This document shows, piece after piece, positions 1 through 64,000 of a DNA stretch of 64,000 bases. The first letter of the stretch is position 1; each line of letters starts with the position of its first letter. Under the pieces are notes generated by a model. The model was not told where the DNA came from. It did not search any database and worked only from the letters and a program-made list of their open reading frames with translations. The position numbers and the translations under genes are program-made. The stretch comes from an uncultured Cohaesibacter sp. (lineage in GTDB: Bacteria; Pseudomonadota; Alphaproteobacteria; Rhizobiales; Cohaesibacteraceae), in the NCBI RefSeq assembly GCF_963664735.1, contig NZ_OY761553.1, positions 1,813,303-1,877,302 of the forward strand. Direction: 5' to 3'.

Positions 1-1071
1 GAGCTGGTTCAGAAATACGCCATTGCGGCTGCTGGTGGATCGCAGCCGGATGCGCTCTCTCTTGACCTGATCTTTACACCGAGCTTCGCACAGGCTGGCC
101 AGTTGAAAGATCTGACTGAGTGGGCAAAGTCCCTGCCTTATTATGACAAATTGTCCAAAGCGCACCTGAGCGTTGGCACCTATGAAGACAAAATCTACGG
201 CCTGCCATTCTCAGCCGATGCCTCGGTTCTTGTCTGGAACAAAAATCTTTTCAAAAAGGCCGGTCTTGATCCGGACAAAGCCCCGACCACATGGGCTGAA
301 ATTCGCAAAGACGCCGAAGCTGTTGGTGCTCTGGGTGATGACACCTATGGTTTCTATTTCTCGGGTAACTGCGGTGGCTGCAACATCTTCACCTTCACTC
401 CGCTTGTCTGGGCTTCGGGTGGCAACCTGTTTGAAGATGCCGGTGCCAAGGCGACCGTCAAGACACCACAGATGAAAGATGCTCTGGAATTCTACCGCGG
501 CATGGCCAAAGACGGCCTTGTTCCGGCAGGTGCCCAGACCGACTCCGGCTCTAACTTCTTTGCCGCGTTCGCCGGTGGCAATATCGGCCTTACGCCGTCG
601 GGCTCTTTTGCGATTGGCGCGCTTAACAATCAATATCCAGACCTTGAATATGGCGTGACCTACCTTCCCGGCAAAGACGGGAATTGGTCTTCCTTTGCCG
701 GTGGGGACAATATCGTCGTTTCCGCCGCAACGCCTGACTCAAAAATGCCAGCCATCGAAGCCTTCATCGACTTTGCCTATTCGGCTGAAGGACAGACGAT
801 CCTTGCAAAGAATGGCTCATTGCCGGTTCGTGCCGACGTTGCCGAAAAAGCGCTTGAAGGGCTCGACAGTCGTTACATGATTGCAGCCAAGGCAATGGAC
901 AAGGGCAGAACCCCTTATAGCCCGGTCTTTAACGACCTTATCAACTCCCTCAATGGCCCTTGGGTGAACATGCTCAACAAGGCCTTCTTTGCCAACAGCG
1001 AAGAAGAGGTTGATGAAGCGATGGACGATGCTCAGGAAGAAATGCAGTCCATCATCGATTCTTCCCGGTAG
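1..1071 (+). CDS. ABC sugar-binding protein, family 1, 5' end cut by window edge
   Basis: The frame is open from base 1, so the N-terminus and signal peptide lie outside the window; an internal TTG at 103 is not the start. The 356 visible residues have the look of a family 1 extracellular solute-binding protein (CUT1 systems): an LPFSADASVLVWNKNLF stretch, a FAGGNIGLTPSG segment and a C-terminal acidic helix. Such proteins sit in the periplasm and deliver a sugar or oligosaccharide to the membrane permeases. Two permeases, a GH127 hydrolase and the ATPase follow on the same strand, so the ligand is probably an arabinose-containing oligosaccharide (inference). The gene ends in SSR before a TAG. 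Confidence 0.9.
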   Translation, partial: ELVQKYAIAAAGGSQPDALSLDLIFTPSFAQAGQLKDLTEWAKSLPYYDKLSKAHLSVGTYEDKIYGLPFSADASVLVWNKNLFKKAGLDPDKAPTTWAEIRKDAEAVGALGDDTYGFYFSGNCGGCNIFTFTPLVWASGGNLFEDAGAKATVKTPQMKDALEFYRGMAKDGLVPAGAQTDSGSNFFAAFAGGNIGLTPSGSFAIGALNNQYPDLEYGVTYLPGKDGNWSSFAGGDNIVVSAATPDSKMPAIEAFIDFAYSAEGQTILAKNGSLPVRADVAEKALEGLDSRYMIAAKAMDKGRTPYSPVFNDLINSLNGPWVNMLNKAFFANSEEEVDEAMDDAQEEMQSIIDSSR

Positions 1072-1096
1072 ATCCTCCAAATATCTACCTATAAGA

Positions 1097-1124
1097 ACCG
1101 CCGGCTGAGCTTTCAGTCGGCGGT
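1097..1124 (+). promoter_or_regulatory. Intercistronic hairpin after binding-protein gene
   Basis: ACCGCCGGCTGA and TCAGTCGGCGGT form a 12-bp stem with one G-U pair around a GCTT loop. It is followed by a C-rich stretch with no T-run, so it is probably an mRNA-stabilising or partial-termination element. Such hairpins commonly lie between a binding-protein gene and its permease genes and keep binding-protein expression high. Confidence 0.6.
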
Positions 1125-1159
1125 GCCCCTTACGCTCCACCGCATCAAAGGATCACACC

Positions 1160-2089
1160 ATGACGGACAGTCTCATGGCAGGCCCGGAGACACCTGTGCC
1201 CCCCCGCCGCAGGCGACGCAGGAATTCACAATGGAACGGATTGCTTTTCGTTCTGCCAGCGCTTTTGCTTGTAACAATCTTTTTTATCGTGCCACTCGGC
1301 ATGGCCGCCTGGATGTCATTTCACAAATGGCCCCTCATGGGTATTCCCCGTTGGGTCGGCTTTGCCAATTACGAGCGCCTGCTACATGACAAGAGCTTCT
1401 GGTCTTCCCTGTGGTTCACAATCGAATATACCGTTGTCATCACGATTGGTCTGCTTGGCGTCGCGATGGTTCTGGCGTTGATTGTTCAGGGACAAAGCAA
1501 GGCGATTGCCGCTTACCGCACAATCTTTTTCCTGCCGGTGGTAACCGGGTTTGCATCTGCTGCGCTGCTGTGGGTTTGGCTGTCAAACGTCGACACAGGG
1601 CTGTTTTCTCCGCTTGCCCAAGACATCGGCCTGACCTCGGATCGGGTCAACATTCTGGCAAGCTTCACCCCCGCCTTCTGGTCGGTCATTGCCATGGTGA
1701 TTTGGAAAATGGCTGGCTTTTATATGGTGATCCTGATGAGTGGCCTGCAGGCCATTCCGACCGACTATATCGAAGCGGCGCGCATTGATGGCGCCAAATG
1801 GGGGCAGCGCTTCCGTTTCATCATCATGCCGCTCATCCGCAAACCGTTTGCGTTGGCTCTCATCCTCTGCATCTCGGGATCGATGCTAGCCTTTGACCAG
1901 TTCTATATCATCCTCAGCGGTGGTCCGCGCAACCAGACCGTTACTGCGGTTTACAAGATCTTCAACGAAAGCTTTGTTTCATTCCGCCTTGGTTATGGCG
2001 CAGCCCTGTCCATGGTTCTGCTGCTCATTCTGCTGGTGCTGAGTGTCATTCAGCTGGCGTTTCTGAGTGATAAGGGGCCGAAAAAATGA
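1160..2089 (+). CDS. Sugar ABC permease, MalF-like
   Basis: A 309-residue inner-membrane permease of the CUT1 family. A basic N-terminal tail with six consecutive Arg residues precedes the first membrane helix (NGLLFVLPALLLVTIFFIVP). Several further helices follow, with the EAA-type loop around IPTDYIEAARIDGAKWGQRF, where the ATPase docks. It pairs with the next gene, which overlaps its stop by four bases (ATGA), so the two are translationally coupled. Sugar specificity cannot be read from the permease; the adjacent GH127 enzyme suggests beta-arabinosides. Confidence 0.92.
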   Translation: MTDSLMAGPETPVPPRRRRRRNSQWNGLLFVLPALLLVTIFFIVPLGMAAWMSFHKWPLMGIPRWVGFANYERLLHDKSFWSSLWFTIEYTVVITIGLLGVAMVLALIVQGQSKAIAAYRTIFFLPVVTGFASAALLWVWLSNVDTGLFSPLAQDIGLTSDRVNILASFTPAFWSVIAMVIWKMAGFYMVILMSGLQAIPTDYIEAARIDGAKWGQRFRFIIMPLIRKPFALALILCISGSMLAFDQFYIILSGGPRNQTVTAVYKIFNESFVSFRLGYGAALSMVLLLILLVLSVIQLAFLSDKGPKK

Positions 2090-2985
2090 ATGCCGTGACT
2101 TTTCCCACTCATACAGCCTCTGCGACGCCCGCTCCGACAGAGCGCAAGGGCCGCTATCGCTATCACAAGCTTCTTTTCCATGTGACAGCAACGCTCGTTG
2201 CCCTTATTTTTCTAGCGCCGTTGGTGTGGGTGGTCCTTTCCAGTTTCCGCTCGCCAGCCGAATCCACCCAGCCGCCAATTCCACCTTGGCCGACGGATGG
2301 GTTCAGCACATCAAGCTATGACCGGCTCGAAAATTTTGGTCAGTCGGTATTGCATTATTCGGGCAACTCGCTGTTTGTGGCAGTTGGCACCTCTGCGCTT
2401 ACCATCGTTGTTGCCCTGTTGGCTGGCTATGGCTTCTCGCGCTATCGCTTTCCGTTCAAGGGCTTTGCCTTCGTGCTGATCCTGTCGACGATGATGATCC
2501 CGTTCCAGTCGATCCTCACCCCCCTGTTCCTGCTACTGGCCAAGATGGGGTTGCAAAATACGCTCATCGGTCTGGTATTCATCTACACCACGCTGCAACT
2601 GCCCTTCTCGGTCTTCATGATGCGCAACGCTTTTGACGCTGTACCCAAGGAAATCGAGGAAGCAGCCCGCATGGACGGGGTCAAGGGCTGGCGCATGCTG
2701 GTACAGGTCATGGGGCCGCTGGTGCTGCCGGGCGTCGTGACGGTTGGCCTGTTTGCCTTCCTCAATGCCTGGAACGAGTTTCTTGCAGCCCTCGTGCTGC
2801 TGACGGACCAAAGCAAATTCACTTTGCCAGTTCTCATGACCGCTGTTCAACACGGCCGTTATGGCTCGGTGGATTGGGGTGCCGTGCAGGCCGGGGTCAC
2901 GCTGATGATGATCCCTTGCATGATCCTCTTCCTCATTCTTCAACGCTCTTACATCAGAGGCCTCACGGCCGGTGCAGTTAAATAG
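2086..2985 (+). CDS. Sugar ABC permease, MalG-like
   Basis: A 299-residue permease forming the heterodimeric channel with the preceding gene product. It has six predicted helices and the EAA loop in VPKEIEEAARMDGVKGWRML, and ends in RGLTAGAVK as many MalG homologues do (the GLTAGAVKG-type tail). The start ATG overlaps the upstream stop. The GH127 gene begins 26 bases downstream, so all are likely on one transcript. Confidence 0.92.
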   Translation: MNAVTFPTHTASATPAPTERKGRYRYHKLLFHVTATLVALIFLAPLVWVVLSSFRSPAESTQPPIPPWPTDGFSTSSYDRLENFGQSVLHYSGNSLFVAVGTSALTIVVALLAGYGFSRYRFPFKGFAFVLILSTMMIPFQSILTPLFLLLAKMGLQNTLIGLVFIYTTLQLPFSVFMMRNAFDAVPKEIEEAARMDGVKGWRMLVQVMGPLVLPGVVTVGLFAFLNAWNEFLAALVLLTDQSKFTLPVLMTAVQHGRYGSVDWGAVQAGVTLMMIPCMILFLILQRSYIRGLTAGAVK

Positions 2986-3011
2986 GCACCCTCCGCAAAA
3001 GGACAAATCAA

Positions 3012-4946
3012 ATGAACAAGACTCCTTCTTCCAATGCTGGTGAGGCGATGCAACCGAAGGCAAAATTCCGCCCTCTTTCGGTCAATCAGATCGAAGTCAA
3101 CGGCTTTTTCGGTCCCAAGCTCGATGTGATTGCGACAACAACGGCAAAAATCCTGTTTGACCGCTGCATCGAAGCGCGGATGCTGGAACAAGTGGACCCC
3201 GACCTGCCCAATCCGGGCGTTGTGATACCATTCCAGCATAACAACACTGTCACCACCCAGATGTTCTGGGACTCAGACTTCGGCAAAAGCATCGAAACGG
3301 CAGCTTATGCGCTCAATAGAAAACGCGACCCCGAGCTTGAAGCCCGTGTCGACGAGGTGATTGACGCCTATGGCCGCCTGCAGGCCGAGGACGGCTATCT
3401 CAACAGCTGGTATTTGCGCATTGAGCCGGGCAAGCGCTGGACGAACCTGAGAGACCGTCACGAGCTTTATAATGCTGGCCATCTGATGGAAGGGGCCATT
3501 GCCTACTATCACGCAACCGGCAAACGCAAGTTCCTTGACATCCTATGCCGCTATGCGGATTGCATCGACGCCACCTTCGGGCCGGAAGCTGGCAAGAAGC
3601 GCGGCTATCCGGGGCATCCGGAGCTTGAGCTGGCGCTCATCAAACTTGGCCGTGTGACCGGTGAGCAGCGCTATCTGGATCTTGCCAAATTCTTTGTTGA
3701 TGTACGAGGCGAAAAACCGAGCTATTTCGATGCAGAGGCTCTGGCCCGCGGAGAAAAACCCGAAGACTTCCATTTCTCGACGTTGAAATATTGTCAGGCA
3801 CACGAGCCCGTCAGGGAACAGCGAGAAGTGGTCGGCCATGCAGTGCGCGCAGCCTATCTCTATGCAGGCATGGCAGACGTTGCGACCGAATTTTCCGATG
3901 CCAGCCTTGATCCGGCCCTTGAAGCGCTCTGGACCCATCTCACCGAGCGCAACCTTTATGTGACCGGCGGCTTTGGCCCCTCAAAAGACAATGAGGGTCT
4001 GACCTTTGATTATGACCTGCCCAACGATAGCGCCTATGCGGAAACCTGCGCAGCGGTAGCATTGGTTTTCTGGGCTAGCCGTATGTTGGGTCGGGGGCCC
4101 GACGCCCGCTTTGGCGATGTCATGGAGCGCGCGCTCTATAACAACGTACTTGCAGGCCTCTCCGATGACGGCTGCCAATTCTTCTATGACAACCCGCTGG
4201 AAAGCCATGGCGACCATCACCGGTGGCGCTGGCATCGTTGCCCCTGCTGCCCACCAAACGTTTCTCGCCTGATCTCCTCTATCGGCACCTATTTCTATGG
4301 TGTATCGGAGGATGAAATTGCCGTGCATCTTTATTGTGACAACAGGGCTGAACTGAAGGTTGCCGGTGTTGATCTGACGCTATCACAGAGCACGAAATAT
4401 CCTGCCGATGGTCTCGTCACCTTTGGCATCGATCCGAAAGCGCCGACAGAGTTCAAGCTTTCGCTTCGCGTCCCGGAGTGGGCCGATGGCTACAGTCTGA
4501 CGCTTAACGGCGAAGCGCTCGATGCCAAACCGGAAAAGGGCTATCTTCGCCTTGATCGCACATGGCAGGCTGGCGACAAGCTGACCCTTGCGTTTGATAT
4601 GCAGCCGCACAAACTCTATGGCAACATCCAGATCGCACCGGATCAGGGACGCACCGCATTGCTGCGCGGACCGATGGTTTATTGCATCGAGAGCGCCGAT
4701 CACGACGCCCCGCTGAACAGCTACATAGTCAAGGATGCAGTTCCAATTGCGACGACCGAATGTGCCAGCTGGCCGAATACTGTTGCCTTGTCGGTGGACG
4801 CATGGGTCGAATATCGCCAAGACAACGCCCTTTACAGCACAACCCCGCCATTACGGAAGTCTGCAACACTCAAGGCGATCCCCTACTATCTGTGGGACAA
4901 TCGCGAACCGGGCGAAATGCTCGTCTGGATCCGCAGGGAGGCATGA
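3012..4946 (+). CDS. GH127 beta-L-arabinofuranosidase (DUF1680)
   Basis: A 644-residue protein with the catalytic and metal-site pattern of glycoside hydrolase family 127. Glu328 matches the general acid/base of HypBA1. Glu344-Thr-Cys346 and Cys410-Pro-Cys412-Cys413 match the zinc ligands, with Cys412 the expected nucleophile. These enzymes release beta-L-arabinofuranose from oligosaccharides of hydroxyproline-rich glycoproteins and related glycans. I see no signal peptide, so it probably acts in the cytoplasm on sugars imported by the flanking ABC transporter. The start has AAGGAC eight bases upstream. Exact substrate linkage is inferred from the family; some relatives act on other arabinosides or on 3-C-carboxy sugars. 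Confidence 0.88.
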
Positions 4947-4948
4947 CG

Positions 4949-6046
<1,098 letters not shown>

Positions 6047-6081
6047 CCTTGCAAACAGCAGAAAAGTAAATTCCGGCAAAA

Positions 6082-6112
6082 GCCATCTCCAATTCAGTGG
6101 AGGTGGCTTTTT
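6082..6112 (+). terminator. Rho-independent terminator of sugar operon
   Basis: GCCATCTCC and GGAGGTGGC form a 9-bp stem (one G-U) with an 8-base loop, followed directly by five T residues. It lies 35 bases after the ATPase stop. Confidence 0.85.
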
Positions 6113-6126
6113 CGCATGACGGTCCG

Positions 6127-6157
6127 GAGAGCCCCCAAAAGTGGGCACTCCCTTTTT
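6127..6157 (+). terminator. Second terminator-like hairpin
   Basis: GAGAGCCC and GGGCACTC pair with one mismatch and are followed by CC and five T residues. In tandem with the previous terminator it would insulate the luxR-type gene from read-through. Confidence 0.5.
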
Positions 6158-6221
6158 ATGCGACGATAGTATGGTACGAATCTTGCTTTGAATATCGGAT
6201 CAAGTATAAGAGGAACTCATT

Positions 6222-6983
6222 ATGAGCACCTTGCAGCAAGCTTTGGACAAACTTTATCCCGGAATATTCATCGAAGATGCAATGACTGTCGTCCAGTCAA
6301 TCTTGCAGCCATTTGGCTTTGATGTATCAACCTACGATTATTCGCCTGTACCGCTGACGTATGAAGGCGAATTTATCGTTCCGACCGTCTACTCTATGCA
6401 GAACGCACCAAGCGATATGGAAGATCTCTGGTGCGGAGAGCGCTATTATGCCCATGATCCCGTCATGGATGCATCTCGCGAAATTACACGTCCCTTTTAC
6501 TGGACATATCATGATCGTCAGAGCAACATCATGGAAAAGGTGCTGGACGAGAGACATGGCCGGGTCATCGACTATCTGTGCGACACTGGCATGGAATGCG
6601 GCATTACAGCCCCCATTCGCTGCCCAGATGGCGCATTAGCGACTTTCACGGCAATCAGCACGACCAAAATCGGCAATTCAGATCTGGAAAACGCCCTCTC
6701 CTCAATGGGTTATCTGGCCCATGCCTTGCACGATGCCATCGTTGCCGGCTTCCCCAAACAAGCCTTTGAGACACCTTATGTTTCTTTGACCAAACGGGAA
6801 AAGCAGTGCCTTCAACTTTGCGGCCAAGGGATGACAGCCAAAGAAATCGCGCACTATCTTAACCGTTCGGTGCCCACCGTTACGTTACACCTCACCTCAG
6901 CCACCAAGAAGCTCGGAGCGCGCAATCGCTTTCATGCTCTGGTACTCGCCTCTCACTACAAACTGCTCAACACCTACAACTAG
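6222..6983 (+). CDS. LuxR solo of the plant-responsive OryR/PipR type
   Basis: A 253-residue regulator with an N-terminal autoinducer-binding domain (about residues 20-160) and a C-terminal LuxR helix-turn-helix (about 188-243, LTKREKQCLQLCGQGMTAKE). No luxI-type synthase is visible. Aligned on the conserved Asp-Pro (Asp79) and Trp94, the residues at TraR positions 57 and 61 are Met66 and Trp70 instead of Trp and Tyr. That pair of substitutions marks the solos that do not bind acyl-homoserine lactones but respond to plant-derived compounds (OryR, XccR, PsoR, NesR, PipR). As in those systems, a proline iminopeptidase gene lies immediately downstream. As with PipR, a peptide-type ABC transporter is adjacent. 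Ligand and target are inferred. Confidence 0.9.
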   Translation: MSTLQQALDKLYPGIFIEDAMTVVQSILQPFGFDVSTYDYSPVPLTYEGEFIVPTVYSMQNAPSDMEDLWCGERYYAHDPVMDASREITRPFYWTYHDRQSNIMEKVLDERHGRVIDYLCDTGMECGITAPIRCPDGALATFTAISTTKIGNSDLENALSSMGYLAHALHDAIVAGFPKQAFETPYVSLTKREKQCLQLCGQGMTAKEIAHYLNRSVPTVTLHLTSATKKLGARNRFHALVLASHYKLLNTYN

Positions 6984-6993
6984 AAACAGCAAA

Positions 6994-7013
6994 ACCTATA
7001 AAATTCCATAGCT
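6994..7013. promoter_or_regulatory. lux-box-like operator between luxR-type gene and pip
   Basis: The 20-bp sequence ACCTATAAAATTCCATAGCT has the 6-8-6 layout of a lux box. The arms ACCTAT and ATAGCT are inverted repeats at five of six positions, and the classical form is ACCTGT-N8-ACAGGT. Its centre is about 71 bases upstream of the pip start. It is the natural binding site for the LuxR-type protein encoded just upstream, by analogy with XccR-pip. I find no second copy near the luxR-type gene or dap. Confidence 0.6.
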
Positions 7014-7074
7014 TTTAGCAGATGCAGAAATGTGATCTGATTTGTTTCGAATATTGAATAGTAGGATTCATTCC

Positions 7075-7980
7075 ATGTCAGATTTTGAAGTTCAAGAAGG
7101 CTTTTCCCCCTATCAGGGTTATAAAACCTGGTACCGTATCAGTGGATCTCTGGATTCAGAGAAACTACCTCTCATTGTAGCCCACGGGGGGCCTGGCTGT
7201 ACCCACGACTATGTCGACAGCTTCAAAGATCTGGCAAAAACGGGGCGTCCGGTCATTCATTATGACCAAATTGGCAACGGTAAATCCACGCACCTGCCTG
7301 AAAAAGGGATTAATTTTTGGACAGTTGACTTTTTTTTAGGCGAACTGGACACATTACTTAAGCATTTGGGCATTCAGGATCGCTACGCCTATCTGGGTCA
7401 GAGCTGGGGTGGAATGCTGGGATCCGAACATGCCGTACGCCGCCCCAAAGGGCTCAAGGCTCTGGTAATCGCAAACTCTCCTTGCTCAATGCAGGTGTGG
7501 CTCAAAGGGGCCGCAGACCTCAGGGCCGAGCTACCGCAGGATGTTCAAAACACCTTGTTGTTGCACGAAAGGGCGGGCACGATTGACCACCATGATTACA
7601 AGGCAGCCACTCAGGCCTTTTATGATCGCCATGTCTGTCGGTTGCAGCCAACTCCGCCTGAAGTGAAGGCTACCTTTGATGCGATGGACGAAGATCCCAC
7701 GGTCTATCGTGCCATGAATGGTCCAACCGAATTCCATGTTATCGGAACCCTGAAGGACTGGTCGGTTATAGACCGCCTTCACAATATCACGGCCCCGACC
7801 CTTGCTTTTCGCGGTGCCTATGATGAAGCCACAACGGAATGCCTCAAGCCATTCTGGGAAAATATCCCCGATGTGACGGCGCACGTATTCCCCAATTCCA
7901 GTCACATGCCACATGTAGAAGAGAGAGAAGATTGCATGGCAGTCGTCGAAGCCTTTTTGGCAAAGTATGATAGTGAGTAA
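7075..7980 (+). CDS. pip: Proline iminopeptidase, peptidase family S33
   Basis: A 301-residue alpha/beta hydrolase of the proline iminopeptidase family. The oxyanion-hole motif HGGPG, the nucleophile elbow GQSWGG, an acidic residue in RGAYDEAT and the catalytic His in SSHMPHVEE are all present. Such enzymes remove N-terminal proline or act as amidases on small peptide-like compounds. I choose the ATG at 7075, which has AGGA eight bases upstream; an in-frame TTG at 7042 is unlikely. No signal peptide is seen, so it acts in the cytoplasm. It follows the LuxR solo and lux-box-like site and sits four bases before the peptide permease genes, fitting an operon that imports and cleaves a peptide-like molecule. 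Confidence 0.88.
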   Translation: MSDFEVQEGFSPYQGYKTWYRISGSLDSEKLPLIVAHGGPGCTHDYVDSFKDLAKTGRPVIHYDQIGNGKSTHLPEKGINFWTVDFFLGELDTLLKHLGIQDRYAYLGQSWGGMLGSEHAVRRPKGLKALVIANSPCSMQVWLKGAADLRAELPQDVQNTLLLHERAGTIDHHDYKAATQAFYDRHVCRLQPTPPEVKATFDAMDEDPTVYRAMNGPTEFHVIGTLKDWSVIDRLHNITAPTLAFRGAYDEATTECLKPFWENIPDVTAHVFPNSSHMPHVEEREDCMAVVEAFLAKYDSE

Positions 7981-7983
7981 CTG

Positions 7984-8925
7984 ATGCTAGGTCGCTATCG
8001 CTTTATCCTGTTTCGCCCAATTCAGCTGTTGCCGGTGTTGTTCGGCATATCGGTTGTCACCTTCATCCTCGTGCGGCTCATTCCCGGAGATCCTGCACGC
8101 GTGTTGCTTGGTACGCGCTCGACCCCGACAGCCTTGGCAAAAATCCGGGCCCAATATGGGCTGGATGAACCGATGGTGATGCAATATTTCTACTTTATCA
8201 AAAATCTGTTTCACGGCGAGATGGGGCGCTCAACCCTTTACAAGGTTGACGTCCTCAAGCTGATTGCGACCCGCATCGAGCCGACCTTGATGCTGGTCTT
8301 CTTCGCGGTGCTCTTGTCGTTGCTGATTGCAGTTCCTCTGGCGGCCATGTCTGCACGCAATCAGGGCAAGGCCCCCGACCACATGACCCGTATTTTCGTA
8401 ACGGCAGGATTGGGTTTCCCTCAATTCTGGCTTGGCGTCATGCTGATCATTTTCTTCTCGATTTATCTCGATTGGCTTCCGGTTTCGGGCTATGGCAAAA
8501 CCTATGCCGACAAGTTGACCCACCTGATCCTGCCTGCCCTTACCATCGCACTATCGCTCTCCTCGGTGATAACGCGCAGCCTGCGGTCGGCTATGATTGC
8601 CGGTTTGAGTTCAGACATTGCGACATCTGCACGCGCGCGTGGCGTGTCTGAAAACCAGGTCTTCTGGCGCCATGTGGTGCCAAACGCTCTGGTCCCGACC
8701 ATCAACCTGCTTGCAGTCAACATCGGGTGGCTGATCGGCGGCACGGTGGTCATCGAAAGCGTGTTCGCTTTGCCCGGCATGGGCCAATTGCTGGTCCGGG
8801 GCATTTTCTCCCGCGATTACATGGTCGTGCAAGGTGTGGCCATGGTGTTTGCCGTTGCAACGCTGGTGATCAACTTCCTGGCCGACATTCTGACCACGGC
8901 TCTTGATCCGAGGGTGAAATTCTGA
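7984..8925 (+). CDS. Peptide ABC permease, DppB/OppB type
   Basis: A 313-residue permease of the dipeptide/oligopeptide family. It has the typical N-terminal helix (LLPVLFGISVVTFILVRLIPGDPA), a large periplasmic loop and the EAA region near SARARGVSENQVFWRHVVPN. It is the first subunit of a peptide or nickel type importer and overlaps the next gene by one base (TGATG). Its position directly after pip ties transport to proline iminopeptidase and the LuxR solo. Confidence 0.9.
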   Translation: MLGRYRFILFRPIQLLPVLFGISVVTFILVRLIPGDPARVLLGTRSTPTALAKIRAQYGLDEPMVMQYFYFIKNLFHGEMGRSTLYKVDVLKLIATRIEPTLMLVFFAVLLSLLIAVPLAAMSARNQGKAPDHMTRIFVTAGLGFPQFWLGVMLIIFFSIYLDWLPVSGYGKTYADKLTHLILPALTIALSLSSVITRSLRSAMIAGLSSDIATSARARGVSENQVFWRHVVPNALVPTINLLAVNIGWLIGGTVVIESVFALPGMGQLLVRGIFSRDYMVVQGVAMVFAVATLVINFLADILTTALDPRVKF

Positions 8926-9779
8926 TGGCACAAACAACAGCATTCCGCATCCCTATGCCCAAATGGCGTGCCCTGATGAGCCGCAACCTGACGCTGACCC
9001 TTGGCTTCTGCATTCTGGCATTCTTCGTTCTGATGGCGTTCCTTGCGCCTGCGCTGGCTCCCTACGATCCTATCTTGCAGGATGCCAGTGCACGGCTTGT
9101 CGGGCCATCGTGGCTTCATCCATTCGGGACGGACAATTTCGGGCGCGATGTGCTCTCCCGCGTCATGTGGAGCGTACATATCGATTTGCAAATTGCGCTT
9201 ATCGGTGTCCTTTTCCCGATGATCATCGGCACGATACTGGGCACACTGGCCGGCTTTATGGGGGGCGTCGTTGATACGATCCTGATGCGCATCATCGATA
9301 TCGTGCTGGCCTTTCCGTTTCTGGTGTTGATGCTGTCCATCATCACCATTCTGGGGCCGGGGCTGGTAAGCTTCTATATCGCCATGGCGCTGGTTGGCTG
9401 GGTCAGTTATGCCCGTCTGGTGAGGGCGCAAATTCTGGTGCTGAAAACCATGGATTTTGCCGTTGCTGCTCAGAGCCTTGGCTATTCGAATATGCGCATC
9501 ATGTTCAAGCACCTCCTGCCGAACGCGCTGACCGGATCGATTGTGTTTGCCATGTCCGATGTCATTCTGGTTCTGTTGAACGGTGCGGCGATCAGCTATC
9601 TTGGTCTGGGCGTGCAGCCCCCCATTGCAGAATGGGGCATCATGGTTGCTGAAGGTCAAGGCTTCATCTCGCAGGCCTGGTGGATCACCTTCTTCCCCGG
9701 GGTATCCATCGTCATTCTCGCGCTTGGTTTTTCCCTGCTGGGCGATGCTCTCGGCGACTTGTGGGAGGCCAAGGTATGA
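8925..9779 (+). CDS. Peptide ABC permease, DppC/OppC type
   Basis: A 284-residue second permease subunit. The LAPYDPILQDASARL and HPFGTDNFGRDVLSRV segments are hallmarks of DppC-type proteins, and the EAA loop lies around AAQSLGYSNMRIMFKHLLPN. It is translationally coupled at both ends: TGATG with dppB and ATGA with the fused ATPase gene. Confidence 0.9.
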   Translation: MAQTTAFRIPMPKWRALMSRNLTLTLGFCILAFFVLMAFLAPALAPYDPILQDASARLVGPSWLHPFGTDNFGRDVLSRVMWSVHIDLQIALIGVLFPMIIGTILGTLAGFMGGVVDTILMRIIDIVLAFPFLVLMLSIITILGPGLVSFYIAMALVGWVSYARLVRAQILVLKTMDFAVAAQSLGYSNMRIMFKHLLPNALTGSIVFAMSDVILVLLNGAAISYLGLGVQPPIAEWGIMVAEGQGFISQAWWITFFPGVSIVILALGFSLLGDALGDLWEAKV

Positions 9780-11443
9780 GCAACATTCTCTCCGTAAGCA
9801 ATCTTTGCGTTGCCTATCAGGACAATGTGGAAACCCGGTCTTTGCTTGAAGACATCACCTTCGAGCTTGGACAGTCTGAAATTCTCGGCCTTGTGGGCGA
9901 AAGTGGGTCCGGCAAGAGCCTTCTTTGCCGCGCCATCATCAGGCTGCTACCCTCTCCCAAGCTTTCCGTCACCGGTGGCGTTGTCGATCTGGAAGGGCAA
10001 TCCTTGCTCGAGCTTGATGATCGCGCCATGATGAAGGTACGCGGACGCCGGATTGGCATGATTTTCCAAAACCCGACAAGCCACCTTGATCCGGTGATGC
10101 GCATAGGCGATCAGATCTGCGAAGGCCTGATCCAGCACGGATCCTATACCAAGGCGCAAGCCAAAGAGCAGGCGATCGAGCTTCTTGATCAGGTCGGTTT
10201 CCCCGACCCTGCAAGGGCTTTCAAAAGCTATGCTCATGAATTTTCCGGAGGCATGCGCCAACGTGCCATGATCGCAATTGCTCTATCTTGCGAGCCGGAA
10301 ATCCTGATCGCCGACGAGCCCACCACCGCTCTTGACGTGACAGTTCAGGCGCAAATTCTGGAGCTTCTTGTGGAGCTGCGGCAAAAGCGCGGTCTTTCGA
10401 TTATTCTCATCACCCACGATCTGGGCGTCGTTGCACAAACCTGCGACCGGATTGCGGTTATGCGCGATGGGCGGATCGTCGAGATTGACGAGAAACGCAA
10501 GTTGCTCGCCTCCCCGACCCATGAATATACAAGGACGCTCATAGGCTCTCATCCTTCCTTTGATGCACACATCGCCCATGATGAACATGGCGAGGCTGAA
10601 GATGAACACGGCGCGATCAAGCCGATTTTCGAGGTTGACGATCTTGTGGTGGAATTCAACACCAGTAAGGGCTGGTTTAGTGGCAAGCAGGCTTTCCGGG
10701 CGCTTGCAGGTGTCAGCTGTCAGATATTCCCCGGCGACACGGTCGGCATTGTAGGCGAAAGTGGATCGGGCAAAAGCACCATGGCGCGCGCCATGCTTGG
10801 CCTGACGCCGGTTTCATCGGGCCACATCACCTATGACGGCTCGGTGTTGACCTTGGAAAAGGAAATAGCACTCAAGCGACTGCGCAAAGAAGTCGCGATG
10901 GTGTTTCAGGATCCGTTCAACGCGCTCAATCCGCGCATGTCTGTTGAAGCGGCCTTGCGCGAAGTGTTGATCACCCAAGGTGAGTGCACCAAGGACAAAA
11001 TCGATGGCCGCATCGACGAACTGCTTGATCTGGTCGGCCTTGACAGGAGCTTCAGACCAAGACGACCCAAAAGCCTATCGGGTGGCCAGTGCCAGCGCGT
11101 CGGTATCGCGCGCGCCCTCGCGGTCAATCCGAAAGCCATTATTGCCGATGAATGTGTCGCGGCACTCGACGTGACAATTCAGGCGCAGATTATCTCCCTA
11201 TTCAAGGACCTGCGGGAAAAGATGGGCCTGACGATCATTTTCATCGCCCATGATCTCGCAATCGTCCGCGAGCTTTGCGAATCCGTGATCGTGATGCATC
11301 ACGGGCGCATCGTAGAAAAAGGCAGCACCGAAGAAGTATTTGAAAATCCAAAACAAGCTTATACCGCCAATCTGCTTTCCGCGATCCCGAATATCGATCC
11401 GGACAAGCCTCTTGGCTCCAAATTGGCAGCCCTCGCAGAATAG
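9776..11443 (+). CDS. Fused dual-ATPase of peptide ABC transporter (DppD-DppF type)
   Basis: A 555-residue protein with two complete ATPase modules. The first (about residues 1-265) has Walker [10 protein letters not shown], signature [15 protein letters not shown] and Walker [14 protein letters not shown]. The second (about 285-545) has [25 protein letters not shown] and [13 protein letters not shown]. In the second, the Walker B aspartate is followed by Glu-Cys rather than Glu-Pro. OppD/OppF-type ATPases are usually two proteins; single-chain fusions as in GsiA are known. The start at 9776 overlaps the permease stop by four bases. Confidence 0.9.
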
Positions 11444-11482
11444 GGCCTTTCCATAATGCTGAACAGAAGGAACACAGATCCA

Positions 11483-13000
11483 ATGCTTAAAAAGATTTCG
11501 CGAGTGGGCCTTATTGCGCTCACCCTTGCTATGGGCGCGGTTACCGTGGCAGACGCTGCAGGCGTATTGTCCATCGGCCGCCGCGAGGACTCCAGCACCT
11601 TTGACCCGATCAACACCGCGCAGAACATCGACTTCTGGGTATTCATGAACGTTTATGACGTGCTCGTTCGCGTTGACAAATCCGGTTCCAAGCTGGTTCC
11701 TGGTCTTGCTGAATCCTGGGACATTTCCGACGATGGCCTGACCTACACACTTCATCTTCGTGATGCCAAATTCTCTGATGGCTCACCGATCACGTCTGAA
11801 GATGCAAAATTCTCTCTGGAACGCATCCGCGACGACGAACTGTCTCTGTGGTCCGACACCTACAAAATCATCACCAACATCGAAACTCCGGACGCCAAAA
11901 CCGTTGTGATCACTCTGTCCGGCCAGTCCGCTCCGTTCCTCTCCACCCTTGCTATGCCGGGCACCTCCATCATTTCAAAGGCTGGTTTTGAAAAGATGGG
12001 TCAGGAAGCCTATGCCGAAAACCCGGTTGCTTCTGGTGCATTTACGGTCAAGGAATGGCTCCGCGGCGACCGCGTTATTCTGGAGAAAAATCCGGAATTC
12101 TGGCAGGCTGACAAGGTAAGTCTTGATGGCGTTGAATGGATTTCCATGCCAGACGACAACACCCGTATGATGGCTGTTCAGGCTGGTGAGCTGGACGCAG
12201 CGATCTATGTTCCGTTTTCCCGCGTGACCGAGCTCAAGAAAGACCCGAACCTGACGCTTCACATCGAGCCATCAACCCGTGAAGACCATCTGCTGATGAA
12301 CCACGAACATGCTCCGCTCGACAATGTTCATGTACGCGCAGCTATCGATTATGCAATCGACAAGCAGAGCATCGTTGATGCCGTTACCTTCGGTCAGGGC
12401 ACCGTTGCAAACAGCTACATTCCAAAAGGCGCTCTTTACCACAGCGATGACAATGGCGCTCGTCCATATGACGTTGAAAAGGCAAAGGCTGAGCTGAAAG
12501 AAGCTGGCGTTGACAACATCTCTCTCGACTATCTGGTTAGCGCTGGTAACGAAGTTGAAGAGCAGACAGCCGTTCTCATCCAGCAGCAGCTCGCTGCCGT
12601 TGGCATCACCGTTAATCTGATCAAGATGGACGCCAGCCAGACCTGGGACATGCTTGTTGATGGCGATTATGATCTGTCCATGAACTACTGGACCAACGAC
12701 ATTCTCGACCCTGACCAGAAAACGACCTTTGTTGTTGGTCATGACGTCAACATGAACTACATGACCCGCTACAACAATGAAAAGGTCAAACAGCTGGTAG
12801 CTGATGCCCGTCTCGTGCTGGACCCGAAAAAACGCGAAGAAATGTATTTCGAAATCCAGAAACTGGCAAAAGCCGACGCGCACTGGATCGACCTGTACTA
12901 CAGCCCGTTCATCAACGTCTCCGCAAAATATGTCAAAAACTTCGACCAGAATCCACTTGGTCGCTTCTTCCTGGAAGACACTGTAAAAGAAGCCAAATAA
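11483..13000 (+). CDS. Peptide-binding periplasmic protein, SBP family 5
   Basis: A 505-residue secreted solute-binding protein of the DppA/OppA family. The signal peptide (residues 1-25) probably ends at ADA-AG. The body has family hallmarks such as LAESWDISDDGLTYTLHLR and a late VRAAIDYAIDKQSIVD helix. I choose the ATG at 11483; a preceding in-frame ATG at 11456 would spoil the signal peptide. It delivers peptides, or a peptide-like signal, to the permease and ATPase encoded just upstream. It is the last gene of the pip transcript and ends at a strong bidirectional terminator. Confidence 0.9.
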   Translation: MLKKISRVGLIALTLAMGAVTVADAAGVLSIGRREDSSTFDPINTAQNIDFWVFMNVYDVLVRVDKSGSKLVPGLAESWDISDDGLTYTLHLRDAKFSDGSPITSEDAKFSLERIRDDELSLWSDTYKIITNIETPDAKTVVITLSGQSAPFLSTLAMPGTSIISKAGFEKMGQEAYAENPVASGAFTVKEWLRGDRVILEKNPEFWQADKVSLDGVEWISMPDDNTRMMAVQAGELDAAIYVPFSRVTELKKDPNLTLHIEPSTREDHLLMNHEHAPLDNVHVRAAIDYAIDKQSIVDAVTFGQGTVANSYIPKGALYHSDDNGARPYDVEKAKAELKEAGVDNISLDYLVSAGNEVEEQTAVLIQQQLAAVGITVNLIKMDASQTWDMLVDGDYDLSMNYWTNDILDPDQKTTFVVGHDVNMNYMTRYNNEKVKQLVADARLVLDPKKREEMYFEIQKLAKADAHWIDLYYSPFINVSAKYVKNFDQNPLGRFFLEDTVKEAK

Positions 13001-13064
13001 GACCTTTCAGCGCACAGCCCCTTTTTAGCGGTGCGCTGATTTATTCCTCGATCGGGAAACTCAA

Positions 13065-13099
13065 AAGCCCGCAGCAATCAGATGAATTGCTGCGGGCTT
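13065..13099. terminator. Bidirectional terminator between convergent genes
   Basis: AAGCCCGCAGCAAT and ATTGCTGCGGGCTT form a perfect 14-bp stem around a 7-base loop. On the minus strand the stem runs into TTTTGA, ending dap transcription; on the plus strand it follows the peptide-binding protein gene. Confidence 0.85.
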
Positions 13100-13126
13100 A
13101 CCTATTTTATCCTGCCAGTTGCGGAA

Positions 13127-14680
13127 CTAGAGGCGACGATAGGAAAGTTTACGCGCCAGCCAGCAGCCAACAACCAGACTTTCTATTTTGCCGGAAGCAT
13201 CGCGTTTGGCAGAAACGGTCCAGTTGCCCGGAGCCGGAGCGTCCATTGAGCGGCGGGTAACCATCACCCATGTATCAGGCCCGACCGGATGAACCCGTTC
13301 CATGATCCCCTCGCCCAGAACACCTTCGCAAACGGCATATAATCCGCCATCTTCAGCCAGAATGGTGAGGGTTGCGTCCAGCTCGTCGGTGTAATAGCGA
13401 CCGGCAAGGTCTCCACCTGACGAATAAGGTTCGGTTGCTAGCGGTTCCAGAACAGATGTCAGATTTTCGTCTGCACGGGTCATAACCGTTTTATCGCCAT
13501 CGTGAGCGACGGTTACATCGCCCCCCTTGAGACAGCCATCCGCACTCATATTGAGGGCATCACTGCCTGTGGCATTGTGTAGAAGTGCGCCCTTCTTGCC
13601 GGTTTCGATGTTCACGAGCAAACCGGTTTCCGGACAGATCCACTGCCCTTCCCAACTGTCGGGCACGGTTTCCAATGCCGGATCTTCATAGCCCAAAGCG
13701 GCTTTGAAAAGGGATGCTGCGGCACCGAAGGAATCCGCTTCATGGTTGAAATTGACATAGACAGACAAATGTTCCGAAGCGCAATGCATGCGGAAAGAAC
13801 GGAAGCCACGCAGGGCGCCGCCATGTCCGGTCACCTTGCGGCCAGCCACCTCCATATGGGCCAGTCCATAGCCATAGGCGGCCGGTGTGCCATCCTTGAA
13901 GGTCGGAGGAACAGAAAGGCGCTGATAAAGCCCATCAGGATTGCCGACTGTTTTGTCGATCCAGCTTTCATAAGCCATCATGTCTTCAAGGGAGGCGGAA
14001 ATACCTGCATCACCGAACCAGTAGATGCCGTTGTCCGCAGGCATGTAACCGGCAGTTGGGCTTCCCTCATAACCGACCACACCGTCGGCGGTCACGCGAC
14101 TATCGGAAAGCAATGCGGCAGTTTTCATACCCGCTGGCCCCCAGATGATTTCGCTGATCAGCCCCTTGAGCCTGCGGCCGGTTTCCCGCTCGATCAATTC
14201 GCCAACCAGCCGGAAGTTGCCATTGCAATAGGAATAGCTGGTGCCCGGCTCGAAGTGGCCGGTTTTCATACGGGAGAACATCGCATAGGCATCATCGCGC
14301 GTGAAGGTCTGCTCGGCCTTGGCACCTTGCAAGATTGTCAGAGCCCAATAGTCGCGCAAGCCCGACTGGTTGTGACACAGCTCCTGAACGCTGGGCAAGG
14401 GGCCTTCAAAATGAGGCAGCAACTCGGGAAGCCGCGCGTTGAGGGGAGCAAAATCCTTGAACTGATCCAACAGGACACCGCATGTGAATTGCTTCGAAAT
14501 CGAGCAGATCGGCAACCGGGTTGCGGTTGTCATTCTCCGGTGGGCGGCAAGATCTGAGTAACCCCAGGCACGAAGGGCGATGACCTCTCCATCCTTGACA
14601 ACACCGGCGACACCACCCGGGCCCGGATGAAGATGGGGAAGTGCATCTAGGGCACATTCCAACTTAGCTAAATCGACCAT
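13127..14680 (-). CDS. dap: D-aminopeptidase, serine peptidase family S12
   Basis: A 517-residue protein that I recognise as a close relative of the D-stereospecific aminopeptidase of Ochrobactrum anthropi (about 520 residues). Catalytic residues of the penicillin-recognising fold are in place: Ser60-x-x-Lys63 (ICSISKQF), Tyr151-Cys-Asn153 and His286-Gly-Gly (TGHGGALRG). The two C-terminal beta-barrel domains follow, ending in GCWLARKLSYRRL. It removes N-terminal D-Ala and similar residues from short peptides or amides. No signal peptide is visible, so it is cytoplasmic. It converges on the peptide transporter operon, which suggests that D-residue peptides, perhaps from peptidoglycan or host peptides, are imported and trimmed. 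Confidence 0.9.
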   Translation of the reverse strand: MVDLAKLECALDALPHLHPGPGGVAGVVKDGEVIALRAWGYSDLAAHRRMTTATRLPICSISKQFTCGVLLDQFKDFAPLNARLPELLPHFEGPLPSVQELCHNQSGLRDYWALTILQGAKAEQTFTRDDAYAMFSRMKTGHFEPGTSYSYCNGNFRLVGELIERETGRRLKGLISEIIWGPAGMKTAALLSDSRVTADGVVGYEGSPTAGYMPADNGIYWFGDAGISASLEDMMAYESWIDKTVGNPDGLYQRLSVPPTFKDGTPAAYGYGLAHMEVAGRKVTGHGGALRGFRSFRMHCASEHLSVYVNFNHEADSFGAAASLFKAALGYEDPALETVPDSWEGQWICPETGLLVNIETGKKGALLHNATGSDALNMSADGCLKGGDVTVAHDGDKTVMTRADENLTSVLEPLATEPYSSGGDLAGRYYTDELDATLTILAEDGGLYAVCEGVLGEGIMERVHPVGPDTWVMVTRRSMDAPAPGNWTVSAKRDASGKIESLVVGCWLARKLSYRRL

Positions 14681-14762
14681 TTTAAAATCCGAACTATTAC
14701 AATAAAATCATATAGATAGCTTAGCAATTCTGGAAGGAATTGCCAATAGTTTCGCGATGATC

Positions 14763-15146
14763 TCACAGCAATTGCTCAAAGAAAGGAGAAGCGGCCAAGA
14801 TCTGGTCGCTCCGCAGCTTCTTAGGTGGATTAAGCGCCCTACCAATGGTGGCCGTGGCCGGCTCTTCAATTCCCGCAGACTGATTTTGCTCCACCTCTTT
14901 ATGGACGTTTTTCGCCGTATGTAAGACGGCGTCACGCCCCTTGATAAAGCTCTGCTCCTTGACGATTTCGCGATAGGCCCTGTTGAAATTACGCGCCCGT
15001 TGCGGAGAAGGATTGAGGACTTTTGTCACGTATCGAGCAAGGCTCTTGGCGATCTCCGGCTTGATATGGCCAGCGCGGCAAAGCTCTTCTCTTGTGAAAA
15101 TGCATTCTGGCCATGAGATACGGCTATGAACGATTTTAAATATGAG
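14763..15146 (-). pseudogene. Unrecognised coding remnant
   Basis: The frame is open from 15146 to the TAA near 14763, but the only near-standard start is a GTG at 15029. Sequence upstream of that GTG still looks protein-like (TREELCRAGHIKPEIAK), so this is more likely the 3' end of a decayed gene than an intact 88-residue protein. I do not recognise a family. It reads away from the heme-operon promoter at 15150. Confidence 0.3.
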
Positions 15147-15149
15147 TTA

Positions 15150-15177
15150 TTGACACAAGAATAATTGTGCCTATAGT
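15150..15177 (+). promoter_or_regulatory. Sigma-70-like promoter of the TonB-system operon
   Basis: TTGACA (15150-15155), a 16-base spacer and TATAGT (15172-15177). This is the best -35/-10 pair I see in the window. The 17-bp inverted repeat that follows starts at the last base of the -10, so a bound repressor would cover the transcription start. Confidence 0.65.
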
Positions 15178-15193
15178 TGAGTTTGTTACTCAA
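15177..15193. promoter_or_regulatory. IRO-box-like inverted repeat, copy 1
   Basis: TTGAGTTTGTTACTCAA is a perfect 6-5-6 inverted repeat. It fits the TGA-N9-TCA pattern reported for RirA-type iron-responsive operators of rhizobia. It sits over the likely transcription start of the exbB-exbD-tonB operon. Related copies occur at 25046 and 25073 in front of hmuP. Confidence 0.65.
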
Positions 15194-15386
15194 CTTAAAT
15201 ATCCATCTAGCCTCACTCTTGGGCTGGAAGCTGGGCGCGTGATCTCAAGTATATGGAAACAATACATCTTTCCGCTTCTTTGACTTTGTCGGCGAGCAGA
15301 CGTTCTGGTCTTGTTTGGCTGTCCTCATGCTGGCAGCTATTGGGCATCTTTCATGGCAAGTTGGGTCTGGCAAAGAATGGCCCTCA

Positions 15387-15436
15387 TTGGCTAAGCCAAC
15401 AGGCTTGGCCTGAGAAGCCAGCTTTTGGGCTGGCTT
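15387..15436 (+). promoter_or_regulatory. Hairpins in the leader of the TonB operon
   Basis: The region holds TTGGCT-A-AGCCAA (15387-15399) and an 8-bp stem AAGCCAGC / GCTGGCTT (15415-15436) followed by TTGGCTTAATT. The second resembles a weak terminator and lies 36 bases before the first gene, in a leader of about 290 bases. It may be an attenuator or an mRNA-stability element. The leader otherwise holds no convincing gene. Confidence 0.35.
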
Positions 15437-15472
15437 TGGCTTAATTGGTCTTTGAGTTTTTGGAATGCAAAA

Positions 15473-15922
15473 ATGAAATTCTATAGATACTTCCGATCAG
15501 GCATTGCATGTCTCTTGATGGCGGGATGCGGATTTTTGTTGTTGCCACAAGAGGCATTGGCACAAGAGCATGGAAAATCCATCAGCATCGAGCTGAACAA
15601 AGCTCAACCGCTTAAAGATGCTTGTCGAATCTCTTTCATCGTTCGCAATGATCTTGGAGCACCACTGCAAGAGCTTGGCATTGAAATTGTTGTCCTTGAT
15701 CGTGACGGGCTGGCACAAGAGTTGATGGTTCTCAAGACTGGCTCCTTGCGCAAAGGCAAAAGACGGTTGCGCCAGTTCGACCTGCCGCAGACCGATTGCG
15801 GCCAGATCGGAGAAATCCTGATCAATGATGTCTCCGAATGTCAAGCAGACGGCATGACAGCAGCCAGTTGCCTTGACGTCATCCGCCCAACCCACAAGAC
15901 AAATATAAAGCTCGGCCTTTGA
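15473..15922 (+). CDS. Small exported protein of the TonB locus, unknown function
   Basis: A 149-residue protein with a signal peptide that most likely ends at ALA-QEH around residue 31. A Cys inside the hydrophobic core (MAGCG) is a poor lipobox. The mature part looks like a beta-rich domain with four Cys residues that could form disulfides (DACRISF, TDCGQI, SECQAD, ASCLDV). The start has GGA eight bases upstream. It leads the operon with exbB, two exbD genes and tonB behind the iron-type operator. That suggests a periplasmic role in heme or iron uptake, but I do not recognise the family. Confidence 0.7.
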   Translation: MKFYRYFRSGIACLLMAGCGFLLLPQEALAQEHGKSISIELNKAQPLKDACRISFIVRNDLGAPLQELGIEIVVLDRDGLAQELMVLKTGSLRKGKRRLRQFDLPQTDCGQIGEILINDVSECQADGMTAASCLDVIRPTHKTNIKLGL

Positions 15923-16035
15923 TGGGACCGATGGTCTGGGCCATCTCGCATGGATGGGCACCAGGCCAGCAAATGACATCTTTTACAGCAGACAGGACCG
16001 AAGCATTTTCCGACACTTAATCCCAGGAATTGAAT

Positions 16036-16731
16036 ATGAATATCTTAGTTGAACAGCTCTATGGAATGATTGATATGGGCGGGCCTGTCGTTCTGCTGCT
16101 TGTCATTCTATCGGTCCTCTCGCTAACCGTCATTCTCTATAAGCTTTGGCAATTTTCCTATATTGGCATTGGGCGACACAGGCGCGCGCGCAAGGCACTT
16201 GACCTATGGCTCAGCGGTAGAGGCGATCTGGCTCTATCCCTGCTGGAAAAAGGCAAATCTCCGGTTACTGTCGTCGTCGCGCATGCCGTAAGAGGACAAA
16301 GGAACCATTCAAACAAACCGGCATTGATAAGGGAAGATATCGAACGGGTTGCCGTTTCATCCTTGTCAAAAACCCGCTTCATGCTGCGCTTTCTGGAAAC
16401 CGTGGGCCAGATTTCTCCATTGCTGGGCCTCTTCGGAACGGTCATCGGGATGATCGAGGCCTTCCAGCGTCTTCAGGAGGCCGGAGCAACCGTAGACCCG
16501 TCTGTTCTGGCTGGAGGGATTTGGGTTGCCTTGCTCACGACGGCGGTTGGTCTGGCCGTTGCCATCCCCGCAAGCCTCTTTGCTGACTGGTTTACAACCC
16601 GCGTCGAGCGAGAGCAGGAAGTCATGGAAGAGCTGGTCACAGCCGTCCTGACAGGCAAAATCACTGATCCAGCGAAAGAGCAATTGCGTAGTGCCCCATC
16701 GCTGCAAGTGGACCTCGCACATGCGACTTAG
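16036..16731 (+). CDS. exbB: ExbB/TolQ-family proton channel subunit
   Basis: A 231-residue inner-membrane protein with three helices, of the MotA/TolQ/ExbB family. Helix 1 lies around VVLLLVILSVLSLTVILY. The conserved segment FLETVGQISPLLGLFGTVIGMIEAF and the last helix (GIWVALLTTAVGLAVAIPASL) line the proton pathway. With ExbD it energises TonB. The ATG at 16036 has AGGA seven bases upstream. It overlaps exbD by 11 bases. Confidence 0.92.
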   Translation: MNILVEQLYGMIDMGGPVVLLLVILSVLSLTVILYKLWQFSYIGIGRHRRARKALDLWLSGRGDLALSLLEKGKSPVTVVVAHAVRGQRNHSNKPALIREDIERVAVSSLSKTRFMLRFLETVGQISPLLGLFGTVIGMIEAFQRLQEAGATVDPSVLAGGIWVALLTTAVGLAVAIPASLFADWFTTRVEREQEVMEELVTAVLTGKITDPAKEQLRSAPSLQVDLAHAT

Positions 16732-17104
16732 CAAAGCGCGCAAGAAACGCTCGATCGTCGGCTTGACGTCTCTTATTGACGTGATTTTTCTGCTGCTCCT
16801 GTTTTTCATGCTGTCCTCCACTTTTTCCCAATACAGCCAGCTTGATCTCGGTGTCTCGGGTGCAGGCTCCGCACGCGGTTCGATGCCAAAATTGATTATC
16901 GCTCTGTCGGACGATGGCATTGTTCGGCTCAACGGCCAGCCTTCGTCCCCGTCAGAGCTGGAGCTGGCCTTGGAGCCCTTCCTGCTCAAGGGAGTGAAAA
17001 CGGCTGTTGTCGTTCCTCGCGGCGATGTGAAATTGCAAAAACTGGTGGATCTTCTCGGACGCCTGAAACACAGCAAGCTCGAAGCGGTTTCCCTGTCAAA
17101 CTGA
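16721..17104 (+). CDS. exbD: ExbD, first copy
   Basis: A 127-residue protein with a basic N-terminus, a single membrane helix carrying the essential proton-binding aspartate (LTSLIDVIFLLLLFFML) and a periplasmic domain. I start it at the ATG at 16721 inside the exbB tail, consistent with coupled translation. It differs clearly from the second ExbD copy, so the two are not a recent duplication. Confidence 0.9.
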   Translation: MRLSKARKKRSIVGLTSLIDVIFLLLLFFMLSSTFSQYSQLDLGVSGAGSARGSMPKLIIALSDDGIVRLNGQPSSPSELELALEPFLLKGVKTAVVVPRGDVKLQKLVDLLGRLKHSKLEAVSLSN

Positions 17105-17140
17105 AGTAAGGAGAGCTGGTCTAAAGGCTGGCAGATCACC

Positions 17141-17584
17141 ATGCGCATGCACAAGGCGAAGGCACATAAAAAGGTTTTGCCGGATAATACTATCCCACTG
17201 ATCAACATCGTCTTTTTGATGCTTATCTTCTTTCTCATCGCAGGCACGATAGCGCCATCGATTTCCCCTGATCTGAACCCGGCGCAGTCCCAGGCTTTGC
17301 CAAAGACCGCCCCAGCAGGCAATGCACTTGAAATTCTGAAGGATGGAACGCTCATTCACCAAGGCCTTAGGCTTTCCTTGGAAGAGGCAATCGCGCAGTT
17401 CCCTGCCTTAAGTTATGATCCATCACACAAAGCCCCTCAGCCAGCCCCTGCATCCGATGAACGCACTTTGCACATACTGGCTGATAAAGAATTGTCAACT
17501 GCCAGCCTCATTCCAATCCTTCAGGCTTTTCGTGCCGCCGGACACAAGAATATTCGTCTCGTTACGCTAAGAGAGAGCCATTGA
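17141..17584 (+). CDS. ExbD-like protein, second copy
   Basis: A 147-residue ExbD/TolR family protein. Where ExbD normally has Asp in the membrane helix, this copy reads NTIPLINIVFLMLIFFLIAG. An Asn lies at the position of the proton-carrying Asp (compare LTSLIDVIFL in the first copy). If so, this subunit may be structural rather than proton-translocating. A Pro/Ala-rich periplasmic part follows. It starts 36 bases after the first exbD and its stop overlaps the tonB start by one base (TGATG). Confidence 0.82.
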   Translation: MRMHKAKAHKKVLPDNTIPLINIVFLMLIFFLIAGTIAPSISPDLNPAQSQALPKTAPAGNALEILKDGTLIHQGLRLSLEEAIAQFPALSYDPSHKAPQPAPASDERTLHILADKELSTASLIPILQAFRAAGHKNIRLVTLRESH

Positions 17585-18582
17585 TGCAAAGGTTTGGTCT
17601 TGCACTGTTTCTATTGCTGTCAGTTGCCCTGCATACCGCAGGAGCATGGGTATTTGTGCAAAATCCAGAGAAGGCGCGTGAAGAACGGGGTGCCGGAACT
17701 GCAGCGCTGGAGATTGGCCGCGCGTTTGATTCACTGGAACAGTTCGAGGTCACGGCGACCCCGGTGGCACCTTCAAAGGCCAATGCGGAGGCAGTCGAAA
17801 CGGAACCCGTACGTGCAGTTACCCCAGTGAAAGCCGCAGAAGCGGTTGTTCCGGCGGTTACGTCTTTGGTTCAGATATCGCCAGCACAGGCCCTAGAAAC
17901 CAAAGCTCTGGAATTGACAAGGAATGAAAATCTCAAGTCGCCAGACATCCTTCAACCTCAGTCCGTTTTACCACGCGCGGTCAAATCTCTCCCAGCCAGA
18001 GAGCTTTCGGCTGCATTTACTCCGATAACGGCACAAGAGAGAAAGACCGCGCCCCCAAAGCCAGTCGAACCGAGCAAATCAACCAGTTTGGAACCGGTCT
18101 CCGAGGTATCGCGGCTCCCGATGGCCAAAGCCGAAACGCCCACGATTCCTGCTGCTGCCAAAAAGATCAAGGCCACACGAAAGTCAGCCAGCGTGGCGTC
18201 AGTTGCCTCAAGGAAGGGGGGTAACAGCTCCAATTCCAAAGGCTCGGCGAAAGCCACTGGCGGCAATGGCGGCAAGAGCGCCAGCAATGGCGATGCGCTC
18301 ACGTCTAACTATATGGGTAAAGTCCGCTCGCGGATTGCTCGAAAGAAACGCTATCCGACTGCTGCGAGACGCAGGGGCGTGACAGGAACTGCGGTCATAT
18401 CCTTTGTCATTGCGAAGTCAGGAAGCATCTCAGGCTTGCGTCTGGTTCGATCTTCAGGCAGCGAGATCCTTAACGACGCGGCTCTTGCAATGGCCAAGAG
18501 AGCCGCTCCGTTCCCCAAAATTCCCGAGAGTACCGGCAAGAGCAGCCTGACGATTACCCTTCCCATAAACTTCTCTCGATAG
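17584..18582 (+). CDS. tonB: TonB energy-transducing protein
   Basis: A 332-residue protein with an N-terminal membrane anchor (FGLALFLLLSVALHTAGAWVF, containing the conserved His of the anchor), a long Pro/Ala/Lys-rich periplasmic linker (about residues 40-230) and a C-terminal TonB domain (about 240-332: YPTAARRRGVTGTAVISF and a final LTITLPINFSR). It links the proton motive force to the outer-membrane receptor. The ATG overlaps the exbD2 stop. It ends the operon before a bidirectional terminator. Confidence 0.92.
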   Translation: MQRFGLALFLLLSVALHTAGAWVFVQNPEKAREERGAGTAALEIGRAFDSLEQFEVTATPVAPSKANAEAVETEPVRAVTPVKAAEAVVPAVTSLVQISPAQALETKALELTRNENLKSPDILQPQSVLPRAVKSLPARELSAAFTPITAQERKTAPPKPVEPSKSTSLEPVSEVSRLPMAKAETPTIPAAAKKIKATRKSASVASVASRKGGNSSNSKGSAKATGGNGGKSASNGDALTSNYMGKVRSRIARKKRYPTAARRRGVTGTAVISFVIAKSGSISGLRLVRSSGSEILNDAALAMAKRAAPFPKIPESTGKSSLTITLPINFSR

Positions 18583-18685
18583 TTCTGGCCTTCCCCGCAT
18601 TCCTCGCCTCTCCCACTCAGCCGCCCCGCTCCGCGTGAGGAGGATCTTTCACTCTCAATATGGAAGAAGCACTTAAACAAACAAA

Positions 18686-18711
18686 AAGGACGCACCTTAT
18701 TGTGCGTCCTT
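18686..18711. terminator. Bidirectional terminator between tonB and hutX
   Basis: AAGGACGCAC and GTGCGTCCTT form a perfect 10-bp stem around CTTATT, with an A-run on the left side and CAAAG on the right. It serves the convergent tonB and hutX ends. Confidence 0.8.
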
Positions 18712-18744
18712 CAAAGTAGATCAAGAGGCTATGATTAAGTCAGT

Positions 18745-19254
18745 TCAGAGCTCTGCAAGTCGATCGCGTAGGCTTTCAAAGGCTTTTACCTGTCCCGACA
18801 GGAAATTGCGTTCGGCGTCCCGCCCCAGATAGATCTTGAACATGCATGAGCCATCATCAGCATAGAATTGAACCGAATGGGTGTCCGACCCCATGAATTT
18901 GCGTGAAACAAAGGCGATCAATTCGCAAGCTTCGGCTTTGAGATGGCCACCAATCGGCTTTCCATGCAGATTGTAGTAGCCGCGGCCAATTTTGCCGTCA
19001 GGGATTTCTCCTCTGGCTTCGAAGACCACATTGCCGGTGTTGACGATGAATGTGATCTCGCCCCAATTGCGCATATCCTGCATCGCTTCAACAAAATGTC
19101 GCCCATCAATACAAATGGCCTCGCCTTCGGGAAGATTGCGAACGACATCACTAACCCGAGCCTCCGCAAGGCGAGCGATGTCTTCAAGCGAATGCATCGG
19201 GTTTTCTTCTTGTACAGCGATGATACGTGCAGCTAGATCATTAGACATGTTCAT
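18745..19254 (-). CDS. hutX: HutX/HugX-type cytosolic heme utilisation protein
   Basis: A 169-residue protein of the HutX (DUF1008) family, a cytosolic heme carrier or storage protein that supports heme degradation. Family features include an N-terminal helical part (SLEDIARLAEARVSDVVRNLPEG) and a beta-domain with GKPIGGHLKAEACELIAFVSRKF. It overlaps the end of hutW by 14 bases and is the last gene of the hmu operon. Whether translation starts at Met1 or Met3 cannot be decided. Confidence 0.85.
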   Translation of the reverse strand: MNMSNDLAARIIAVQEENPMHSLEDIARLAEARVSDVVRNLPEGEAICIDGRHFVEAMQDMRNWGEITFIVNTGNVVFEARGEIPDGKIGRGYYNLHGKPIGGHLKAEACELIAFVSRKFMGSDTHSVQFYADDGSCMFKIYLGRDAERNFLSGQVKAFESLRDRLAEL

Positions 19255-20677
19255 GTTTTCTCTCGGTATTTTTTGTCTGATGCGCCATCCCTGCCGGACT
19301 GCGTGTCATGTGGCCCTTTTGCTCGTTTGGAAGATAAAGGGATGACAGGAATTGCGTCATTTTCTGGGTTATTTGGACATGCCAGAATTTTCCGGCAATG
19401 GTGAGATCATAGAAGCGGTATTTCCGCTCGATGAGGCCTGCTTCCTGATATTGGTCCAGAAGTGGCGTGAGGGCTTGCATGACATCAGGCCCACCTACGC
19501 CGCTCTCTTGATGACCTTTCTGGATGGCAAGCGGGTCAAGGCGCATATGCTCTATGCAGGTGCGGATCGCATCGGCCAACGGAGCAAGTTGCCCCGACCG
19601 GGAAAGCCCCATAATCGGTAATGCTCCCGTTTCCATTTGATTGGAATACATTTTCAAAGAAGGGGTGTTGAACAGGCTCAAACCATTGAGTTTGCCACCA
19701 GCACCAGCCCCCAGAGCAAAGAAATCCCAACCGGTCTTGGCTCCGAAATTGTAAACCGAGCGTTCCCGATAGCCCTTGTTGCGCCAGTGCATGGAGGAAA
19801 TCTGCTCCCAGCCCAATTCCTGCATGACAGCAGCGCCCTCGACAAAGTAGCTGCCTAACTGTTTGCGGGAGATTGGGTCCAGCTTGCCTTTCTCGATGGA
19901 AAGCAACAGCGGCGTTCCCGGAATCAGGCTGAGACCATAGTGATCAACCCCGTCCAGACCAATCTGATCGACAAGAAGCAGATCCTCATGCCAACTTTCC
20001 ATAGTCTGTTTTGGCAGACCATAGATCAGATCGATGACGATGGCTCCGCTATCCATGGCAACAAGGGTTTCCAGCGCCTTGATGACATCTTCCTTGCTGC
20101 GTTTGCGGCCCAGTGCGCGGCGAATTTTGGTGTCAAATGTCTGAACCCCAAGAGAAATACGATTGACGCCAGCCTTGAAGGCCGCTTCCATCTTGTCTTC
20201 CGTGAAGGAAAAAACACGCCCTTCCAGCGTGATTTCGCAATCTGGGGCCAACGGCAGAACCTCCCGCAAGCCGGACACGAGACGGGCTATGTCTTTAGCC
20301 GTCAGCGCGGTTGGCGTCCCTCCCCCGAAATACAGCGCGCGCAAGGGAGGGCCTTCAAGAACCTTCCGCCCGGCAAAGCTTCTGGCCTGTTTCAAGACCA
20401 TATCAACATAGGCGGGACCGGCTTCCGGACGCCAGGGATTTTGATAGAAGCCACAAAACAGGCAGTGGTTTTCACAAAAGGGAATATGCACATAAGCCAT
20501 ACCCGGAGCAGTGCGCGGAGTATCGAGACACGTCTCCCAAACGGCGGCCTTGTCTTCCTCGCGAACGGGCATCTGACTTCTGAGCGGATGGGCCTGCCGC
20601 CCCTCTTCAAAGGCGTTGGCCAATGGGTCGTCGGAGATTTGTGCAAAATAGGGGGTTAAATCGATCTTTGCTGTCAT
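19241..20677 (-). CDS. hutW: HutW/ChuW-type radical SAM heme-degrading methyltransferase
   Basis: A 478-residue HemN-like radical SAM protein with the cluster motif Cys-x3-Cys-x2-Cys in FCENHCLFCGFY near residue 70 and the downstream LYFGGGTPTAL. Its placement between hmuV and hutX points to the ChuW/HutW group, which opens heme without oxygen, and not to coproporphyrinogen oxidase. I choose the ATG at 20677 (MTAKIDLTPYF). A possible earlier start at 20752 would overlap the hmuV end and adds nothing conserved. The same operon encodes a HemS-type protein. Confidence 0.85.
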   Translation of the reverse strand: MTAKIDLTPYFAQISDDPLANAFEEGRQAHPLRSQMPVREEDKAAVWETCLDTPRTAPGMAYVHIPFCENHCLFCGFYQNPWRPEAGPAYVDMVLKQARSFAGRKVLEGPPLRALYFGGGTPTALTAKDIARLVSGLREVLPLAPDCEITLEGRVFSFTEDKMEAAFKAGVNRISLGVQTFDTKIRRALGRKRSKEDVIKALETLVAMDSGAIVIDLIYGLPKQTMESWHEDLLLVDQIGLDGVDHYGLSLIPGTPLLLSIEKGKLDPISRKQLGSYFVEGAAVMQELGWEQISSMHWRNKGYRERSVYNFGAKTGWDFFALGAGAGGKLNGLSLFNTPSLKMYSNQMETGALPIMGLSRSGQLAPLADAIRTCIEHMRLDPLAIQKGHQESGVGGPDVMQALTPLLDQYQEAGLIERKYRFYDLTIAGKFWHVQITQKMTQFLSSLYLPNEQKGHMTRSPAGMAHQTKNTERKHEHV

Positions 20678-20703
20678 GGGATTGTTTCTAAAGGAGATGT
20701 TGC

Positions 20704-21498
20704 CTACATGCCCGACCGAAGCACGCAAGATTGGGGGAGGATGAAGGGACAAAGTTTTGCATGGGGGGCATGGTTGACACGGATCGGAACGCAGAATGCA
20801 TCCTCGATCAGTTGGTCGGTCACGATTTGGCCGGGGATACCGTCAGCCACAATTTTACCTTTGCTGAGAACCAGCAGGCGGTCGGCAAACATGGAGGCAA
20901 GATTGAGATCGTGGAGAATGGCAACGCAGCCCCCTCCCTTGGAGACGAACTCTCGGGCGAGCGTTAGAATATCCAACTGATGCCGGATATCGAGACTGGC
21001 AGTCGGCTCGTCAAGAAAGAGATAGCGTGGAATGTCTTGCGCCACCGGAGTCCAGACCTGACAAAGAACACGGGCCAGTTGCACCCGCTGCTGTTCGCCT
21101 CCGGACAATTCTTGATAAAGCCGACCTTCATAGCCGGCCAAGTCCACCCTTTCGAGGGCCTGCACGGCTCGCCTCGTTGCTTCGTGCAAGTTCCGTGCGA
21201 ACAGCCGTGCCCCCAGTCGCACCACTTCCAACACCGTAAAGGGAAAGGATAGATGATCAGACTGGGGCATGACGGCGCGTCTGGCAGCCATTTCAGCAAC
21301 AGGCCAGTTGGCCAATGGCTTTCCATCATAGAGAACCTGACCGCTTGCCGGGTTATAGTCGCCCGTCAGCAACTTGAGCAGTGTGGACTTGCCTGCGCCA
21401 TTCGGTCCGACAATGACAACAAACTCTCCGGCCTTGATCGTCAGATCGGCAGGCTGAAGCAGGACTTTCTTGCCGATCTTGACGGATGCATTCTTCAT
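20704..21498 (-). CDS. hmuV: Heme ABC transporter ATPase
   Basis: A 264-residue ATPase of the FecE/BtuD group, with Walker A GPNGAGKST, signature LSGGEQQRVQLARVL, Walker B YLFLDEPTASLD and switch His in AILHDLNLAS. I start it at 21498 (MKNASVKIGKK), 14 bases after the hmuU stop; upstream in-frame residues overlap hmuU. It drives heme import through HmuU. Confidence 0.9.
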   Translation of the reverse strand: MKNASVKIGKKVLLQPADLTIKAGEFVVIVGPNGAGKSTLLKLLTGDYNPASGQVLYDGKPLANWPVAEMAARRAVMPQSDHLSFPFTVLEVVRLGARLFARNLHEATRRAVQALERVDLAGYEGRLYQELSGGEQQRVQLARVLCQVWTPVAQDIPRYLFLDEPTASLDIRHQLDILTLAREFVSKGGGCVAILHDLNLASMFADRLLVLSKGKIVADGIPGQIVTDQLIEDAFCVPIRVNHAPHAKLCPFILPQSCVLRSGM

Positions 21499-21512
21499 TT
21501 CAAAAGTGTATC

Positions 21513-22622
21513 TCACAACAAGACGTCCCTTTTCGTTCGCAACAAAAGCCAAAGGAAGAACGGGCCGCCCACTGCCGACATGACGATACCGATGGGCAAT
21601 GACGCAGGGGCAACTACTGTGCGGGCGACCGTGTCCGCCAACAACAACAAAATTGCGCCCAGCAAGGACGAGGCAGGCAGCAGATAGCGATGATCTGGCC
21701 CGATAACCAATCGCAGCAAATGGGGGACGATAAGCCCCACGAAACCAATCCCGCCGGTCACGGCGACCGACGCGCCAACTGCCAAGGCGATGGATGTAAT
21801 GGTTACGCGTTTGAGACGCTGGACCGGCACGCCCATGTGACGCGCCTGATGATCGCCCAGCACGAGGGCGTTCAGCCCTTGAGCCGAAAATGGCATGACA
21901 GCAAGAGCAAGGAGGATAAAAGGCAAAACGGCCTTGATCTTTATCCAGTTGGCACCCGCAAGAGATCCCATGCTCCAGAAAGTGAGATCTCTTAGTTGCT
22001 GATCATTGGAGATAAAGACCAGATAGCCGGACAAGGCTCCCATCAAAGCCCCTATGGCTATACCTGCCAGCAGCATGGTGGCGACCGACGTCTGACCGCC
22101 TCTGGTGGCAATGAGATAGAGCAGCAGCGTATTAAACACCCCACCCAAAAACGCAAAGAGCGGCAACATGTAGATGCCAAGCAATGACTGGACGGGTGCG
22201 AGCAACGTGTCACCAAGAATAATGGCGATAATTGCGAAAAGCGCGGCCCCTGCCGATACGCCAACGATGCCAGGATCGGCAAGCGGGTTGCGAAACAGTC
22301 CCTGCATGCTGGCTCCGGCCGAAGCCAAAGCGGCTCCGACCAGAATGCCAAGCACCATCCTCGGCAGTCGTATATCCCAGAGAATGACGCTGTGACGCAG
22401 AGGCATTTCCTCTCCGCCAACCCAATAACTCCACAATTGCGGAATTTGCAGATCGGATGCACCAACCGCCAGTGAAAGACCGGCCGTTACCACCAACAAT
22501 AGCGCCAAGCCCAAAAGCACAAGACGTGCCAGCGGGGAGCGATCACCTCGAGCGCGTTTGATCGCGCCCAATAAATCGATTTTCCCCTCTCTTGGGTTCT
22601 CTGAGATCTCCCCCAGACTCAT
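21513..22622 (-). CDS. hmuU: Heme ABC transporter permease, FecCD family
   Basis: A 369-residue permease with about ten helices. FecCD-type landmarks are RLPRMVLGILVGAALASAGA, MQGLFRNPLADPGIVGVSAG and GFVGLIVPHLLRLVIGPDHR. A hydrophilic N-terminal tail of about 30 residues comes first. It overlaps hmuT by four bases (ATGA). Confidence 0.9.
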   Translation of the reverse strand: MSLGEISENPREGKIDLLGAIKRARGDRSPLARLVLLGLALLLVVTAGLSLAVGASDLQIPQLWSYWVGGEEMPLRHSVILWDIRLPRMVLGILVGAALASAGASMQGLFRNPLADPGIVGVSAGAALFAIIAIILGDTLLAPVQSLLGIYMLPLFAFLGGVFNTLLLYLIATRGGQTSVATMLLAGIAIGALMGALSGYLVFISNDQQLRDLTFWSMGSLAGANWIKIKAVLPFILLALAVMPFSAQGLNALVLGDHQARHMGVPVQRLKRVTITSIALAVGASVAVTGGIGFVGLIVPHLLRLVIGPDHRYLLPASSLLGAILLLLADTVARTVVAPASLPIGIVMSAVGGPFFLWLLLRTKRDVLL

Positions 22623-23572
22623 TGAGCAGCCTCAAGAGATAATTGGGCAATCGCTTCCTGATCGGGATAGAGTTGCTTTGCCAAATCCGCAACAGCACTG
22701 GCGGTGCGGGGACCAAAGCCAAGCAAATACATGCCATCCATTCGAATGATGTTGCCATTCTTGACTGCAGGAGAATTTGCCAGAGCCGGGAGAGCGGCCA
22801 GATCCTCATTGCTCGCGACAGATCCGTGCGAGCCTATCATCAAGATTGCATCGGGCGGATTGCCGAGCAACGCTTCGTCATCCACCATCTTGTATCCTTC
22901 GATGGATTGCATGAGATTGAGGCCGCCAGACATTGCAATGATTGCCGCAGCATGAGTGTTGCTCCCCCCGACCATCAATCGGCCATCGCGTACGGAGAAA
23001 ACAAAGAGCACTCTTTTTCTGTCTTGATCCGGAATCCGGGAAATGGCATCAGCAACCGCGTCCAGATCAGCTTTCACGCTTGCGGCCAGTTTCGCGGCTG
23101 CCTCTTCGGCATGGACGGCCTCTCCAACCGCCCCAATCTTCTTGATAATCCCCTCAGCACTGTAGGAGGTAGGGATAAACTTGATAGGAATGCCTGCCGC
23201 TTTCAGAATATCGACAGTTTCAAGGGGACCTGCGCCAGCTTCTGAAATGATCATGCCCGGTTCTACTGCAAGCACCCCTTCGGCATTCAAACGCCGGATA
23301 TAGCCAATGCTGGGTTTTTCGGTCAGAGCTTGGGCTGGATAGGTGCTGGTATCGTCCACGGCAACGATCTGATCCTGCAAGTCGAGCGCATACAGGATTT
23401 CGGTCACGGAGCCCCCAATCGAGACAATGCGCCGGCTGTCTGGCTCCGAAGCTTCAACCTGAGACACACTGCCCGGCCAGAGCCCCGACAAGGCTAGAGT
23501 CAAGGCCAGAGTTAGGGCCAGAGATAGGGCAAAAACACCGTTTGAAAGAGAAATAATTGATTTTTTAGCCAT
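22619..23572 (-). CDS. hmuT: Periplasmic heme-binding protein
   Basis: A 317-residue binding protein of the metal/heme (TroA-like) family. A long signal peptide carries an internal repeat, and RRIVSIGGSVTEILYALD and DDTSTYPAQALTEKPSIGY follow. It receives heme from the receptor and passes it to HmuU. It overlaps hmuS by one base and hmuU by four. The signal-peptide core ALTLALTLALSG is encoded by short tandem DNA repeats near 23492-23535. Confidence 0.9.
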   Translation of the reverse strand: MAKKSIISLSNGVFALSLALTLALTLALSGLWPGSVSQVEASEPDSRRIVSIGGSVTEILYALDLQDQIVAVDDTSTYPAQALTEKPSIGYIRRLNAEGVLAVEPGMIISEAGAGPLETVDILKAAGIPIKFIPTSYSAEGIIKKIGAVGEAVHAEEAAAKLAASVKADLDAVADAISRIPDQDRKRVLFVFSVRDGRLMVGGSNTHAAAIIAMSGGLNLMQSIEGYKMVDDEALLGNPPDAILMIGSHGSVASNEDLAALPALANSPAVKNGNIIRMDGMYLLGFGPRTASAVADLAKQLYPDQEAIAQLSLEAAQ

Positions 23573-24669
23573 TACACGTTTTCCCTCTTCAACTCTGAAG
23601 TGATTTGTTTTTTGGGAAGTTTCTCAACCAGATTGCGCCAGATCGGATTTTCATCTTCTTTCTCGTCCCGCACACCATAGAACTGAACGATCATGCCCCC
23701 ATCCCGGTCATAGACCTCAATTGACGTCACATGGCCGATGCTGTTGGGTTTGCGCACGAGCCAGACCGCGTGGATGTGATCTTCGCGCAGATGCAGATTG
23801 AAACCCGGATCGAGGATGTTGAACCAGTGACCGGCGGTCTTGAGATGCTCAATGGGCCCGGTGTGAATCTGGACACACCCCTTGTTGGGAACAAAGACCA
23901 TGATGGGCAGCTTCATATCTGAGGCCAAAGAAAGCACCGTTCGCACGCTGCCATTATCCAGTTTGCAAGCGAACTCATCGCCTATCAGGCGATGGGCTTG
24001 CAATCGATTGAGTTTGTGTTTTTTCAGCAGGCCAAAAAATTGATGGACATCGGTCATGCCACGCCAGTCTTGACGAAAACCGGCCACATCGACAGTTGCA
24101 TCATCTCGCTCGGGAAAAGCATCGTCTGTCTCGATTTGCTCCGTGCGAAAAAGCGAGAGTTGATCGTCATGAGCAAAGTCGGCTTTCAGCTTTTCAAAGC
24201 CTTCCAGATTGGAAGCGGGCCGAAGATAGATCTTGTGAACAGCCTGCCCTTCTGCATCAAAAACCTGAATAGAGCGTTTCACACCTGTTTCGGTTTGCTC
24301 CTCAACTGCAAAGACATGGAGCCAATGCTTGAGAAAGACCCGTAAATCCACCTCTTTGTTGAGGACGATGGCAACGGCATCCCCACCACCGACGCGCCCA
24401 TAGTGCCCGACCTTTTCGTGCACGCAGGATTCATTGCGTGTCAGGACCATCACTTCCCCAAGATCAATGAAGGCCTTCAGCATCTGTTTGCTTGCCGGTT
24501 TCAACCGCGTCACATCCTTGCCGACACGAGCAGCAAGCAACAAGCCTTCAGCAATTCCCATCGTAGCAGCTGCGTCGCGCGCTCTTTTTCCAGCCACGTC
24601 AGGGAGGCGTTGCTCTATAATCGTGGCGATTTTCTCCGCATCGGGATGCGGCTGCATATCAAGATTCAT
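23572..24669 (-). CDS. hmuS: HmuS/HemS-type heme-handling protein
   Basis: A 365-residue protein of the HemS/ChuS/HmuS family, with two homologous halves (about residues 40-190 and 210-355). Recognisable segments include VMVLTRNESCVHEKVGHYG and VQIHTGPIEHLKTAGHWFNI, the latter holding a likely heme-ligand His. In rhizobia HmuS acts in cytosolic heme breakdown or transfer. It opens the hmu operon after hmuP, 105 bases downstream of the hmuP stop. Confidence 0.9.
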   Translation of the reverse strand: MNLDMQPHPDAEKIATIIEQRLPDVAGKRARDAAATMGIAEGLLLAARVGKDVTRLKPASKQMLKAFIDLGEVMVLTRNESCVHEKVGHYGRVGGGDAVAIVLNKEVDLRVFLKHWLHVFAVEEQTETGVKRSIQVFDAEGQAVHKIYLRPASNLEGFEKLKADFAHDDQLSLFRTEQIETDDAFPERDDATVDVAGFRQDWRGMTDVHQFFGLLKKHKLNRLQAHRLIGDEFACKLDNGSVRTVLSLASDMKLPIMVFVPNKGCVQIHTGPIEHLKTAGHWFNILDPGFNLHLREDHIHAVWLVRKPNSIGHVTSIEVYDRDGGMIVQFYGVRDEKEDENPIWRNLVEKLPKKQITSELKRENV

Positions 24670-24774
24670 TGATTTTATTCCTCAATTTCCCGCACGCCCA
24701 TAATCAGGACTTCCAGCGCACCGGTTCGGGGACCACAGCTTCCCAACAGCAAAATGCAGGAAAGTGGATATGTC

Positions 24775-25005
24775 TTATTTTGTCAGGATGAGTTTCTGTT
24801 GCGCGGTGATGCGCAAACGATAGATTACCCCTCGATGGGAGAGATTTATTTCGCGCTCTTTTCCGAACAGTTTTTCAGTATCAAGAATAACGGGAAAAGA
24901 GCGCCGCTCATCATCAGAGAAATGAATGGCGTCCGGACCTTTGTCATTTTTAGTCATCATCAGCTTTTTTCTTTCCGTCGCATTGGAAAAAGCGGTCGAT
25001 TTCAT
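24775..25005 (-). CDS. hmuP: HemP/HmuP small heme-uptake regulator
   Basis: The C-terminal 40 residues match the HemP/HmuP family: LFGKEREINLSHRGVIYRLR followed by ITAQQKLILTK, with the conserved His-Arg-Gly and terminal LILTK. In Bradyrhizobium HmuP is a coactivator of heme-uptake genes. The start is uncertain. 25005 gives 76 residues, and Met at 24960 is also possible. The most upstream Met at 25062 is unlikely because it lies inside the operator at 25046-25062. The gene leads the minus-strand hmu operon. Confidence 0.82.
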   Translation of the reverse strand: MKSTAFSNATERKKLMMTKNDKGPDAIHFSDDERRSFPVILDTEKLFGKEREINLSHRGVIYRLRITAQQKLILTK

Positions 25006-25045
25006 CTTTCTCGGCGGTCCAATCCGAGATAAGTTGCTATAATTC

Positions 25046-25062
25046 ATGAGTATGTAACTCAT
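25046..25062. promoter_or_regulatory. IRO-box-like inverted repeat, copy 2
   Basis: ATGAGTATGTAACTCAT is a perfect 6-5-6 inverted repeat and contains TGA-N9-TCA. It is closely similar to the copy at 15177. It lies just upstream of hmuP in the region shared with the receptor gene. Confidence 0.65.
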
Positions 25063-25072
25063 AAATTTATTG

Positions 25073-25089
25073 TTGACTCATTTACTCAA
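25073..25089. promoter_or_regulatory. IRO-box-like inverted repeat, copy 3
   Basis: TTGACTCATTTACTCAA differs from the copy at 15177 by one base in the arms and lies 27 bp (centre to centre) from copy 2. The pair could bind two regulator dimers and control hmuP and, possibly, the receptor on the other strand. Confidence 0.5.
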
Positions 25090-25469
25090 GTTTAATACCT
25101 AACGCAAGAGACTTCTCAAAATAGTGCACATTGTTCTTGCTCAATTTTGTGAAGCACAACGACAGCCAGCCCGTTCGTTTGCCTATTCGGCGAAACGACA
25201 CCGCCAGCCAAAAATCGCTAAAATACAAGAGGTTAATATGCAATCAGCAGTGAATTGCATTGGCGGGTCCGGCGTTGCAACGGCTTGTTTTCCACCCCCT
25301 GAACATGGATGCGGAAATTTCCAAACCCTTATCAGGATGGGGCTGACAGGCAAGAACGAGCCATCAGCAATCAGGCTTTAGGCTACCCCTCATTCATATT
25401 TTGTTAACACCTTTTCACTTGGGCCATTTGAGCAAATGAGGTCCCGAACTGAAAATCCAGGAGAGTATC
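25090..25469 (+). other. Long leader before the receptor gene, with a possible short ORF
   Basis: No convincing gene fills this 380-base stretch. One candidate is a 47-codon ORF at 25238-25381 with GAGGT four bases before its ATG; its peptide is Cys- and Gly-rich and unrecognised. If receptor transcription starts near the operators, this would be a leader of about 360 bases that could hold post-transcriptional control. Confidence 0.3.
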
Positions 25470-27494
25470 ATGAACACCCATGCCATGCGGTTAGCGATGT
25501 TCCGTGCTGGAACTGCAATGATAGCAGTTTGTCTGTATACAGCAGCCGAAGCGCAGGATTCCCCAAAGGAAACCGTTGTCACCACACTTGACGAAATCAC
25601 AGTGACCGCCTCCAAGGGCGAGGGCGCGGCGATCGACGAGCTTGCTTCGGTTAGCGTTGTCGATGAAGCAACCAAGGAACAAACCGGCGCCAATACCGTA
25701 TTGGAACTCTTGCGAGCTGTTCCCGGGTTGAGCACTACAATGGTATCGGGAGACACAGCAGCCTCTGTCAATATCCGCGGTATGGAAGGCTATGGCCGCG
25801 TCGCCGTAACGGTTGACGGAGCACGTCAAAACTACCAGCAATCAAGCCACGGTCTGACGAGTGGCTCCTTCATTGTCGAGCCTGAGTTCCTGCAAGGCGC
25901 CACGGTCATCAAGGGCCCATCTGCAAATGCTTACGGTTCAGGAGCCATTGGCGGGGTTGTTGGTTTCAGAACGAAAAACCCTAGCGATTTTCTCGAAGAG
26001 GATGAAACCTGGGCCGCAGAAACCATGCTGCGCTATAGCACAAACAATGGCTGGGCTGCTGGCCAGACGGCCTCAGCTCGGGTGAATGATGCATTTTCGG
26101 TTCTCGGTTCTGTCATCTATCGAGATAATGATGTCTACAAGGACGGCGACGGCAACAAGGTTGCCAATTCAGATAGCCAGATTGTGCGCGGCATGATCAA
26201 AGCGGAAATCGAGCTCAGCGAAGAACAGAAGCTGGTACTCGGCTATATCCGAAACCACGATGAATCTGGCAGCTCCAGCTATGACAATGTGGTTGAGACC
26301 AATAACCTGACCGCCCAATATAGCTATGCAAGTCTGGATAATGATCTGATCGATCTTAAGCTGAATGGCTATTGGACAAGCACTGACCTAGAACAAACCT
26401 ACCTCACCAATGCCACATATAAGGGCCAGACAAGAACCTTCTCAATCGACACGATCGGAGCGGGTGTCGTCAACAACAGCCTGTTTTCGACAAACGCCCT
26501 TGAGCACAAACTGACATATGGTGTTGATGGCTATCTGGACACGGTCGATAACAGCGACCCAGCCTATTCTGGTGGAGATGGCGCAACGCCGTCTGGAGAG
26601 CGCTCGGTTTATGGTGCCTTCCTGCAAGATACGATCAGCTTTGATGACTGGCTCGAAGTTACCGGCGGCCTGCGTTACGATGCCTATAATCTGGATGGTA
26701 ATGGCGTAGACAATTCCGGAGATCATTTGTCGCCCAAAGTCACAGTCGGTGTGTCTCCATTCTCAAGCGGAGCTCTTGATGGTCTGCAGATTTATGGTTC
26801 CTATGCGGAAGCCTTTCGTGCACCGGCCCTCACCGAGACGCTTGTGAGCTGGTCCCATAGCGGCATGTTCGCGATGATCCCCAACGCAGATCTGAAGCCG
26901 GAAACATCTCGTAACTTTGAAGCTGGCCTGAACTACAAGGTCGATAGTATCTTCTCCGACACTGATGGCTTGCGACTGAAGGCTGCAGCCTTCCAGAATA
27001 ATGTCTCTGACTATATCGAACAGATCGGTATCGGAACGCCAACCAGCTTCTATGGCACGACCATTTACCCGGAATATCAGTATCAGAATATCAATGATGC
27101 TCGCATTGAAGGGTTCGAGATTGAAGCCTCCTACGACGCGGGTTGGATTTATGGCAACTTCACGGGAACCATTCAGAAAGGCTACAATGAAACGGAAGGC
27201 GGCTATCTGGATTCCGTGCCTGCCAACAAGTTCGTAACGACAGTTGGGTTCCGGGCGCTGGAAGACAAGGCGGACTTTGGTGTCCAGTGGGAGTCCATCA
27301 AGGCTCAGGAGAATACTGACAGTTCAGACTATGATCTTGTAAACCTGTTCGCTTCTTATGAACCACGCAAAGGAACGTCCCTTTCCGTGAATGTCGATAA
27401 CCTGCTCGACGAAACCTACAAGCCATACGGTTTCACGGATAATTCTCGTGGCAGGACGATCATGTTCACCCTGACCCAACGCTTTGGCGGCTAA
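25470..27494 (+). CDS. hmuR: TonB-dependent outer-membrane heme receptor
   Basis: A 674-residue receptor with a signal peptide ending near AEAQ, a TonB box (LDEITVTA), a plug domain (about residues 50-165, containing VKGP-type VIKGPSANAYGSGAIGG) and a 22-strand barrel ending in aromatic TLTQRFGG. The heme-receptor signature is present: FRAP in YAEAFRAPALTET (about 447-455), a His in WSHSGMF, and NADLKPE (about 472) in place of NPNL. It brings heme or hemoproteins into the periplasm using the TonB system encoded at 16036-18582. It is divergent from hmuP. Confidence 0.9.
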   Translation: MNTHAMRLAMFRAGTAMIAVCLYTAAEAQDSPKETVVTTLDEITVTASKGEGAAIDELASVSVVDEATKEQTGANTVLELLRAVPGLSTTMVSGDTAASVNIRGMEGYGRVAVTVDGARQNYQQSSHGLTSGSFIVEPEFLQGATVIKGPSANAYGSGAIGGVVGFRTKNPSDFLEEDETWAAETMLRYSTNNGWAAGQTASARVNDAFSVLGSVIYRDNDVYKDGDGNKVANSDSQIVRGMIKAEIELSEEQKLVLGYIRNHDESGSSSYDNVVETNNLTAQYSYASLDNDLIDLKLNGYWTSTDLEQTYLTNATYKGQTRTFSIDTIGAGVVNNSLFSTNALEHKLTYGVDGYLDTVDNSDPAYSGGDGATPSGERSVYGAFLQDTISFDDWLEVTGGLRYDAYNLDGNGVDNSGDHLSPKVTVGVSPFSSGALDGLQIYGSYAEAFRAPALTETLVSWSHSGMFAMIPNADLKPETSRNFEAGLNYKVDSIFSDTDGLRLKAAAFQNNVSDYIEQIGIGTPTSFYGTTIYPEYQYQNINDARIEGFEIEASYDAGWIYGNFTGTIQKGYNETEGGYLDSVPANKFVTTVGFRALEDKADFGVQWESIKAQENTDSSDYDLVNLFASYEPRKGTSLSVNVDNLLDETYKPYGFTDNSRGRTIMFTLTQRFGG

Positions 27495-27514
27495 GCCTGC
27501 ATCTGAACACCCGA

Positions 27515-27539
27515 TCTGCGGGGGGCTCCCCCGCAGATA
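27515..27539. terminator. Strong GC-rich hairpin after the receptor gene
   Basis: ATCTGCGGGGG and CCCCCGCAGAT form a perfect 11-bp stem with a GCT loop, 20 bases after the receptor stop. No T-run follows on either strand, so it may act in Rho-dependent ending or mRNA protection between the convergent receptor and TpsB-stub genes. Confidence 0.5.
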
Positions 27540-27558
27540 CCGCAAAAGGCTATAACCT

Positions 27559-27828
27559 CTAATTGGTTCTGCGCCAAGAAGCCTTCCGGCCATCGACGAT
27601 GACTTTCGAAGGGGTAATCAGCAGGTTCTCGGCTCCTGCTGGCGTAGCCTGACCACCTCCCCCTGCTATCCTTACGCCATGGCCAGATGACTTGATCACA
27701 TCGGGGGCGTAGCTGTCGTCGGTGATCTGGCTGGCGGTCTGGGCAAAGGCGGGAAGCGCCGTGACGCACATCAGAGCAGTGACCAGAGGAAATCCGTTGA
27801 CTTTATGAGACTTGATCGGTTTATCCAC
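27559..27828 (-). pseudogene. Stub of a TpsB/FhaC-type secretion porin
   Basis: An 89-residue ORF with a signal peptide (VTALMCVTALPAFAQ) followed by a short segment (PAGAENLLITPSKVIVDG) like the approach to the POTRA region of TpsB (ShlB/FhaC/HecB) proteins. It then stops, without POTRA domains or the 16-strand barrel of a roughly 550-residue family. Continuing in the other frames gives nothing recognisable before the receptor gene's end. It starts three bases after the TpsA stop, the expected tpsA-tpsB order. I read it as a TpsB gene cut off by a deletion; an unrelated small exported protein is possible. Confidence 0.45.
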
Positions 27829-27831
27829 CTT

Positions 27832-30800
27832 CTAGTTGGCTGATCCGCAAGAAAAGACGTTGGCGCTGCCGCCAAAACAAACCGCTCTGCTTAGCTGGGG
27901 ATCTTCGAGCAGAAGGCCTTCGGAATTGTTGTCAGTCTCCTCATCGTCACTCATCCCCAAAGACCGGTCAAAGGACATCATCTGCCCATCGGATACGGTG
28001 GTGAAGGCGCCTGTATGTTCATTGGACAGGCTGCCCAGAAGCAAGCCTGCAAGCGCTTCCCCATTCTGACTGTTTACCGTCAACAGACCGGTCTTGTAGG
28101 TGATTGCGTAGTTGGACAGACCTGTCCCGGAGGCGTTGTTGGCTGCGATGGAATAGCTGCCGACGCTGGCACTGGCATCGGCACCGGCAGAACTCAGGCT
28201 GACCGAGGTGACCGCGTCACTATTGACCAGACCGGATGTCGAATAGGTCAGCGAAGCGGTTTTGCCATAGGTCTTGGTAACATCAGACGCTGTGATGGTC
28301 AGAGAAGCAGGATCAACAGTCAGGGTGCCTGCCTTGTAGGTAATCGTATAGTTGGACAGACCTGTCCCGGACGCGTTGTTGGCTGCGATGGAATAGTCGC
28401 CGACGCTGGCACTGGCATCAGAACCGGTGGAGCTCAGGCTGACCGAGGTGACCGCGTCACTATTGACCAGACCGGATGTCGAATAGGTCAGCGAAGCGGT
28501 TTTGCCATAGGTCTTGGTAACATCAGACGCTGTGATGGTCAGAGAAGCAGGATCAACAGTCAGGGTGCCTGCCTTGTAGGTAATCGTATAGTTGGACAGA
28601 CCTGTCCCGGACGCGCTGCTGGCAGAAATAGAATAACTGCCGACGCTGGCACTGGCATCAGCACCGGTAGAGCTCAGACTGACCGAGGTGATCGTGTCAT
28701 CATTGAGAAGGCCGGAGACCGAGTAGCCAGAAAGATTTGCCGCCTCTCCATAGGTCTTGGTAGCATCAGACGCCGTGATGGTCAGAGCGGCAGGATCGGC
28801 GGTCAGAGTGCCTGCCTTGTAGGAGATTGTGTAGTTGGACAGACCTGTCCCGGAGGCGTTGTTGGCTGCGATGGAATAGTTGCCGACGCTGGCACTGGCA
28901 TCAGCACCGGTAGAGCTGAGACTGACCGAGGTGACCGTGTCATCATTGAGCAAGCCGGAGACCGAGTAGCCAGAAAGATTTGCCGCCTCGCCATAGGTCT
29001 TGGTAGCATCAGACGCCGTGATGGTCAGAGCGGCAGGGTCGACAGTCAGGGTTCCGGTCTTGTAGGAAATCGTGTAGTTGGACAGACCTGTCCCGGAGGC
29101 GTTGTTGGCTGCGATGGAATAGTTGCCGACATTGGCGCTGACATCAGCGCCAACAGAGCTGAGACTGACCGAGGTGATCGTGTCATCATTGAGAAGGCCT
29201 GAAACCGCATAGTCGAGGTCTGTGTCTTGCCCGTAGGTCTTGGTCACATCGGAAGCCGTAATGGTCAGAGACGCCGCATCCACCGTGAGGGTGCCAGCCT
29301 TGTAGGTGATGTCATAGTTGGAATTGCTAAGCGTTCCCAACCCGATCGCATATGAACCAACATTTGCATCAGCCGCAGCCCCGTCGCTGGACAGGGAACC
29401 TGTCAGACTATCTCCATTGAGCAATCCTGATGTTGTATAGGTCAGCGAAGCGGTTTCGCCATAGGTCTTTGATGTAGACGTGGCGGTGACTGTCAGCGCA
29501 GCCTTATCGATTGTTGCACTGTCCGAGCCATAATAGACAACGCGGTAGGTGACGCCGTTTGTGCTGGTCGCGGTTCCGTTGCCGCCATTCACGGTTATCG
29601 TTTTTGTCCCCGCGGCAGCGGTTTCATCAAAGGAGATATTAATATCCGTCAATGTTAGACTGTCGCCATTTTGACCAAAGACATAACTATCTGTACCGCC
29701 CACATATGAGGTGACAGCGTCCAGGCTGGCCGTACTGTCACCATAGGTGGAGGAGGTTGACCCCGCGCTGACCCAGACAACTGCAGACAGGGCATAAAGC
29801 TCCGGATAATAGCCTTCGCTCGATGGAGCCCAGTTGGTGGTAAAATCCCATCCTGCAGCTGAAGCCAGCATATAAAAATAGTCGCTATCCTGAAACTTGG
29901 CCGTGGTCAGGCCGGTGACACCGGTATGGGTTCCGCCGCCAATTCCTATATAAGTTCCCGTTGTGTCGGTGTCGAAATAGGAATTACTGATGCTGCCATC
30001 ATTATTGTAACCGACCAGCCCGCCCACATCGCTGTAACCTGCCACTTCCCCTATTGCGTAGGAATTGCTGATTGTTGCCGCGTTAAAGCCGACCAGGCCG
30101 CCGACAGAATCGCCGTCGCCTTCCACCGCGCCTGTTGCATAGGAATTGCTGATTCCAGCCCCGATACTCTCGCCTGCCAATCCGCCGACAAAGTCGTTGT
30201 GGCCCTTCACCGCGCCTGTTGCATAAGAATTGCTGATCGTTCCATCATTCATCCCCACCAGTCCGCCGACAGAATTGCCGCCGCCTTCTACCGTGCCAGT
30301 TGCATAGGAATTGCTGATTGTTCCCTCAGAATTCTGACCAACTAGTCCGCCGACATACTCGCCGCCACCATTGACCGCACCTGTCGCATAAGAATAGCTG
30401 ATTGTTGCCTCACTATAGCCAACCAGTCCACCAACAGCAAACGAGCCGCTTTCCACCGCACCAGTCGCATAGGAATAGCTTATCGCTCCTCCTCCTATCG
30501 CGTAACCAACCAGCCCACCGATAGAGTAACTATCACCAGTTACCTCTGCATCCGAATGGGAATAACTGATTGTGCCTCCATTATTCATACCGGCCAGTCC
30601 ACCTACGTAGGAGTGACCAGACACCTCCCCGGTCACATAGGAATACGAGACTATTCCGGCATTGTAACCAACCAACGCTCCAACGTATGTATTTCCTGCA
30701 ACGTCAGCATCCACCAGCCCGATATTGCGAATGGTCCCCGTAGAATAGCCAAACAGAGCGGCATAGTTGCTACTGCCCTCAACCGTCAGATTGGAGATCG

Positions 30801-32730
30801 TGTGGCCAAGGCCCGTGAAGGTGCCGGTGAAGGGATTGGTACTCGTCCCTATAACGCCAGAAGTATAGGAGATGCCAGAGAGATCGATATCCTCGATCAG
30901 GGCGTAATAGTCAGAAAGGCCAACATCCTTGAGGTCGTCTATAAGCGTATAGGCTCGGGAGTTGATGGCAAGTGAGGAACTCGTATCGCCAAAGCTGATC
31001 GAGGCATCAGGGCCCAGCACATAGTCGCCATCTGAGCCATAGGACATGCTTAGGCTCGCCGAGGCTCCCGACATGGTGATGTCGGAATTGATATTGATGC
31101 TTCCGTTCCCATCGCCGTCGGAATCCGCTTCCAGAACCAGCCCCGCCCCATTGCCCGTTGCCGTTATGGTGGCATCGACAGTGATGTCATTGGCAGCCCG
31201 CAGATTCAGGGTTGTATCTGCACTCCAGGAGATGGCCCTGGTTACAGTGAGATCTCCTTCGCCTGAAGATGAGGCGCTTCCATAAACAAGCACATTGGCA
31301 TTTGCAAGAAGGCTCTCGATTGTGTCTACGGAAAAATAGGTTGTTTCACCATACGCATAAAGTTCGCTGTTGGGCGCTGAGGTTTTCTTCACATACGACC
31401 CGGATTGGGTATCTCCGATGATGATATTCGTTGGATCTAGCAGCAGGGTGCCATAGTTGCCACTCTCGGCGCTGAGATCGATCGTGCCGGCGAAGGCCAG
31501 CAACTCCTTGCCTGATACTTCCACATCACCACCAGAACCGTCGCCTGCGCCAAGGGCGGTGATGGAACCGGCATAGGTGGTCAGATCGTCCGACCAGACA
31601 ACAATAGCTCCGCCATCGCCATCCTCTGTTGCATCGGCGCTGATTGTGGTGCCCTCATCAACCGTCGTGGTGGTTGCCGTCTGGAGGCCATCCGCCCCAT
31701 GTTTGAGACCGCCAACATTGATTGTGCCGCCACCAGTTGCCCCCGAGGCATCGAGTGTCGCGCCAGTCAGCTCGATTGCGTCACCGGTGATCTTGATGCT
31801 GCCGCCGTCGCCATCCTCGGAACTGGCATTGATCGATCCCGACACAGAGACCTTGCCCCCTGCACCGCCGCCAATGACAATCGAGCCATTATGGCCGGAA
31901 ACAGATTTGGCCTCGATTACACCAGACATGTTGACCGCCTGCCGGGCGGCTTGTCTGGCCGTGGCCGCAGACATAATCACCGTACCACCGTTTGCCGAGA
32001 CGGAGCCGGAGTTGCTGACCAGCGCTTCATCGCCCTCGCCATCGCTGGGAAGGGCCACCTGCAGAAAGCCGTCTCCGGACAGATCGAGCGTGATCTGCTC
32101 GCCCGAGCCCATCCCGACCGTGCCTAGCGGCACTGCGATGGTGCCGGAGTTGTCAACCGATCCGCCCAGCAAGGCCGCATAGCCACCGCGGCCGATGGTG
32201 ATCACGCCTTCATTGCTGACAGATGCTGAGGATCCATCACCGGAAAAGACCAGATTGCCGGATAGATAATCCTCGTCCGAGATGTCTAGCGTCGAGGCAA
32301 CAAAGCCGCCGCCGACCTTGACCGATCCTGTCGGGGTGATGGCAATGCCATTGGGATTGACCAGATAGACCTGTCCGTTGGCGGACAAGGTTCCGGCGAT
32401 GGTGGAGGAGGTATTTCCCGTTACCCGGTTGAGAATGGATGACGCAGCATCGGGCTGGACGAAGGTAACCGCATTGTTCTTTCCGATGGAGAAGCTGTTC
32501 CAGTTGACAATGGCGTTTGATGTGCCCTGGGTGATGGTCATATTGGAGCTGGTTGAACTGATACCGACCGAGCCGGAAGCCACGCTCGCCCCGGTTGGCA
32601 AACTATCGCCAGCAACAGCAGCTCCGGGCGCCAGCGCTGAGGAAGCCAGAAGAACTGCAGTCAAAAAACAAGGCCGCGTAAAGACGTGCTTGGACGGCTG
32701 ATTGCTCGCTTTGCAAAAAACGTGCTGCAT
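27832..32730 (-). CDS. TpsA-type filamentous haemagglutinin exoprotein with GLUG and MBG repeats
   Basis: A 1632-residue predicted adhesin. An extended signal peptide (residues 1-40) precedes a two-partner-secretion domain (about 41-270) with the VYLVNPNGIAI motif at 121-131. The middle is a Gly/Ser-rich beta-helix. About residues 640-960 contain repeated GLUG-type units (GGLVGYN, ISNSYATGAV). Residues about 980-1570 contain seven MBG-type units built on TKTYG...GLSNYTITYKAGTLTV. There is no C-terminal autotransporter barrel, so export should need a TpsB partner, of which only a stub remains next door. GGGAGAA seven bases upstream supports the start. It is low in Cys and Lys, as usual for such surface proteins. 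Confidence 0.88.
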   Translation of the reverse strand: MQHVFCKASNQPSKHVFTRPCFLTAVLLASSALAPGAAVAGDSLPTGASVASGSVGISSTSSNMTITQGTSNAIVNWNSFSIGKNNAVTFVQPDAASSILNRVTGNTSSTIAGTLSANGQVYLVNPNGIAITPTGSVKVGGGFVASTLDISDEDYLSGNLVFSGDGSSASVSNEGVITIGRGGYAALLGGSVDNSGTIAVPLGTVGMGSGEQITLDLSGDGFLQVALPSDGEGDEALVSNSGSVSANGGTVIMSAATARQAARQAVNMSGVIEAKSVSGHNGSIVIGGGAGGKVSVSGSINASSEDGDGGSIKITGDAIELTGATLDASGATGGGTINVGGLKHGADGLQTATTTTVDEGTTISADATEDGDGGAIVVWSDDLTTYAGSITALGAGDGSGGDVEVSGKELLAFAGTIDLSAESGNYGTLLLDPTNIIIGDTQSGSYVKKTSAPNSELYAYGETTYFSVDTIESLLANANVLVYGSASSSGEGDLTVTRAISWSADTTLNLRAANDITVDATITATGNGAGLVLEADSDGDGNGSININSDITMSGASASLSMSYGSDGDYVLGPDASISFGDTSSSLAINSRAYTLIDDLKDVGLSDYYALIEDIDLSGISYTSGVIGTSTNPFTGTFTGLGHTISNLTVEGSSNYAALFGYSTGTIRNIGLVDADVAGNTYVGALVGYNAGIVSYSYVTGEVSGHSYVGGLAGMNNGGTISYSHSDAEVTGDSYSIGGLVGYAIGGGAISYSYATGAVESGSFAVGGLVGYSEATISYSYATGAVNGGGEYVGGLVGQNSEGTISNSYATGTVEGGGNSVGGLVGMNDGTISNSYATGAVKGHNDFVGGLAGESIGAGISNSYATGAVEGDGDSVGGLVGFNAATISNSYAIGEVAGYSDVGGLVGYNNDGSISNSYFDTDTTGTYIGIGGGTHTGVTGLTTAKFQDSDYFYMLASAAGWDFTTNWAPSSEGYYPELYALSAVVWVSAGSTSSTYGDSTASLDAVTSYVGGTDSYVFGQNGDSLTLTDINISFDETAAAGTKTITVNGGNGTATSTNGVTYRVVYYGSDSATIDKAALTVTATSTSKTYGETASLTYTTSGLLNGDSLTGSLSSDGAAADANVGSYAIGLGTLSNSNYDITYKAGTLTVDAASLTITASDVTKTYGQDTDLDYAVSGLLNDDTITSVSLSSVGADVSANVGNYSIAANNASGTGLSNYTISYKTGTLTVDPAALTITASDATKTYGEAANLSGYSVSGLLNDDTVTSVSLSSTGADASASVGNYSIAANNASGTGLSNYTISYKAGTLTADPAALTITASDATKTYGEAANLSGYSVSGLLNDDTITSVSLSSTGADASASVGSYSISASSASGTGLSNYTITYKAGTLTVDPASLTITASDVTKTYGKTASLTYSTSGLVNSDAVTSVSLSSTGSDASASVGDYSIAANNASGTGLSNYTITYKAGTLTVDPASLTITASDVTKTYGKTASLTYSTSGLVNSDAVTSVSLSSAGADASASVGSYSIAANNASGTGLSNYAITYKTGLLTVNSQNGEALAGLLLGSLSNEHTGAFTTVSDGQMMSFDRSLGMSDDEETDNNSEGLLLEDPQLSRAVCFGGSANVFSCGSAN
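28081..29527 (-). repeat. Tandem 240-243 bp repeats encoding MBG-type domains
   Basis: Six similar consecutive units recur every 240 or 243 bases, as seen from the shared block containing GTCAGGGTGCCTGCCTTGTA at about 28318, 28558, 28800, 29043 and 29283. Units near 28321 and 28561 are almost identical over more than 150 bases, indicating recent duplication or gene conversion. The array can expand or contract without breaking the frame. Confidence 0.85.
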
Positions 32731-33214
32731 GGTGGCGTTCTCCCGGAAGCATTCGTGCGTGCGGGACCGTGCGGTGACTCACTTTTGGGCACCCGCCATC
32801 AATTGCAAGACAACTAAACACAACTGAAGTCTTGGAACTATTGCGAGATTTCCGAAAGCCCCAAGAGTTTCAACAAATACTTGGTAAAATTTACAATGCT
32901 GCGATCCGATGTCGCATCTGCGAGACTCAGTAAAAACCCGCTTTTCTGCCTCAATATGTGCCATTCAACACCGTCGCATGGCAACGTTCAGATTTGGCCC
33001 TGCTCTTGTTAGGCAGAGGATGGAGAGAGAGAAAGGGCGCGCGCAACGGGAACAGCAGAAACCAAAGCATAGTATGCCCCGCCTAAAGGCGAAGGTCTTC
33101 GCAAGTCCTTCTTCCCTTTGTTGACATTGGATTTGGAATTAGCTTTTTAGAACTATAGACTTAGTTCATTGTTGGATCGGCACCATAAAGCGAGAGAAGC
33201 TTACAGGATCATAT
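32731..33214. other. Intergenic region between divergent tpsA and lipoprotein genes
   Basis: 484 bases with no convincing gene. It should hold the divergent promoters for the exoprotein gene and the lipoprotein gene at 33215. I see no clear operator or hairpin. Confidence 0.5.
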
Positions 33215-33901
33215 ATGTTCAAATTCAATTCATTTCCCGTAATCGGCATAGGTTTCTCGTTTCTTGTGCCTCTTGTTGTTTTGCTTGGCCTTTCGGGGTG
33301 TTATCAATCCGTAGGCGGACACTGCATTTACGAAGAACAGATCGGTACTGTGAAGATTGTCTCGAAAGGGTCTGGCCGGTCTGTTGGTGTCTTTACGCCT
33401 GCAGACCAATCGTCATTCACGAATAGCCAATGGTGGGGGCAGAATCTGGACCTACCAAAGGAGACGCAGGTGAGCGACGGGCGCGAATATCCCGCATTGC
33501 TATCCGCTATTCAGACGGGCAGTTGCGTTCCGGTAACGCTTATCGCCTTAACTGACGAAAGACGCCCATTGGCGCTTCCCCTTTCCCTAGACAAGGATGG
33601 CCGGGAAACTGAGGAGACCTCCAAGCGTATTGACCAGATACTGGCTGTTGCCCAAAAATTGCACCCCCATTGGACAAGGATGAAGCTCCTCATCCATATC
33701 AAAGAGGCCGATATATCTAAACACGATGCAAGTGGGGGCGTGGGGTCCTATTTTACCTCACGACTAAAGGCTCTTTTTGAAAAAGCAGGCCTTTCACCCA
33801 CGATCATTGAACCTTCCAGAGAAGAAGCCTCTTCAAGCCCGTTCAGCCCAAAAGACATAGAGGCTCAGAGGGTCTTTGTTTCCTTCAAGCTTGGGCTCTG
33901 A
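33215..33901 (+). CDS. Predicted lipoprotein, unknown function
   Basis: A 228-residue protein with an N-terminal hydrophobic stretch and a good lipobox (LGLSGC, Cys about residue 29), so it is probably lipid-anchored in the envelope. The rest is soluble, with a C-terminal part (RLKALFEKAGLSPTIIEPSR) that reads like a folded alpha/beta domain. I do not recognise a family. AGGA nine bases upstream supports the ATG. The next gene starts six bases after the stop, so the two form an operon. Confidence 0.7.
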   Translation: MFKFNSFPVIGIGFSFLVPLVVLLGLSGCYQSVGGHCIYEEQIGTVKIVSKGSGRSVGVFTPADQSSFTNSQWWGQNLDLPKETQVSDGREYPALLSAIQTGSCVPVTLIALTDERRPLALPLSLDKDGRETEETSKRIDQILAVAQKLHPHWTRMKLLIHIKEADISKHDASGGVGSYFTSRLKALFEKAGLSPTIIEPSREEASSSPFSPKDIEAQRVFVSFKLGL

Positions 33902-33907
33902 GCTGGC

Positions 33908-34615
33908 ATGGTGAAAATCCTTGACAGAAACCATAACTGGTTCTTGTGGCTTTGGCTTCCTCTATGTCTTTGGCTCGCATGGTCGCACCGCAATGCGGAC
34001 ATCTGTAGCTACGCAGCCAGTGACAAGCTTATGCTCTTGGCTGTCTTCGGCGTTTCAGCTTCGGCCTGTCTATATGTCCGCACGATCAAACCCTACCCGC
34101 CCCTTGTCGGCTTTCTTTATGCGATTGTTTGTTCCATCGGCTTTCATGAAGCTCTGCGGGCCCATTGCCAAAATGAGCAGGCTGACAGTCTATCCGTTTG
34201 GCTCCTGATATGGTCCCTGCCGGTCGGGGTGAACGCATCTGTCTATATCGTGGGACTGGCGGCCTCTTTTCGCCGCAGGGCAAACCTCGCAATGGAGCGA
34301 GAAACGCACGAACAGTGGTTTGAGATTTCTCTTTATCGCAGCTCCGAAAGCGGCAAAAGAGGCAAGGAAATTCGCCACTATTCAGGACCACCCCCTATCC
34401 CGGAAGGCTTCTGGGTCGACGGTTTCAACCATGATCACTTCATTGCGTTTGATGAATTTTCTGAAGGCTTGACCAAGAAAAAGTGTGGCCATATGAGCGT
34501 GCCCGTCACGCTCTATGAAACCATAGAAAAATTTGGAGAATTACAGCAGTTGACCTATCGCTACGAGTTGACGTTGCGGCATCGCATCAAAGGAGATGCC
34601 GCGGCCAAAGAGTAG
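33908..34615 (+). CDS. Predicted inner-membrane protein, unknown function
   Basis: A 235-residue protein with about four hydrophobic segments in its first 120 residues (FLWLWLPLCLWLAW, LLAVFGVSASACLYV, VGFLYAIVCSIGF, LSVWLLIWSLPVGVNASVYIV) and a charged cytosolic C-terminal half. No family recognised. It lies six bases after the lipoprotein gene and probably works with it in the envelope. Confidence 0.65.
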   Translation: MVKILDRNHNWFLWLWLPLCLWLAWSHRNADICSYAASDKLMLLAVFGVSASACLYVRTIKPYPPLVGFLYAIVCSIGFHEALRAHCQNEQADSLSVWLLIWSLPVGVNASVYIVGLAASFRRRANLAMERETHEQWFEISLYRSSESGKRGKEIRHYSGPPPIPEGFWVDGFNHDHFIAFDEFSEGLTKKKCGHMSVPVTLYETIEKFGELQQLTYRYELTLRHRIKGDAAAKE

Positions 34616-34652
34616 CACCTGAAAACTGATCAAAAAATTGTCTCCTCTCAAG

Positions 34653-36254
34653 TCAAAATTCAGGGAAAAGGCCCTCGGCTAATTGCTTTATCAGTCGGTC
34701 AATAGCCGCACTGTCTTCATCAATCTCTTGCTTGTAGCTTCCCATTGGCAGGCACATATATCGATTGCCTTTGAGGACCGGACTTCCATCAACCGTGAAA
34801 CAGGCTTGATACTGTTCGTATTCGTCTTTTCGTCTTGCTTTTGGATTTTCTTTGTATTCCACAGATTTACTGTCTTGTGCAGGCACTTCGATCCATTGTT
34901 CCAGCCTGTTCTGAATGGCGTAGCTGGTCTTGTATCCAGCGACGACATGAAGGTTGAGCGGAAACGCGCATGTGTTCCTAAATGTTGTTTGTACCAAGCC
35001 GGAATAGTGGTGATCAGAGATGTTTACGCAACGATTGAGGGCAATGCTAATTGTTGTCGATGATGGGTCGATTTTAAGGATTTCGGTTCTCACCTTTGTC
35101 CGGTTGCGCAGTTTGGTGAGATATGGCTTGAGCTTAGCGAGCATCAATTCGTTAAAGGCCCAAAATTCTTTCATTTTACTCGTAGCTTCATCCGCAGACA
35201 GAGTCTCATTGGGCTTAAATCTGCGGGCTATATATTCCTGCATGACCGTTCGATATTCGTCACTGACCTGCTCGTGCAAAACTTCAACGACACTCTTTTT
35301 ATAGTCGCCAAGAATCAGTTGACTATACAGTCCCAAGCGCATGAAAGATTCTAACAAAAACTGGCTATAAAGGGCATAATCCCTGTCGGAGTTCAGATGT
35401 TTACCAAGTGTGATAACGCTCTCTCTAAGCGTGAAGAGATCATCCAGATTATAGTATGTCCAGTCATTGAGCGGCACCTCAAATGGTTTCATGGTCTCAT
35501 CGACAATAAACGCAAAGGCATCACTGGACCGATAGCTGTTTTTTTCAATCGCAGCCATGCAATGATCGTGCGCTTTGCTGTCGGATAGTTCCCCTCCCGA
35601 ACCGTTTGAATATTGAATGCAAAGCGGATAATGCACGTCCATATTGCCCGCTTTTTCTCCAGCTAGGAGATAGGGGGGGGCTTCTTTGTATCTGCCTTCT
35701 TCGAATAGCAAATATCCTGCGGCTCCAGCAGAAAGTCCATTGCCAGCATCCGCGTAATGCTTATGCAAAGCCAGTCCTTTCGCTTTATCTTGCTTGACGC
35801 CGGTTTCTCCGCGCACATAGTTTTGTGCGTGCCAATATTGGGCATTTCCATGGCCCATTTCTGCGGCTTTTTTCAGCTGACTGATGGCCTTATCATATAG
35901 ACCCGCAGCATGATAGGACCGATATAGCTGGTAATGATCACGCCCATTTCCCCTTTTTGAGACGGCAGCACGGCAGGCTCTTATGGCCTCTTTTGCATGT
36001 TTCTTAAGGGAAGCCATATCGACCGGCTCCACATTCGGATCATGCTCGTTGGAATGGGTCGCAAGGCGATTGCATTGGTCTATCGGATGGTTAAGCGGCG
36101 TTTCATTTCCCTTGTCGGTTTGTTCCAACAGAACTCTGGCAAGATCGACGAATGTGCCATTCGGATATTTGTCCAGATAGAGCTGCAGCATTTTAGCATC
36201 ACCGTTATCCCTCGCTGTCTCCCAGAAGGATATCTCACCGGCGGTTTGCGCCAT
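34653..36254 (-). CDS. Sel1/TPR-like repeat protein with caspase-associated N-terminal motif, possibly 5'-truncated
   Basis: A 533-residue protein. Residues 8-40 (SFWETARDNGDAKMLQLYLD followed by KYPNGTFVDLAR) resemble the module often found after caspase-like peptidase domains in bacterial proteins. Residues about 110-230 contain Sel1/TPR-like helices (AISQLKKAAEMGHGNAQYW). The rest is unrecognised. No start lies upstream of Met1, yet the frame stays open for 15 more codons ending in AFPSM, as if the gene once began earlier with a signal peptide or a caspase domain. It is convergent with the two envelope genes. Confidence 0.6.
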   Translation of the reverse strand: MAQTAGEISFWETARDNGDAKMLQLYLDKYPNGTFVDLARVLLEQTDKGNETPLNHPIDQCNRLATHSNEHDPNVEPVDMASLKKHAKEAIRACRAAVSKRGNGRDHYQLYRSYHAAGLYDKAISQLKKAAEMGHGNAQYWHAQNYVRGETGVKQDKAKGLALHKHYADAGNGLSAGAAGYLLFEEGRYKEAPPYLLAGEKAGNMDVHYPLCIQYSNGSGGELSDSKAHDHCMAAIEKNSYRSSDAFAFIVDETMKPFEVPLNDWTYYNLDDLFTLRESVITLGKHLNSDRDYALYSQFLLESFMRLGLYSQLILGDYKKSVVEVLHEQVSDEYRTVMQEYIARRFKPNETLSADEATSKMKEFWAFNELMLAKLKPYLTKLRNRTKVRTEILKIDPSSTTISIALNRCVNISDHHYSGLVQTTFRNTCAFPLNLHVVAGYKTSYAIQNRLEQWIEVPAQDSKSVEYKENPKARRKDEYEQYQACFTVDGSPVLKGNRYMCLPMGSYKQEIDEDSAAIDRLIKQLAEGLFPEF

Positions 36255-36346
36255 GCTTGGAAAGGCGGAACAAAGACTATAATTTATAGCATGTTAGCAT
36301 AACTTTTCAAAACAATGGAATATCCAGAAATACGGACTGTTTAAAG

Positions 36347-36547
36347 CTATTCAAATGTAAATGTCGGATAAAGCAAAAGATCGCCAGTCAGCACCTTCTC
36401 TTCACCCAGTATATAAATCCCGTCCTTGCGGATGGCAGGAAGGACATGATCAGTGACTCGGAGCTTAAACTGTTTAGCAGAGGCAAGTTCCGAGCCAAGG
36501 ACCAACGCTCGGTTGAGAAGAAAGCTATGGCCGGAGCCCCCAAACAT
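36347..36547 (-). pseudogene. Bro-N (phage antirepressor) domain remnant
   Basis: A 66-codon ORF containing SAKQFKLRVTDHVLPAIRKD, a clear match by eye to the core of the Bro-N domain (usually AKxFRRWVTxEVLPxIRKxG) of phage and viral antirepressors. The N-terminal half of the domain and any KilA-C or ANT part are missing. It marks former prophage or mobile DNA next to the restriction locus. Confidence 0.5.
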
Positions 36548-36670
36548 ATTGGATGAAGGAGCGCGCTATCCGGCAAAGTTGTAGGAATTTGGCATCTTGG
36601 TTGTGTCCACCGTTGACACCACCCCTGCAGCGTGATCAGTTCGGTTATCGAATAAAGGGCAGCAGCCGTT

Positions 36671-39600
36671 ATGACTTCAACGAACTTTGATCATTTAAAG
36701 AGCCTCAGCCCGCAGCTTCATAAGCTGGGCGTTCTGGCCGAGCGCTTTTTCAGTCAGGATGCCAACACATCACTCATGAAGAGCCGTCAGTTCATGGAGC
36801 TGATGGTTAAAGAGGTCGCGGCTCTTTCTGGGCAGTATGACGAGCAGCGGCAAGAAAGCACCCACGACCTTATAAAGCGCTTGTCGGCACTGCAGATCCT
36901 GCCGCACGAGGTTGCCAGCGTCTTCCACGCAGTCCGCAAGCTTGGGAATCAGGCGGTGCATCAGTTTGATGGTGAAGCGCGAGATGCTCTTTCGGCTCTA
37001 AAATTCTGTCGGTCCCTCGGTGTGTGGTATCGCTGGTCATTTGGCAAAGACCCTGGTTTCAAGCCGGGTCCCTTCGTCCCACCCAAAGAACCGGAAGACG
37101 CAAGCGCTGCCCTCAAGGCGGATCTTGAGCGACTACGCGATGAGATCAGGCAAAAGCAAGCAGCACTGGTGGCTGCACAGGTTGAGACGGAAGAGCTGAA
37201 GAAAGCCCAGGCAGCCTTTGAGGAGATGGCCAAGCAGGCCACCGAAGACCTCGCGATCTGGGAAGAGACTGCAGCCGAGCAGGAAGCCAATGCTTTGGCC
37301 CTTGCCAAGGAGCTGGCAGCGCTTCAGGAAAAGGCACAGGCCGAACCGGAGCAAACCCATCGAGAGCGGCAGCATGCATCCCGTAGCGCGGCTGCCAAGC
37401 TGGAGCTTGATGAACAGGACACGCGCATTCTCATTGATGCTCAGCTCATGGAAATGGGGTGGGAAACAGACTCGACATCACTTCGCTATAGCCATGGAGC
37501 ACGTCCCGAAACCGGGAAAAATCGAGCAATTGCCGAATGGCCGACAGCGTCTGGTCCCGTCGATTATGCTCTATTTGTCGGCCTGATCTGTGTCGGTGTC
37601 ATTGAAGCCAAGCGGGAAGCGCTGGATGTCCCTGGCGTACTGGTTCAGGCTCGCAGATATGCGCAGGATATAAAACTCGATCCCGAAAACCTTCACGCAG
37701 ATGCACCCTGGACGCATGGTCTGGAAAATCCGTTCCGCGTTCCCTTCGTCTTTGCCACGAACAGTCGCCCCTATGTGCGCCAATGGAAGAACAAATCCGG
37801 GATATGGCACTGCGATATGCGCCAGACCAGCAACAAGCCGGATGCGCTTTCGCAATGGTTCTCGCCACAAGACCTTTTGCAAAAGCTCAAGACCAACGTG
37901 GACGCGACAGCCAAGGGACTGGCGGAAGACAGCTTTGGAAAGGGGAAATTACGCCCCTATCAGGAAGAAGCCGTCTATTCCATTGAAGAGGCCATCAGCA
38001 AGGGGCAGAAAGACATCCTCATTTCGATGGCAACGGGAACCGGCAAGACCCGAACCGCGATCGCACTGATGTATCGTCTGCTCAAGCATTCCCGTTTCCA
38101 TCGGATTCTCTTTCTTGTCGACCGTCGCGCCTTGGGCAAACAAACCGAGGATGCTCTGGAAACTACCGAGCTTGAAGGACTGCTGAACTTTGCCCAAATC
38201 TATGGTGTCGCAGGACTTGGCCAAAAGCTGCCAGAGGCAGAGCAGCGCGTTCAGGTGGCGACCGTTCAGTCCATGATCGCACGGATCGAAGGCGAAGAAG
38301 ATGTCAGCGCTCGCCCGACACCGGGGACGTATGATTGCATCATCGTGGATGAGGCTCATAGAGGTTACACTCTGGACGCCGACCTCAAAGAAAGCGAGAT
38401 TTCGTTCCGCAGCCTTGAGGATTATCAGTCAGCCTATCGTCAGGTGCTGGATTATTTTGATGCTGTCAGGATTGCCCTGACGGCGACTCCAGCGCTGCAT
38501 ACGCGTGAGATCTTCGGCCACCCGGTCTATCATTATGGCTATCGTCAGGCCGTGATCGAAGGATACCTCATCGACCATCTGCCGCCCCGACGCATCACCA
38601 CTGCCCTGGCAGAAGCGGGCATTCATTTTGATGGTGGGGAAGAGGTGGAGATACTGGATCGCAAGACCGGACAGCTCGATTTGTTCTCACTGCCTGATGA
38701 TGTGGATCTTGACTATGATCTGGCCCAGTTCAACAGCAAGGTCTATTCGGAGAATTTCAACCGGGTGGTTTGTCAGGCCTTAGCGAGAGAGATCCCACCG
38801 AGCAAACCGGGCAAGACGCTGATCTTTGCTGCCCGTGATGACATGGCCGATGATATCGTCCGGCTTCTGCTTGAGGAATTGCAGGACGAGTATGGCATCG
38901 ATGAAGTGCCTGCTGCCATGGTGCAGAAGATCACCGGCAAGACGGACAAGCCACAAGACCACATTCTGCGCTTTAAGAATGACGCAATGCCGAAATACGT
39001 GGTGACCGTCGATCTGCTGACAACCGGCATCGATGTGCCATCCATCTGCAACCTCGTCTTCATGCGCAGGGTTAAGAGCCGCATTCTCTATGATCAGATG
39101 ATTGGTCGCGCTACGCGCCTTTGCCCTGACATCGGCAAGGAGCATTTCAAAATCTATGATGCCGTCGATGTCTATGCGGAATTGCAGGAGATGTCGGACA
39201 TGCGCCCGGTTGTCACCAAGCCTGACCTTTCGCTGGGGCAGTTGGTAACCGATCTGTTCAATGCACCAGATGATGAAGACAGGGATTGGGTCGCCGGCCA
39301 GGTTATCGTCAAGATGCGCAATCTGGCAGGTCATATCGATGAGCAAACGCAGGAGAGCTTTGAGCGCACGACGGGCCAGACAGCCACTGCAGCCGTGCAG
39401 GATCTATCTCAGAAGTCATCGCTTGAGCTGATTGACTGGCTCAAGGCCAATCCCCTTGCGGTTGAGCTATTGGAGCGCAGGCCGGTTAAAACCTACAAGG
39501 GCGGCGATGGTGTGACGATCTCCCATCATGACGATGAGCTGCTGCGCATCGAGGAAATCTTCGGCAAGAACACCAAGCCGGAAGACTATATCGAAGGTTT

Positions 39601-40084
39601 CGAGCGGTATGTTCGTGAGAACATGAACAGCATCCCGGCGCTGATTGCCGTGACCCAGAAGCCGAGAGAGCTGACCCGCAAGGAGCTTTCAGAATTGGCC
39701 GGTCTGCTGGATGAGAAGCACTATTCTGAATCCATGCTTCGCGCAGCCTATGGCAAAGCGCGGAACGCAGATATTGCGGCCCACATTATCGGCTTTGTGC
39801 GTCAGGCAGCCCTCGGAGATCCGCTGGTGCCTTACCGGGATCGGGTGGAAGCCGCGCTTGAGAAGCTCTACAATTCCCGCGACTGGACAAAGCGCCAGCG
39901 CCAGTGGCTCAGCCGCATAGGGCGGGCACTCAAGGACAAGCCGGTTGCCGACCCGACCCTGTTGGAGCACGGCTCCTTTGCCGACAAGGGGGGCTTTGAA
40001 CGCATCTCCAAGGAGTTTGACGGCGCTCTGGACGAAGTCCTGCACGAATTCAACGAAGCTATCTGGGGGTCTCCTGCCGCGTGA
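36671..40084 (+). CDS. hsdR: Type I restriction enzyme subunit R with DUF4145 N-terminus
   Basis: A 1137-residue HsdR of the EcoKI/EcoEI type. An N-terminal DUF4145-like helical domain (about 1-125) is followed by a coiled coil (about 145-245). A PD-(D/E)xK nuclease core comes next (DYALFVGLICVGVIEAKR, about 298-316). The SF2 motor has Walker A ATGTGKTRTA (about 452-461), DEAH at about 560, TATPALHTREIF, and the GxxDVP...QMIGRATR motif. It cuts unmodified DNA after ATP-driven translocation when complexed with HsdM and HsdS. hsdM begins 67 bases downstream. Confidence 0.93.
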   Translation: MTSTNFDHLKSLSPQLHKLGVLAERFFSQDANTSLMKSRQFMELMVKEVAALSGQYDEQRQESTHDLIKRLSALQILPHEVASVFHAVRKLGNQAVHQFDGEARDALSALKFCRSLGVWYRWSFGKDPGFKPGPFVPPKEPEDASAALKADLERLRDEIRQKQAALVAAQVETEELKKAQAAFEEMAKQATEDLAIWEETAAEQEANALALAKELAALQEKAQAEPEQTHRERQHASRSAAAKLELDEQDTRILIDAQLMEMGWETDSTSLRYSHGARPETGKNRAIAEWPTASGPVDYALFVGLICVGVIEAKREALDVPGVLVQARRYAQDIKLDPENLHADAPWTHGLENPFRVPFVFATNSRPYVRQWKNKSGIWHCDMRQTSNKPDALSQWFSPQDLLQKLKTNVDATAKGLAEDSFGKGKLRPYQEEAVYSIEEAISKGQKDILISMATGTGKTRTAIALMYRLLKHSRFHRILFLVDRRALGKQTEDALETTELEGLLNFAQIYGVAGLGQKLPEAEQRVQVATVQSMIARIEGEEDVSARPTPGTYDCIIVDEAHRGYTLDADLKESEISFRSLEDYQSAYRQVLDYFDAVRIALTATPALHTREIFGHPVYHYGYRQAVIEGYLIDHLPPRRITTALAEAGIHFDGGEEVEILDRKTGQLDLFSLPDDVDLDYDLAQFNSKVYSENFNRVVCQALAREIPPSKPGKTLIFAARDDMADDIVRLLLEELQDEYGIDEVPAAMVQKITGKTDKPQDHILRFKNDAMPKYVVTVDLLTTGIDVPSICNLVFMRRVKSRILYDQMIGRATRLCPDIGKEHFKIYDAVDVYAELQEMSDMRPVVTKPDLSLGQLVTDLFNAPDDEDRDWVAGQVIVKMRNLAGHIDEQTQESFERTTGQTATAAVQDLSQKSSLELIDWLKANPLAVELLERRPVKTYKGGDGVTISHHDDELLRIEEIFGKNTKPEDYIEGFERYVRENMNSIPALIAVTQKPRELTRKELSELAGLLDEKHYSESMLRAAYGKARNADIAAHIIGFVRQAALGDPLVPYRDRVEAALEKLYNSRDWTKRQRQWLSRIGRALKDKPVADPTLLEHGSFADKGGFERISKEFDGALDEVLHEFNEAIWGSPAA

Positions 40085-40151
40085 GCTGTCCGACTCACTT
40101 ATCTGCCGCTATAGCTTTATTCTGATTCACTAATTTGAAAACGGTCCCGCC

Positions 40152-41696
40152 ATGAATGCAAATTCCATCGTCCAGAAACTCTGGCGTCTCTGCGCTGTCC
40201 TTCGCAAGGATGGCATCACCTATCAGCAGTATGTGACCGAGCTCACCTATTTGCTGTTCCTCAAGATGATGAAAGAGCGTGACCGCGAAACTGGATGCAT
40301 CCCCAAAGGCTATCGCTGGGCTGATCTCTCCAAGTCGGATGGTCTGTCTCAGCTTGAGCTTTATCGAGCTCTGCTGGTTGCACTAGGCAGTGTCAATTCA
40401 CGCTTGGGCAATGATGATAAGCTGCTTACCAAGCCATCCGATTCAGCCTCGGAAGAAGAACTAAAAACCTACGCAAAGGGACAAGAAATCCCGCGCATGG
40501 TTCAGGCGATCTTTGACAATGCGTCGACCTTCATTCGTGAACCGCAAAATCTGACGACCATCATCACCGCGATTGATGATCTGGACTGGTATTCCGAGGA
40601 GCGCGACCAGTTCGGCGATCTTTATGAAGGCCTGTTGCAGAAGAATGCGGAAGAGACCAAGCGCGGCGCAGGCCAGTATTTCACGCCCCGTGTTCTCATC
40701 CATGTGCTGGTTGAGCTGATGCAGCCACAGCCGGGCGAAGTCATTCAGGATCCTGCGTCGGGCACCGGCGGCTTTCTCATTGCCGCAGACCGTTTCATGC
40801 GAGCCCGGACGGATGACTATTTCGACCTTGGCGAGAAGGCCGACTGGCAGAAGCATCATGCCTTCCACGGCATGGAGAATGTGCCCGGCACCCTGCGTCT
40901 GCTGCTGATGAATCTCTATCTGCATGATATCGACAGTGAGCATGTGGATCTCGGCGACACCCTATCAGACAAGGGCCAGCGGCTTGGCAAGGCAGACCTG
41001 ATCCTGACCAACCCTCCGTTTGGTCCGGCAGGCGGAGCACCGACGCGGGACGACCTGACGATCACCGCTTCTGTCTCCTCCTATCAGTTGCCCTTTGTTG
41101 AACATTGCATCCGCTCTCTGAAGCCCGGCGGTCGGGCGGCAATTGTCGTGCCTGATAATGTTCTGTTCGAGGATGGACGCGGCAAGGCCTTGCGCCAGAT
41201 GATGATGGACTGGTGCGATCTGCACACGATCCTGAGGCTCCCCACCGGCATCTTTTATGCGCAAGGGGTGAAGACCAATGTCATCTTCCTCACGCGCGGC
41301 AAGAGCGACAGCGGCAACACCGATGAGACTTGGGTCTATGATCTTCGCGCCCAGATGCCCAAATTCGGCAAGACCAATCAACTGACCGAGGCTCATTTCG
41401 ATGAGTTCATCAAGGCCTTTGGCGGCGATTCGCTTGGCCATGAACGGGGGGCCGATCAGGGCGAAGAAGGCCGCTGGCGCTGTTTCACCCGCGAAGAGAT
41501 CGCTGCCCGTGGTGACAACCTCGACATTTCCTGGCTGCGTGAAGAAGAAGAGGAAGCCGAAGACGGCCTGACCGAGCCGGAAGACATCGCCGCCTCCATT
41601 CTGGAGCATCTGCAAGCCGCCATGATCGAGATAGAAGCCCTCAGCGCAGAACTGGGCGAGAGTGAGCAGGACGCCGAGCCGGAGGGGACACTATGA
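40152..41696 (+). CDS. hsdM: Type I DNA adenine methyltransferase subunit M
   Basis: A 514-residue N6-adenine methyltransferase. An N-terminal helical HsdM_N domain is followed by the SAM-binding motif DPASGTGGFLIAADRF (about 200-215) and the catalytic NPPFGPAGG (about 287). With HsdS it methylates the host's recognition site. Its stop overlaps hsdS by four bases (ATGA). Confidence 0.95.
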   Translation: MNANSIVQKLWRLCAVLRKDGITYQQYVTELTYLLFLKMMKERDRETGCIPKGYRWADLSKSDGLSQLELYRALLVALGSVNSRLGNDDKLLTKPSDSASEEELKTYAKGQEIPRMVQAIFDNASTFIREPQNLTTIITAIDDLDWYSEERDQFGDLYEGLLQKNAEETKRGAGQYFTPRVLIHVLVELMQPQPGEVIQDPASGTGGFLIAADRFMRARTDDYFDLGEKADWQKHHAFHGMENVPGTLRLLLMNLYLHDIDSEHVDLGDTLSDKGQRLGKADLILTNPPFGPAGGAPTRDDLTITASVSSYQLPFVEHCIRSLKPGGRAAIVVPDNVLFEDGRGKALRQMMMDWCDLHTILRLPTGIFYAQGVKTNVIFLTRGKSDSGNTDETWVYDLRAQMPKFGKTNQLTEAHFDEFIKAFGGDSLGHERGADQGEEGRWRCFTREEIAARGDNLDISWLREEEEEAEDGLTEPEDIAASILEHLQAAMIEIEALSAELGESEQDAEPEGTL

Positions 41697-43159
41697 GTGA
41701 GCTGCCGAAGGGGTGGGTTGATGCGGAATTGGGGGAACTCGGAACATGGTCAAGCGGAGGAACTCCTTCACGGAAGCACTCAGAGTACTATGGGGGCGAA
41801 ATTCCATGGGTTAAAACGGGAGACTTGAAAGATTGCATTCTTCAGGAAACTCCTGAAAAGATAACACAAGAAGGATTGGAAAATAGCTCAGCAAAAGTAT
41901 TTCCTGAGAATACTTTGTTGATTGCAATGTATGGAGCCACGATTGGGAAGACTGCGGTTCTTGGCTTGCCCGCTGCTACTAATCAGGCCTGTGCAGCTTT
42001 TTTGTCCGAAGGAACGTCACGAAATATCGTTCCTTTCCTCTGGAAGTACACAATTGCGAAAAAGAGTGACTTCATCGCTGCTGGGCAAGGAGGAGCACAA
42101 CCGAATATCAGTCAAGCAGTGATTAAGAAGTTTACCATACATCTTCCCCCTCTCGCTGAGCAGAAGCGGATTGTGGGGAAGCTGGATGCATTGAGCGCGA
42201 AATCCGCCCGCGCCCGCGACCATTTCTCCCGCATCGAAACCCTCACCAAACGCTACAAACAAGCCGTACTTTCGAAAGCTTTTTCAGGAGAACTGACGAA
42301 GGATTGGCGCACTAGAAATCGAGATGTGGCCAATTTGTCTTTGGAAACAAGAAGCCACATAGATTCAGCGTTAATGAAGTTCAGGAAGTCTCGTAGAGGG
42401 GCCAGGACAGGCACACACCAAATTGATCTTGATAAACTTTCACAATGTCCAACGTGTTGGTCCCGAGGAGTCGTTGGTGTCGCCGCAGACCTCTTAGTTG
42501 GATACGCCTTCAAAAGTGCGTGGTTTACTGATGCTGGTGTGAAGATATTGAGAGGTGCTAATGTTGCTCCCGGAAACGTCGACTGGGAAGATGTTAAGTC
42601 CGTCGATGCTTCGCTCGCAAAGGAATACCAACGCTACCTTCTTGCAGAAGGTGATATTGTGTTGGCAATGGACCGCCCTGTTATATCAACGGGTTTGAAA
42701 GTAGCCAAAATCTCGAACAAGGATCAACATTCTCTTTTAGTACAACGAGTTGCGAGACTTCGAAGTTACAAGTTCATTTCGCAAGATTACATTTGGTGGT
42801 TCCTCAATAGCGAACAGTTTCTGAACCATTGTCAGACACGTTCAACGGGTTCTGACCTTCCGCATATCAGTGGAGATGATATCTCAACCTGCCCATGCCC
42901 TCTTCCTAGTATTACCGAACAAACCGAAATCGTCCGCCGTATCGAGAGTGCCTTCACTCGGATCGACAAGCTGGCGGCTGATGCCAAACGGGCACTGGCG
43001 CTGACCGACCGGCTGGACGAAGCCATCCTCGCCAAGGCCTTCCGTGGCGAACTCGTGCCGCAAGACCCCAATGACGAACCCGCCTCAGCGCTTCTAGCCC
43101 GCATCAAAGCCGAACGCGCCGCCACACCGAAGGCGAAAAGAGGGAGGAAGAAGGGATGA
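41693..43159 (+). CDS. hsdS: Type I specificity subunit S
   Basis: A 488-residue subunit with two target-recognition domains (about 1-155 and 245-405), each followed by a conserved helical spacer (LPPLAEQKRIVGKLDAL and LPSITEQTEIVRRIES). The recognition domains are visibly richer in A+T than the spacers and than hsdM, as expected for modules exchanged between strains. The two domains would define a bipartite DNA target that cannot be read from sequence alone. It ends in a basic tail. Confidence 0.92.
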   Translation: MSELPKGWVDAELGELGTWSSGGTPSRKHSEYYGGEIPWVKTGDLKDCILQETPEKITQEGLENSSAKVFPENTLLIAMYGATIGKTAVLGLPAATNQACAAFLSEGTSRNIVPFLWKYTIAKKSDFIAAGQGGAQPNISQAVIKKFTIHLPPLAEQKRIVGKLDALSAKSARARDHFSRIETLTKRYKQAVLSKAFSGELTKDWRTRNRDVANLSLETRSHIDSALMKFRKSRRGARTGTHQIDLDKLSQCPTCWSRGVVGVAADLLVGYAFKSAWFTDAGVKILRGANVAPGNVDWEDVKSVDASLAKEYQRYLLAEGDIVLAMDRPVISTGLKVAKISNKDQHSLLVQRVARLRSYKFISQDYIWWFLNSEQFLNHCQTRSTGSDLPHISGDDISTCPCPLPSITEQTEIVRRIESAFTRIDKLAADAKRALALTDRLDEAILAKAFRGELVPQDPNDEPASALLARIKAERAATPKAKRGRKKG

Positions 43160-43175
43160 GCATACCAAGCTATAA

Positions 43176-43517
43176 GCCGCGGAGGATTATGCTAAAAACC
43201 TGCCTCAACGCGTGATCCTCATCGACGGAACCCACCTTGCTGATCTGATGATTGAACACGGCGTCGGCACCCGCGCCCATCGCTCAATTCAGGCGCAGAG
43301 ACTGGACGAGGATTTCCTCTCCGAGGAACGCTATCTGGATGCAACGAGACGCTGCGCATTTTATGGAGAATCTCAAGCATGCTTTTATGCGATACCGACT
43401 TCTCCTTATTCGGCCGACATGTTTTCAGTCTCCGACCATACGTTGTTGGTCAAAAGCTCTGTTCTTTGGCAAACAGCATTGTCCCAAACTCATCTCAACT
43501 CGAAGGCTCTGTGTTAG
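43176..43517 (+). pseudogene. mrr: C-terminal remnant of an Mrr-type restriction endonuclease
   Basis: From the stop at 43173 the frame reads AEDYAKNLPQRVILIDG then LADLMIEHGVG and RLDEDFLSEE. This is the last part of Mrr proteins, whose catalytic and winged-helix domains are missing here. After about 43330 the frame becomes non-homologous and runs on to 43517. It starts 14 bases after the hsdS stop, so a full mrr gene probably once closed this locus. Confidence 0.55.
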
Positions 43518-44969
43518 GCTCCATTTGATAGAAGTGAGCCACTTCGGCATGTTCGCGAAGATTGGGCGGTCGATATGGTTTCACTTCTCCCATTTGAGGT
43601 ACAGTATCAAGAGCGAAGCGCTCTATCACCGTCGTATGCAGATCGACATTTCCTCGTATGTTTCTGACAGTCTTGGTCCAGGTCAATCTATCGCCAGAGA
43701 GCTTTCTGAGAAATGCAGGCTGTTTTTCAAGTACCGCCACACGTTCATCATGTTGGAGCCCGCATGGATCTGGGAAGGTATAGAGCAATTCTCGCCGAAG
43801 CTTCAGGTCTGGCATGGCAGTCACCAGTTCATCGACCATCCATTGAAGTGAAATATCCGATAACCGGGACTCTTCTTCCGGGTAGCTACCTCCGATATCG
43901 GAGTGGTTACCTGAAAACCATACTTGGCGAAGCCAATCTTTATTACCTTGCTCAGAGTTCCATAACACATCCTCAGATCGGCCCCAACCGACACGAGGGA
44001 ATTTGGTACGAGCTTCATCGATTGAAATCGCGTGACGAAGAAAACGCACTTCCTTGTCAATGTAGCGGTCATAATTTTTGCCCGACCACCATGCGAAGTG
44101 CCCATGCTTCACGAGCGCTTTCCAGTCAAACGGGTTCCAGAATTTCGGCTTATAGTTGGGATCATCAAAGAAGTACTTCACCTGTCCCTTAATCGTGACG
44201 ATCACCCAATAGGCTGCCGTGATTGGCAACAATGTGAAAAGTGCGGCGACAAACCATGGCACGCTGCACCAAAGCCACCAACTTATTGCCACAAGAGCCG
44301 CAAAGCCGATAGATGCAGCGATCGTTGCCGTGCGGCTCCCCAAGGCAGCAACGGTATCAAATACACCGACGAAAACCGGCTGAACATTGCCCTGCCCTTC
44401 TCCGTCAAAGCCCACACACCTTGCGAGCCATATTTCTCTCGAAACCGCCTTGCCTTTTTTTCTCGTTCATCTTCGAACTTCTCTCTCGGATGCCCTGCTC
44501 CATGATTGTAAACATAGCGAACCGCGTCCGAGGCAATTTTGCGTAATTTGGGTCCATGACGCGGCACGGGAGTTCCATCTGAACTCTTTGTTGGTACTCC
44601 ACACAGGTTGAGAACGTTCGCAAGTGATCGAACGGTGTAGGCGCCTCGGCTGAAGCCGAACAAACAAATCCGGTCGCCAGGTTGGTATTGCGCGATTATG
44701 GCTTCGTAGCAGTCAATAATATTCTGATCGATACCAGTTCCCACCGCTGCAGAAAGCGTGTTTCTAATGCGCTGAAAGGTGATACCGTTTGTTTCTCCAG
44801 CCCCCAACCCGGCATCATAGAATGCGATCTGTTCAGATGGCTTTATTGGAGAGTCTGGGCCGGGACGCATTGCCCGGTACATTTTATAGATATTCGACAA
44901 TCTTTGGTCGGGTCTCATCCCCCCGATTTGCCCAGTGCCATCAGAGAATATCAAAATTGTTTTTGACAT
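43495..44969 (-). pseudogene. DUF2235 hydrolase gene split by a 2-base insertion
   Basis: Two overlapping frames together make one DUF2235 (Tle1-like alpha/beta hydrolase) protein. The first, 44969 to about 44420, carries TILIFSDGTGQ, GTGIDQNIID and the nucleophile elbow GFSRGAYTVRSL. The second, about 44415 to 43495, carries NVQPVFVGVFDTVAALG, two hydrophobic segments and GNHSDIGGSYPEEE. They are joined if one GT is removed from the repeat at 44414-44419 (plus-strand ACACAC). DUF2235 proteins include lipase effectors and phage or polyketide-linked hydrolases; the role here is unknown. The shift may be real, phase-variable or a sequencing error. Confidence 0.75.
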
Positions 44970-45087
44970 GGTCGCTCTCCCTCACTCGATGGTGAAGCCC
45001 AAATCGTGTCTCCTACAGTCTGAATTATATAAGGTAACAGCCCAACAACCAGTGATATTCAGTATAAGACCTACCAGATCAAAAGAC

Positions 45088-45195
45088 TCCCGTTCGGGAT
45101 GTTTTTTGCTACATTCAATCGCGCATCACATTTCGTCCCGCTCGGGTCTTTTTCGTGCATTTTAACAGGATGATGCCAAATTCGTCCCGAAAGGT
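45088..45195. repeat. Three spaced TCCCG-type palindromic sites
   Basis: TCCCGTTCGGGA (45088-45099), TCCCGCTCGGGT (45136-45147) and the half-like TCCCGAAAGGT (45185-45195) recur at 48-49 base intervals directly upstream of a decayed antitoxin-like gene. They look like operators of that regulator. The first two are also followed by T-runs, so weak terminators are an alternative. Confidence 0.45.
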
Positions 45196-45351
45196 ATGAT
45201 CATTGCCAACATCGATAGTTCTCAAGATCTAGGAGTGCTTATTAGAGAAGATCGCAAACGGCAGGCGCTGACACAGGAACAACCGGCAGCCCTATAAGGG
45301 GTCGGCGTGCGCTTTGTGCGTGAGCTCTAGCATGGCAAAGAGAAAGGAAGA
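45196..45351 (+). pseudogene. HipB/XRE-type antitoxin remnant with two in-frame stops
   Basis: From the ATG at 45196 the frame reads DLGVLIREDRKRQALTQEQPAAL, stop, GVGVRFVREL, stop, HGKEKG. This follows the helix-turn-helix of HipB/y4mF-type regulators (typically RxxRKAxGLTQExLAxLxGVGxRFVxELExGK), with the stops falling at usual Ala and Glu positions. No HipA-type toxin gene is left beside it. Confidence 0.5.
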
Positions 45352-45870
45352 ATGCCTACATCAAATAGCCCAAAGCAGATGCCAGCGTCGATCATCGTAA
45401 CTGCAGTGCCACAGAAAAAGTGCTGCCAGTTACCATTGCTCCTCATTGCTGCCGTTCAAGTAACGCACGACACCTTTACGTACAGTTGGGCTTTGCAACT
45501 TGTTCAAGGGTTAAGACGAGTTTTCCCCGTGGGGAAGGCCTTCAAGATATTGCCTATTTGCATCACTGCCGCCGGTTAACGCTCATTCGACAAAGACTCG
45601 AGCAAATTTCGCAAATCCCAACATGCAATGCAGCCTTATATGGACATCATCCCCTTCAATCAGCTCTGGCGCCTCATTGAGCAGAAGCCTTGGTGTTGAG
45701 CGGTTGCCGTTGATGACTACGCTAGTACCCGGCTGAGTTCTATCGAAGCATGAATGGGATTCATGGCTTCATACAAGAATTACTCACTACCATCCCCCCT
45801 CCTAAAGACCATATTCGTATCATCAGAATTTCAACGGATCAGTGAGTAGCGAAAAACCAAGGAGGCCTCA
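45352..45870. other. Non-coding stretch, no recognisable gene
   Basis: About 520 bases following the antitoxin remnant. Short ORFs are present but have no protein-like character that I can recognise. The promoter of the hydrolase gene at 45871 should lie near its end. Confidence 0.4.
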
Positions 45871-46968
45871 GTGAATAAAGATAAGAGTATCCAAAATTCA
45901 AGTAAATTTGGGATTTCCAGCAGAAGAAATGTTCTGAAATTTGCAGGCGTCAGCGCGGCATTTCTTGGAGCGACCTCGCTATTCAACAAAACAGAAGCAA
46001 AGGCGAGCAATATGACTGATGAATGGGACAAAACATTCCCGAAAAGTGAAAAGGTAGATCACAAGAAAGTCAGCTTTAAGAACCGCTATGGGATTACCCT
46101 GGCTGGCGATCTCTATGTGCCGAAAGATCATGCAGGAGGCAAACTTGCAGCCATTGCTGTGAGTGGACCATTCGGGGCTGTCAAAGAGCAATCTTCCGGG
46201 CTCTATGCCCAGACCATGGCAGAGCGTGGTTTTGTTACGCTTGCCTTTGATCCTTCCTATACTGGCGAAAGTGGCGGCGAGCCGCGCAACACTGCTTCGC
46301 CTGAAATCAATACCGAGGATTTCAGTGCTGCGGTTGATTGTCTTGGCCTGCAGCCCAGCGTGGACAGAGAGCGCATCGGGATCATCGGGATCTGTGGTTA
46401 TGGTGGCATGGCGCTGAATGCGGTTGCTGTCGACAAGCGCGTGAAAGCTGTTGTGGCGAGCACCATGTATGACATGACCCGTGTTATGTCGAAGGGTTAC
46501 AATGACAGTGTCACACTGGAACAACGTACGCAGACGCTTGAGGGTCTGAGCCAACAACGTTGGCGTGACGCAGAAAATGGCAGCCCTGCCTATGGTCCGG
46601 AGTCTCTCGAATTGAAGGGAGGCGAGCCGCAGTTCGTCGTGGAATATGCGGACTATTATAAAAAGCCTCGCGGTTTTCATAAACGATCGGTCAACTCCAA
46701 CGGCTCATGGAGCCTGACAACGGCCTTTCCGTTCATGAACATGCCGATCCTGACCTATATTGCGGAAATCTCCCCGCGTCCGGTCTTGTTCATTCATGGT
46801 GAGAAAGCCCATTCACGGTATTTCAGTGAAACGGCTTATGAGAATGCAGCAGAACCGAAAGAACTGTTGATCATTCCGGGTGCCAATCACACCGATCTTT
46901 ACGACCAGGTGGACATCATCCCGTTTGATAAGCTGCAATCCTTCTTTGAGCAGCATTTGGCAGCCTGA
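45871..46968 (+). CDS. Tat-exported alpha/beta hydrolase
   Basis: A 365-residue protein starting at GTG with AAGGAGG close upstream. A twin-arginine signal (SRRNVLK, residues 17-23) suggests folded export. The body is an alpha/beta hydrolase of the dienelactone hydrolase/YcjY-like group. The nucleophile region reads GICGYGGMAL, with Cys where many relatives have Ser, and the likely catalytic His lies in PGANHTDLYD. Its substrate is unknown. It is convergent with a LysR gene, the arrangement of many regulator-target pairs, although the two do not share a promoter here. Confidence 0.8.
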   Translation: MNKDKSIQNSSKFGISSRRNVLKFAGVSAAFLGATSLFNKTEAKASNMTDEWDKTFPKSEKVDHKKVSFKNRYGITLAGDLYVPKDHAGGKLAAIAVSGPFGAVKEQSSGLYAQTMAERGFVTLAFDPSYTGESGGEPRNTASPEINTEDFSAAVDCLGLQPSVDRERIGIIGICGYGGMALNAVAVDKRVKAVVASTMYDMTRVMSKGYNDSVTLEQRTQTLEGLSQQRWRDAENGSPAYGPESLELKGGEPQFVVEYADYYKKPRGFHKRSVNSNGSWSLTTAFPFMNMPILTYIAEISPRPVLFIHGEKAHSRYFSETAYENAAEPKELLIIPGANHTDLYDQVDIIPFDKLQSFFEQHLAA

Positions 46969-46987
46969 TTGCCATCAGCTAGAGCCC

Positions 46988-47023
46988 AAAGGCCCGCGGT
47001 TTGCGTATCGCGGGCCTTTTTTT
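46988..47023. terminator. Terminator between hydrolase and LysR genes
   Basis: AAAGGCCCGCG and CGCGGGCCTTT form a perfect 11-bp stem with a 10-base loop, followed by more T residues on the plus strand. It sits between convergent genes. Confidence 0.88.
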
Positions 47024-47055
47024 GTTTACGCAAAGAGAAGTCAAAGGGCTTCATA

Positions 47056-47955
47056 TCAGGAGGCGTTTTGCGCTTTTAGGCGATCAATGACGAGTCTCAA
47101 CGCCGAGCTCATCTGGCGGCGGCTGGAATAGAATAGGTGGTATCCTTCAAACGGTTCGCACCAGTCTTCCAGAAGGCGATGAAGGGAACCATTGCGAATA
47201 TCGTCCATGACTTCATCTTCAGTTACATAGGCAATGCCGAGGCCTTCCTTTGCTGCCCTGATCGACATGTCACTGTCGTTGAACACAAATGATCCAGATA
47301 CTCGGGTGACTATTTCTTCTCCATCCTTCTCGAATTCCCACTCATACATCGCCGCATTGGGATGGAACCGATGATTGATGCAGCGATGGGCTCCGAGATC
47401 ATTTGGATGCTTGGGAGCGGGATATTTCTTCAAATAGTCGGGAGAGGCAACAACTGCGATACGAACAGGCGGTCCTATGCGCACCGAAATCATGTCCTGA
47501 CCGACAAATTCTCCAAGTCGAATGCCCGCATCGAACCGATCCTCGGTCAGATCATTCAGACGGGCATCAAGGTTGAGTTCAATCTCGATTTCGGGATAGT
47601 CCCGGGCGATTTTTGAGAGAACCGGCCAAAGCAGGAGTCTGGCCACAGGTTTGCTCGATGTCAGCCTAACAAGCCCTTTCGGCGCGTCACCAAGAGATCT
47701 CAGTTCCTCGATCCTGTCGTCAATCTGTTCCAGACCCGGCCGCAGAGCCTCTAGCAGCTTTTCTCCAGCGTCTGTGAGAGAAACGCGTCGGGACGTGCGG
47801 TTCATCAGCTTGATGCCGATCGAGCTTTCCAGACGCCTGATTGTGTGACTGACTGCGGATTGAGAAATTCTGAGGCGCGCAGCAGTCCGTGTGAAATTTG
47901 TTTCTTCCGACGCGACCATAAAGACCGCCAGATCGCTGAGATCTTCTCGTTTCAT
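47056..47955 (-). CDS. LysR-family regulator, copy A
   Basis: A 299-residue regulator with an N-terminal winged helix (FTRTAARLRISQSAVSHTIRRLE, residues about 20-43) and a substrate-binding domain. It closely resembles the LysR protein at 49643 throughout (shared FDAGIRLGE/FDAGVRPGE, YEWEFEKDG/YAWEFEKEG, DWCEPFEGYH/DWCEPFSGYH). The two are therefore paralogues of the CrgA/DsdC-like group. It may regulate the MFS gene or the hydrolase gene. Confidence 0.9.
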   Translation of the reverse strand: MKREDLSDLAVFMVASEETNFTRTAARLRISQSAVSHTIRRLESSIGIKLMNRTSRRVSLTDAGEKLLEALRPGLEQIDDRIEELRSLGDAPKGLVRLTSSKPVARLLLWPVLSKIARDYPEIEIELNLDARLNDLTEDRFDAGIRLGEFVGQDMISVRIGPPVRIAVVASPDYLKKYPAPKHPNDLGAHRCINHRFHPNAAMYEWEFEKDGEEIVTRVSGSFVFNDSDMSIRAAKEGLGIAYVTEDEVMDDIRNGSLHRLLEDWCEPFEGYHLFYSSRRQMSSALRLVIDRLKAQNAS

Positions 47956-48060
47956 TCATGCCTCCTGAAGGAAAGACGCTCTATTTGCCATCTTTTCTCT
48001 ATTTGGAAGCATTGTCCATGAAATTGATTCATTCTTGAGGCGACGTTGGTCGCCGGGTCT

Positions 48061-49254
48061 TCATTCCGGGGCGCGGACAATCAGGCGAGCTGCGATCAAT
48101 GTAGTAGAGGCCACGATGAGGGCGCTTACTGCAAAGACTGTGTCGAGACCCGACCATCCGGCGATCCATCCCAAGGCCGGGCTGCCTATCGCCATGGCAA
48201 TGTCAAGAAACACAGTGTAGAGCCCCATCGCCAGCCCTCTATTGGCGGCAGACGAGCCGCGAACCGCTTCCACACCCAATCCGGGATAGACAAGCGCATA
48301 TCCGAAGCCTGCCAGTGCGGCCCCGCAAGAGGCAATGAAGGCATTTGATGCCAACCAAAGAATGAGCAATCCAAGGGTTTGAACAAGCACGAAGGAAAGC
48401 GCAATTCGCGCCCCGCCGAATTTGTCGGGCAAATGACCTGCAACAAGCCTTGCAAAAATCAGGGTCAGGCCAAAGGCGGAAAATGCCAGCCAGATGGGGT
48501 GCCACTCCTGCTCATCATAGTATAGCGAACTGAAGGTCAAAATCGCGCAATAGCCAATGCTGGCAAAAGCCGCACCCAAGCCGGGAAGCCAAACAGAACC
48601 TAAAACTGACAGGGCTGACTTTTTGGACTGTGCCGGATGTATTGGCACCGCTGGAATTTGGATCAGGGCCACGAGAACCGCAAGCGGAAAGAGGGCTGTG
48701 GCGAGAGCTATGGATACAAAGCCATAGGACGAGAACAAAAGGCTACCCAACGGCCCCCCAAGCGCCATGGCTGCAAACATGGCCGTGCCGACCCATGCTA
48801 TTACCTTGCCAGCGTGAACATCATCGACCCGGCCCAACCCCCAGCTCACTCCTCCGGTGATAATAAAGCTTTCGGCGCCGCCAAGAACAGCGCGGCCAAC
48901 AATCAGAATGATGACCGACATGAGTGGTGTGCCTGCCAGAGCGAGCGACAGAAGATAGAGCAGCCCCGCCACAGTGGCTGTTATACGTCCGGTAATGACG
49001 CCGGCCTTGGGGCCGTATCTGTCGGAGAAGGCACCTGCCCAGACGCGGGAAATCAGCGCGGCGATAAACTGGGCCCCGGCGACCAGACCGACCACAAAGG
49101 CTCCATACCCAAGATCATCGGTCACATGCAGGGGCAACACCGGCAGGGCAATGCCTATGATCAGGAAGCCTGCAAGCACTGCAGTCATGATCGGCGTGAG
49201 AATGCGGAATACAGCCGGTGAAACACCAGCCGCTTTAGATATTTGATCGGTCAT
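48061..49254 (-). CDS. MFS transporter
   Basis: A 397-residue major facilitator protein with twelve predicted helices and the loop motif SRVWAGAFSDRYGPKAGV between helices 2 and 3. It resembles arabinose-efflux or YhhS-like exporters. It lies between two paralogous LysR genes, so either may control it. The transported compound is unknown. Confidence 0.85.
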   Translation of the reverse strand: MTDQISKAAGVSPAVFRILTPIMTAVLAGFLIIGIALPVLPLHVTDDLGYGAFVVGLVAGAQFIAALISRVWAGAFSDRYGPKAGVITGRITATVAGLLYLLSLALAGTPLMSVIILIVGRAVLGGAESFIITGGVSWGLGRVDDVHAGKVIAWVGTAMFAAMALGGPLGSLLFSSYGFVSIALATALFPLAVLVALIQIPAVPIHPAQSKKSALSVLGSVWLPGLGAAFASIGYCAILTFSSLYYDEQEWHPIWLAFSAFGLTLIFARLVAGHLPDKFGGARIALSFVLVQTLGLLILWLASNAFIASCGAALAGFGYALVYPGLGVEAVRGSSAANRGLAMGLYTVFLDIAMAIGSPALGWIAGWSGLDTVFAVSALIVASTTLIAARLIVRAPE

Positions 49255-49313
49255 GAGACGCTCTATATGCGGCCAATAGCAGCAAAAGCAGACTATGCTT
49301 GCTGCTGCTGGCT

Positions 49314-49541
49314 CTAGTCCTTCAGAAGCTGAAATGTCACCTCGGTGCTGCCAACCTGTTGGAAGATTTCGACATCGCTGTCGATGCGCCCGATTTTTTG
49401 CAAATTGCTGATGCGCTCGCCGTTTTTGTAATTTTCAGGAAATTGAACGCGATCATTTTCTGCCCAAGCCTGCCAGACGGATGTAGCCCCTATGAGGGTC
49501 AAGAGCACCATGACAATGGGAGATTTTCTTGCAAGAGACAT
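49314..49541 (-). CDS. Small exported protein, unknown
   Basis: A 75-residue protein with a clear signal peptide (SPIVMVLLTLIGATSVWQAWAE). The mature part, starting near NDRVQFPENYKNGER, resembles the beginning of cytochrome P460-type domains but is too short and lacks a CxxCH. It may be the N-terminal stub of a longer gene. It is divergent from the LysR gene at 49643. Confidence 0.5.
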   Translation of the reverse strand: MSLARKSPIVMVLLTLIGATSVWQAWAENDRVQFPENYKNGERISNLQKIGRIDSDVEIFQQVGSTEVTFQLLKD

Positions 49542-49642
49542 GGCACGTTTCCTTTCTCAAACCATTTCTCCATAAAATAGCGCAAGACAGACTGTGCGAT
49601 TAGATGCTAAATAGAGCATGTATCAATAAGGAAAACTTCTAA

Positions 49643-50539
49643 ATGTCTGGAGAGAGTCTCAATGATCTGGCGGCGTTCATGGTTGTCGCTCATGAGAAAA
49701 ATTTTACCAAAGCAGCCAAGCGGTTGGGTGTGTCACAGTCTGCGTTGAGCCAGACAATTCGCGCTTTGGAAGCGCGTTTGGGATTGAGATTGCTCAACAG
49801 GACGACACGCAGGGTAGCCCCGACAGAGGCAGGTGAACGCCTTCTGCGCAATATTGGCCCTCGCATTGAGGAAATTCAGCACGAACTGATGATGCTTGGT
49901 GATCTGAAGGAAAAGCCATCAGGTGTCATTCGCCTTACCGCCACAGAATTTGCAGCGGAGTCGATCCTGTTTCCGGCAGTCTCAAAGCTGGTACAGCAAT
50001 ATCCTGATATCAAAGTGGAAATCGTGACCGATTACGGTCTGACCGATATTGTCACCGAACGGTTTGACGCGGGTGTCCGGCCGGGAGAAACGATTGACAA
50101 GGACATGATAGCTGTGCGCATCGGGCCTCAAATGCGCATGGCCGTAGCAGGCTCCCCCGATTATTTTGAAAGGCACTCAATTCCTCTAAAGCCGCAAGAC
50201 CTTATGCACCATAAATGCATCAATCTGCGTCTTTCCGGACATGGCGGCCTTTATGCATGGGAGTTTGAAAAAGAAGGTCGAGAACTCAGTGTAAGAGTGG
50301 ATGGACAGCTTGTTTTCAATACCGGCAGTCTCATTCTGAAAGCGGCCCAGAATGGTCTGGGACTGGCCTATCTGCCCCAAGCCCAGCTAGCGCCTTTGAT
50401 TGAAAGTGGCAAACTGGTTCATGTCCTGACTGACTGGTGCGAACCATTTTCGGGATACCATCTCTATTATCCCAGCCGCCGCCAACCAACACCCGCCTTC
50501 TCTCTTTTGGTAGAGGCATTGAGATACCGTTCAAAGTGA
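49643..50539 (+). CDS. LysR-family regulator, copy B
   Basis: A 298-residue LysR protein with helix-turn-helix FTKAAKRLGVSQSALSQTIRALE. It is a paralogue of the regulator at 47056. It is transcribed divergently from the small exported protein gene, with about 100 bases between them, the usual place for a LysR operator. Confidence 0.9.
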   Translation: MSGESLNDLAAFMVVAHEKNFTKAAKRLGVSQSALSQTIRALEARLGLRLLNRTTRRVAPTEAGERLLRNIGPRIEEIQHELMMLGDLKEKPSGVIRLTATEFAAESILFPAVSKLVQQYPDIKVEIVTDYGLTDIVTERFDAGVRPGETIDKDMIAVRIGPQMRMAVAGSPDYFERHSIPLKPQDLMHHKCINLRLSGHGGLYAWEFEKEGRELSVRVDGQLVFNTGSLILKAAQNGLGLAYLPQAQLAPLIESGKLVHVLTDWCEPFSGYHLYYPSRRQPTPAFSLLVEALRYRSK

Positions 50540-50807
50540 CGAACGGACTACAGAGGTGTCTGGTTTGGTTTGATGGAATTTCATCAATCATGTGGTTTCC
50601 TAATTTCATGTCGAGGCAGCGGAAATACTCCCCCGATGTCAATGGCAGCTAACGAGAGATCCGCTTCAGCAGCAGCGCAGCTTCCAATGACAGCTCAGGG
50701 CCGCGATTGCGACCGGAAGTAACAGGCGCAACTGATGTTGTTGTGCGTTCAGAACTGCAACAGCCCCAGTGGCAGAATTCCGCAGTAGTTGGTATCAAGA
50801 GCGCAGG

Positions 50808-51260
50808 CTAGAGAGGAAAAGAAACACCCGTCATCTCTTCGGACAAGGCCCAGAGTCTTTGCGTAGCAACCGGATCGCTGGCAGCCCGGCGTCTTGCTGC
50901 GAGACACGGCAGGCCCTTGCGTTCGCCCGGACCATCAGGCCCGACATAACTCCCACCCGGCAAGTCATGCGTCGCCGCAAAGACAGGGTTGAGCGCGGCG
51001 CGGGCGCAGCTTTGCGCCATGAAGGGGGAAGACAGGACGGCCAGATCGAGCATGACGATGCGTGTTTTCCGGCCTATCTGGGAGGCTGCGGCCTCGCCTT
51101 TGGCAGGATCACGCACCGCAAGGATGATTTCCGCCCCCAAGGCAGCAAGGGCTTTTGCAGTCTCAAACCCCAGCCCCTTGTTGGCCCCGGTGATCAGAAT
51201 TCGCCGGCCTTCAAGAATCTGCTGGTCCGCAACTGCACGGCCGTCCATTTGGTTCCTCAT
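50808..51260 (-). pseudogene. Short-chain dehydrogenase with internal deletion
   Basis: 150 codons with the N-terminal Rossmann part (RRILITGANKGLGFETAKAL, then RIVMLDLAVLSS) joined directly to a C-terminal SDR end (PGGSYVGPDG, RLWALSEEMTGV). The central region with NNAG, the catalytic Ser and YxxxK is missing, about 130-150 residues short of the family. The frame is kept, so a truncated protein may be made but cannot be a normal dehydrogenase. Its ATG overlaps the upstream reductase stop by four bases, so it was once the second gene of that operon. Confidence 0.65.
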
Positions 51261-52300
51261 CGGGCCTGAGCCTTCTTCATGGAGAGGAGACTTTCGGCAC
51301 AATCCAGCACAGCCTGGCGCGAAGAGCGCGGCCGCCAACCCAGCAGCCGCTCGGCCTTGCCAATATCAGCCTCGATGCGCTGGCCCAGCATCGGTTCGAT
51401 GAACTTCGCTTCCCGCTGGAACAGGGCTGCGATATGGACGACAAAATCAGGCAAGGTACGGGAGGGAATGGATTTGATCCTCTCGCCATAATGCTCCCGC
51501 AATATCCCGGCGACCTCGGTCAGCCAGAGGAAATCGCCTGCAGCCGCAAAGCGCTGGTTGGCCGCCGCCGGACAGGTCATGGCTTTCAGATGAATCTCCA
51601 CCAGATCACGCACATCAGACATGATATAGCCCAGGCGGGGTATCAAAGGCATGCGGCCCGAGAGCATGCGATCTATCAGTTCAACCGAGCCATGCACGCT
51701 GTCTGTCATAACAGGGCCGATTATCATGCCCGGCAGAATCGTGGTCAGTGTCATGCCGGATGTGTCCTGCTCGATAAAATCCCATGCCGCTCGCTCGGCC
51801 AGCGTCTTTGAGCGCTGATATTCTCCGACGCCCCGATCATCTGTGTCTGTCCAGCGTGTTTCATCGGTCACATAGGCTTTGGGGCCAGAGGCTGGCAGTT
51901 GGGCTGCGTTGAGCGAAGAGGTCTGAACCACACGGCGCACTCCTGCTGAAGCGGCTGCCCTCAATATGCGCAAGGAGCCATCGCGGGCCGGCCCCACCAG
52001 ATCGTTGCCATTGGCCGCATTCTGGCTGATGGGAGACGCGGTGTGAATGACATAGGCACAGCCTTCAACCGCTTCCTGCCAACCCTCATCCGCCGACAGG
52101 TCCGCCTTCGCAAAGCATAGCCGGTTCACATCGCCGCCCATTCTTGCAATCGAGGCGATGATTTCATCCTGTCTTGAAAGCGAACGCAACGATGTCTTCA
52201 CATCATATCCTGTCTCGAGCAGGCGGAAAATTGTCCAGCCCGCAACAAAGCCGGACCCTCCTGTTACCAGCACGGTCTCTCGGGGCGAGGCGTCATTCAT
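51257..52300 (-). CDS. NAD(P)-dependent epimerase/reductase, extended SDR
   Basis: A 347-residue extended short-chain dehydrogenase of the dihydroflavonol reductase-like group. The nucleotide-binding motif TGGSGFVAG lies near residue 13 and the catalytic YQRSK near residue 165; conserved HTASPI and PGMIIGPV follow. I start it at 52300; an upstream in-frame start at 52339 is possible. It follows a MarR-family gene by 49 bases on the same strand, so the regulator probably controls it. Confidence 0.82.
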   Translation of the reverse strand: MNDASPRETVLVTGGSGFVAGWTIFRLLETGYDVKTSLRSLSRQDEIIASIARMGGDVNRLCFAKADLSADEGWQEAVEGCAYVIHTASPISQNAANGNDLVGPARDGSLRILRAAASAGVRRVVQTSSLNAAQLPASGPKAYVTDETRWTDTDDRGVGEYQRSKTLAERAAWDFIEQDTSGMTLTTILPGMIIGPVMTDSVHGSVELIDRMLSGRMPLIPRLGYIMSDVRDLVEIHLKAMTCPAAANQRFAAAGDFLWLTEVAGILREHYGERIKSIPSRTLPDFVVHIAALFQREAKFIEPMLGQRIEADIGKAERLLGWRPRSSRQAVLDCAESLLSMKKAQAR

Positions 52301-52349
52301 GTGCGCATTCTCTTTTGCATGAATATTGGAAAGAACCATTGGATTGCTT

Positions 52350-52811
52350 TCATCCCTCTTGTTCGATCGACTGCTTGGCCTGACGGGCGAGGGTGGCGAT
52401 ATAGTCAAGAAAGCGGGATACCGTTTTGAGGTCCTGCGCGGTCATGTCGCGAATGCAGTCGTCAAAACCGGACTGCATGGCAGAGAAAGCCGTTACAAAC
52501 CCCGCTCCTTTCCGGGCATCAAGCGTCACAAGGGTACCGCGCCTGTCGTCAGGATTTGGTGAACGAGCCAGATAGCCCTGGCGTTCCAGCCGGTCGAGAA
52601 TGCCAGTTACCGCACCAGAGGTTACCCCAAGATGCTGGATCAGATCCTTGGGACTGGACTGCCCACCGGTCTCAACCAGAAACATCAGACATCGATAATC
52701 CGTATCCTTGAGATTTTGGCTTCGCACTGCGGCTTCATTGGCCGCAGCAATTTCGAAGATCACGCCCTTGAGGGCCTTCGAAACCGCCAATATTTCCGTG
52801 TCACGTTCCAT
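52350..52811 (-). CDS. MarR-family regulator
   Basis: A 153-residue winged-helix protein. The DNA-binding part is SSPKDLIQHLGVTSGAVTGI then LDRLERQGYLARSPNPDDRR, with the wing residues DDRR typical of MarR. It heads a short operon with the reductase and the deleted SDR. Such regulators usually respond to small aromatic or xenobiotic ligands. Confidence 0.88.
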   Translation of the reverse strand: MERDTEILAVSKALKGVIFEIAAANEAAVRSQNLKDTDYRCLMFLVETGGQSSPKDLIQHLGVTSGAVTGILDRLERQGYLARSPNPDDRRGTLVTLDARKGAGFVTAFSAMQSGFDDCIRDMTAQDLKTVSRFLDYIATLARQAKQSIEQEG

Positions 52812-53582
52812 CCTCGGCTCCAGCTCTGGCTTGATTTATCTCACCCAGTAAGATTCTTTATAAATAAGATAAAATGATGGAGCATGCAAGCTGCATAGTC
52901 GTGGACCAAATCGATCCTTTTGCCCCAGACAGCAAAGAACATAGGGTGCCTTTTGCTGGCGAGCATTCGGCTGGTCTGATTTCAGGGCAGTTGCCTCTTG
53001 CTTTCTTGAAAGAGAGACAAAGTACGATCACAAGGCAGTAGCATCGCCCGTAAGGTCTCATCCGCAAATGAGAACGCTGCTGTATGGTTGAATGGCAGCA
53101 ATGGAGTGGCTTGCTTTTGGGATGTTGCTCTGAGCGAGCGGCGGCTTTGGGCCGCGATTACCAATCACACCCCCAGATGAGCAAATTCGGACAATGAGCC
53201 CAAACTCGACATTGAAAATTGCGGGGTATTTCGCATGCGCGAAAGAGGTGCTCGGAAATTGCGGCCCATTGCGGATTCTCGCCGGGGCCTTCATCCCAAA
53301 ACTCCATTTCCCCATTCCTGACATTCGATTGAAGCGCAGCATTCTCACCAACTAGACGCTCAAGCGAGCAATGGACAACAAGGAAAGGATCTTCACGCAA
53401 ATGCAATTTTTGAGATATCTTCACACATATTTCATCCATTGAGTTTATCGATCTGTCTATTAGTCATAAATATGCAAAATACCTTCGAGAATTTGTTCCG
53501 GTATCCTCGTTCAGCGCGCAAGTGCGATAGGCTTCTCTATCTGAGACCGAACTATGGATGCGAGTGAGTGTGGGAGGCTGAA
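52812..53582. other. Intergenic stretch with only weak ORFs
   Basis: About 770 bases. The best candidate is a 93-codon minus-strand ORF at 53158-53439, which I cannot recognise and which has no clear ribosome site. The rest appears non-coding or decayed. The stretch separates the marR operon from a membrane-protein gene. Confidence 0.35.
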
Positions 53583-54416
53583 GTGTTTTCAGAAGTGGTT
53601 TATCGCGATGGTTGGCAACTGTTCTGGAGATTGAAGTGGCGCTATCTGCAATTGGTGTGTTTAGAGCTTATTCTGTTCCTGATCCTGCCTTTCACTGAAC
53701 TGCTCGGTGTTTCTCTGATTCCCAGTATAGTTGGAGCCTTGATCTTCTTTGCTGGATACTTGGTCGCTCGTGTGTTCGTCTTTTACTCAAGCTACAATGG
53801 GGTGCTGCGCTCCGATCCTCTGAAGACCAGGTATGACTTGGATTTTCGGCTGTTCTTTCGCTTCTGGATAAAGGTCAAGCTAAAGTTCCTGCTGATACTC
53901 GTGTTTGTGATTCCTGCTCTCTTTCTGTTTTATTATGCGTTTGTTCCAGATGTCGTTGCGCCCTTCCTTGTCGGGGGCAATGCCGTTGAAACTTGGAAGT
54001 CCTCTCCGGACACATGGGGCTGGCTCATCGGTTGTTACTTCATTTTTTGCTGCGTCATTGGGATCTTGGATGCCTTGTTCGCTGCGAAGATTGCAGGCGG
54101 CAACGCAGGTTTTCTCTATGCATTCCGACGCATTCCCGAAGCTCTCATCTATGCTCTGGTGCGCAGTCTCCCGCTGATTGTTTTAGTAATGGCAATCGGG
54201 TTTGCCCTTAGCGCATTCCCACTCAAGGCGATCGTTGCCACTCCACTGGATATTACAATGATTGCGGGTGTTCTCGCAACGAACGCGATCCTCAGGATGG
54301 TTGGGTGTGTCTTAGACGCAGTCTGGACAGTCTTGTCCTGCCGTCTCTATCTAAGGACTGATGGCAAAGTCCACCTGAACCGCACGAACATGCTGACGAT
54401 GCCCTACTTGAACTAG
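53583..54416 (+). CDS. Multi-pass membrane protein, unknown function
   Basis: A 277-residue protein with six or so hydrophobic segments (for example LVCLELILFLILPF, FLLILVFVIPALFLFYYAF, WLIGCYFIFCCVIGILDALF). I choose the GTG at 53583 because GGGAGG lies five bases before it; an in-frame GTG at 53568 lacks that. It has no relatives I recognise and no functional neighbours. Mobile-element remnants follow directly. Confidence 0.6.
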   Translation: MFSEVVYRDGWQLFWRLKWRYLQLVCLELILFLILPFTELLGVSLIPSIVGALIFFAGYLVARVFVFYSSYNGVLRSDPLKTRYDLDFRLFFRFWIKVKLKFLLILVFVIPALFLFYYAFVPDVVAPFLVGGNAVETWKSSPDTWGWLIGCYFIFCCVIGILDALFAAKIAGGNAGFLYAFRRIPEALIYALVRSLPLIVLVMAIGFALSAFPLKAIVATPLDITMIAGVLATNAILRMVGCVLDAVWTVLSCRLYLRTDGKVHLNRTNMLTMPYLN

Positions 54417-54439
54417 GGCATTTCCATTCTTGTATCTGC

Positions 54440-54960
54440 ATGGATAAGCAACATCTCCAAATTGAGATGGACCACCATCTTGCTAATTTGCGGGAGAACC
54501 TGCTGAACGGGAGTTACCGCCCCTAGCCGGTCGAACGTATCTATATCCCGAAATCGAATGGCAAGCTACGCCCACTGGGTATTCCCACCCTGATTGACCG
54601 TATTGTCCAACGTGCCATGCTTATGGTGATGGAGCCAATATGGGAGAGCGACTTCCACCGTCTTTCCTATGGCTTCCGACCTGAGCGCAGCGTGCATCAC
54701 GTTGTCCATACTGTGAAGATACAGCTTCAAGATTGCGGAGAAGCAAGAGGTCGCTGGGTCATAGAAGGTGATTTGGCGAGCTGCTTCGATACCGTACACC
54801 TCCGGCTGCTGCCTATTGTCGCTATGCCGATGACTTCGTTGTTATCGTCAAAGGAACAAAGGCCCATGCAATGAAGATCCGTGAAGAATGTCGCGCCTTT
54901 CTGGAAAATGGCGCACTGGCTGGGGTGCAAATACCGATCCCGCATCAAACCCTTAATGCG
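54440..54960 (+). pseudogene. Group II intron reverse transcriptase (LtrA) remnant
   Basis: Reads RENLLNGSYRP, a TAG stop at 54524, then PVERIYIPKSNGKLRPLGIP, SYGFRPERSVHHVV and EGDLASCFDTV, which are reverse transcriptase blocks of group II intron proteins. After 54800 the frame changes and continues as CRYADDFVVIVKGTKAHAMK, the YADD catalytic block, with the intervening part deleted. No intron RNA domain V is apparent. Confidence 0.75.
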
Positions 54961-55016
54961 GAAATGGTTCAGAGCCCCACAAGCAGGCAAAGCCAAGACA
55001 TGGCTGATTCATGGAA

Positions 55017-55678
55017 TTAGTGAACAGGATAATCGCATTGGCAAGGATCTGCGGCGCTTGGTAGCAAGCCCAAAAGCCCAGATTTCTCTGCTAAACGCCG
55101 GCGTTGCGCCCATTGTGAGACGATACCGCGTTGCCCTGGAAAGCCTTTTGCTTTCATCTCACGCCAAAGTGCCGAGGCGTTTCGAGCTCCTTCGTCCCAT
55201 CGGCTGTTGAGCCACGGTAGCCAGCTATCCAATATGCTTGGCTTTGTTCGGAACACATCAAGACGCTGGCCACGCAAAACATCGCGAACCAGCTTGCGGC
55301 TGTGACCTGTTTGCCGGACAATCTGCCGAATGGACGTTCCCTTCTTCTTGAGTTCCCAGATTGCCTCATTCGTTTCCTGTCGGCGCAGATACCCTTCATA
55401 TTGCAATCGCATAGGTCAAAAGCGTGAGATCAATGACATTGCCGCCGACCGCCCAGCGGTAGGTCCGCGGGCCGACGTATATACTGGCTCTGAACGCGCT
55501 GACTGCGCCGCCCACAATCAGGACAAATCCCTGAACATGAACGTGGATGCAACTGAATTTGCACGCTCCCGCCGACAATCCTCACTGAACTAACTGAAAA
55601 GCCTTCTGGCGCTAGGCTCGCACGCTGAAATCGATGATGCATAGCTGATTCTACTTTGAACCAGCGAAAGAATGCCAA
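55017..55678 (-). pseudogene. ISL3-family transposase remnant
   Basis: Minus-strand pieces: a zinc-ribbon N-terminus at about 55678-55430 (GICPDCGRRSQRVQSQYIRR then ADLPLGGRR), and a C-terminal helix-turn-helix piece at 55412-55017 (SIRQIVRQTGHSRKLVRDVL). The DDE catalytic core between them is lost. The remnant abuts the group II intron scar, showing successive insertions and deletions here. Confidence 0.65.
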
Positions 55679-55703
55679 CTAACTTCAGAAAATGTGTGTC
55701 AGA

Positions 55704-55746
55704 GTCAGTTCGCGGTGAAAATACCGGGTCAGTTCTCAGTGACATT
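55704..55746. repeat. Direct repeats resembling an insertion-sequence terminus
   Basis: GTCAGTTCGCGGTGAAAAT (55704-55722) and GTCAGTTCTCAGTGACATT (55728-55746) match at 15 of 19 bases, 24 bases apart. Multiple short terminal repeats of this kind are typical of IS21-family ends. No transposase of that family is present, so this would be a solo end. Confidence 0.35.
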
Positions 55747-55965
55747 CAATATATGTATACACGATGGTAGCTCTACCGAACTTCCGAAACTCAAGTCAAC
55801 GCATCGGCTCGAAGGGCTCTGCTCTTCCCTAGCGTTCCGACGCGTTGACACCCCAGCAGGGAGGGGGAATTCCAAATGAGGACACCGGGCTAGCGCTCTT
55901 GGTATCAGCTACAAATAACCAATTAGCGCTTTAGCACATCTCCGGTTTTTCCTTCCCGGTTGGCT

Positions 55966-55999
55966 AAAAGGATGGAGAGGCGTGCCCCTCCACCCTTTT
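55966..55999 (-). terminator. Terminator of the fuconate operon
   Basis: On the minus strand, AAAAGGGTGGAG and CTCCATCCTTTT form a 12-bp stem (one G-U), ending in a T-run 14 bases after the fucD stop. Confidence 0.75.
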
Positions 56000-56012
56000 C
56001 TGATAAATTTGG

Positions 56013-57323
56013 CTATTTGGCTTCCTCAGCCCATTCGACCCCGTTCGGGAACTCAAATCGATCCAGCGATTCAGCCCTCATCGTTGCGCCATAGCCAGGC
56101 AGCGGGTTCGGATAATAGCGCCCACGCTTCACGGTCAGAGGTTCCTTGAAATTCTCATGCAAATGATCGACATATTCCAGAACCCTGTTTTCCAGAGTGC
56201 CGGTCACAGCGATATAGTCGAACAACACAATGTTGAGAGAATACTGGCACAGGCCAACGCCGCCACCATGCGGACATACAGGCACTCCGAATTTGGCAGC
56301 CATCAGCAACACAGCCAGCACTTCGTTGACACCACCAAGGCGAGCCGGATCAAGCTGGCAGAAATCCATAGCGCCAGCCTGGAAGAACTGCTTGAACATC
56401 ACGCGGTTATGGGCATGTTCACCGGTGGCGATACCGATCGGGCTGATGCGATCCTTGATGGCACGATGGCCTTGAACATCGTCTGGGCTGGTTGGCTCTT
56501 CAATCCAGAGAGGATTGAATTCTGCCAGACGGCGCATATTCTCGATGGCTTGATCCACATCCCAATTCTGGTTGGCGTCCATCATCAACTGGCGATCCCA
56601 CCCCAGCTCTTCGCGCAGGATCTGGGCGCGGCGAACGTCCTGGTCGATATCAGCCCCGATTTTCTGCTTGAGATGAGTCCAGCCGTCAGCGACAGCTTCG
56701 CGTGCCAGGCGGCGCATTTTTTCTTCAGAATAGCCCAACCAACCTGCAGCGGTGGTGTATCCGGGAAAGCCTTTTTCCAGCATTTCCGCCTCACGGGCAG
56801 CCTTGCCGGGAAGAGATTTACGCAGCAATCCGATTGCTTCATATGGGGTCAACACATCAGAAATGAAGGTGAAGTCAACACAACGAACCAGTTCTTCGGG
56901 GGTCATGTCGACGAGCATTTTCCAGACTGGCTTGCCCTGTGACTTTGCCCACATGTCCCAGAGCGCATTGACCAGAGCTGCAGTTGCCAGATGAACCAGC
57001 CCCTTTTCCGGCCCAACCCAACGCAGTTGGCAATCACCCGCCACCAGCTTATGCCAGAAGGCGCCGAAGTTAGCCGTGATGTCCTCAAGGGTTTCGCCAA
57101 TGACGAACATTTCGGCCAGCTCGCGAGCGGCGACAACGCAAAGATCATTGCCGCGGCCGATGGTGAAGGTCAGACCATGGCCTTCCAGATCGCCTTCGGT
57201 CTGGAGCGTGACATAGGTAGCTGAATAATCGGAAATCGCGTTCATGGCATCCGAGCCATCAAGGTTGCGCGACGTTGGGAAGCGGATATCGCGTACAACG
57301 ACATTTGTAATTTTGGTTGCCAT
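56013..57323 (-). CDS. fucD: L-fuconate dehydratase, enolase superfamily
   Basis: A 436-residue protein close to the usual L-fuconate dehydratase length (about 440). Active-site elements of the group are visible: the KxK pair in THLKQKIGAD, the metal ligands Asp in LMMDANQNWD, Glu in IEEPTSPDD and Glu in ATGEHAHNR, and the catalytic His in CPHGGGVGLCQYS. It dehydrates L-fuconate to 2-keto-3-deoxy-L-fuconate in the oxidative fucose pathway. It is the last gene of a dctP-gntR-dctQ-dctM-fucD operon, so the transporter probably carries L-fuconate or a similar sugar acid. Confidence 0.88.
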   Translation of the reverse strand: MATKITNVVVRDIRFPTSRNLDGSDAMNAISDYSATYVTLQTEGDLEGHGLTFTIGRGNDLCVVAARELAEMFVIGETLEDITANFGAFWHKLVAGDCQLRWVGPEKGLVHLATAALVNALWDMWAKSQGKPVWKMLVDMTPEELVRCVDFTFISDVLTPYEAIGLLRKSLPGKAAREAEMLEKGFPGYTTAAGWLGYSEEKMRRLAREAVADGWTHLKQKIGADIDQDVRRAQILREELGWDRQLMMDANQNWDVDQAIENMRRLAEFNPLWIEEPTSPDDVQGHRAIKDRISPIGIATGEHAHNRVMFKQFFQAGAMDFCQLDPARLGGVNEVLAVLLMAAKFGVPVCPHGGGVGLCQYSLNIVLFDYIAVTGTLENRVLEYVDHLHENFKEPLTVKRGRYYPNPLPGYGATMRAESLDRFEFPNGVEWAEEAK

Positions 57324-57413
57324 TTTAAACCTCGTTATTGTGAAGGGTCTCTGCCCGCCGGGGGGCGGGTGGCGGACCGGACAATTGAGAAGCCGGTCCG
57401 TTTGTTTGGTTGA

Positions 57414-59009
57414 TCAGTGGAAGAGCATTGTCAGCTCAGGGAAGAAGAGCACCAGCAACAGCACAAGAATCTGGATGCCGATGAAGGGGATGAAGCCCTT
57501 GAAAATGTCAGGAAGCGTAATGTGCGGTGGCGCTACCGACTTCAGGAAGAAAGCAGCAGGACCAAAGGGAGGCGAAAGGAACGCTACCTGCATGGCCACT
57601 GTGAAGACCACACCGAACCAGATCGGCACCATTGCTGCCTGATCGACCATTGGCCCCAAAAGACCAAGTTCGGCACGTGGCAGTTCTACAACAATCGGCA
57701 GGAACACCGGCATGACCAGCAGCACAATTCCGACCCAATCCATGAAAGCCCCAAGGAACAGGAAAATGACCATCATGATCAGCAGCACGCCATAGGTTGG
57801 CATGTCCGCGCCGATGATCAGATTGGCGATGTAGGTTGGACCACCAGCCATGGTGTAAGCCCCTGCCAGGGCGGTTGCGCCCATGGTGATGGACAGGATC
57901 GAGCCCGTGGACACGAAGGTCTGGCTCGCAGCCTGCTTGATCAACGTGAAGGTCAACTCCCGGCGAATGGCCACGATCAGCAAGACGATGATTGACCCCA
58001 TGCCAGCAGCTTCGGTGATACCGGTGATGCCACCATAGATGGACCCGAGCACGACGCCCACGATGATGAAGGGAGCAACAAGCCCCTTCGACATGCGCCA
58101 GGTTTCATCAAATGTCTTTTTGCCAAAACCAAACCTTGTGCCGACAAAGCCGATAGCAACGGCCAGAATGGAAAGCAGATGCTCCTGCATGGAATAGGGC
58201 AGATATTCTTCCGGTCTCAAACCACCGAAGAGATTCTGGATTTCAATTGCAGAACCGTGGATCAGGCGGCCAAGACCCCAGACACCCAGCATCCAGCCGA
58301 GCAGCGTAATGAAACACTTGGTCTTCTCAAGTCCGGCGAGCTGGTCTTCGTCCATTTCGGGCAAAGGCGCGAGAGATGGATTGAGGCGGGTGCGAATGAT
58401 AATGTAGATAATGTAGAAACCACCCAGCATGAAGCCGGGGAAGAAAGCTGCCTTGAACAAGGAATGGATCGAGGTTTCTGTCACAAGGCCATACATGATC
58501 AGCACGATCGATGGGGGAATCATCGTGCCCAGGGTGCCACTGGCGCAGATGGTGCCGATGGCAAGGCTCTGGTTATAGCCCAGCCGCAACATCTGAGGCA
58601 GCGCAATAAGGCCCAGCAGAACCACCTCGCCACCAATGATCCCGGACATGGCAGCCATGACAATGGCCATGATCGAGGTGACGATGGCAATACCGCCGCG
58701 GGTCCGTGACAGCCACATGTTCAGACTGCTATACATATCCTTGGCGATACCGGATCGCTCAAGCATTAGCGCCATGAAAATAAACAGCGGCACGGAAATC
58801 AGCGCGTAGTTGGTCAAAACGCCATAAATGCGTTGTGCCAGAATATTGAGTGGCCCCATGCCGAAGTGGCTGAAAAGCATGCCCGCGCCGAACTTCATTG
58901 CCATAACGGCAACGGCGAGCACACCAGATGCAAATGCTAGTGGCATACCGATTGCGAGCAGGAATAGCATTCCCATCAACAATACGGCCGAGATTAAACC
59001 CGCGTCCAT
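57414..59009 (-). CDS. dctM: TRAP transporter large permease, long DctM form
   Basis: A 531-residue membrane protein of the DctM family, about 100 residues longer than the common 425-430 form because of an insertion around residues 210-330 that adds helices (FITLLGWMLGVWGLGRLIHG). Family segments include SVPLFIFMALMLERSGIAKD, GTLGTMIPPSIVLIMYG and a C-terminal FLGAFMDWVGIVLLVMPVF. It forms the sodium-driven translocation channel with DctQ. Confidence 0.9.
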   Translation of the reverse strand: MDAGLISAVLLMGMLFLLAIGMPLAFASGVLAVAVMAMKFGAGMLFSHFGMGPLNILAQRIYGVLTNYALISVPLFIFMALMLERSGIAKDMYSSLNMWLSRTRGGIAIVTSIMAIVMAAMSGIIGGEVVLLGLIALPQMLRLGYNQSLAIGTICASGTLGTMIPPSIVLIMYGLVTETSIHSLFKAAFFPGFMLGGFYIIYIIIRTRLNPSLAPLPEMDEDQLAGLEKTKCFITLLGWMLGVWGLGRLIHGSAIEIQNLFGGLRPEEYLPYSMQEHLLSILAVAIGFVGTRFGFGKKTFDETWRMSKGLVAPFIIVGVVLGSIYGGITGITEAAGMGSIIVLLIVAIRRELTFTLIKQAASQTFVSTGSILSITMGATALAGAYTMAGGPTYIANLIIGADMPTYGVLLIMMVIFLFLGAFMDWVGIVLLVMPVFLPIVVELPRAELGLLGPMVDQAAMVPIWFGVVFTVAMQVAFLSPPFGPAAFFLKSVAPPHITLPDIFKGFIPFIGIQILVLLLVLFFPELTMLFH

Positions 59010-59157
59010 AGCTCTGGCTCCTTTGATGTGAAGACACAGCTCTCCCGTTGACTGTCATGATGCCGTTGCAAGGCACGCCCTACAAAGACAGGGCCAACAG
59101 TCCCGAAGCGGTCTTCAGAATTCGATTAGACGTAATTGATGTGTGACGAGGATCGGA

Positions 59158-59677
59158 TCAGTTGTCGCCTTCGCCGTCTTTCCAATCCATGATCAGGTTG
59201 GAGAGCGCCTGCACTGCCATCAGAACGAAGGCAATCAGAAGCAGTGGCTTAAGCGTAGCCGGTATGGGGGGATCCCAGGCCGTTCCGAAGGTTTCCCACG
59301 AAATCAGCTTGCGGACGGCATCGGTATAGCTGCCCCAAACAAGCGCCATGACATAGACCGCAAGCAAGACTACAGAGATGACATCGAAGACATGTTGAAG
59401 CCAGCGCGGGGCAATATCGTAAATAACGGTGATCCGGATATGGGCGCGCTTGCGCATGGCATAGACGCCAGCGAGCAGATAGACACCACCGCAAATCCAG
59501 AGGGAGAGTTCGTTCGCCCACAAGGTGGGGCTGACAAAGACATAACGCATGGTGACTTCATAAAAAAATCACCAAAACGACGATTGGCACTCCCCACATG
59601 CTGACAAGCCCCAGCGTGGTAGAGAAATAATCGATGGGCGACCGTTTTTTCCTAACGTCCTTGTGAGAGCTTTCCAT
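59158..59677 (-). pseudogene. dctQ: TRAP small permease gene with +1 frameshift in a poly-T run
   Basis: From the ATG at 59677 (preceded by GGAGGA) the frame reads FSTTLGLVSMWGVPIVVLVIF and then hits TGA. Removing one T from the seven-T run (plus-strand A-run 59562-59568) restores FYEVTMRYVFVSPTLWANELSLW and the rest of a typical DctQ with four helices, ending in DGEGDN. Without the shift it would be about 170 residues. It may be an assembly error, transcriptional slippage or a true knockout. Confidence 0.8.
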
Positions 59678-59793
59678 CTCACATTCCTCCTATGTAGCAA
59701 CAGGTACGCCTCCTTTGCGAAGAGCCCTTGCTATCAGCTGATGTCGGACGGTCGCAGTCACGAAGACGCATCTTCGTTCATCAGGCGCTGCGA

Positions 59794-60600
59794 TCACTCC
59801 TTTTTCAAGTCTTCCAGAGAATGCAGACGCTCCATGATGGTAAGGACAATATCATCCTTGTCAGATGGATTGTCCTTATCCAGCCCTTCTTCAAGGAAAG
59901 GAACGCCAAAATTTTTGCAATGGACCTGCATGGCTCGACGAGCCCCTTCAGGATCCCGCGCTTCAAGCGCGTCCAGAATGACTTCATGTTCTTTCTGCAC
60001 GGCCACGATATTTTCTTTGGCACCAAGGATCTGGCGGCGAATACGCGCCCAGTTAGGAAACCGCTCACGCACGCTCCAAAGCTGGTCCAGAATGGTAATG
60101 AACATGCTGTTCTGGGTTGCCTTGGCAATTTCCATATGGAAATCGGCATCATACTTGTCCAATTCATGGACCGGCAGATCCGGCACCTTCATTCTCTCAA
60201 GAATATCCCGCAACTCGGCGATCTTTTCTTCAGAAATAGAAAGGGCTGCAACGGCAGCGATGTCAGCCTCGAACCAGTAGCGTGCTTCGACGAGCTCGGA
60301 AAAGCTGCAATCGTCGATCAGTCCCGGCCCTTTGGTTGGCAATCTCTGCGCGACAAAGGCTCCATATCCAAATCGTGTTTCAACATATCCCATCATTTCA
60401 AGGGATATCATGGCCTCGCGAATGGTGGGGCGGCTGACTTGCAACAGCTCCACCAATTCAGCATCTGGTGGCATTTTCTGCCCCAGCTCAAGCGCGCCCT
60501 TACGAATAAGATCAGCAATCTGATCAGCAACCACACGGTAACGCGGCAACGGAGCAGCCGCCGGGCTAATTGCCAATCTATGCTTCAATTCCTTGGACAT
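59794..60600 (-). CDS. GntR-family regulator, FadR subfamily
   Basis: A 268-residue regulator with winged helix (ELVELLQVSRPTIREAMISL then EMMGYVETRFGYGAFV, about residues 25-90) and an all-helical FCD ligand domain with metal-site residues such as DKYDADFHMEI. It lies inside the operon between dctP and dctQ. It probably represses the operon until the sugar acid or its breakdown product binds. A matching operator lies at 61915. Confidence 0.9.
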   Translation of the reverse strand: MSKELKHRLAISPAAAPLPRYRVVADQIADLIRKGALELGQKMPPDAELVELLQVSRPTIREAMISLEMMGYVETRFGYGAFVAQRLPTKGPGLIDDCSFSELVEARYWFEADIAAVAALSISEEKIAELRDILERMKVPDLPVHELDKYDADFHMEIAKATQNSMFITILDQLWSVRERFPNWARIRRQILGAKENIVAVQKEHEVILDALEARDPEGARRAMQVHCKNFGVPFLEEGLDKDNPSDKDDIVLTIMERLHSLEDLKKE

Positions 60601-60695
60601 GTTCCCTCGCCAATAGTTCGCCGATTTTCTTTTGAAACCCGGTTCCTAAAGAGATCCGGCTTCCTTGTCAAAAAAATCCATACAATGTCTATTTG

Positions 60696-60719
60696 CAGAC
60701 TACAATAATGCAAAGTCTG
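60696..60719. promoter_or_regulatory. Inverted repeat upstream of the gntR gene
   Basis: CAGACT and AGTCTG are perfect inverted repeats 12 bases apart, in the 200-base gap between dctP and gntR. It could be an operator for a separate gntR promoter. No better assignment is visible. Confidence 0.35.
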
Positions 60720-60804
60720 ATAAAACGAGAAGATAGCTCAAGCTGGTTCGGTTGATTTCCCGCCTGAATAGAGGAAACCAACCAGTTATTCGAAGTTGGA
60801 CCGG

Positions 60805-61838
60805 TTATTTCTTGTCACCAAGCCCGATGCGATCTAGAAATTCGATGTGGCTCTTCACCAGCCTGTCAGTTTCCGGTGTCTTTTTGGCCCATTCCAACCA
60901 GCGAGCCTTGGCCGCTGCACGGAAGGTCGCACGGTCTTCAGCCGACCAGTTATGCAGTGTTACGCCAGCAGCCGGAGATTTAGCAGCGGCTTCACCGTTC
61001 AGAACCAGTGTTTTCATCATCAGGTTCATGGAGAGTTTCTGCATCGCAGTTTCCAGAATAAGCTGATGGGCTTTCGGCATAGCGTCCCAAACATCCTTGT
61101 TGCAGGCCAAATGGTCGGCAGACATGGAATGGAAGCCGGATAGGTCGTCTCCTTCACTACGTCATACAGGCCCAGACGGTAGTTGTTGGTCAGGGTCGAT
61201 GCGTCTGCGCCGTCGATAATCTTGGTTTCAAGGGCCGTAAAGATTTCGTTGAAATCCATCACAACTGGCTTGGCGCCAAGAGAGGCGAAGATTTCAGATT
61301 CCATTCCCGGAGGAGAGCGAAACTTGAAGCCTTCAAGATCTTTCACGCCATTAAGCGGGCGAGATGATACGAGCGATTCTTGCCCCCCCATGAAAGCACC
61401 GACAAACTGCATGTTATAGCCGTTATAGAGCTCATTAATGGCCTGCTTGCCGCCGCCATAATAGATCCATGACATGAACTGGAGTGGATTGTCATAGCCC
61501 CCCATGACGTCGGCGACAAACTGGAAGGCAGGGTTTTTACCGGTCTGATAACTACCGTTGGTCATGTCGCAACTGGCAACCCCGTTGCGCACAGCATCAA
61601 AGGTTTCTGATGATTTGACAAGCGATCCGGAATAGAAAATTTCCACGTCAATATCACCATTGCCCATGGTGCGCACATCATCTTCAAACTGCTTGATCAG
61701 TTCACCCGTGGTGGATTCTGCAGTTGTTGTGGTCGCAATAGTTAGGGACGTTGTTGCTGCCTGCGCAGCGCCTCCCAAACAAGCAGCAATGGCAGTCGCC
61801 CCCATCAGCCGCACAGACAAACTCAACAATTTCTTCAT
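60805..61838 (-). pseudogene. dctP: TRAP substrate-binding protein gene with -1 frameshift
   Basis: The signal peptide (MKKLLSLSVRLMGATAIAAC) and most of a DctP protein run to about residue 235 (KETTYP). The frame then shifts. The second frame continues FHSMSADHLACNKDVWDAMP to LDRIGLGDKK at 60805. Adding one C at 61136-61137 (so that CCGGC becomes CCGGGC on the coding strand) gives a continuous product of about 345 residues. The start at 61838 has GGAGG nine bases upstream. DctP binds sugar acids in the periplasm. Confidence 0.82.
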
Positions 61839-61914
61839 GATTATGTTCCTCCAAACTCCCATGAATTCGATTTTTCTCGAAATGATTATTCTGTAATATT
61901 ATCTGATTGATAGA

Positions 61915-61925
61915 TTGTCAAACAA
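61915..61925. promoter_or_regulatory. FadR-type GntR operator candidate
   Basis: TTGTCAAACAA fits the FadR-subfamily consensus TNGTNNNACNA exactly and extends to a 13-base near-palindrome ATTGTCAAACAAT. It lies about 80 bases upstream of the dctP start, where a repressor of the operon would bind. Confidence 0.55.
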
Positions 61926-61941
61926 TATTTCAATTTTACAA

Positions 61942-61955
61942 TTATCAGCTGATAA
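61942..61955. promoter_or_regulatory. Perfect 14-bp palindrome upstream of dctP
   Basis: TTATCAGCTGATAA is a perfect palindrome 16 bases beyond the GntR-type site, in an A+T-rich stretch. It may be a second regulator site such as a global carbon-control protein site. Confidence 0.35.
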
Positions 61956-62549
61956 ATAATTCGGTTGAGTTATAGGTAATCAATTGAATTTTATGGGAAA
62001 TTTTCATTTCTACAGACAAACCAAGAGCATGGAAATTGCAGGTACTCTGCGCGTCACTCGGCTAAAAAGCACTGCCGCTCACAGGTTCCAAATCTTCAAT
62101 TTTAACGCAACTTCGAGATTTATGCGGTAGAAGGGATCTGCTAATTTTGAAATTGTCATCGGAGTTTCCTGTTGCGGCCGCCAGGAGGTCTCCAAACATG
62201 AAAATGCCACCTAACGGCGGTTTGTTTCTAGACATGATAAAACGCACCGCTCTTTATAGGAGGGTCGCATGATGGTTTGCTCCGCCGATTGAGCGGCCAA
62301 AAAAGCCCGCCCTACGTAAACGCTATTTAACCAGCGGAGAATGTCAGAGACTGATACGCCAAAGCCCGAAGTGTTTCAGAAGGAACAATCAGGAAGGAGC
62401 TTGGTGTTTTAAAAGCGGCTCTTCATTACTGCAAAGATGAAGAGTATTTGGAAGGGAAAAGGCGTTAATCCAGCATCGCTCTTTGGGCCATTTCATGGGC
62501 TCAATCATGGGCGGGGAAAAAGGGGAAAGACCCAACCCATTGAAAAGGT
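61956..62549. other. Non-coding stretch between fuconate operon and tRNA
   Basis: About 590 bases with only short unrecognised ORFs. I see no promoter, repeat or attachment-site duplication that I can support. Confidence 0.4.
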
Positions 62550-62626
62550 TGGTCGGAGTGAGAGGATTCGAACCTCCGGCCCCTGCCTCCCGAAGGCAGT
62601 GCTCTACCAGGCTGAGCTACACTCCG
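62550..62626 (-). tRNA. tRNA-Pro, anticodon CGG
   Basis: The minus strand folds as a complete 77-base tRNA: acceptor stem CGGAGTG/CACTCCG, D-arm GCTC...GAGC, anticodon stem CTGCC/GGCAG with loop TTCGGGA, T-arm GGAGG-TTCGAAT-CCTCT, and an encoded ACCA end. The anticodon CGG reads the proline codon CCG. Confidence 0.95.
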
Positions 62627-62958
62627 TTGGTGGCGGTAGGATTATGACAAAGCAATGAAATAATCAAGGTCGACAAGGCCTCTTGGTGTTGATTTGCTTG
62701 AGATCTTCACCGACTTTTGTGTTAGAGACAGATTGTGCACAGAGGCAAAGCGACCTACTTAGGGGGAAACCATACTGATAAATGGATTGGCCCTGACGCT
62801 CAACGGCACTAGATGACGAACAACTCACACTGCCGCTCGCAGAGACTGCTACTCTGAGCGTTTCAGGAGGCGTTTGTTCGGATGGAAGATATTGAGAAGA
62901 TCTACTTTCAGCCACTCACCTTGATGCAGAGAAATTGTTCGGATCTATGCCGCGCTCC
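62627..62958. other. Non-coding stretch after tRNA-Pro
   Basis: About 330 bases without a recognisable gene. No 3' tRNA-end duplication was seen, so there is no evidence for an integrated element here. Confidence 0.4.
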
Positions 62959-63048
62959 CTACTTTCTCATTTTCTCCATCATTTTATACAAGGCATTAGC
63001 CGTCAGATAAGTGATGAGAATAACAATAAGCCCGTATACAACAGTCAT
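62959..63048 (-). CDS. 29-residue single-helix membrane peptide
   Basis: A tiny gene with a strong ribosome site (AGGAGGA five bases before ATG). It encodes MTVVYGLIVILITYLTANAL followed by YKMMEKMRK. A hydrophobic helix of about 17 residues and a positively charged C-terminal tail predict a small inner-membrane peptide with the tail in the cytosol. It does not resemble CydX, CcoQ or other small subunits I know. It stands alone between tRNA-Pro and the 5'-nucleotidase gene on the same strand. Confidence 0.55.
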   Translation of the reverse strand: MTVVYGLIVILITYLTANALYKMMEKMRK

Positions 63049-63146
63049 CGCGCTCCTCCTCATGCGACATGTAATCAATCTGGATAGTTTCGCATTCGAC
63101 CAAGGACCTAACAAGTCGACTTGAGTTTAGCTCAGCCAATAAAATA

Positions 63147-63170
63147 CCCGGCAGAAATGGTTCTGCCGGG
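63147..63170 (-). terminator. Terminator after 5'-nucleotidase gene
   Basis: CCCGGCAGAA and TTCTGCCGGG form a perfect 10-bp stem with an ATGG loop. On the minus strand it is followed by TATTTTATT, about 45 bases after the gene's stop. Confidence 0.8.
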
Positions 63171-63213
63171 CAATAAGGGTCACGCCCGTTTCTTCGGGCT
63201 GGTTCGAGCTCTG

Positions 63214-64000
63214 TTACTCTACTTCAGTAATACGATCAGCCAACTCAACCTTATAGTCCGGATGCTCAGCGATGTAATTGGCAACAACGTCTTCAAGGTT
63301 CGGGCCATAGTCATAGGCGTTTTTACCGTTGGTTTTGAAGATCTTGTAGCCATCGCCGCCGGCTCGCATATAGTTGTTTGACACAACGCCATAGACAGCG
63401 TCATCTTCTATCGGAGCCCAAGCGCCATCTTTCATGACTTCAACTGAGACAAGGCGCTCGCCGGCAGGTTTGGTGCGAGACCAGCTATATTTAAGACCTG
63501 CGACCTGAGGAAAGCGACCTGCCCCTTCCTCAACCTGAGACAGGCCATTTTCCAAAGCGGCTTTCACATCAGCCCCTGCCAGCTGAAACGTGGCAAGGGT
63601 GTTCTGGAATGGAAGAACCGTGAGAACATCACCCATCGTGACTTCTCCGCCCTTGATGGACGCACGCAGACCACCGCCGTTCTGAATGGCAATGGAAACG
63701 CCCTGATCCTTCACGCGCTCAAGCATGGCGTCGGAAACGAGCACACCCATGGCGCATTCCTTCTGGCGGCAGGTTTCGCGGGAGCCATCGACATCGGCAC
63801 CCAGAGATCCGATCACCTTGGCTTTCAGCTCGGCAATCGGAGCGGCCAGTTCCTTGACGCGCGCCGCAACGGCTTCGTCCGGAGTTACGGAAGCATCCAG
63901 CAATATTGGCTCACCTTTGGCAGAAGTCACATTGCCTTCATCGTCAAAAGTCACCGCCAGATCGCCCAGATATTTGGTGTAGGCATAAGCGGTTACGATT
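63214..64000 (-). CDS. 5'-nucleotidase/UshA-type phosphoesterase, C-terminal part
   Basis: The frame is open to the window edge, so only the C-terminal 260 or so residues are visible. They include the end of the linker (VTAYAYTKYLGDLAV) and the 5'-nucleotidase C-terminal domain. That domain shows the substrate-recognition segment IQNGGGLRASIKGGEVTMGD, LPFQNTLATFQL and SNNYMRAGGDGY. Such enzymes are usually periplasmic and release nucleosides and phosphate. The N-terminal metal-binding domain lies outside the window. Confidence 0.9.
   Translation of the reverse strand, partial: IVTAYAYTKYLGDLAVTFDDEGNVTSAKGEPILLDASVTPDEAVAARVKELAAPIAELKAKVIGSLGADVDGSRETCRQKECAMGVLVSDAMLERVKDQGVSIAIQNGGGLRASIKGGEVTMGDVLTVLPFQNTLATFQLAGADVKAALENGLSQVEEGAGRFPQVAGLKYSWSRTKPAGERLVSVEVMKDGAWAPIEDDAVYGVVSNNYMRAGGDGYKIFKTNGKNAYDYGPNLEDVVANYIAEHPDYKVELADRITEVE

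Follow-up and report, generated by a model that had tools for sequence, protein, structure and literature searches.

A transporter mutant of Pseudomonas sp. GM79 is unresponsive, and its peptidase mutants respond more, according to the available text of the report on its PipR system (PMC4981722). The GM79 locus is divergent and has two pip boxes, the second of which serves aapA and the importer; it encodes both PipA and AapA, and has two separate ATPase genes. In the rhizobial Pip loci of the NesR type (e.g., R. etli p42b and S. meliloti pSymB), a LuxR protein with a Met/Trp pocket pair is accompanied by PipA, AapA, a fused ATPase and an importer that points away from luxR. The loci of Neorhizobium sp. 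SOG26 and Shinella sp. HZN7 combine a LuxR protein of the same group and an AapF-type importer with a D-aminopeptidase (DAP), in a divergent layout with AapA.

The window, i.e., the whole 64,000-nucleotide stretch of DNA from an uncultured Cohaesibacter sp. that was analysed, contains a luxR–pip–peptide importer operon at 6222–13000, to which a DAP gene is convergent. In our estimation, this Cohaesibacter locus is probably an import-and-cleave circuit that belongs to the PAB-LuxR/Pip kind and is induced by its substrate. The features are as follows:

6222–6983, plus strand: LuxR-type regulator of the pip-linked (PAB) group (PF03472, 74 bits; PF00196, 54 bits; pocket residues; clade support 98/93)
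6994–7013, plus strand: pip box ACCTATAAAATTCCATAGCT, centred 71.5 bases 5' of the pip ATG
7075–7980, plus strand: PipA-type proline iminopeptidase (TIGR01250, 243 bits)
7984–8925, plus strand: importer permease of the AapB type (PF00528, PF19300; 64–76% identity to the permease of AapF loci in other genera)
8925–9779, plus strand: second importer permease (PF00528, PF12911)
9776–11443, plus strand: fused importer ATPase with two ABC domains (PF00005 in two stretches)
11456–13000, plus strand: AapF-type periplasmic binding protein (7kz8 AapF, 706 bits; 65.5% identity to the GM79 protein)
13065–13099, no strand assigned: inverted repeat of 14–15 pairs between the convergent genes, candidate terminator
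13127–14680, minus strand: convergent D-aminopeptidase (NF009622, 703 bits, curated cut-off 443; 1ei5, 494 bits; motifs SISK, YSYCNG and GHGG)

The cluster described in the original prediction is thus confirmed, and luxR, pip, two permease genes, the fused ATPase gene and the binding protein gene were each found where it had placed them. The range that it gave was also right, ending at 14680 with the DAP gene, which had itself been overlooked. The genes from pip through to the ATPase are separated by 3, -1 and -4 bases. The start of pip was placed at the ATG at 7075, the mechanically called ORF opening at TTG 7042, and the binding protein has an alternative start at an inner ATG (11486). The inverted repeat is probably a terminator serving both convergent genes, although terminator-like sites taken together do not stand out from the shuffles (15 observed; shuffle mean 10.6, sd 3.7).

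Similar to GM79, the window encodes a LuxR protein of the same group, PipA, and an orthologous importer with its binding protein, and carries a box at -71.5. It differs in having one exact box, a one-strand operon, a fused ATPase, PipA without AapA, and a DAP gene, which was not seen in the 18.8 kb read at GM79. With the rhizobial Pip loci it shares the Met/Trp LuxR, PipA, the fused ATPase and an AapF-type binding protein (70% identical), whereas those loci have AapA, the other importer orientation and no DAP in the stretches read. What is new is a compact Cohaesibacter form of a circuit from plant-associated bacteria, joined to a D-aminopeptidase.

Alignment to TraR (1h0m) revealed that Met66, Trp70, Asp79 and Trp94 of the window LuxR correspond to Trp57, Tyr61, Asp70 and Trp85, as had been claimed, and that the protein has both the autoinducer-binding and the LuxR HTH domain. 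The attribution of the same Met/Trp pair to Pseudomonas PipR proved incorrect: this pair is Trp/Trp in the available text of PMC4981722 and PMC7301841. Among 114 LuxR rows, three of which (a second match in one locus among them) fall outside all three residue classes, Trp/Trp is found in 60 (59 titled Pseudomonas and one MAG titled Paucimonas) and Met/Trp in 36, the window included. For the tree, 140 profile matches were reduced to 113 by dropping duplicates and requiring a minimum of 30 bits and 180 residues, and then to 60 by k-mer similarity, and two typed anchors were added. As predicted, the window LuxR is placed in the pip-linked (OryR/NesR/PipR) group and not among acyl-homoserine lactone (AHL) receptors; this clade of 43 rows (98/93), in a tree that took in GM79 PipR but not OryR itself, includes GM79 PipR and stands apart from the AHL-type LuxRs tested. 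LuxRs of the window type were detected in 3 of 289 genomes of the class (E-value, 1e-30).

No luxI gene is found nearby, in agreement with the original prediction, and the genome encodes a single LuxI, about 64 kb upstream of the window luxR (contig C1, 1,754,885–1,755,394). An AHL-responsive solo that listens to this resident LuxI is nevertheless very improbable, because the LuxI gene adjoins a luxR gene of its own, whose product is Trp/Tyr, whereas the window LuxR is Met/Trp and belongs to the pip-linked group. A third luxR gene (C1, 1,791,179) has no adjoining luxI.

The pip box is a palindrome inside the 91-base luxR–pip gap, and its distance to the pip start equals the spacing published for GM79. 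None of 20,000 dinucleotide shuffles of the gap reached its score, a result that is no blind test, since the pattern was derived from related loci. Scores of at least 9/11 were obtained upstream of 87 of 92 pipA entries (window included, two entries being one genome), the same loci from which the consensus was drawn. The 4.94-Mb genome contains two exact copies of the box, compared to 20 of a backward control pattern, and the window holds one. The sole other copy lies at the 3' end of a gene that, to judge from its sequence, resembles a chemotaxis receptor gene, and a wider regulon defined by the exact box was not adopted.

The importer had been predicted to be of the peptide type known from the PipR system, and its binding protein is indeed an AapF orthologue, the next structure match after 7kz8 scoring 198 bits. 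The window PipA is 57–71% identical to products of genes in the pipA position in other genera, versus 32–37% to AapA-type gene products. A search of the genome with GM79 AapA (E-value, 1e-5) matched only the PipA-type gene of the window (35%).

By analogy with GM79, where import before sensing, pip activation and signal degradation have their model, a small amine- or peptide-like compound would enter through the AapF-type importer and bind the LuxR protein inside the cell, and this protein would act at the single box to turn on pipA. The importer genes behind pipA may also be switched on from this box, which would give positive feedback on uptake. Degradation of the compound by PipA, and probably by the D-aminopeptidase as well, would then end the response. 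What the DNA itself provides for this model is the set of genes, the family to which each part belongs, the box at its published spacing and the conservation in five genomes; a host origin of the compound is conceivable. In the available parts of the reports, a single compound, HEHEAA, is tied to one importer of the AapF family; a close AapF homologue of another species does not bind it (PMC10134790), and with a Kosakonia PAB solo neither HEHEAA nor ethanolamine nor an extract of rice roots elicited a pip response (PMC7301841). Both of these negative observations speak against the circuit. Taken as a whole, the original interpretation is partly supported.

The same machinery could also constitute a nutrient-scavenging operon, in which LuxR would respond to a common peptide or amine as a food source and play no part in host signalling. 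This reading is consistent with the responses of GM79 PipR to peptones and Ser-His-Ser (PMC4981722, in its available text), with three genomes of another genus that have AapA and the transporter and no luxR of the group in the 16 kb read, and with Rhodobacter sp. CZR27, where the 19.5 kb read contains an AapF-type importer (63–75% identical) and a convergent DAP (60% identical) and neither luxR nor pip. Against it, plant colonisation or virulence is influenced by several of the regulators of this group that have been studied (PMC10134790 and PMC4981722, available parts), and we regard nutrient scavenging as possible, though not the likelier role.

Comparison across relatives, as had been proposed, revealed the same seven-gene unit in 5 of 18 Cohaesibacter genomes. 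All five copies have no AapA alongside, one exact box, and DAP at the end. The genes flanking the window unit, on both sides, were absent from the stretches read at the other four copies. This applies to GH127 and the sugar-transport genes, which are therefore not regarded as members of the unit. The GH127 gene that had been taken as a plant-sugar neighbour is present; its absence from the stretches read around the other copies means that it says little in favour of a ligand from plants or algae. Citreicella is a marine genus, and Cohaesibacter is probably one as well. The anticipated undescribed marine version stands as to the probable habitat of the genus; it is not wholly undescribed, since Citreicella is among the genera given for the pip-linked group in the available part of a 2015 survey (PMC4338825). 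The Cohaesibacter unit extends the plant-signal LuxR group to probable marine hosts and, being compact, having one box and belonging to a probably marine genus of which some species are in culture, offers a simple place for tests.

In the DAP of the window, the motifs that are catalytic in the O. anthropi enzyme are all in place, based on the residue list in the available part of PMC3347556. Elsewhere, DAP genes adjoin AapF or luxR in Neorhizobium, Shinella, Rhodobacter and three further Rhizobiaceae: in SOG26, CZR27 and the three further Rhizobiaceae, DAP is convergent behind AapF, whereas in HZN7 it occupies the place of pipA. It is possible, although we lean against it, that DAP is merely a neighbour outside the circuit. 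The gene lies on its own strand with no exact pip box upstream (window scan), and 27 of the 30 Rhizobiaceae DAP loci fetched (from 45 places in 44 of 394 genomes) have no Pip or AapF gene within about 1.5 kb on either side; neither was found in three of those 27 read to 18 kb, and among 24 DAP plasmids looked at, besides three with AapF, three more also showed none. Against a chance neighbour stand its identical place in all five Cohaesibacter copies, whose other neighbours differ, and its recurrence behind AapF or in the pipA place in the other genera. A one-mismatch box at the 3' end of DAP (13125–13144) corresponds to the approximately one such match expected by chance.

DAP would probably cleave the same compound as PipA, and this extra gene may hint at the chemistry of that compound. 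Glycine derivatives are substrates of DAP, and HEHEAA is an N-substituted glycine amide. Because the stereochemistry of this second enzyme is known and it recurs next to orthologous importers, it provides an independent handle on what is taken up. We propose, very tentatively and as a rather unlikely generalisation, that some Pip systems form a DAP-linked branch, whose importer and D-aminopeptidase are inherited as a pair and whose ligand has an achiral or D-type first residue (e.g., an N-substituted glycine amide such as HEHEAA, or a D-alanyl compound), so that the signal chemistry could be predicted from the enzymes encoded at a Pip locus; in Cohaesibacter this branch would have become a cassette with one box, all on one strand, that serves with marine hosts (algae, seagrasses or animals). 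A co-mention search found no paper in the collection searched that joins D-aminopeptidase, proline iminopeptidase and LuxR, which suggests that the link is new to print.

Replacement of AapA by DAP is unsupported, because ten loci in which no DAP was seen (seven Pseudomonas, one Rahnella and two Kosakonia) likewise lack AapA. Across the class, AapF was found in 7, DAP in 8 and both in 4 of 385 genomes; three of the four double genomes represent one genus with the genes on different contigs, and class-wide co-occurrence was discarded as evidence. AapF adjoined DAP in none of the seven other class DAP loci fetched, and no DAP relatives were detected in phages (E-value, 1e-30). The plasmid matches listed comprised 40 of 151 records for AapF and 50 of 153 for LuxR. 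For the binding-protein trees, 83 rows were thinned to 34 (three skipped) and seven were added later. Clearly different histories of transporter and regulator in the DAP-type rhizobia were not upheld, as a joint grouping of the 14 rhizobial rows was unrejected (p-AU 0.112); the binding-protein tree hints at such separate histories.

The cluster, originally predicted as a PipR/OryR-like host-signal system, is located on a single source contig of 4.94 Mb and contains the following features:

6222–6983, plus strand, luxR
7075–7980, plus strand, pip (3-base gap to the next gene)
7984–8925, plus strand, permease 1 (gap to permease 2 of −1 base)
8925–9779, plus strand, permease 2 (gap to the fused ATPase of −4 bases)
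9776–11443, plus strand, fused ATPase
11456–13000, plus strand, binding protein
13065–13099, inverted repeat of 14–15 pairs between the binding-protein gene and DAP
13127–14680, minus strand, D-aminopeptidase (DAP), convergent to the importer operon

A luxR of the window type was found in 5 of the 18 genomes of the genus and 5 of the 20 of the family, some of which are incomplete. Synteny comparison upheld the predicted cluster as a unit: gene order, one exact pip box and a terminal DAP gene are common to all five Cohaesibacter loci. All of the Cohaesibacter genes except DAP are on one strand, whereas in every other locus read that combines a luxR of this group with an importer of the AapF type, that of Pseudomonas sp. 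GM79 (PipR, PipA and AapA) among them, the importer is directed away from luxR. MAG L022 also has the one-strand layout, as far as its contig extends. The algal or plant sugar neighbourhood of the original prediction stands for the window, where sugar ABC transporter genes and a GH127 beta-L-arabinofuranosidase gene (103–6046) directly adjoin luxR on its 5' side, but the sequence read next to the unit in the four other Cohaesibacter genomes, which extends 2.5–4.2 kb beyond DAP on the DAP side, showed neither these nor the downstream ExbB/TonB genes. Reference titles in PMC11251618 and PMC3448135 describe the genus as marine and from seawater-pond sediment, and PMC11251618 counts Cohaesibacter among the core members of benthic dinoflagellate cultures; we infer that the window strain is marine.

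Alignment confirmed the predicted residues, with TraR Trp57, Tyr61, Asp70 and Trp85 matching Met66, Trp70, Asp79 and Trp94 of the window LuxR. In a midpoint-rooted tree of 62 rows, a 43-row group (98/93) holds the window LuxR and GM79 PipR, apart from the AHL-type LuxRs included, as the prediction implied; outside it, where several rows are long, are the genome's own LuxR beside LuxI (L001), its second solo (L002), TraR, LasR and L113, the second LuxR of GM79, identified by elimination as the PpoR homologue of PMC4981722. The nearest rows are, in order, other Cohaesibacter, MAG L022, Mesorhizobium and Aureimonas (9 rows, 100/98), and the best named relative is from Cohaesibacter haloalkalitolerans (L021; 70%). 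The pocket pair (TraR positions 57 and 61) separates 114 LuxR rows cleanly: Met/Trp in 36, window included; Trp/Trp in 60 (59 are Pseudomonas by title and one is a MAG labelled Paucimonas), including GM79 PipR; Trp/Tyr in 15, including TraR; three fit no class. Thus, with Met/Trp, the window LuxR resembles OryR and NesR, unlike PipR, a difference stated in PMC4981722 and PMC7301841, and Met/Trp as the mark of pip-linked solos holds for the window but not for PipR. All of the contig's LuxR genes that encode an autoinducer-binding domain (three: L001, L002 and window 6222–6983) lie within ~66 kb (G000:C1:1,754,026–1,820,039), together with the sole LuxI found there. Downstream of the second solo, whose pocket pair remains Trp/Tyr, come the genes of a peptide-type ABC transporter (fused ATPase, binding protein, two permeases) and then TRAP transporter genes (L019 7072–13770, G000:C1 about 1,791,070–1,797,770).

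The box ACCTATAAAATTCCATAGCT is found at 6994–7013, with its centre 71.5 bases 5' of the pip ATG; the published GM79 site is at −71.5, and the GM79 sequence measured in the same way gave an equal distance. Shuffling the 91-base luxR–pip gap 20,000 times never gave a score of 11, and the exact pattern has 2 copies in the whole genome versus 20 for the pattern read backwards. Among 92 pipA entries, which include the window and from whose loci the consensus was itself derived, the best upstream 20-mer scores 11 of 11 in 63, 10 in 10, 9 in 14 and lower in 5. Of the 62 AapA-type entries, 56 have a further box within 200 bases (score of at least 9); a search with GM79 AapA found no such gene in the genome, and a window-wide search for the exact pattern found no second box.

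The best solved relative of the window binding protein is AapF (7kz8; 706 bits, next 198), and its identity to GM79 AapF is 65.5%. Asp408 of DppA holds the amino end of a dipeptide, and Arg355 its carboxylate end. The equivalent Asp is kept in all 34 AapF-type proteins aligned, while the Arg355 position, around which the alignment is gapped, has Arg in one of the 34 and Ser in the window; because Asp is kept and Arg mostly replaced, a ligand that has an amine end but lacks a free carboxylate, e.g., HEHEAA, would fit. Mesorhizobium, Parvibaculaceae, Aureimonas and Nitratireductor loci (L023–L030, L035, L008, L031, L042, L010) keep luxR and pip, but the peptide-type importer next to them has a binding protein with just 23–26% identity; their importer seems to have been swapped for another.

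Most DAP genes are not placed beside Pip or AapF genes: 27 of 30 Rhizobiaceae DAP loci fetched have neither within ~1.5 kb on each side, and none were found in three DAP plasmids and three Rhizobiaceae DAP loci read over wider stretches. In the other three of the 30 (G724, G528, G425), in Neorhizobium SOG26 and in Rhodobacter CZR27 (neither luxR nor pip in the 19.5 kb read), DAP is convergent behind AapF; in Shinella HZN7 it lies 3' of luxR, in the place of pipA. In the plasmid collection, 24 records have DAP (E 1e-80) and 151 have AapF (E 1e-120), with at least three holding both among the best 40 of the 151 AapF records. In a 41-row tree of binding proteins, DAP linkage (11 rows) takes 2 changes; shuffling gave a mean of 9.9, and none of 500 shuffles came as low. 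Near-copies inflate this contrast, and rows count as lacking DAP when none lay in the sequence read. The DAP-linked rhizobial binding proteins do not separate firmly from those of the remaining rhizobia (p-AU 0.112). Acetamidase/formamidase genes occur at or near the Pip/AapF loci of R. etli p42b (L012 10693–11607) and Rhodobacter CZR27 (L009 2808–3767), and a carbon-nitrogen hydrolase gene at or near that of Nitratireductor (L010 7969–8814); such amidase-type genes point, anecdotally, the same way as the ligand chemistry suggested below. PMC4981722, PMC10134790 and PMC4338825 already describe the LuxR group, the pip gene paired with it, the importer and the box, so the suggested undescribed marine version narrows to the one-strand, one-box DAP cassette of Cohaesibacter, which, like the recurring DAP link, is absent from the literature found, subscription papers being mostly outside the search.

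In GM79, a transporter mutant gives no response and peptidase mutants respond more (PMC4981722), and because of these phenotypes import before sensing and removal by peptidase are proposed. By this analogy, the window unit is probably an import-sense-remove circuit, which may serve signalling or feeding: the importer would take up a compound, which would bind LuxR inside the cell; LuxR at the box would drive pipA and the importer genes; and PipA, probably together with DAP, would remove the compound. Glycine derivatives are DAP substrates, and the chemical name of HEHEAA denotes an N-substituted glycine amide that contains a secondary amine; a compound of this type could suit both the iminopeptidase and DAP. 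The DAP of O. anthropi is active on D-alanine derivatives (PMC3347556).

Elsewhere in the window, the minus strand encodes a large protein that combines a TPS secretion domain with MBG and GLUG repeats (27832–32730), and the R, M and S genes of a type I restriction-modification system are found at 36671–43159.
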